From a virus, in IMG/VR virus record IMGVR_UViG_3300021960_005844, positions 1-22,587 of that record: DNA of 22,587 nt; one strand, written 5' to 3'. The notes below the pieces were generated by a model that saw only the letters and a program-made list of their open reading frames with translations, made no database searches and had not been told where the DNA came from. The number at the start of each line of letters is the position of its first letter. Positions within the stretch are counted from its first letter, which is position 1. Below, piece by piece: positions 1 through 22,587 of the stretch. Both the position numbers and the translations under genes were made by a program.

Positions 1-204
1 ACCAAAGATACATTGTCTATCTTTATCTTTTCCGAACATAGTAGTTTCGCACATCTTCTTGGCATTAAAATCATTCATATACCAAGCAGGTACTTGTGTA
101 ACTACCTTGTCTGTTTCTTGTTTGATTGTATAAGTGTTATTAGCACAATTGGATAATAACAAACCTAAAATGGCAATCAAAATAAGATTTAGTTTTTTAG
201 TCAT
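1..204 (-). CDS. Predicted lipoprotein, 3' end beyond the window
   Basis: Sixty-eight codons are open from ATG at 204-202 to the window edge without a stop, so this is a partial gene. The product begins MTKKLNLILIAILGLLLSNC, which has a basic n-region, a hydrophobic core and a lipobox-like LSNC with the candidate lipidated Cys at residue 20. Asn at the -1 position is unusual for a lipobox. Two further cysteines (in MCETTM and RQCIFG) follow a linker. It overlaps the upstream small membrane ORF by 8 nt and has its own consensus sigma70 promoter 23 nt upstream of the ATG, with a GAGAAAG ribosome-binding-like stretch between. Predicted to sit in the host envelope; function unknown. Confidence 0.75.
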   Translation of the reverse strand, partial: MTKKLNLILIAILGLLLSNCANNTYTIKQETDKVVTQVPAWYMNDFNAKKMCETTMFGKDKDRQCIFG

Positions 205-349
205 TTATTTTCACTTTCTCTTTCATATTATATACTATCTTTTTAGTTTTGTCAACAAGCTTGTACTCGTTAACAGTATTTACGAAGTAATCCCAGTTAA
301 AAGCTAGTAAAAACCACAGAATTACTAAGGTTATTAAGGTTCTTATCAT
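197..349 (-). CDS. Small single-pass membrane protein, 50 aa
   Basis: An ATG at 349-347 overlaps the TAA of the upstream gene (TAATG) and follows a good ribosome binding site (GGGAGGTGAT). The product starts MIRTLITLVILWFLLAFNWD, one hydrophobic helix that would be either a membrane anchor or an uncleaved signal, followed by a basic tail with many Lys. The N-terminus resembles that of the next upstream protein (MIRIGIILIVIAW), so the two may share an ancestor. A sigma70 promoter for the following lipoprotein gene lies within its coding sequence. No family recognised; real because of the strong ribosome binding site and tight packing. Confidence 0.65.
   Translation of the reverse strand: MIRTLITLVILWFLLAFNWDYFVNTVNEYKLVDKTKKIVYNMKEKVKIND
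227..255 (-). promoter_or_regulatory. Sigma70-type promoter (TTGACA-17-TATAAT)
   Basis: On the minus strand TTGACA lies at 255-250 and TATAAT at 232-227, separated by exactly 17 bp: a full consensus match. The expected transcription start near 220 gives a leader of about 16 nt before the lipoprotein ATG at 204. The promoter lies inside the preceding small ORF. It would be read by unmodified host RNA polymerase, which suggests early expression of the downstream genes. Confidence 0.8.
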
Positions 350-846
350 TAGTTTATCACCTCCCATTTACCTTGTGGATCCAAACATACTGTACCTGGT
401 CGTTTAAACCAACTATCAGGTCTTGCGTATTTTCTACAATAAACAGGTGCATTTGGATCTCTATAATAAAACTCGGCAAATAACTCCCAGTATCCTGGTT
501 TTCTTGCCTTTTCTAACTCAATTTGTTTTTCTAATTCTTTTATCTTCTCGTTTTGTGTTTGGCCTTGTTTAGTATCTGAACATTCTAATACTTCTTTTTT
601 AACTATTTCATCACCCTCTTGTTTAATAACTACGGTTACAAAACACCATTGTCCGTCTGGTGTTTGATAACGGTCTGTTATTTTACTATGTAAAACGTTT
701 TTATCTACATCTACTTTTGCAATAGGATAAACTTGTCCTGTTAAATCTTTTCTTAATCCTTCAACTTCTTTTGACATAACCTTTAGGGTAGTGGCAATCA
801 CTACTGTCCAAGCAATTACTATTAATATAATACCTATTCTTATCAT
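349..846 (-). CDS. Membrane-anchored protein with C-terminal cysteine module, 165 aa
   Basis: The start ATG overlaps the stop of the upstream lipoprotein gene (ATGA), indicating translational coupling. Residues 1-20 (MIRIGIILIVIAWTVVIATT) form a membrane segment or uncleaved signal. A middle region contains PDGQWCFV (63-70), then a charged coiled-coil-like stretch (about 95-115, rich in Glu, Lys and Gln). The C-terminus carries YCRKY (136-140) and VCLDPQGKWEVI (153-164). That last module resembles the C-terminus of the neighbouring lipoprotein (KCRSY ... ACIMPDGRVEI), so the two probably share a domain, possibly with a disulfide between its cysteines. Orientation with the soluble part outside the cytoplasm is inferred. 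Function unknown. Confidence 0.75.
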   Translation of the reverse strand: MIRIGIILIVIAWTVVIATTLKVMSKEVEGLRKDLTGQVYPIAKVDVDKNVLHSKITDRYQTPDGQWCFVTVVIKQEGDEIVKKEVLECSDTKQGQTQNEKIKELEKQIELEKARKPGYWELFAEFYYRDPNAPVYCRKYARPDSWFKRPGTVCLDPQGKWEVIN

Positions 847-1331
847 TGTTGAATTTCAACTCTTCCGTCTGGCATTATACAGGCAACACCAAAGTTTGTG
901 TTTCTAACTGGTCCACTTGAGGCAAAAGCAAATGGCCAAGATGGTGCAATATTAATTGTACTTTCATAACTTCTACATTTAATAGGACCTTTGTACCAAG
1001 TTCTTGTTGTTTTAATGATACCTGAATTTTCTGTTTTAGGATTATACCAGTTTGTAATATTAGGTTTGTTAGGTGCACCTATAAGATGGTCAACAAATTC
1101 TTTTTTATGTGTATTGAAATCATCATTCCAAACTTGATCGGCACCGTGTACTGCACCTGCAATTGTACAGGCCGCAATAACTTTAGGGTCGTTTACAACT
1201 CCTGAACACGTACCTCCTGCTGTTATTGCACCCATACTAGAACCTGATGTGGATACAGCGTAGTCTTTAACTGCACAATTATTTAATGCAATACAACTAA
1301 TTAACAGGATAATACTTTTCTTCAGGTTCAT
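843..1331 (-). CDS. Predicted lipoprotein with Gly/Ala-rich segment, 162 aa
   Basis: The reading frame stays open upstream, but the ATG at 1331 is preferred because it yields a typical lipoprotein signal, MNLKKSIILLISCIALNNCA, with the candidate lipidated Cys at 19. Residues 29-64 are rich in small residues (GSSMGAITAGG ... IAACTIAGAVHGA), resembling the glycine-zipper style of small outer-membrane or periplasmic lipoproteins. The C-terminus has KCRSY (118-122) and ACIMPDGRVEI (150-160), shared with the next protein downstream. The gene overlaps the 3' end of the upstream gene by 35 nt and no strong ribosome binding site precedes it. It may act in the host envelope; superinfection exclusion is only a guess. 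Confidence 0.7.
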   Translation of the reverse strand: MNLKKSIILLISCIALNNCAVKDYAVSTSGSSMGAITAGGTCSGVVNDPKVIAACTIAGAVHGADQVWNDDFNTHKKEFVDHLIGAPNKPNITNWYNPKTENSGIIKTTRTWYKGPIKCRSYESTINIAPSWPFAFASSGPVRNTNFGVACIMPDGRVEIQQ

Positions 1332-1617
1332 CTTTTTGTTCTTCAATTTGTTTATCATACATATACTCGGAATAAGTTTTTCCGAATACTGATTTATAAT
1401 AATAATCTCTCGGACTAGGAGAAGAATACATTTGAACAAATTTATCAAAATCAACATCTAAATTTGAATACAATTTAGGATGTGATCGTTTTGCGTCAGC
1501 GTGTTGTTTTAAGTATTCGAGTCTATTTTTAAAGACTTCTTTTTTGTCGGTAGACAATTTCAAGTCTTTTTCTTTTTCTTCGTAAAACTCTTTAAATAGT
1601 AGTTCTTTATCTAACAT
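1297..1617 (-). CDS. Small charged protein of unknown function, 106 aa
   Basis: This is the first gene after a strong sigma70 promoter, with a leader of about 30 nt and an AAAGGATT ribosome binding site 7 nt before ATG. The product is soluble, highly charged and predicted largely helical: the first 45 residues are rich in Lys, Glu and Leu, followed by Tyr-rich YYYKSVFGKTYSEYMYDK and an acidic EEQKDEPEEK tail. No signal peptide, metal-binding motif or known domain is visible. Its position, size and charge fit early host-takeover proteins of T4-like phages, but that is inference only. Confidence 0.75.
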   Translation of the reverse strand: MLDKELLFKEFYEEKEKDLKLSTDKKEVFKNRLEYLKQHADAKRSHPKLYSNLDVDFDKFVQMYSSPSPRDYYYKSVFGKTYSEYMYDKQIEEQKDEPEEKYYPVN

Positions 1618-1654
1618 AATGTAATCCTTTCTGTTTATACATAATATATACTAT

Positions 1655-1683
1655 ATTCTATCACAATTAAAACATATTGTCAA
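1655..1683 (-). promoter_or_regulatory. Sigma70-type promoter (TTGACA-17-TAGAAT)
   Basis: Minus strand: TTGACA at 1683-1678, 17-bp spacer, TAGAAT at 1660-1655. The predicted start near 1648 gives a leader of about 31 nt with a clear ribosome binding site before the ATG at 1617. A 21-bp element shared with another promoter in this window ends 11 bp upstream of the -35 box. Confidence 0.8.
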
Positions 1684-1694
1684 GCAATAAAAAG

Positions 1695-1715
1695 TCAATA
1701 AAATCAATGATTTAT
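1695..1715 (-). repeat. 21-bp promoter-upstream element, copy 1
   Basis: Identical over 21 bp to 3916-3936. The core AAATCAATGATTT is a dyad (6-bp arms around a central A) that extends imperfectly on both sides. It begins within the stop codon of the 48-aa gene and ends 11 bp from the -35 box of the downstream promoter. On the plus strand it contains a match to the IHF consensus WATCARNNNNTTR. It could be an operator, an architectural-protein site, or part of a weak 3'-end hairpin for the preceding transcript. Confidence 0.7.
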
Positions 1716-1861
1716 TACTCATTTACCCCTAGTTTTTTAAGGGTATCTTCAATTTCGTATAGTTCATCAGCCAATATTTGACTATCCTTATACTCCATTT
1801 CTTCTTTTACTTCTACTTTTCTTTCCTCTAGTGTTTTAATGGTCAATTCTTTATCGTTCAT
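1715..1861 (-). CDS. Small coiled-coil protein, 48 aa
   Basis: ATG at 1861-1859 overlaps the end of the upstream gene by 11 nt; an AAGAG stretch lies about 7 nt before it. The product (MNDKELTIKTLEERKVEVKE...) is dominated by Glu and Lys with heptad-spaced Leu, Ile and Val, so a short coiled coil or helical hairpin is likely. It is the last gene before the shared 21-bp element and the next promoter, suggesting the end of a short operon. No function can be assigned. Confidence 0.6.
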   Translation of the reverse strand: MNDKELTIKTLEERKVEVKEEMEYKDSQILADELYEIEDTLKKLGVNE

Positions 1862-2039
1862 ATTTGCTCTTATCGTTTGCTACTAAATTACATTGTAATT
1901 GAATATCAGCAATTAAATTGTCTATTTCAATATCTCTTTCTATTGTTTTAGGATTGTTGTATTTAAGATTATAAAGTTTATCACTTTGTATTTTAATACT
2001 ATCAATCTTTTTACACAAATCGGCAATTCTATGTAGCAT
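1851..2039 (-). CDS. Small helical protein, 62 aa
   Basis: The start overlaps the TAA of the upstream gene (TAATG), with GGAG about 8 nt before the ATG. The product is soluble and probably an all-helical hairpin (MLHRIADLCKKIDSIKIQSD ... DIEIDNLIADIQLQCNLVA), with a turn at NNPKT around residues 28-32. It resembles the following 48-aa ORF in style and overlaps it. No known family recognised. Tight coupling on both sides supports it being translated. Confidence 0.65.
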   Translation of the reverse strand: MLHRIADLCKKIDSIKIQSDKLYNLKYNNPKTIERDIEIDNLIADIQLQCNLVANDKSKYER

Positions 2040-2419
2040 TATTTACTCCAAGTTTCTTTCTGATATTCTTTAATTGAGTTCCATTCTTTTGCAGCCCAAT
2101 TTGAAACACCAGTACCAGTATCTTTAATAAAGATTTCTACATTTGTAGGTACTTCTTTTACATAATTAATTGTATTAACAGGCAAATTTGATAAATCTTC
2201 TTTTGTTTTTGCTAAATCTTTTTTACCTTGTGCCCAACCTTGTTTTTGAAACTCCATAGTTTCACACCAGTTCTTTTCAAACCAAGATTCTTTATCTTCA
2301 CAGTTTGTATAATCCACTTTATCGTTACCTGGATTTCTTTTATCTACGTCCATTTCACCTGACTTAGCAATTGCCATAGTCATAAGTGTAATAATTGTTA
2401 ATAACATCATTGTTCTCAT
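2039..2419 (-). CDS. Exported protein with signal peptide, 126 aa
   Basis: The frame is open further upstream within the preceding gene, but ATG at 2419 is chosen: it sits 1 nt after the preceding stop, follows GGAAGGAAAG, and gives a classical signal peptide (MRTMMLLTIITLMTMAIAKS) with a likely cleavage site after AIA. The mature part has two cysteines in NCEDKESWFEKNWCE, which could form a disulfide, and is otherwise hydrophilic and helical (QGWAQGKKDLAKTKEDL) with many Trp. Predicted periplasmic in the host or attached to the virion. Function unknown; one of several envelope-targeted small proteins clustered here. Confidence 0.7.
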   Translation of the reverse strand: MRTMMLLTIITLMTMAIAKSGEMDVDKRNPGNDKVDYTNCEDKESWFEKNWCETMEFQKQGWAQGKKDLAKTKEDLSNLPVNTINYVKEVPTNVEIFIKDTGTGVSNWAAKEWNSIKEYQKETWSK

Positions 2420-2420
2420 A

Positions 2421-2741
2421 CTATACTTTCCTTCCCATAGTTTTGAAGTCCTTAGCGTCAACAACCATATAAGGACCTTTGTTATATGCCACACTAATTG
2501 TTTTACCAGCAGGTAGTTGTGTAGCATACACTCGTTTTGCTGTACTACCGCCAATTCTATTACCACACGGTATTGAATCTCTTACTTGTAAATGACTTAA
2601 ATCTAATTCTCTAGGAGGCCTTTTTCTTAATATAATATGGCCTGTTTTCATATTTACTTTTAAACCTAGAGAGCGCAACCACTTATAATGTTTACGCTTT
2701 GCTATTCTTATTGATTCTTTTTTTGATAGTTTTTTTTGCAT
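2421..2741 (-). CDS. Basic protein of unknown function, 106 aa
   Basis: The product has a strongly basic N-terminal third (MQKKLSKKESIRIAKRKHYK, then WLRSLGLKV), an RKRPPRELDLSHL segment, and a C-terminal half with Gly and small residues (CGNRIGGSTAKRVYATQLPA) ending in a KTMGRKV tail. It may bind nucleic acid, based on charge only. It overlaps the small membrane ORF upstream by 50 nt out of frame and lacks a clear ribosome binding site at the first ATG, so the start is uncertain. The ATG at residue 31 (MKTGHIIL) is an alternative. Its stop is 1 nt from the next gene. Confidence 0.6.
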   Translation of the reverse strand: MQKKLSKKESIRIAKRKHYKWLRSLGLKVNMKTGHIILRKRPPRELDLSHLQVRDSIPCGNRIGGSTAKRVYATQLPAGKTISVAYNKGPYMVVDAKDFKTMGRKV

Positions 2742-2868
2742 TACTTAATTTGTCTTTAACATCCGACATTATTGATCCTAATACTAAATGAAGATAAGGA
2801 TTATATAATAACTGATATAATACATAACCTAGAAATAAAGAAATAATAGTTAATAAAAACATATCCAT
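2692..2868 (-). CDS. Small membrane protein with basic tail, 58 aa
   Basis: ATG at 2868 lies 1 nt after the TAA of the upstream gene. The product has a hydrophobic N-terminal segment (MDMFLLTIISLFLGYVLYQL, residues 1-20), then a linker and a strongly basic amphipathic tail (DVKDKLSNAKKTIKKRINKN). The arrangement predicts a membrane anchor with a cytoplasmic cationic tail. The 3' end overlaps the next gene by 50 nt. No family recognised; support comes from coherent membrane topology and tight placement between genes. Confidence 0.6.
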   Translation of the reverse strand: MDMFLLTIISLFLGYVLYQLLYNPYLHLVLGSIMSDVKDKLSNAKKTIKKRINKNSKA

Positions 2869-2869
2869 A

Positions 2870-3061
2870 TTATTTACCCCACTTACTTTCCATTTCTAAA
2901 TTTAATTGAACATCAATATCTGACTCTGCTTTATCGCATTGTTCTTGTAGTTCATCTCTCCATACTATTGCCTTATCTTTAGCAGTAGCAAGATCATTAT
3001 TATCAATTGCGTCAATAATTTCATTTAACTTATCAACGTCTTGTAACATTACATTTATCAT
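2870..3061 (-). CDS. Small acidic helical protein, 63 aa
   Basis: A clear AAGGAG lies 7 nt before ATG. The product (MINVMLQDVDKLNEIIDAID ... ELQEQCDKAESDIDVQLNLE) is short, acidic and probably a two-helix bundle or coiled coil. There is no signal peptide or membrane segment. It sits 19 nt downstream of the acidic 121-aa gene and directly upstream of a membrane ORF. Function unknown. Confidence 0.7.
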   Translation of the reverse strand: MINVMLQDVDKLNEIIDAIDNNDLATAKDKAIVWRDELQEQCDKAESDIDVQLNLEMESKWGK

Positions 3062-3080
3062 AGTTTACTCCTTGTTATTA

Positions 3081-3446
3081 TTAAATTCCTTCATTAGCTG
3101 TATATGGTGTTTTAATTACTTCATCAGCAAGTGTGTCTATTACAACATCACCATCTTCTTTTGCAAATTCGGTATCATCATAAACAACTTTACCAACATA
3201 TTCAGTTTCACCACTATCCGAATAATCTGCGTCAACATATAAGGTTTCTACACCATTATTAGTTTCTGTAATATCTGTATTTACAGCAGAATGTTTTATA
3301 CCACCGTTATCTAAAAACAAAGTATCTGCTTCGTCTTTATCTTTTGCTAATACTTCTTGTTCAATAACAACCGTATAATAAGTTTTTTTTCTGTATAGAT
3401 TTTTGCCGACATCTTCAGCAAAATAACTAATATTTGTATCTACCAT
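3081..3446 (-). CDS. Very acidic protein of unknown function, 121 aa
   Basis: AAAGGAGG lies close before the ATG, which overlaps the previous gene by 7 nt. By count the product has 28 Asp/Glu against 10 Lys/Arg, for an estimated net charge near -18. The sequence alternates beta-prone stretches (TYYTVVIEQEVLA, VETLYVDADYSDSG, TEYVGKVVYDD), suggesting a small beta fold. There is no signal peptide or known motif. Acidic small phage proteins sometimes mimic DNA or sequester host DNA-binding proteins, but nothing here proves that. Confidence 0.75.
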   Translation of the reverse strand: MVDTNISYFAEDVGKNLYRKKTYYTVVIEQEVLAKDKDEADTLFLDNGGIKHSAVNTDITETNNGVETLYVDADYSDSGETEYVGKVVYDDTEFAKEDGDVVIDTLADEVIKTPYTANEGI

Positions 3447-3856
3447 CCTCTTATACCTCCTTTATTTAAATTTTTATAACTATATTGATCTGTAAATTCT
3501 GGATTGAAATCGTATTTGAAAAACTGTCTTGTATTATATCTTTGGCCATAATCGTGGTATAAATTATCGTCATCATTAGTCATCATTTCTTCACCGTAAA
3601 CATCTTTATAAGTTTTATAATATTCTTTATTAGGTAAAATCTTTACAATAGTTGAACCTTGAAAATTAGTTGCGGTTTCTTTGAAATTTTTATCACAATA
3701 TTTTTTGATTTTGTCTTTAAAAGACATAAGAGTAGGAATTAAATCTGCTGGTACATTTCTGAAAATAGTATAATAAGTATAAAAGTATGGTTCATACTTT
3801 TCAGTTGAATCGTAATATTCTCTACCATAAACTAAATGATATAATTTTTGTGTCAT
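3440..3856 (-). CDS. Tyr-rich protein of unknown function, 138 aa
   Basis: Two in-frame ATGs are available (3862 and 3856). I prefer the second (MTQKLYHLVYGREYYDSTEK) because the sigma70 promoter just upstream would start transcription near 3858. The product is soluble and rich in Tyr, Phe, Asp and Lys (YEPYFYTYYTIFRNVPADL; YYKTYKDVYGEEMMTNDDDN) and ends in a basic GGIRGW tail. No signal peptide or recognisable domain. It is the first gene of the leftmost early-type cluster, followed by the acidic 121-aa protein with a 7-nt overlap. No ribosome binding site is visible, and it may be leaderless. Confidence 0.7.
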   Translation of the reverse strand: MTQKLYHLVYGREYYDSTEKYEPYFYTYYTIFRNVPADLIPTLMSFKDKIKKYCDKNFKETATNFQGSTIVKILPNKEYYKTYKDVYGEEMMTNDDDNLYHDYGQRYNTRQFFKYDFNPEFTDQYSYKNLNKGGIRGW

Positions 3857-3864
3857 ATACATAT

Positions 3865-3893
3865 ACTATACACTAAAATTAATTAAAATGCAA
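3865..3893 (-). promoter_or_regulatory. Sigma70-type promoter (TTGCAT-17-TATAGT)
   Basis: Minus strand: TTGCAT at 3893-3888, 17-bp spacer, TATAGT at 3870-3865. It is weaker at -35 than the other promoters here, but the spacing is ideal and the flanking TGCTTG matches the promoter at 1655-1683. Start is expected near 3858, only a few nt before the preferred ATG at 3856. A 21-bp repeated element lies 22 bp upstream of the -35 box. Confidence 0.6.
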
Positions 3894-3915
3894 GCACTTT
3901 ATATGCAAAAATAAA

Positions 3916-3936
3916 TCAATAAAATCAATGATTTAT
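3916..3936 (-). repeat. 21-bp promoter-upstream element, copy 2
   Basis: Identical over 21 bp to 1695-1715, with the same dyad core AAATCAATGATTT. Here it lies in a 112-bp intergenic gap (3857-3968), about 32 bp after the stop of a glycosyltransferase gene and 22 bp upstream of the -35 box of the next promoter. The 22 versus 11 bp offsets differ by about one helical turn, which fits a protein-binding site on the same face of the DNA. Confidence 0.7.
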
Positions 3937-3968
3937 AAAGCTATATCTTTAAATGTTCTTGTTTTGTT

Positions 3969-4667
3969 CTACTTCCAGTAGTCTTTTATCCACTTTCCTG
4001 AGTCGTATTCCATCGCATAATCGGGATTTGGGTGTCCGTGAAATACACATATCAATGCTTCTTTCTTTAATGGATGATTTTTAGGGACATATTTGTCATA
4101 CTTTTTGGGTTTACCTCGTTCAGGCCATTTAAAAGAGTATGTCCATTCGTCTGGCATAAAGACTGTTTGTTTGTCTGTATATAACATAGAAGTTAATACA
4201 TTCTGATCTCCGTGCATAGAATCATATTGACCTTTATCTTTTAGAAAGTTATCCCATATATGAGAGTGATGTTTTAGATTATATCTTAACACACTTGAAT
4301 TGATAGTGGTTTTAGGTTGACCAAAGTCTTTTATAACACAGAATTTATCATCTGCAAATTCAGTAAAGATTTTATCTAAACAACTGATAATTACAACATC
4401 TAAATCTACGTATAATATATTGCCTTCTATGTTTAGTTCTTTATTATACAAGTGCATTTTATTCCACCAACCGTCTAACTGTGGATTAGGTATCTTTATA
4501 GTTTTAATACCTGTATCAAATGCTTGATTAAGTTCGTCTGTTAAACAATAGAAGTCAAAAGGCAAAGTCATATTTCTTTTGACCATACTATAAAGTATGT
4601 TTACAAATTTAATAGGATACTTTGTTCCCCAAAATACACATATGATATTATTTTTTTGTTGACTCAT
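3969..4667 (-). CDS. GT-A-type glycosyltransferase, 232 aa
   Basis: Probable retaining sugar transferase of the nucleotide-diphospho-sugar transferase superfamily. A beta-strand start (NNIICVFWGTKYP) is followed by the metal-binding DxD motif in ILYVDLDVVI (D88, D90), HGDQNVLTS (152-160) and a late CVFHGHPNP (208-215), an arrangement seen in GT8-like and related phage or LPS glycosyltransferases. There is no membrane segment, so it should be cytoplasmic. It overlaps the upstream glycosyltransferase-like gene by 20 nt and is the last gene of the glycan island before an early promoter. Acceptor and donor sugar cannot be read from sequence. Confidence 0.75.
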   Translation of the reverse strand: MSQQKNNIICVFWGTKYPIKFVNILYSMVKRNMTLPFDFYCLTDELNQAFDTGIKTIKIPNPQLDGWWNKMHLYNKELNIEGNILYVDLDVVIISCLDKIFTEFADDKFCVIKDFGQPKTTINSSVLRYNLKHHSHIWDNFLKDKGQYDSMHGDQNVLTSMLYTDKQTVFMPDEWTYSFKWPERGKPKKYDKYVPKNHPLKKEALICVFHGHPNPDYAMEYDSGKWIKDYWK

Positions 4668-5472
4668 ATTGAAACTTTAAAGTATGATAAGCAGTTCCAT
4701 TTTGTATTTCTTCTATGGTAAATTGATGTTCAGTAATATACTTTAACCATTCTTCTACTGTCTTACGGCCTGCTCTAAAAGGTTTCTCTACAAACTTTAG
4801 ATTACGTGATGATATAGGCCATACACAGTTTCGTTGATCTGCAATTACTGGTACCATATTTAGAATAGCGTCTATGGCAGATAAACTCATATTGGTTACT
4901 ACACAATGACAATCTTTTAAATCATCTTTTATATCTGTATTCCAAAATTCATTACCTGGTCTTGGTTTGTTTCGTACTCGTATTTCTCTATTTGTATATT
5001 TTTGTAATTCTGTTTTAATACCTTCAATCCAATCGTTTTGATTTAGGTCGTTCATATGTAAAGTAACTGTTTGAGATGAAGGACATATTAATACGTGTTT
5101 TGTTTCACCTGTATGCCAACCTTTAAAGTCTGCGTCTATGCCTTGTTGTCTTATTTTTGTTAATCGTTGTCCATTACCTACTGCACCTTTAGTGGTGTGT
5201 ATTGCACCTTTGACTATTCTAAAATAAGTCTTATCGTAATCTAATATTTTAGGTTCTGGATATCTTTGTATTTGTTGTGTGATATAACCTACATCTACAT
5301 ACCACCATTCTTCTTCTTTGATGATACATTCTTTGATAAGTTCTATATTCTTACCTGCTAATCCCCAAAAGAAATGTATAGGTCTATCTTTGTCTTGCCA
5401 ACCTTTTTGTATGGCAGGCCAAATTTGATGAGATAGACATAACTTCCAATCCATATTATGAGTGATTATCAT
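4648..5472 (-). CDS. Capsule-type glycosyltransferase-like protein, paralogue A, 274 aa
   Basis: The start at 5472 is chosen because its ATG overlaps the stop of the upstream paralogue (ATGA); the longer open frame would run 75 nt into that gene. The C-terminal half has the GT-B-like pattern seen in capsular polysaccharide transferases of the KpsS/KpsC or CDP-glycerol type: KHVLICPSSQ, then a helix and REIRVRNKPRPG, then CVVTNMSLSAIDAILNMVPVI, and a final HQFTIEEIQNGTAY. It is clearly paralogous to the genes at 5469-6278 and 14355-15389. The KPHP motif of the third copy is replaced by RNKPRP. The family assignment is by pattern memory and not certain. Confidence 0.6.
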   Translation of the reverse strand: MIITHNMDWKLCLSHQIWPAIQKGWQDKDRPIHFFWGLAGKNIELIKECIIKEEEWWYVDVGYITQQIQRYPEPKILDYDKTYFRIVKGAIHTTKGAVGNGQRLTKIRQQGIDADFKGWHTGETKHVLICPSSQTVTLHMNDLNQNDWIEGIKTELQKYTNREIRVRNKPRPGNEFWNTDIKDDLKDCHCVVTNMSLSAIDAILNMVPVIADQRNCVWPISSRNLKFVEKPFRAGRKTVEEWLKYITEHQFTIEEIQNGTAYHTLKFQYESTKK

Positions 5473-6278
5473 TGTACTTTTCTCCAGGCTGTACCATTCT
5501 CTATTTCTTGTAACGTAAATTGATTTGCCAATAACGTATCTATCCAATCTAATCTACAAGGTGAATATAATGGTTTTTCTATTAAACTTAAATCTGTTTC
5601 TGATACTGCAACTCCCATAGAAATAGGGTCGCAAAAACTAGGTACACCATTTAATACTGCGTCTAAACAAACCACAGATTGAAACGTAACACAAGCATAG
5701 GCCTTTTCTAAATCTGATTCTAATGGTGTCATACTTGTTTTGGGTCTTACCTTTATGTTTCGTTTAGTGTGTTGTTTTATTTTATTTACAGTATCATTTA
5801 ACCAGTTAGGTATGTTATGATATTTTAATTGATGTTCTGAAGGTGGACATACAAGAATATAATCACCATCATACTTCCAATCTTTTATATCTATATGATC
5901 TTTATATTTTTCAATTCGTTCATAATCATCATCATAAAGTTTTTTAATCCCTTGTACGTGATAGTTGTTTTTAGTTATACGATAAACTTTATCATTGACA
6001 ATACTTGAAATGCCGTGTCTGTTACCTAAAAAATAAGAGTGATCGAAGTAATAATAATCTTGGTTTTGTTTTCTACATTCTTTCATTATATCTGCTGTGC
6101 CTCTTAATATACCAAATACTGCACACGGATAATCTTTTACTGATTTAAATGTAGGCCATTCTGTCTTTTGATATTGTTCTACGGTCTTAACTTTTTGATG
6201 TAGAATACCTTTAACACTTTTAACAAATGCTTTAATAGGTATATCTGTAATCTCTCTTGTTTCAAAACCTTGTATCAC
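5469..6278 (-). CDS. Capsule-type glycosyltransferase-like protein, paralogue B, 269 aa
   Basis: Tandem paralogue of the next gene downstream. Shared landmarks are an early VFGILRGTADIMKECRKQN (FFWGLAGKNIELIKEC in paralogue A), DYILVCPPSE, a KRNIKVRPK strand, ACVTFQSVVCLDAVLNGVPS, IEKPLYSPCR and a C-terminal NQFTLQEIENGTAW. No membrane segment; predicted cytoplasmic. The basic pair before the conserved strand is kept, but the KPHP His is replaced (VRPKTS). The start ATG overlaps the stop of the preceding GT-A glycosyltransferase (ATGA). Donor and acceptor are unknown. It may extend or prime the same glycan as its neighbours. Confidence 0.6.
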   Translation of the reverse strand: MIQGFETREITDIPIKAFVKSVKGILHQKVKTVEQYQKTEWPTFKSVKDYPCAVFGILRGTADIMKECRKQNQDYYYFDHSYFLGNRHGISSIVNDKVYRITKNNYHVQGIKKLYDDDYERIEKYKDHIDIKDWKYDGDYILVCPPSEHQLKYHNIPNWLNDTVNKIKQHTKRNIKVRPKTSMTPLESDLEKAYACVTFQSVVCLDAVLNGVPSFCDPISMGVAVSETDLSLIEKPLYSPCRLDWIDTLLANQFTLQEIENGTAWRKVQ

Positions 6279-6949
6279 TTCAAATTCACTTTTACTGTTT
6301 TATGATAAAGATTAAACCAATCTATGGTATAATCACAACCTTTGTAATCTTCAAAATAAGGTCCACCTTTTGTATAGTGAACACATTTTACGTTATCTTT
6401 ATATTCATATTCTCCTACTAACCAATTCCATTCTAAAGGTATTTCTCCTATTAGATGTTCACCCTCTAACCATTTAAATTGATGTAGTTCTAATCCTGTT
6501 GCTTTGTTTACATAATCAGGTGTAAGTTGTGTACACTTTTTACAATTCAGTAACATAAAACTAGACCAGTTTTTCTTTTCATATTTTGTTTGTACTTGAT
6601 TTAAAAACTTTGTTTCACCTTTAGGTGTATAATCGTGTTTACATACTTGAACGGCATATCTATCATCTCGTAATCTCCATAGTTCGGCTATATCTGCCTT
6701 CATTAACATATCACAATCCATAAACAAGGCCCAGCCTTGATAGTTCATTAAATGTGGTATGATAAATCTACTAAATGAAAACTCCGTAGATGATAGATTA
6801 TTGCGTTCTCTCACAAAATCGTCTTTGATTGTATTTAAAGCAATAGGTGTTATACTTACAGGTTTTGTACTATTCTGTAATATACTTTCTGATAACACGT
6901 GATATGCTATCTTCTCTTTATTATCGTATCCTATAAAAACGTTTATCAT
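6275..6949 (-). CDS. GT8-like glycosyltransferase, 224 aa
   Basis: The N-terminus MINVFIGYDNKEKIAYHVL and the DxD motif in ALFMDCDMLM (D78, D80) are typical of GT-A-fold transferases related to GT8/LPS glycosyltransferases. FSFSRFIIPHLM lies just before the DxD, and the C-terminal HYTKGGPYFEDYKGCDY contains the His-Gly-Gly region commonly near the donor phosphate. Cytoplasmic, full length for short members of the group. The ATG overlaps the stop of the NUMOD3-like ORF (ATGA) and has a poor ribosome binding site, so translation is probably coupled to that ORF, whose own late promoter would then also drive this gene. Confidence 0.8.
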   Translation of the reverse strand: MINVFIGYDNKEKIAYHVLSESILQNSTKPVSITPIALNTIKDDFVRERNNLSSTEFSFSRFIIPHLMNYQGWALFMDCDMLMKADIAELWRLRDDRYAVQVCKHDYTPKGETKFLNQVQTKYEKKNWSSFMLLNCKKCTQLTPDYVNKATGLELHQFKWLEGEHLIGEIPLEWNWLVGEYEYKDNVKCVHYTKGGPYFEDYKGCDYTIDWFNLYHKTVKVNLK

Positions 6950-7299
6950 AATTTTGCCTTTCTTTCAGACCACCATAATTTCATTCGTTGTTTGTGTTTA
7001 TTTAATCTTTCTTCATCAAATTTAGGAGAAACTCTACTTTTTGGATAATTATTTTTATATCCTGTCATACCTTTATTCCAACAATAACCTATTTTTTTAC
7101 CTTTATTCCAAGGCTCAACACCATACATATGATTATTTTCACCTTTATATAATTCAGCATATGATAAGGGAATAGTATTAACTTTCGTAAAATATTTTGA
7201 GATTTGTTTGTCTGTTAAACTATTTTTAATACCAAAGACATTGTTAAGTCCTTCTACAAACTTTCGTCTTTTATTTGATCTATAAATATTTTTAGACAT
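6946..7299 (-). CDS. NUMOD3-like orphan, homing-endonuclease-derived, 117 aa
   Basis: The start at 7299 is set by a near-perfect TAAGGAGGT ribosome binding site 4 nt upstream; the open frame continues beyond it but has no such support. The basic N-terminus (MSKNIYRSNKRRKFVEGLNN) is followed by GENNHMYG (53-60) and a doubled tryptophan motif, PWNKGKK (63-69) and CWNKGM (73-78). The GENNxMYG/PWNKGKK signature is typical of NUMOD3 DNA-binding modules of phage GIY-YIG and HNH homing endonucleases. No GIY-YIG or HNH catalytic residues are visible, so it is either a remnant or a free-standing DNA-binding protein. It interrupts the glycan island, and its stop overlaps the next glycosyltransferase. 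Confidence 0.65.
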   Translation of the reverse strand: MSKNIYRSNKRRKFVEGLNNVFGIKNSLTDKQISKYFTKVNTIPLSYAELYKGENNHMYGVEPWNKGKKIGYCWNKGMTGYKNNYPKSRVSPKFDEERLNKHKQRMKLWWSERKAKL

Positions 7300-7303
7300 A
7301 GTG

Positions 7304-7312
7304 ACCTCCTTA
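7304..7312 (-). promoter_or_regulatory. Strong ribosome binding site (TAAGGAGGT)
   Basis: The minus strand reads TAAGGAGGT, then CACT, then ATG at 7299. It is the closest match to the anti-Shine-Dalgarno sequence in the window and fixes the start of the NUMOD3-like ORF. Most neighbours have much weaker sites. Confidence 0.85.
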
Positions 7313-7332
7313 CAGGTTGTTATGTTTAGGGG

Positions 7333-7352
7333 GTGATGGTTACCGCCATCAC
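7333..7352 (-). other. 5'-leader stem-loop upstream of the NUMOD3-like ORF
   Basis: A perfect 7-bp inverted repeat (GTGATGG / CCATCAC) with a 6-nt loop lies between a late-promoter box and the strong ribosome binding site. With transcription starting near 7359, the hairpin would sit about 7 nt from the mRNA 5' end, a position suited to protecting the message or affecting translation. It is followed by CCCCCT rather than a U-tract, so it is not a typical intrinsic terminator. Confidence 0.6.
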
Positions 7353-7364
7353 TTCCGATATTAA

Positions 7365-7372
7365 TATTTATA
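7365..7372 (-). promoter_or_regulatory. T4-type late promoter box TATAAATA
   Basis: An exact TATAAATA on the minus strand starts at the base right after the cupin stop codon, in a 73-bp gap. In T4-like phages this octamer is the whole late promoter, read by host polymerase with the gp55 sigma factor. Start is expected about 6 nt downstream, near 7359, giving a leader of about 60 nt that contains the stem-loop and strong ribosome binding site. Confidence 0.65.
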
Positions 7373-7738
7373 TTATTTAACATCTTCATTAACTCTATGA
7401 CCAACAGTTTCTCTTTCAATATCCTCGTGTGAAAACTCAGCCCAATACAATTCAAACGCTACACCATCCTCTATACCTATAAATTGATGATATAGGCCAG
7501 GTTTAATTCTAGTAAAGTCGCCTGCCTTTAATGTTGTTTCATCAATCAGTCCTTCTTGTTTACCTTGTTGCCAAGTTCGAACCATCATCTTACCTGACTC
7601 TACATAAAACCCATTCCACTTAAACTTATGTTTATGTTTAGAACAAGCAACATTCTTTTTAAATTCTATTCTATGAAATTCTAATACACCGTTTGCGTGG
7701 ATCAATTCTGTTTGACCCCATATTTTACCTGCTTTCAT
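7373..7738 (-). CDS. Single-domain cupin (sugar-phosphate isomerase-like), 121 aa
   Basis: A compact beta-barrel cupin. Motif 1 is SKHKHKFKWNGFYVESGK, with H35, H37 and E47 as likely metal ligands; motif 2 contains PGLYHQFIGIEDG with H84. The layout is closest in style to the cupin_2/type II mannose-6-phosphate isomerase domain. A role in sugar metabolism is inferred from neighbours: it sits downstream of GDP-mannose dehydratase and a glycosyltransferase. Good AAGGAG before the ATG, 1 nt from the upstream stop. It could also bind a nucleotide sugar without catalysis. Full length for a stand-alone cupin. Confidence 0.7.
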   Translation of the reverse strand: MKAGKIWGQTELIHANGVLEFHRIEFKKNVACSKHKHKFKWNGFYVESGKMMVRTWQQGKQEGLIDETTLKAGDFTRIKPGLYHQFIGIEDGVAFELYWAEFSHEDIERETVGHRVNEDVK

Positions 7739-7739
7739 A

Positions 7740-8465
7740 TCAACTCCTTCTATTTAACCATTCTGGACTATTCTTTTGTTCTTTTCTTCCACCTTTTCTA
7801 TGATCTATGTATGGGTGAATTAAACTATCTCTTGCCATTATATGTCCACTCACTCCATCTCCTCTAGGTATTTCTTTATACTCATTAACATTCTCTTTAA
7901 AATGTTTTCTTGTAGCGTCTAAAGTATGACAATCTGTATAGGCCTTTAAATTATAAACTTTATCTGTTACATATAAGTCTGTATAATGTTTAAAAAAATC
8001 ATTTGCATATGATTTGGTATTATCAAATGCTAAAAATCCTGTTTCTGTATATTGTTTAGGCCTATCATAAAACGCTAGAAATTTATCAGGTGGTAAAAAA
8101 TCATTGTACCATTGTTCTGGTATTTCTTTCATAAACACACTATCACTATCAATATAAAATATACGATCAGCATATTTTCTACTTGCATTTTGAGCAAATA
8201 CTTTATAACAAAATCTTACTGCGTCATATGAAAACTTTTCTTTTGGTTTGTGTTTATTTCTTTCTACAAATTTTTTACATTCTGGTTCTTCTTTAAATAA
8301 TGAAACATAAGTAACATTCCCTATTGAAGAATAGTTTTGTAGATCATCTTCAACATAAATGTATAAAGGTATCTTTTGATTTGTTTTGCTATATGACTTA
8401 ACAAGTTGATGAGCATACTCGTCATATAATCTTTTATTAAATGTGGTTACAAAAATATCTTTCAT
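7740..8465 (-). CDS. GT-A-type glycosyltransferase, 241 aa
   Basis: Starts MKDIFVTTFNKRLYDEYAHQ and has a DxD-type motif in RIFYIDSDSVF (D106, D108), placing it among nucleotide-sugar transferases of the GT-A fold. Before this lies SYDAVRFCYKVFAQ, matching the helix that normally precedes the DxD strand. The C-terminus has IDHRKGGRKEQKNSPEW, a basic Gly-Gly segment likely to contact the donor pyrophosphate. Cytoplasmic. The ATG overlaps the gmd stop (ATGA), so it is co-translated with the nucleotide-sugar enzymes and may use the sugar they make. Exact GT family not assigned. Confidence 0.75.
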   Translation of the reverse strand: MKDIFVTTFNKRLYDEYAHQLVKSYSKTNQKIPLYIYVEDDLQNYSSIGNVTYVSLFKEEPECKKFVERNKHKPKEKFSYDAVRFCYKVFAQNASRKYADRIFYIDSDSVFMKEIPEQWYNDFLPPDKFLAFYDRPKQYTETGFLAFDNTKSYANDFFKHYTDLYVTDKVYNLKAYTDCHTLDATRKHFKENVNEYKEIPRGDGVSGHIMARDSLIHPYIDHRKGGRKEQKNSPEWLNRRS

Positions 8466-9463
8466 TGATAATATCTTCTTAAATCAGCCTCTACCATATC
8501 AATCATTAAAGATTGTACTGTATGTTTAGGTTTCCAATCTAATATATTTCTTGCTTTAGTAGCGTCACCTTGTAATATATCTACTTCGGCAGGTCTAAAA
8601 TGTTTCTTATCCGTAGTGCAAATTAATATATCTGTATCTTGTTCAAAACATTCATCTTCTTTCCAATAATATTTTATATTTAAATAATCTAAAGTCATTT
8701 CTAAAAACTCTTTTACAGTATGAATAACACCAGTTGCTAAAACAAAGTCATCTGCGTGTGTATGATTCATTATCTTGTACATACCTTCAACAAAGTCCTC
8801 AGCGTGTCCCCAATCTCTTTTTGCATATAGATTGCCTAATATAATAGGTCTTTGTTCTTTTTTCCATAATGCAATACCTTTAGAAATCTTACGAGTTACA
8901 AAATCTTCTCCTCTCATAGGACTTTCGTGGTTAAATAATATACCTGTACTTGCAAACATTTTATACGACTCTCTATAATTGATTGTAATATGATGACCAT
9001 ATAACTTTGCAACACCATAAGGACTTCTAGGCCAGAATTTAGTTGTTTCTTTTTGAGGTGTTTCGTGTACTTTACCATAAAGTTCACTTGTACTTGCCTG
9101 ATAAAATTTTATTTGAGGATTGATCTGTCTAATACTTTCTACTATTCTTAATACGCCCATAGCGTCTATTAATGTAGCAAGTTCAGGTTGTTCAAACGAT
9201 AAACCTACAAACGATTGAGCGGCTAGATTGTACACTACATCTGGTTTTGTTTTTTCTATAGCTCTTCGTATGTTTGCTTGATCTATAACATCTAGTTCAA
9301 CAAATTCTATATCATCTGTAATACCCATTTCATCAAGTCGCCAATATTTGTTTGTTGTACTTCTTCTTTCACCACCAAAGACTTTATAACCTTTAGATAA
9401 TAAAAGTTTAGCAAGATAACTGCCATCTTGGCCAGTAACACCTGTAATTAATGCTCTATTCAT
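8462..9463 (-). CDS. gmd: GDP-mannose 4,6-dehydratase
   Basis: Converts GDP-D-mannose to GDP-4-keto-6-deoxy-D-mannose, the branch point to fucose, rhamnose, perosamine and colitose. An extended SDR: NADP-binding TGVTGQDG (7-14), the catalytic Thr and Glu in ASTSELYG (T125, E127), and YxxxK in SPYGVAK (Y149, K153). The family-diagnostic LFNHESPMRGEDFVTRKIS follows (canonical members have SPRRGETFVTRK), then KRDWGHAEDFVEGM. The length of 333 aa is normal. AAAGGAGAT precedes the ATG, which overlaps the stop of the DegT-fold gene. No mannose-1-phosphate guanylyltransferase is visible, so host GDP-mannose is presumably used. Confidence 0.95.
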   Translation of the reverse strand: MNRALITGVTGQDGSYLAKLLLSKGYKVFGGERRSTTNKYWRLDEMGITDDIEFVELDVIDQANIRRAIEKTKPDVVYNLAAQSFVGLSFEQPELATLIDAMGVLRIVESIRQINPQIKFYQASTSELYGKVHETPQKETTKFWPRSPYGVAKLYGHHITINYRESYKMFASTGILFNHESPMRGEDFVTRKISKGIALWKKEQRPIILGNLYAKRDWGHAEDFVEGMYKIMNHTHADDFVLATGVIHTVKEFLEMTLDYLNIKYYWKEDECFEQDTDILICTTDKKHFRPAEVDILQGDATKARNILDWKPKHTVQSLMIDMVEADLRRYYQ

Positions 9464-10617
9464 CTTATCTCCTTTATAATATTATAGACTTCATCAATGT
9501 TATCTTTTAAATCTCTAACATCATTACCTATAAACAAACCATTATCGTGTATATAGTTTGCAACATCATAATCATTGTTATCAATATAATCTAGGTATTT
9601 AATAACAGGATTCTTCATAAAGTTTCCTGCAACAATTGGTCTACTTTCTATTTCGTTTTCTTTAAATTTTTGTACAATTAAATCTCGTTTGCCTTTTAGA
9701 TGATCTTCAAATACTAATGAAAACCCAAACCAACTTGATCGACCTACTTCTTTTTGTGTAATCACACCAGGCATTTGTTCAAACTTTTGTTCAAAGTATT
9801 CTGCATTTCTAACTCGTTGTTCTCTCATATTAGGCCACTTTTCAAGTTGCACACTACCTATTGCACCACTCATTTCTAAAGGTCGTACACTATAACCTGG
9901 AGTAACAAACGTAAAACTATCTTTAAATGAATCACCTGTCTTTTCATAGATAGAATTATTATCAGGTAAATCTCTACACCAACCGTGAGCTCTTAATGAT
10001 CTTAAAAAATCTGCGTCTGCACCATTTTGACAAGCAATCATTCCACCTTCCATTGTTTGTAAATGATGACTAAAGAAAAAGGAGAAACTGCCTAAATGAC
10101 CTGCCGTACCTGTGTACACGCCTGTATCGGTTACTGCACCTAAACTTTCACAGTTATCCTCTATTAATAATAGATTATGTTTTTCTGCAATCTCATTTAA
10201 ACGTTCATAGTTACAAGAATTGCCTAGTAGATTAACTGCAAAGATAGCACAAGTATCTTTTGTTATTGCGTTCTCTATCTTATTTGGATCTATGTTTAAC
10301 GTTTCTTTGTCAATATCTACAAAGTTTAATCTAAATCCATATTGATGTACAGGAAAGAAAGTTGTTGACCAACTAACTGCTGGTACAATAATATCTCCTT
10401 TTAGATTGTATTTGTATTTAAGTAATGCAAGTATTAAAAGATTAGCAGTAGAACCACTATTGACCATCACGGCGTCTTGGCATTTAAAGTAATCGCAAAA
10501 CTCTTTTTCAAATTGTTTTACTTTAGGCCCCATTGTATAACGGCCACTTTTAATAACTGATTGTATTGCGTCTAATTCTCTTTGATCCCAAGTATCACAG
10601 GCTAATGGATATTTCAT
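9460..10617 (-). CDS. DegT/StrS-fold enzyme, likely 4-keto-6-deoxysugar 3-dehydratase (ColD-like)
   Basis: A fold-type I PLP protein of the DegT/DnrJ/EryC1/StrS family: NSGSTANL (53-60) and IEDNCES (D154 for the pyridine nitrogen). The segment that normally holds the Schiff-base lysine reads FSFFFSHHLQTMEGG, so the aligned residue is H184, not Lys. His at this position is the mark of PMP-dependent 3-dehydratases such as ColD, which turns GDP-4-keto-6-deoxymannose into the 3,6-dideoxy product. The iron-sulfur cysteine cluster of the RfbH/E1 type is not apparent. Next to gmd, the substrate would be the gmd product. A true aminotransferase is unlikely without Lys. Preceded by a late-promoter box and AAGGAG. 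Confidence 0.8.
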   Translation of the reverse strand: MKYPLACDTWDQRELDAIQSVIKSGRYTMGPKVKQFEKEFCDYFKCQDAVMVNSGSTANLLILALLKYKYNLKGDIIVPAVSWSTTFFPVHQYGFRLNFVDIDKETLNIDPNKIENAITKDTCAIFAVNLLGNSCNYERLNEIAEKHNLLLIEDNCESLGAVTDTGVYTGTAGHLGSFSFFFSHHLQTMEGGMIACQNGADADFLRSLRAHGWCRDLPDNNSIYEKTGDSFKDSFTFVTPGYSVRPLEMSGAIGSVQLEKWPNMREQRVRNAEYFEQKFEQMPGVITQKEVGRSSWFGFSLVFEDHLKGKRDLIVQKFKENEIESRPIVAGNFMKNPVIKYLDYIDNNDYDVANYIHDNGLFIGNDVRDLKDNIDEVYNIIKEIR

Positions 10618-10637
10618 AATATTCTCCTTATTAAATT

Positions 10638-10645
10638 TATTTATA
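10638..10645 (-). promoter_or_regulatory. T4-type late promoter box TATAAATA
   Basis: An exact TATAAATA on the minus strand overlaps the TAA stop codon of the asparagine synthetase gene. The DegT-fold gene starts at 10617, 20 nt downstream, with AAGGAG between. Start near 10632 would leave a leader of about 15 nt, as is common for T4 late promoters. It would drive the dehydratase, gmd, glycosyltransferase and cupin genes. Confidence 0.65.
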
Positions 10646-12455
10646 TAGTCATATTAAATACTTTTTTCCATACTGCAAAATTTAGTATAGTAAATAATTC
10701 TTTTTGTTTTCTCATACCTGGAGGAAATTTAGATCCTACAGGTGGTGTAAAGTTTCTATTGTTACAATATATGTTTTCAACTTTATCATTATTAAATTCA
10801 AAAATATCTTGTACTTCTTTATCTTTTAATGTTTCTATTATATATTGTCTTAATAAACTATTATCTTTACCTGGATGATCTGCCGTACCTATTATTATTT
10901 CATCTGTTGGAAATCTCCATCCTGTTTTCTTTTTATCAGTAATATACTTAGGCAATTTGTTTGTATAAGCAGTTTTAAAAAAGAATTTAGGAGCAAATCC
11001 TCCTCCTAATTCTTTACTAGCTCCACACTTTATACGACCAGGTATACTTCTTATAAAATCTCTAAAAACTTTTAACATAAATGGAAATCTTCCTTCCATA
11101 CTAAAGTTCATACCTAATTTATCGTTACGAATAAAAAAATCATCACACAAGGTATTTAAACATTCTATATACATCATATCATTAATATTATCTCCCTGTA
11201 AACCTCCTGTAGGCAACCAAGAGTTTAAATAATCCATTTGTTCTTTAAGTGTTATTTCTAATTCTGGGTTTTTTAAATTATCATTATTCATACCCAAAGA
11301 ATTTAATTTAGTTTCCCATTTACCCATACCGTGATGTTTATATCCAGTTAATACTTCATCTCCTCCATCACCACTTAATGTAACAACAATACCGTGTTCT
11401 GATAAAAATTTATTTGTATTATAGTATGTTGTAAAACTTTTACCTTGTCTAGGTTCTTCTAACGCATAAAAAGTATTGTTTATTGAATCAACATAAGATT
11501 GTTCATTTTGAAATAGTTGATGATTTGAAACTTTTAAATCTGCACAATATCTTTTTGCAACATTACTATCTTCATTTAATTTACTATCAGGTAAAGATAC
11601 ATCAAAAAAAGATGTAAATGTATTAGGATTATTTTGTAATTGATTCATCTCATATAAAATAGACGTACTATCTAAGCCGCCACTTAAAAATAAACCTATA
11701 TTTCTTCTACCCATTAAAGTCATTTTAACAGCTTGATGTAATCTTTCAGTACATTCTTTTAATAACTCATCATATTTTGACGCTGTTATATTAAATAATA
11801 AAGGTATAGTATTTAAATTATTTAAGTTAAATGAAGTTTCTGAATTAGTAATAACATTAATAGTTTTAACTTCACCAGGAACTATTTTTTTAATGCCTTC
11901 AAACAAAGTCAAATAACCTGAATTGTATCCTTGTTTATAATAATGTTTTAACGCTTGTTTACAAATCTTTCTTTTAAATCCTATCTCTAATAAACTTTTA
12001 ATCTCGGAAGAAAAACATAGCTTATTATCTTTGTAACCATAATAGATAGGTTTTATACCATTACTATCTCTTGCTAGTATTAATTGTTTTGTTGTTTTAT
12101 TATAACAGGCAAACGCAAACATACCATCAAGTTTGTTTATAAAATCTATACCTTGTAATTTTAATCCTACTGCTAATACTTCGGTGTCTGTATTTGTTTG
12201 AAACTGATAATTTAAATCGTTTTGTAACTCTTTATAGTTATAGATTTCACCATTATAAACTAAAATTAAATCTTCATATAACCAAGGTTGTTGTGAGTTG
12301 ATTTCTGTATCTACAATAGATAAAAGATTATGGCCTAAAGTGATGTGTTCATCTGACCAAGAACCATTACCATCAGGCCCTCTATGATGAGCCTTAACTA
12401 TCATCTTGTTTATATCTTCTTTGTTATTATATAATAGACCGTGAATTGCACACAT
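10641..12455 (-). CDS. asnB: Glutamine-hydrolysing asparagine synthetase / amidotransferase
   Basis: The ATG at 12455 is chosen because it places Cys at position 2 (MCAIHGLL), the N-terminal nucleophile of class II glutamine amidotransferases after Met removal; an upstream GTG would add six residues and block this. Glutaminase motifs HHRGPDG (23-29) and LVYNGEIYNY (65-74) follow, then the synthetase domain with ATP-pyrophosphatase SGGLDS (258-263) and a later LSGDGGDEVLTGY. The length of 604 aa is normal. Known reaction: Asp + Gln + ATP to Asn. In polysaccharide loci similar proteins may amidate sugar acids, and the glycan setting here makes that a real alternative. Overlaps the FkbM gene by 29 nt. 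Confidence 0.85.
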   Translation of the reverse strand: MCAIHGLLYNNKEDINKMIVKAHHRGPDGNGSWSDEHITLGHNLLSIVDTEINSQQPWLYEDLILVYNGEIYNYKELQNDLNYQFQTNTDTEVLAVGLKLQGIDFINKLDGMFAFACYNKTTKQLILARDSNGIKPIYYGYKDNKLCFSSEIKSLLEIGFKRKICKQALKHYYKQGYNSGYLTLFEGIKKIVPGEVKTINVITNSETSFNLNNLNTIPLLFNITASKYDELLKECTERLHQAVKMTLMGRRNIGLFLSGGLDSTSILYEMNQLQNNPNTFTSFFDVSLPDSKLNEDSNVAKRYCADLKVSNHQLFQNEQSYVDSINNTFYALEEPRQGKSFTTYYNTNKFLSEHGIVVTLSGDGGDEVLTGYKHHGMGKWETKLNSLGMNNDNLKNPELEITLKEQMDYLNSWLPTGGLQGDNINDMMYIECLNTLCDDFFIRNDKLGMNFSMEGRFPFMLKVFRDFIRSIPGRIKCGASKELGGGFAPKFFFKTAYTNKLPKYITDKKKTGWRFPTDEIIIGTADHPGKDNSLLRQYIIETLKDKEVQDIFEFNNDKVENIYCNNRNFTPPVGSKFPPGMRKQKELFTILNFAVWKKVFNMTI

Positions 12456-13143
12456 AATTAGTTTCCGTTTCACTTAACTTATAAGTCATATTTTCATCAA
12501 CTATAAAGTTTAAATCTTTTATTGTTTTTAAAACATTAACATCTGTAAGTTCAATCAATACTGATTTACACTTTTTAATTGTTTCAACTGCACCTTGTAA
12601 TACTTTAAGTTCTATACCATCTACATCTATTTTAATATAATCAGGTTGAGGTATAACTTTTGTTTCAATTAAATGATCTAATGTAAATCCAACACATCCT
12701 TGTTTTAATTGATTTGGTTTATCTATGGCATAGTCATTATGAGATTGACCAGGTACCATTGACATTAAAGATAGATACTCAATACTATTAACATTACTTA
12801 ATGCAAAACCATATCCTTGTATTCGATTTTGTAGATTGTTTAAATAAATATTTGTATATAATTCTGCAAAGTTTAATGCTTGAGGTTCAAACGCATAAAC
12901 ATTATGACCTTTTTGACCTGCATATAAAGAATACACTCCTATATTTGCACCTATATCTACAAAGTTACTATTTGATTTAAATGAATTGATCCATTCTAAT
13001 GTTTTAGGTTCTTTTGTATAAAAAGATTTAATACGTTTAGAAATAACTCGGCCTACATTATGAAATTTAAGACCATTAACTTCTTCATAATCTATTTGAT
13101 AATCTATTTTATCACCTGTTGCATTATAAATTGTTTGTTTCAT
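12427..13143 (-). CDS. FkbM-family methyltransferase, 238 aa
   Basis: A SAM-dependent O-methyltransferase of the FkbM family, often found in polysaccharide loci where members methylate sugar hydroxyls. Motif I is NFVDIGANIGVYSLYA (around 60-75), with E86 in AFEP binding the SAM ribose. The second diagnostic segment is DYIKIDVDGIELKVLQGA (168-185), which matches the family pattern KIDVEGxExxVLxG. Full length and cytoplasmic. Its ATG overlaps the stop of the 2OG-oxygenase gene (ATGA), linking it to the other modification enzymes. Target sugar or peptide unknown. Confidence 0.9.
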   Translation of the reverse strand: MKQTIYNATGDKIDYQIDYEEVNGLKFHNVGRVISKRIKSFYTKEPKTLEWINSFKSNSNFVDIGANIGVYSLYAGQKGHNVYAFEPQALNFAELYTNIYLNNLQNRIQGYGFALSNVNSIEYLSLMSMVPGQSHNDYAIDKPNQLKQGCVGFTLDHLIETKVIPQPDYIKIDVDGIELKVLQGAVETIKKCKSVLIELTDVNVLKTIKDLNFIVDENMTYKLSETETNYVCNSRSII

Positions 13144-13826
13144 TTTTTTAATATCACTACATTAAATAATTGTCTGTGTAAATCATTCTCGTTCTTAACT
13201 TGTGTTACACCGTGCCATCCATCTGGTGTGTTTTTAAATAATAAAGAATAATTACCTACAACAGGATAAGATAATGACTCTTTAAAATTATGAGATTCAG
13301 GATTCATATCTTTGATAAGTTTCTGTTTATAAAAAATTGTTTTACCACCAAAATCTTCTTGCCATCCTTCAGGCATAAAGTAAAACAAATGTGATCCATA
13401 TTTACCAATACTATCTACGTGAGGTGAAACATCTAAACCACTTTGTGTTCTATGAAAATCAAAACGTATATTATATTCTTTTATTTGTAAAGTTTCTTTT
13501 ATCCATCTTTGATATTCTCCTAATGGATCTAATATAGATGTACAAAGTTCTTGCCATAATTCAGGAAGTTGATTTAACTCTACTTTATAACTTTTAAAAT
13601 ACGGACTTTGTTTATTGTTATAAACACACATAAACCTTCTACAATGTGGCCTTTGATTTAATTTTCTTGTTTCAGGAAATTCATTTTTAAAAAGAACATC
13701 ATCTGGAAAACTATCTAATAATTCATAAAAAATATTATCATTTAAAAACCCAAATATATGCTCGTGAGGAGCATAATCTTTTTTATTATAAAATTCTTTT
13801 AATTCTTTTGTATTAAATCTTATCAT
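13140..13826 (-). CDS. 2-oxoglutarate/Fe(II)-dependent oxygenase, 228 aa
   Basis: The facial triad is visible: HxD in VSPHVDSIGKYG (H136, D138) and the distal His in TPDGWHGVTQV (H205), followed by R218 in DLHRQLFNVVI, which fits the Arg that holds 2-oxoglutarate. GNYSLLFKNTP before the distal His forms the usual strand. The N-terminal 120 residues are not recognised. Such enzymes hydroxylate amino acids, sugars or nucleobases. Placement between two methyltransferases in a glycan locus suggests a small molecule or sugar substrate, but a virion or tail-fibre protein target is also possible. Overlaps the upstream methyltransferase by 14 nt. Confidence 0.85.
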   Translation of the reverse strand: MIRFNTKELKEFYNKKDYAPHEHIFGFLNDNIFYELLDSFPDDVLFKNEFPETRKLNQRPHCRRFMCVYNNKQSPYFKSYKVELNQLPELWQELCTSILDPLGEYQRWIKETLQIKEYNIRFDFHRTQSGLDVSPHVDSIGKYGSHLFYFMPEGWQEDFGGKTIFYKQKLIKDMNPESHNFKESLSYPVVGNYSLLFKNTPDGWHGVTQVKNENDLHRQLFNVVILKK

Positions 13827-14358
13827 TTTGAAATACTAATCCGTTCTCTTTCCAAAACTCTCTTTGCATAGTAGATTTAAGTTTAGATTTACTTGTCAAG
13901 TCTGCCCTTAATCTAAAACCATATTTATTGAATAACTCAATCCAATAATCTAAAGGTTCACAATTTACGTGATGATGTCCTGGTTTGCCAGGTTCTGAAT
14001 ATGTGATAAAAACATACTTTGCATTTTCAATTAAACTCATCCAATTATCTTCATATTCTTTTGCCACGTGTTCAACAAATTCACAACACCAAACTAAATC
14101 ATATTGTTCTGTTAATTGATACTTACCTTTTGTAAAATCGTGTATAACAAATAGTTCAGGTTTATCTCTTGTTAAAGTATAATCACCATCTATACCTAAT
14201 ACTTTTAAGCCTAATCTATCTGCCTCATACACTTGCCCACCTGGACCACAACCTATATCTAACATAGATTGACAACCAAGTTCTTTTGCAAACTCTAATA
14301 GGCCTGTATCAATATGTGTACGGCCTTTATGTCCTCCTAAATGTTCTGGTAAACTCAT
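13813..14358 (-). CDS. Class I SAM-dependent methyltransferase, 181 aa
   Basis: A compact Rossmann methyltransferase: motif I MLDIGCGPGG (32-41), acidic GIDGD (D58) for the SAM ribose, and post-motif YDLVWCCEFVEHV, typical of the Methyltransf_11/12/25 group. The C-terminus contains GHHHVNCEPLDYWIELFNKYGF, common in methyltransferases acting on sugars or small molecules. The substrate cannot be inferred from sequence. The ATG overlaps the stop of the capsule-type glycosyltransferase gene (ATGA), and it is followed by a 2OG oxygenase and an FkbM methyltransferase, so these three likely form a modification unit. Confidence 0.9.
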   Translation of the reverse strand: MSLPEHLGGHKGRTHIDTGLLEFAKELGCQSMLDIGCGPGGQVYEADRLGLKVLGIDGDYTLTRDKPELFVIHDFTKGKYQLTEQYDLVWCCEFVEHVAKEYEDNWMSLIENAKYVFITYSEPGKPGHHHVNCEPLDYWIELFNKYGFRLRADLTSKSKLKSTMQREFWKENGLVFQNDKI

Positions 14359-15389
14359 AATTCTAATAACTCATCTATATATTTAAAAATACTTTGATTT
14401 GAAAATTCGTTAAATGAAAATTCAGTATAACTCATTTCTTCATACCAACTCTTTACTTCTTCAGGTGTTGCATAATATGGATCTTCTATATTTTTTATAT
14501 CTATATTTTTTAAATTGTATCCAAAATTATATTGAGATGTAAAACAAGGTATACCTAAATGTATTAATTCAAAAATAGATGTACTATTATCTATAACTGC
14601 ACAATAAATTTCAGATGAAATATCTTTTATAGTTGTTTCTTTAGATAGTACATTATAATCTTTAAAATTAAACCTAGACAATGGATGTGGTTTAACTAAT
14701 ATTTCTCTTTTTGTATATTGTTTTAATTCTTCAATTGTATCTTTAACGAAATCGTCAACTGGTTTTGTACTTGTAGGATCATTTTCTAATCCTGGACATA
14801 ATAATATTTTACCTTGTTTATTATTTCTCCAAGTAAAATTATCTATAACAGGTTTTATATCTTTTAAAGCTAAAAAGTTATATTTGTAAAACTCATCTAG
14901 TCTATCACTTCCTTTTGGTTTACAAAATGTACCTATACCGTAAGTCCAATGATTTAAAGCCATTCTATAATAAAAAGGAGAAACATCTTTCCAATGTTTT
15001 TTATTATCTTTTATTATTCTTATTCTACTTAATGTAGCAGTTTCTATAACAATAACTTTCTTATTAATAGATTTACAGTAATTAACAACAAACGAATTTA
15101 ATAGTTCTAACCAAGCTTGTCGTCTTTGGTTACCATCTTCAGCGGTTGGACAATCTTTAGTACCTTTTGGACTCCATATTCTATTAATATCATTACTACC
15201 CCAAGTACCAAATATTATAACAGCGTCAGCATTATTAATTTTGTATAAATCTATTATATCAATAATTTTATTATCGTTACTTTTAAGTTTAATAGAATGT
15301 AAATCGTAAATTCCTGAACCTAAATTAGTTAACGTATTTTCTAATTGATTTAAAGCAGTTGATGTTCCTATTGTAACAAGTTTTTTCAT
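14355..15389 (-). CDS. Capsule-type glycosyltransferase-like protein, paralogue C, 344 aa
   Basis: The best-preserved member of three paralogues. The C-terminal GT-B-like half has GKILLCPGLEN, KREILVKPHPLSR (KPHP at 233-236), and CAVIDNSTSIFELIHLGIPC (263-282), the last two resembling the KPHP and nucleotide-phosphate-binding Ser/Thr motifs of capsule polysaccharide and CDP-glycerol-type transferases. The N-terminal half begins MKKLVTIGTSTALNQLENTL and contains IIFGTWGSNDINRIW. It differs from the other two copies, which are shorter. Predicted to act in the cytoplasm on polysaccharide or teichoate-like substrates. It opens the glycan island, and its ATG overlaps the stop of the ParB-like gene. 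Confidence 0.65.
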   Translation of the reverse strand: MKKLVTIGTSTALNQLENTLTNLGSGIYDLHSIKLKSNDNKIIDIIDLYKINNADAVIIFGTWGSNDINRIWSPKGTKDCPTAEDGNQRRQAWLELLNSFVVNYCKSINKKVIVIETATLSRIRIIKDNKKHWKDVSPFYYRMALNHWTYGIGTFCKPKGSDRLDEFYKYNFLALKDIKPVIDNFTWRNNKQGKILLCPGLENDPTSTKPVDDFVKDTIEELKQYTKREILVKPHPLSRFNFKDYNVLSKETTIKDISSEIYCAVIDNSTSIFELIHLGIPCFTSQYNFGYNLKNIDIKNIEDPYYATPEEVKSWYEEMSYTEFSFNEFSNQSIFKYIDELLEL

Positions 15390-15796
15390 TTTGGTATACT
15401 TTCGTGGCCAATATGCGTTTTACTTCTTATGATTGCTTTTGTTTCTTTGGAAGAAACAAGATATCCTTCTATTTGTTCATAACCATTTTCTCTTGCCCAT
15501 AAAACTCTTTTGTTTCCTGTGTGAACATACAGACCTGGTTTAACATTACCTTGTTCATCTATATGCGGTAATGGTTTTCTTGTCAATCGTTCTTTTACCC
15601 AATCGTGTTCGTGTGTAGAAACTGTAATAGGATAAATCATTCCATTATTTTTAAAACTTGTATCGTATTCAAATTGTTTCATTCTTTTGATTAACCAATC
15701 ATCTGCAGGAATAATAATCAATTCATTTACATTAAATAATTGTGTTTGATATTCTTTAAGTTGTTCAGGATGTTGTTTTGCGTACAAAATTTTCAT
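15386..15796 (-). CDS. ParB-like domain protein, 136 aa
   Basis: The central part fits a ParB/sulfiredoxin-type fold: NNGMIYPITVS (about 50-60), a variable loop, and PGLYVHTGNKRVLWARENGYEQIEGYLV (about 87-114), where the GNKR stretch corresponds to the ParB GxRR/GNHR nucleotide-binding box. The protein is too short to contain a ParB helix-turn-helix. Phages carry such stand-alone domains near nucleases or methyltransferases; CTPase or nuclease activity is not shown here. The start overlaps the RuvC-fold gene by 32 nt and no strong ribosome binding site is seen, so a later start is possible. Confidence 0.6.
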   Translation of the reverse strand: MKILYAKQHPEQLKEYQTQLFNVNELIIIPADDWLIKRMKQFEYDTSFKNNGMIYPITVSTHEHDWVKERLTRKPLPHIDEQGNVKPGLYVHTGNKRVLWARENGYEQIEGYLVSSKETKAIIRSKTHIGHESIPK

Positions 15797-16352
15797 AACC
15801 AGCCTTTGCTACATAATAAGCGTCTATAATATCTGTAACAGGATTATTTAATTTAACTTGTTCAAATTCTTTCATTAAATCTAAACCTGTATCTATTTTA
15901 AATTGTTCATACATTTTAATCTTATCTGCATTACCTTTACCTGTTGCAATCTTTTTAACTACTCCAGGTACAATCATTTCAAAATGTTTATCTCTTTTAT
16001 ATAATTTATGTTTTAAAGTTCCTTTATTTTCTGCCAAATTAAATACAAGTCCTTTACTACCAAAACTATAACCTTCTATAAAAATATTAATATTAAGAGA
16101 GCCAATAAGGTTAATCGCCCAATTGGATATTTGATCGTATCGTTGTTGTTCGGAGGTATAGGATAAATGTAATTGACCATTTATTTGTCCTTTCAAAAAC
16201 TTTCCATCATATTTTTTTACATTGGTCAAATAATAGATTTGACAATTCTTAAATTCAAAATCTCCTGTGCATATACACACAGCAGGACTGCTTAAACTAT
16301 AATCAACTCCAACTATCGTCCTCGTTTGATTCGATAATTTCGTTTTCTTCAT
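15765..16352 (-). CDS. RuvC-fold nuclease (Holliday-junction resolvase-like), 195 aa
   Basis: An RNase H-like fold with acidic residues in RuvC order: TIVGVDYSLSSPAV (D17), INIFIEGYSFGSKG (E93) and PVTDIIDAYYVA (D174, D177). A conserved GKGNADK (138-144) precedes the last pair, as in RuvC-like proteins. The start at 16352 is chosen because GAGAGG lies directly before it; an ATG 27 nt upstream is an alternative. The N-terminus is encoded within the 3' end of the zinc-ribbon gene (50-nt overlap). Likely role: branched-DNA processing during phage recombination-dependent replication or packaging, as T4 endonuclease VII does with a different fold. Confidence 0.8.
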   Translation of the reverse strand: MKKTKLSNQTRTIVGVDYSLSSPAVCICTGDFEFKNCQIYYLTNVKKYDGKFLKGQINGQLHLSYTSEQQRYDQISNWAINLIGSLNINIFIEGYSFGSKGLVFNLAENKGTLKHKLYKRDKHFEMIVPGVVKKIATGKGNADKIKMYEQFKIDTGLDLMKEFEQVKLNNPVTDIIDAYYVAKAGYENFVRKTTS

Positions 16353-16479
16353 AATCCTCTCTTTCAACTTCATATCCACAGAAAGGACAAGTAAGAGGTT
16401 CTAAATCTTGCTCTTCTAAATCCCATTCTATGATATATTTAGTTTCACATTGAGGACAATGTTTTTTTGCTTTTTCCAT
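16303..16479 (-). CDS. Zinc-ribbon protein with acidic tail, 58 aa
   Basis: A short frame between the exported-protein gene and the RuvC-fold gene. It has two CxxC pairs, HCPQCETKY (C8, C11) and LTCPFCGYE (C31, C34), with 19 residues between them, typical of a rubredoxin-like zinc ribbon. The C-terminal 20 residues are very acidic (Glu, Asp, Asn), ending in DDSWS. The ATG lies 5 nt after the preceding stop, with AAAAAGGATAC some 13 nt upstream. It overlaps the nuclease gene by 50 nt in another frame. Zinc ribbons of this size often mediate protein or nucleic-acid contacts; the partner could be the overlapping nuclease. Confidence 0.75.
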   Translation of the reverse strand: MEKAKKHCPQCETKYIIEWDLEEQDLEPLTCPFCGYEVEREDYEENEIIESNEDDSWS

Positions 16480-16484
16480 ATAGT

Positions 16485-16724
16485 TTAGATTGTATCCTTT
16501 TTAGATGGTTCTGATTCAATACAATCAATTTTTATATTGACTATTTTTAATTCAGGATAATTTAAAGATGTTTTATACATTTTATCTCCTCTAATTTTAG
16601 AAGCAATTAAACATTCTTCAAGTGTACTATATTCTACAAAAGGACTTTCTTCATATTTTACATTATAAGGATTACCATATAAATCTAATTGTGTTAGCAG
16701 AATAGCTATTATAAAAATTTTCAT
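16485..16724 (-). CDS. Small exported protein, 79 aa
   Basis: The N-terminus MKIFIIAILLTQLDLYGNPY is a plausible signal peptide. The mature part has two cysteines (TLEECLIASK and KIDCIESEPS) that could pair outside the cytoplasm. It is followed by the zinc-ribbon gene with a 5-nt gap and starts 5 nt after the nrdB stop, without a visible ribosome binding site, so translation is probably coupled to nrdB. No family recognised. Its presence inside the nucleotide-metabolism block is odd, and its function is unknown. Confidence 0.65.
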   Translation of the reverse strand: MKIFIIAILLTQLDLYGNPYNVKYEESPFVEYSTLEECLIASKIRGDKMYKTSLNYPELKIVNIKIDCIESEPSKKDTI

Positions 16725-16729
16725 ATTGT

Positions 16730-17833
16730 TTATAGTTTAAATTTTTTAAACTGATCTTTCTTTACATCTTGTTTGACGCCACCAATGATATAAGATTCTA
16801 TTTCTGTTTCTTGTGGTGCGTTCTGTAACGACTTTGAATTTAACCAATGTTCTGTCCAAGGTAATGGATTGGTCTTTTGTTCATACACTTGGTCTAACTG
16901 TATAGCTCTCATTCTTCTATTTGCAATATATTCAACGTATTGATGTAATAACTTTTCTGATAAACCTATCATTGAACCTTGACTAAACAAATAAGTTGCC
17001 CAACGTTTTTCTTCTTGTACTGCGTCATCATACAATTTATAAACTTCTTTTTCACAATCTTTCATTATTTTTAACATCTCTTTATCATTTTCAAAGTCTT
17101 TCCAATTATTAATAATTCTTTGACTCATCGCTAAATGTTGTGATTCATCTCTAGCAATAAATGATATAATCTTTGCTGAACCTTCTAATAATTTAAGTTC
17201 ACCAAACGCAAACGAACAAGCAAACGATACATAAAATCTTAAACCTTCTAGTATGTTTACAGTTATCATAGCAAGATACAACTTCTTTTTCAATTCATAC
17301 ATATCTACTTTTTTAGAATCTATTATCCATTGATAACCATAATTGATTAAATCATCATACGTGGCCGTAACAGACTTTGCTCTACGTTCTATCTTTTCAT
17401 CTTCTATAATCGTATCAAATACTTCACTAGGATTAGCATATAAGTTTTTAATAATATATGTATAACTTCTACTATGGATTGTTTCAATAAAATCCCACGT
17501 TACAATACAACCTTCTAGTTCAGGCAAGGAACAGAATGGCAAAAATGCCAGACAAGGTCCTCTTCCTTGTACTGAATCTAACATTGTTTGATATTTTAAA
17601 TTAGAAGTAAATATAAATTTTTGTTCAGGTCTTAATTCTTGGTAATCATTTCTATCTTTTTGTAAAGATACTTCTTCAGGTCTCCAAAAGAAACCTAATT
17701 GTTGTTGATTAAGTTTGTCAAAGATAGGATACTTCATATTGTCATATCTTTGTACAGCCAAGTCAGGACCAAAAAACATCATCTGTTTTGTTGCGTCTAA
17801 TCCCTTGTCTTTATTGAACACACTCTTTGTCAT
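16730..17833 (-). CDS. nrdB: Ribonucleotide reductase class Ia, small subunit
   Basis: Makes the tyrosyl radical used by NrdA to reduce ribonucleoside diphosphates. All di-iron ligands match the E. coli pattern: D86 (MLDSVQGR), E117 and H120 with radical Y124 in ETIHSRSY, E196 in ILEGLRFY, and E230 and H233 in ARDESQH. The C-terminal tail (YIIGGVKQ ... KFKL) resembles the NrdA-docking tail of E. coli NrdB, which ends in FQL. The length of 367 aa is normal. AAAGGA lies about 14 nt before the ATG. Separated from nrdA by the speD-like gene, all three in one direction. Confidence 0.97.
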   Translation of the reverse strand: MTKSVFNKDKGLDATKQMMFFGPDLAVQRYDNMKYPIFDKLNQQQLGFFWRPEEVSLQKDRNDYQELRPEQKFIFTSNLKYQTMLDSVQGRGPCLAFLPFCSLPELEGCIVTWDFIETIHSRSYTYIIKNLYANPSEVFDTIIEDEKIERRAKSVTATYDDLINYGYQWIIDSKKVDMYELKKKLYLAMITVNILEGLRFYVSFACSFAFGELKLLEGSAKIISFIARDESQHLAMSQRIINNWKDFENDKEMLKIMKDCEKEVYKLYDDAVQEEKRWATYLFSQGSMIGLSEKLLHQYVEYIANRRMRAIQLDQVYEQKTNPLPWTEHWLNSKSLQNAPQETEIESYIIGGVKQDVKKDQFKKFKL

Positions 17834-17838
17834 TATTA

Positions 17839-18237
17839 TTATAATTTTCCTTTATTTAATCGTATAGGTTTTAAACCTGTTTCTCTATTTAAAAATTTGT
17901 AATCACATTTGACAGCAAAGAAATCATTTTTAATCTTTTCTGCAATCTTATATGGATCAAATTCAGCACAACTGTACACATCCAATTGCATTAATGCAGG
18001 ATTAGGTTCATCCCAAACGTGCATAGCAATATGACTTGTTTCTATCACAGCAATACCTGTGATACCTCTATTACCTGGCATATCACAATAAGCAACATAA
18101 GGTCCCATCATCAATTTCATTCCTATGGAATCAATTAAACCTTTAAACCATTCTGTTAATAACTCTACACTCATTGGCGGATTATTAATTTCGGCCCTAA
18201 TAATTAAATGTTTATGTATTAGGATACTATTTTCCAT
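17839..18237 (-). CDS. speD: SpeD-family pyruvoyl-dependent decarboxylase (AdoMet decarboxylase-like)
   Basis: Small bacterial-type S-adenosylmethionine decarboxylase fold. The self-cleavage region is GIAVIETSHIAMHVWDEP: S68 would become the pyruvoyl group, followed by H73 and C90 (DVYSC), which match the catalytic His and Cys. The residue before Ser is Thr where canonical SpeD has Glu (ESH). Classical product: decarboxylated AdoMet for spermidine synthesis. Some phage SpeD homologues are reported to decarboxylate ornithine or arginine instead, so the substrate is open. Lies directly between nrdA (start adjacent to its stop) and nrdB. Length of 132 aa is normal. Confidence 0.88.
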   Translation of the reverse strand: MENSILIHKHLIIRAEINNPPMSVELLTEWFKGLIDSIGMKLMMGPYVAYCDMPGNRGITGIAVIETSHIAMHVWDEPNPALMQLDVYSCAEFDPYKIAEKIKNDFFAVKCDYKFLNRETGLKPIRLNKGKL

Positions 18238-20553
18238 TTAAATTGTACAAGACTCGCAAGCCTCGTCCTCTACTTCTGGTTTGGTTTCTTCAGGTACATT
18301 GTCAACCCAACCAACAGGATGTGCTGGCTCATCTATATCACTCTTACCGTCATACGTATTTTGATAGTATGAAGTTTTCCAACCATACTTATACGTAGAT
18401 AATAAATCTTGTGCCATTACTGAAACTGGCACTTGGTTGTCATCATAATGTGCTGGGTTGTATGACCAATTACCCGAAATTGCCTGGTCAAAATATTTTT
18501 GCATTACTGCAACGATATTTATATATCCTTCATTGGATTTCAGGTCCCAAAGTAGAGTATAAAAGTTTTTTAATTTAGAATATTCTGGTACAATTTGTTT
18601 TAAAGGACCTTTTTTAGATTTCTTTACTGAAAGATAATCTCTTGGCGGTTCTATACCATTTGTTTCATTAGACACTACACTTGAAGATTCACTTGGCATT
18701 TGTGCCGATAGTGTACTGTGTCTTAATCCGTTATCTTTAATAGATAGTCTTAACTTCTCCCAATCATAAGTATATTTTCTTTTAACTAATTCATCAACAT
18801 CTTTTTTATAAGTGTCAATAGGTAATATGCCGTCTGCATACTTTGTTTTGTTAAAGTATTCACATCTACCTTTTTCTTTTGCAAGTTCATTACTTGCTTT
18901 TAATAAGAAGTATTGAAACCCTTCCGTTAATTCATCTACTAACTTCAAAGCATTCTTATCATCATACTTAACTTTGTTTTTAGCAAGATAGTGTGCAAGT
19001 CCTATGTAACCTATGCCTAAACTTCTTCTTGCCTTTGTTGATACTTCAGCGGCCAATACAGGATATCTTTGATGATCTATTATTTCATCTAACGCCCTTA
19101 CTGCTAAATCACACAATGGTTCTAATTCATCTACATAATTAATCTTACCAATATTGATGGCAGATAAAATACATAAAGCAATTTCACCTGTACCATCAAT
19201 ATGTTGTATTGGATCAGTAGGGAGTGTAATTTCTTGGCAAAGATTAGACATTGTAACTCTATCTTTAAAACTAGAGTGAGTATTACAATGGTCAATATTC
19301 ATTATGTAAATACGACCTGTTTCTGCTCGTTCTTTTAAGATGTCGAAGAAGAGCTCTTGGGCATTGATTTTTTTCTTTTTAAGGCTTGTCTTTCTCTCCA
19401 TAGACTCATACAACTTATCAAACTCGGGAGTCCCCCACGCACTATATAATTCGGGTACTTCGTGTGGTGAGAACAAAGTAATTTCTTGCTCATTTATAAA
19501 CCTTTCATAAAATAATTTTGATATTTGAATAGAGTAATCTAATTTTCTTACTCTATTATCTTCACTACCTTTATTGTTTTTAAGAACAATAATATCTTCT
19601 ATTTCTTGGTGCCATATAGGGAAGTGTACAGTAGCAGATCCACCTCTTACTCCATTTTGAGTACAACACTTAACCGTTGCTTCAAACTTTTTAAGAAAAG
19701 GAATAACACCTGTATGTTGTACTTCTCCACCTCTTATACGTGAATTGATACCTCGTATTCTTCCTGCATTAATACCAATACCTGCTCGTTGTGCAACATA
19801 ACGACCTATTGCCATATCACTACTGAAAATAGAAGGCAACGTATCATCTACATCTACTAATACACAACTAGCATACTGACGCATAGGAGTCCTAACCCCA
19901 GCCATAACGGGAGTCGGAATATTGATTTTAAATGTTGAAATGGCGTCATAATATTTTTTAACATAACTCATTCTTTTATTTTTTGGGTATTTTGCAAATA
20001 GAGTAGCCGCAATCATCATATACATAAATTGAGGCGACTCATATACTTTACCTGTGCTACGATCTTGTACTAGATATTTGTCTATCACTTGTCTTAAACC
20101 TGCATAGGTAAAATCATAATCTCTATCGTGTTTGATCCAGTATTCCATTCTATCAAAATCTCGTCTATCGTAATCAGCAAAGATTTGTTTATCGTAAAGT
20201 CCTAAATCAACAATTTTTTTAACGTGATCGTATAAGTGTGGATGATCCCATAATTTATTAAATATATCTTTTCTTAAAGAGTAAAGTAATAAACGAGCAG
20301 CCACATAGGTGTAATTAGGTGATTCTAAAGAGATTAAGTCTGAAGCAGACTTGATTAAAATTTGTTGAATTTCATCCGTAGTAATACCATCGTAAAATTG
20401 TAATCCACTATTCATCTCTACTTGTGAAGCAGATACACCAGAAATATCTTCCGTAGCGTGTTCCATCATATCGTGGATCTTTTCAATGTTTAAAGGTTCT
20501 AAACCTCTATCATTTCTTTTTTTGACATTAATTACTTCGCCTGCTACGACCAT
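18238..20553 (-). CDS. nrdA: Ribonucleotide reductase class Ia, large subunit
   Basis: Catalytic subunit reducing NDPs to dNDPs with NrdB. The N-terminal ATP-cone region (about 5-95, starting VINVKKRNDRGLEPLNIEKI) suggests allosteric control. The active site is complete: C230 in YASCVLVD, the NLCQE motif with N437, C439 and E441, and C461 in ALCILSAINIGK. The radical-transfer tyrosines are in WKTSYYQN near the C-terminus. The tail ends EACESCTI, a CxxC for thioredoxin or glutaredoxin. Length of 771 aa is standard. AAGGGGG lies 11 nt before ATG, overlapping the primase stop region. No intron or intein visible. Confidence 0.98.
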   Translation of the reverse strand: MVVAGEVINVKKRNDRGLEPLNIEKIHDMMEHATEDISGVSASQVEMNSGLQFYDGITTDEIQQILIKSASDLISLESPNYTYVAARLLLYSLRKDIFNKLWDHPHLYDHVKKIVDLGLYDKQIFADYDRRDFDRMEYWIKHDRDYDFTYAGLRQVIDKYLVQDRSTGKVYESPQFMYMMIAATLFAKYPKNKRMSYVKKYYDAISTFKINIPTPVMAGVRTPMRQYASCVLVDVDDTLPSIFSSDMAIGRYVAQRAGIGINAGRIRGINSRIRGGEVQHTGVIPFLKKFEATVKCCTQNGVRGGSATVHFPIWHQEIEDIIVLKNNKGSEDNRVRKLDYSIQISKLFYERFINEQEITLFSPHEVPELYSAWGTPEFDKLYESMERKTSLKKKKINAQELFFDILKERAETGRIYIMNIDHCNTHSSFKDRVTMSNLCQEITLPTDPIQHIDGTGEIALCILSAINIGKINYVDELEPLCDLAVRALDEIIDHQRYPVLAAEVSTKARRSLGIGYIGLAHYLAKNKVKYDDKNALKLVDELTEGFQYFLLKASNELAKEKGRCEYFNKTKYADGILPIDTYKKDVDELVKRKYTYDWEKLRLSIKDNGLRHSTLSAQMPSESSSVVSNETNGIEPPRDYLSVKKSKKGPLKQIVPEYSKLKNFYTLLWDLKSNEGYINIVAVMQKYFDQAISGNWSYNPAHYDDNQVPVSVMAQDLLSTYKYGWKTSYYQNTYDGKSDIDEPAHPVGWVDNVPEETKPEVEDEACESCTI

Positions 20554-20569
20554 TGTATTTTGTTCCCCC

Positions 20570-21583
20570 TTAACAACGTTTATAAGAATTTAGTTTTGTG
20601 AGTGCTGATAGACCTGAATAGGTATTATCGGAAATTATTTTTTGAATTTTTGTCTGTGTGTGTCCATTCATAATCATTTCGTTTATATCTTTCTCTCTTG
20701 TGTGTTCTGGCCATATGACCAGTTTATTATCTTGTTCAATCAATTTATACATTCTATCTATAATCTGTTTATTTCTTGGTTCATTATCAAATACATAAAC
20801 TACATCTTTACTTTCAAAAGGTAATTGTATGTCAGCACCTGCGGCCGCAATACAATTATCTAAAAATAAACTATCAATTGGACCCTCTACTATGTATATG
20901 GTTCGTTGTAGATTTATTCGGTCCAATCCAAATATTTTTTGTTTATTTTCATACAACTTTAAGGTGATATACTTTGGTTGTTCGTCACCAAAAGCACGAC
21001 CTTGAAGTGCAAAGACATCACCATCAACATCATAGAAAGGAATAATTAATCTAGGATGCTCATACTTATCAGTTTCTTTACCAAATGTTCCTGGTTTTAG
21101 TTTATTCACATAAGATTGAAACTTATTACATAAAAATAATTTATCAAAAAACTTTTCAGGAATCTTCCTGTTTAACAAATATTGTTTTGCAGGATGGTTA
21201 TCATCTATTCTACTAAAGGGTTTGAGTCCTTGTAGAGGCGTAAAATTTAATTTCTCTTTAGTTTCGTTTTTAAACTGTTTGAATAAATCAGGTTCTTGTA
21301 GAGGTTTGTTGCCTTTATATCTATCAAGTATATACTGATTGTATAAACTTATATCAACTAACTTTATAAAGTTTGCCAAATTGTGAGAACTGCTACAATT
21401 ATGACATTTAAAAAACATATCATTTTTTACTTTATAAAGATATGCTCTGGCTTTTGTCTTACTCTTTTTCGAATCACCACATACAGGACATCTAAAATTA
21501 AAGAGGTATTCTCTTTTCTTCTTAAACTTTTGTAATCTTGGTTGTATTTTACTGATATAATCTAAATCTATAAACGTGCTCAT
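20570..21583 (-). CDS. 61: DNA primase, T4 gp61-like
   Basis: Synthesises RNA primers at the replication fork with the gp41-type helicase. An N-terminal zinc-binding domain has CPVC (C32, C35) and CHNC (C60, C63), followed by a linker and a TOPRIM domain: IYIVEGPIDSLF (E233), VVYVFDNEPR (D266) and KDINEM (298-303). Length of 337 aa matches gp61. The ATG at 21583 is preferred over a TTG directly before it. The consensus promoter ends only about 11 nt upstream, so the message would have almost no leader and no ribosome binding site. The gene precedes nrdA with a 16-nt gap, joining priming to dNTP supply. Confidence 0.9.
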   Translation of the reverse strand: MSTFIDLDYISKIQPRLQKFKKKREYLFNFRCPVCGDSKKSKTKARAYLYKVKNDMFFKCHNCSSSHNLANFIKLVDISLYNQYILDRYKGNKPLQEPDLFKQFKNETKEKLNFTPLQGLKPFSRIDDNHPAKQYLLNRKIPEKFFDKLFLCNKFQSYVNKLKPGTFGKETDKYEHPRLIIPFYDVDGDVFALQGRAFGDEQPKYITLKLYENKQKIFGLDRINLQRTIYIVEGPIDSLFLDNCIAAAGADIQLPFESKDVVYVFDNEPRNKQIIDRMYKLIEQDNKLVIWPEHTREKDINEMIMNGHTQTKIQKIISDNTYSGLSALTKLNSYKRC

Positions 21584-21594
21584 CAATAGTATTC

Positions 21595-21623
21595 ATTATA
21601 TACTATAAAGTCTATTTTGTCAA
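21595..21623 (-). promoter_or_regulatory. Sigma70-type promoter (TTGACA-17-TATAAT)
   Basis: Full consensus on the minus strand: TTGACA at 21623-21618, 17-bp spacer, TATAAT at 21600-21595. It fills the 42-bp gap between the coiled-coil gene and the primase. Predicted start near 21588 leaves a leader of about 5 nt before the primase ATG. Confidence 0.8.
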
Positions 21624-21625
21624 GC

Positions 21626-22087
21626 TTATTTAATTAAACTTATAATTTTAAATACTTGGGGAAATGACAATCCTACGGCAATTGAAACCCCAATAATAAT
21701 CCATCTATATTTTTCTAACACACCTACACGATTGTTTAAACTATTGCTGATACCTTTTATCTCACACATTAGACGTTTTTCAGTTAACTCTATATCTTCT
21801 TTTAATTCTTTATGTACAACGTCTAATTGTTGTTCTAACGCTTTAATATTTTGTTCTGTTTCTATTCTTCTATTTTCTAACAATTTGAATATCGCCTTAT
21901 CTATATCTTCTTGTTTAGTTAATTTTTCTTCGTGTACGGCCAACATAGATTTAATACTACCAGAGATATCTGTAAGTTTATCTATAGCAGTATCTAATTT
22001 TACGTTGACAGCCGCAACTTGTTTTACCTCGTTTTTTAAAACTTCAAGGTCAATTGATAATTGTGATACATCTTTAATGTCAGCCAT
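21626..22087 (-). CDS. Coiled-coil protein with C-terminal membrane segment, 153 aa
   Basis: Residues 1-125 are a long helical coiled coil (MADIKDVSQLSIDLEVLKNE ... ALEQQLDVVHKELKEDIEL) with heptad Leu, Ile and Val. The C-terminal WIIIGVSIAVGLSFPQVFKI (about 129-148) is a single membrane segment. The layout resembles small coiled-coil, tail-anchored proteins common in marine T4-like phages, where the function is not settled. It sits 7 nt downstream of another small protein with the reverse order (membrane segment, then coiled coil), so the two could form a membrane complex. Spanin-like or structural roles are possible but unproven. Confidence 0.75.
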   Translation of the reverse strand: MADIKDVSQLSIDLEVLKNEVKQVAAVNVKLDTAIDKLTDISGSIKSMLAVHEEKLTKQEDIDKAIFKLLENRRIETEQNIKALEQQLDVVHKELKEDIELTEKRLMCEIKGISNSLNNRVGVLEKYRWIIIGVSIAVGLSFPQVFKIISLIK

Positions 22088-22094
22088 ATTATTT

Positions 22095-22328
22095 TTATAA
22101 AGTGCTTTTTATCTTTAACTCCTTAATTTGTGCTTTTAGGATTTCAATTTCTTTTTGATTTATAATAATTTGTTTTTCTACTCTATTTATCTGTTCCTCA
22201 ATTGTTTTAGAATTAATTGATTCCAGTTTAACAACTAATTCATTATATTTAATAAATCCAGTAACAGTAATTATTGTTAATCCAATCAAGGCAACAATAA
22301 TAGGTAAATGTTTTAATTTTTCTAACAT
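22095..22328 (-). CDS. Small membrane protein with coiled coil, 77 aa
   Basis: An N-terminal membrane segment (LPIIVALIGLTIITVTGFIK, residues 8-27) is followed by a coiled coil rich in Glu, Lys and Ile (EEQINRVEKQIIINQKEIEI). Predicted N-terminally anchored. AGAAAG lies upstream of the ATG with rather long spacing. It precedes the 153-aa coiled-coil gene by 7 nt, and the pairing suggests interaction. No known family recognised. Confidence 0.7.
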   Translation of the reverse strand: MLEKLKHLPIIVALIGLTIITVTGFIKYNELVVKLESINSKTIEEQINRVEKQIIINQKEIEILKAQIKELKIKSTL

Positions 22329-22345
22329 TAATATTTATCTTTCTG

Positions 22346-22555
22346 TTATGCTACTAACAAAGGCAATACTCCTTGTTTCATCATAGCTAATCTTTTTAAC
22401 TTCCAAAGTTTTCTTAAAGTTCTTCTTCTTCTTCTCTCTTTTTGTTTCTTAATCAATGCCCACTTTAAATTAAGTAGGTACATCTTCAATATTCTTTCAT
22501 CTCGTATTTGTTTTATAATATATTTTTTTAATTTACGTTGCTGTAAATGATTCAT
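22346..22555 (-). CDS. Small basic protein, 69 aa
   Basis: The ATG at 22555 is preferred over a GTG four codons upstream, since that GTGGAG stretch serves as its ribosome binding site with a 6-nt spacer. The product is very basic (KKQKERRRRRTLRKLWKLKR) and helical, ending in a hydrophobic GVLPLLVA. It could bind nucleic acid or acidic proteins; no family recognised. The upstream context lies beyond the window. Confidence 0.65.
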   Translation of the reverse strand: MNHLQQRKLKKYIIKQIRDERILKMYLLNLKWALIKKQKERRRRRTLRKLWKLKRLAMMKQGVLPLLVA

Positions 22556-22587
22556 AAAAATCTCCACTTTTGTAGTTGAATTAAATA

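Follow-up and report, generated by a model that had tools for sequence, protein, structure and literature searches.

A speD homologue between nrdA and nrdB of a probable pelagimyophage belongs to a group that includes a measured arginine decarboxylase

The window analyzed here, the whole 22,587-base stretch of a virus record, carries between nrdA and nrdB a speD homologue that probably encodes a small pyruvoyl-dependent L-arginine decarboxylase derived from AdoMet decarboxylase (SpeDA, of the HTVC201P type), which a pelagimyophage would carry as cargo. The sequence, its group, the kept catalytic residues and the predicted fold are results of this analysis; activity, substrate, self-cleavage, host and expression are inferred. 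The arginine reading is favored because the protein groups with that of phage HTVC201P (support 100/97, 52 rows), a measured arginine decarboxylase (PMC9992855); because it has Asp where a Pro distinguishes AdoMet decarboxylases (AdoMetDC) from arginine decarboxylases (ADC) and scores 45.6 bits, below the cut-off of 75.65, in the NCBIfam AdoMetDC equivalog TIGR03330; because its model matches the fold of T. maritima SpeD (1TLU) with a Z score of 13.9; and because the cellular genomes that carry relatives reach at best 27.5 bits for an OKR-fold decarboxylase, have PF02784 proteins that were LysA in all eight cases sampled, and in 24 of 30 cases have an agmatine-deiminase-family protein.

Results

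The gene and the two nrd genes lie on the same strand (Table 1). The ATG of the speD homologue abuts the nrdA stop codon TAA without a gap, and 5 bases separate its own stop codon from the nrdB start; co-expression with the ribonucleotide reductase is plausible. The product matched Pfam AdoMet_dc (PF02675) with 54.5 bits, above the gathering cut-off of 25, and also phrog_3125, "S-adenosylmethionine decarboxylase". The window NrdA shares 84.0% identity with that of Pelagibacter phage Mosig EXVC030M and 78.5% with that of HTVC008M, and the window primase is 60.2% identical to the Mosig primase. Because of this kinship with Pelagibacter phages, which also points to the host, the window most likely comes from a pelagimyophage. 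A long run of glycan-type genes occupies positions 3969-15389 of the minus strand; an asparagine synthase (PF00733) and a methyltransferase were identified in it by Pfam profile matches, and glycosyltransferase-, GDP-mannose-dehydratase- and aminotransferase-like ORFs were recognized by eye only.

Table 1. Features of the speD homologue and its neighbors, in window coordinates. Roles of residues are from PMC10407285.
Feature	Coordinates	Strand	Basis or remark
speD homologue, TSH (HTVC201P-type, SpeDA-like) group, 132 aa	17839..18237	-	ORF, ATG start
nrdA, class Ia ribonucleotide reductase large subunit	18238..20553	-	directly upstream of speD homologue
nrdB, small subunit	16730..17833	-	directly downstream of speD homologue
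Codon of Thr67, residue preceding the predicted cleavage serine	18037..18039	-	alignment
Codon of Ser68, predicted pyruvoyl source (T. maritima Ser63)	18034..18036	-	alignment; role PMC10407285
Codon of His73 (T. maritima His68)	18019..18021	-	alignment; role PMC10407285
Codon of Asp76, putative place of the Pro kept by true AdoMet decarboxylases	18010..18012	-	alignment
Residues 79-83, stretch with two more residues than other SpeD proteins	17989..18003	-	alignment
Codon of Gln84, putative place of the SpeDC-diagnostic Tyr	17986..17988	-	alignment
Codon of Cys90 (T. maritima Cys83)	17968..17970	-	alignment; role PMC10407285

The initial annotation had described a SpeD homologue between nrdA and nrdB with TSH at the cleavage site, the catalytic His and Cys kept and two residues inserted before the Cys, and the analysis bore out all of these points. 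The motif VIETSHIAMHVWDEPNPALMQLDVYSC reads IE-T67-S68-H, His73 and Cys90 are kept, and the spacing between these two residues is longer by two than in T. maritima, S-PM2 and other SpeD proteins. The Ser, His and Cys required in a class 1b SpeD are present as Ser68, His73 and Cys90; their T. maritima counterparts, Ser63, His68 and Cys83, are the residues of processing and catalysis (PMC10407285). Glu77 is also kept, four residues past the His as in T. maritima.

The AlphaFold2 model of the window protein reached a pLDDT of 88.7 from a 39-row alignment. The match to 1TLU covered 111 aligned residues with an rmsd of 2.1, and the protein is predicted to have the alpha/beta fold of T. maritima SpeD, which also ranks first by sequence alone. 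A phage SAM lyase fold (6zm9, Z 6.4) was set aside, being far under the AdoMetDC matches. Besides the fold, the T. maritima AdoMet decarboxylase shares with the window protein the Ser, His and Cys and the Glu at His+4, but it carries Glu and Pro where the window protein has Thr67 and Asp76, and it has two residues fewer. The SpeD of Synechococcus phage S-PM2 is likewise a small class 1b protein, from a T4-like marine phage, but it reads AESH and WPE, has two residues fewer and passes TIGR03330 (133.1 bits). The class 1a SpeD of E. coli is cut after Lys.

Activities have been measured for relatives of the window protein. The purified HTVC201P "AdoMetDC" decarboxylated L-arginine with a kcat/Km of 290 per M per s, and its close homologue BAR31446 raised agmatine threefold; no activity of the HTVC201P protein was detected on ornithine or lysine, and the protein did not restore spermidine in an E. 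coli speD deletion (PMC9992855). The same paper distinguishes three clades, one of true AdoMetDC, one of phage ADC, and one of phage ornithine decarboxylases (ODC) together with a Sinorhizobium phage AdoMetDC. It identifies some phage SpeD homologues as ODCs, that of phage UCP01 as acting on both arginine and ornithine, and the S-PM2 SpeD as a proven AdoMetDC. PMC10407285 assigns HTVC201P to a "potential fourth emergence" of ADC, places it together with SpeDC, the SpeD-derived ornithine decarboxylase, and describes SpeDA as being without the Pro that AdoMetDC conserves.

The window protein is 40% identical to the HTVC201P homologue (AXH71538) and shares with it the group, ETSHI, W-Asp-Glu, the two additional residues and Gln at Cys-6. 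They differ at position -5, where HTVC201P has Gln and the window protein Ala, and in location, since in HTVC201P, a podovirus of the Pelagivirus type, the gene is directly upstream of nrdA, whereas in the window it lies between nrdA and nrdB. HTVC201P scored 38.4 bits in TIGR03330 and phiN3 28.9 bits; phiN3 is a proven AdoMetDC, and a score below this cut-off is therefore an imperfect judge. The replacement of the conserved Pro by Asp76, whose correspondence comes from the alignment, is to be read knowing that the proven AdoMetDCs phiN3 and phiYS40 also lack a Pro there.

Viral contigs were scanned with six peptide patterns, none of which spans T-S-H, and 49 loci were obtained. All 49 carry T-S-H, which is therefore not a chance occurrence, and all 49 carry the signature TSHIxxHxWDExxPxxxQxDxY[ST]C, although one of the patterns (MHVWDEPN) spans W-D-E and thus gives no independent reading of this part of the signature. 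The 49 loci include L001, which nearly duplicates the window, the L001 contig (the same as L062) being 99.97% identical to it across 9246 bases. A tblastn search gave SpeD hits in 12 phage records, and the eight sampled (HTVC201P, 115P, 103P, 109P, 021P, 105P, Eistla and uncultured S35-C6) all carry the HTVC201P-type signature, i.e., TSH, Asp for Pro, two extra residues and Gln at Cys-6, as does the window protein. Across the aligned TSH rows (40 phage, 26 cell), Ser68, His73 and Cys90 are invariant and the Pro place is Asp in 66 of 66. In positions 3001-3109 of the HTVC109P record (L054, MH598805), the SpeD start is annotated at 3109, and frame and homology reach back to about 3004; the annotated start seems to clip the N-terminus.

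Thr before the cleavage serine had been regarded as an anomaly against a canonical Glu-Ser, and a survey of this residue in phage SpeD sequences had been proposed. Without pattern bias at this residue, the survey was possible in three scans (six-pattern, SpeDC-like viral and S-PM2-type); the others allowed only Thr or Glu, or partly Thr alone, and kept the best 80 loci, so that their Thr counts are biased. Thr was found in 49 of 49 TSH-type loci and Glu in 35 of 37 S-PM2-type viral loci, the other two being incomplete and without a readable motif. Glu is the rule in the S-PM2 type, but phiN3, a true AdoMetDC (PMC9992855), has Asp there in the alignment. Among cell loci found by HMM, 36 of 44 were readable and had, taking the first match per locus, 26 Glu, 9 Thr and 1 Phe. 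The anomaly did not stand: Thr is present in every TSH-group sequence read, in SpeDC-like proteins and in three Chloroflexota proteins (L359, L369 and L371). Thr was also rejected as a sure sign of substrate change, since these three, which are outside the tree, have it with neither the TSH nor the SpeDC signature; they read ATSH or ETSH and keep the Pro. The broader suggestion that the substrate had changed is well supported by the kinship with the HTVC201P enzyme (PMC9992855).

A maximum-likelihood tree was built from 83 rows and 121 columns (20 of the 103 aligned rows were left out) and rooted at the midpoint without an outgroup. All TSH rows (33 phage, 19 cell), including the window and HTVC201P, formed the single group cited above, within which the window belongs to a sub-branch of 15 rows (100/98) separate from the HTVC201P branch. 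With the midpoint root, the closest neighbors of the TSH group are the SpeDC-like rows together with phiN3 (99/93 for this union); the support for SpeDC-like rows plus phiN3 is 95/72. The deep order is limited by the few columns and by long branches (phiN3, P2559S, phiYS40). The five ornithine-decarboxylating phage proteins of PMC9992855 are absent from the tree, and none was seen among the phage tblastn matches listed (60 of 147 and 60 of 77). In the record "Microcystis phage MaAM05" (L060, MW495066), a speD, a second speD, speE and speB are consecutive at positions 932-3252, and the second SpeD is nearly identical to that of Vampirovibrio chlorellavorus (L208); this 274-kb "phage" record may be bacterial DNA.

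The diagnostic residues of SpeDC are, in order, Gln, Thr, Phe and Tyr (PMC10407285). A profile of seven pelagiphage proteins was run against 400 genomes of the phylum of L203 ("Chloroflexi bacterium"), 52 of which matched. The search yielded five SpeDC-like Chloroflexota proteins (L350-L353 and L357), all reading Q..ETS....HF.....Y.D.FSC in agreement with the printed order; they were recognized by the four printed residues, and their ornithine activity is presumed. By this agreement, the "2-Thr" of PMC10407285 would be the residue before the cleavage serine. The SpeDC-like gene of L357 (41.8 bits in TIGR03330) is overlapped upstream by a canonical SpeD frame (AESH, WPE; 96 bits), which also helped to recognize it. 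A viral scan with the five proteins gave eight loci. Three of them (L384-L386) have Asn before Ser; the five with Thr (L379-L383) are SpeDC-like, and four of these have the full diagnostic set by a strict pattern.

The SpeDC-like proteins share Glu-Thr-Ser with the window protein and are its nearest tree group, but they have Gln at -5, Phe after the His, Tyr at Cys-6 and no additional residues. At these sites the window protein keeps only the Thr, one of four, with Ala63, Val74 and Gln84 replacing Gln, Phe and Tyr; HTVC201P has two of four (Gln and Thr). The window protein is inside the TSH group, to which the SpeDC-like rows are adjacent, and not inside the SpeDC-like clade. These comparisons bear on the possibility that the enzyme is a pyruvoyl-dependent ornithine decarboxylase of the SpeDC-like kind making putrescine directly, or a dual ornithine/arginine enzyme. 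The tree neighborhood, the common Glu-Thr-Ser, the joint placement of SpeDC and HTVC201P in PMC10407285 and the phage ODCs and dual enzyme of PMC9992855 favor it, but the single matching residue, the separate existence of phage SpeDC-like proteins and the ornithine result reported for HTVC201P in PMC9992855 make it unlikely.

The position of the gene was compared across records. It is directly before nrdA in six Pelagivirus records, but even this adjacency rule is broken, as four genes separate speD and nrdA in HTVC115P and no nrd gene was found within the examined stretch of HTVC103P. Neighbors in IMG/VR were counted at loci flanked on each side by 1.5 kb or more, loci with shorter flanks (39 and 28) being excluded. 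At pelagivirus-type loci, adjacency to nrdA prevails (42 of 52): nrdA follows within 500 bases at 39 of the 52, and nrdA and nrdB enclose the gene at 3. The 88 window-group loci overlap between scans and so stand for fewer viruses, and the near twin of the window is counted twice among them; nrdA and nrdB flank the gene, each within 500 bases, in 12 of them, nrdB is next and nrdA 534-632 bases away in 5, both are further in 1, and no nrd gene was found in the examined flank in 70.

Mosig EXVC030M and HTVC008M, the nearest isolates by NrdA, share with the window the order primase-nrdA-x-nrdB and differ in what fills the gap. Where the window has SpeD, Mosig (L387 954-1753) has two hypothetical genes and HTVC008M (L388 3560-4734) a hypothetical gene and one annotated PurM; neither has an annotated speD in the gap, and neither is among the 12 tblastn records. 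Because the gap holds other genes in these isolates, the position says little about function, and the idea that it proves a link to DNA synthesis was rejected on this ground and on the 70 loci just mentioned. We interpret the nrdA-nrdB gap as a slot of the nrd operon in which cargo can be exchanged. No paper describing speD between nrdA and nrdB in pelagimyophages was found in the open-access literature searched.

The group also occurs in cellular genomes. From a scan of which the best 80 of 119 loci were kept, 49 of 80 had T-S-H together with the complete signature, and L199 gave no readable motif. The 49 come from records labeled Pelagibacteraceae, HIMB59, Thioglobus, Gammaproteobacteria, Neomarinimicrobiota, Phycisphaera and others. 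Phage contigs in MAGs may account for some of these loci, such as L140 (LSSG01000033, "Thermoplasmatales archaeon SG8-52-3"). The L140 SpeD is 65% identical to that of the window and groups with phages, and this archaeon-binned contig is perhaps a viral contig in the bin. The presence of the TSH group in marine bacterial genomes (Pelagibacteraceae, Thioglobus and other gammaproteobacteria) appears to be new here; no paper on the cellular group was found in the open-access literature searched.

Thirty of the 49 genomes were searched with profiles; their completeness is not given, and absences among them weigh little. Each of the 30 has one AdoMet_dc match of at least 40 bits, and eight have a second, weak one. 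Spermidine synthase matched with at least 90 bits in 15 of 30, and the curated cut-off was passed in 18, three of them weakly at 23-40 bits. The synthase gene lies no more than about 1 kb from the TSH gene in 14 of the 15, and 13 of those 14 have a second, class-1a-like SpeD, always below the TIGR03331 cut-off; the two that were read are both E-S-H. The gammaproteobacterial genomes G028 and G017 have divergent class-1a-like SpeD proteins (L330 and L331) that are roughly 250 aa long, read K-E-S-H and miss the same cut-off. The OKR-fold decarboxylase passed its cut-off of 27 in one genome (G004). PF02784 matched once in 27 of 30 genomes, twice in one and not at all in two, the LysA proteins sampled being above their cut-off; the exception with two matches, G016, has DS and arginase-family matches on the contig of the second. 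Six of the agmatine-deiminase-like proteins were sampled, and all were below the NCBIfam AguA cut-off of 381.8, two Pelagibacteraceae reaching 322 and 236 bits, two gammaproteobacteria 70 and 68, and the other two 165 and 162. The arginase/agmatinase family is present in 9 of 30 genomes and the deoxyhypusine-synthase family in 3 of 30. Arginase/agmatinase homologues have been reported in Pelagibacter gene clusters, and agmatine deiminase with N-carbamoylputrescine amidohydrolase in Fonsibacter gene clusters (PMC9992855). The cellular gene content fits arginine better than AdoMet decarboxylation; as evidence for arginine over ornithine, it is suggestive only.

Discussion

By analogy with HTVC201P and T. 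maritima SpeD, the proenzyme would cut its own chain between Thr67 and Ser68, and Ser68 would become the pyruvoyl group that forms a Schiff base with L-arginine. His73 and Cys90 would act in processing and in catalysis, like their counterparts in class 1b SpeD proteins. CO2 and agmatine would be released, and host enzymes would turn the agmatine into putrescine and further products. The gene in the nrdA-nrdB gap is probably exchangeable metabolic cargo expressed with the nucleotide genes.

Several observations caution against this assignment. The identity to the sole measured member of the group is modest, and the sub-branch of the window, itself well supported, is not that of HTVC201P. Resemblance between SpeD proteins need not mean a common substrate, as the action of the UCP01 protein on both arginine and ornithine indicates (PMC9992855). 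All the sampled agmatine-deiminase-like proteins fall under the AguA cut-off, two of them far under it (68-70 bits). TIGR03330 misses phiN3, and the tree has few columns and no outgroup root.

It is quite improbable that the gene specifies a SpeD-fold protein, processed or not, with another role, such as regulation, AdoMet binding or action on another amino acid substrate. Substrate shifts are common in the SpeD family (PMC10407285, PMC9992855), and the two additional residues with Asp76 and Gln84 remodel the His-Cys stretch group-wide, but the invariance of Ser68, His73 and Cys90 argues for retained catalysis, and one TSH-group member is an active decarboxylase (PMC9992855). Least probable is an ordinary AdoMet decarboxylase boosting spermidine together with the host SpeE, in spite of the retention of all processing and catalytic residues and of Glu77 and of the spermidine synthase genes close to TSH genes, since nearly all the genomes with that arrangement also have a class-1a-like SpeD, 15 of 30 lack a synthase match of at least 90 bits (three of these having 23-40 bits), the Pro is replaced, the TIGR03330 cut-off is missed and HTVC201P did not rescue speD (PMC9992855).

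Under the arginine decarboxylase reading, we put forward tentatively, as a possibility somewhat short of even, that the TSH group represents a separate bacterial emergence of ADC from SpeD, that it is the main polyamine route in streamlined marine lineages (SAR11-like and those we take to be SUP05- and SAR86-like, the records saying Thioglobus or Gammaproteobacteria), that it is circulated by phages, and that the nrdA-nrdB gap is one of its docking places. No other polyamine decarboxylase was found in those lineages among the 30 TSH cell genomes searched with the OKR-fold and PF02784 profiles.

The odd Thr is most likely a group marker common to SpeD-derived amino acid decarboxylases. The label "AdoMet decarboxylase", carried by all 12 tblastn phage records, is probably wrong as to function. 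With the cellular relatives of the pelagiphage ADC, the origin of the enzyme becomes testable, as does the route by which streamlined marine bacteria make polyamines.
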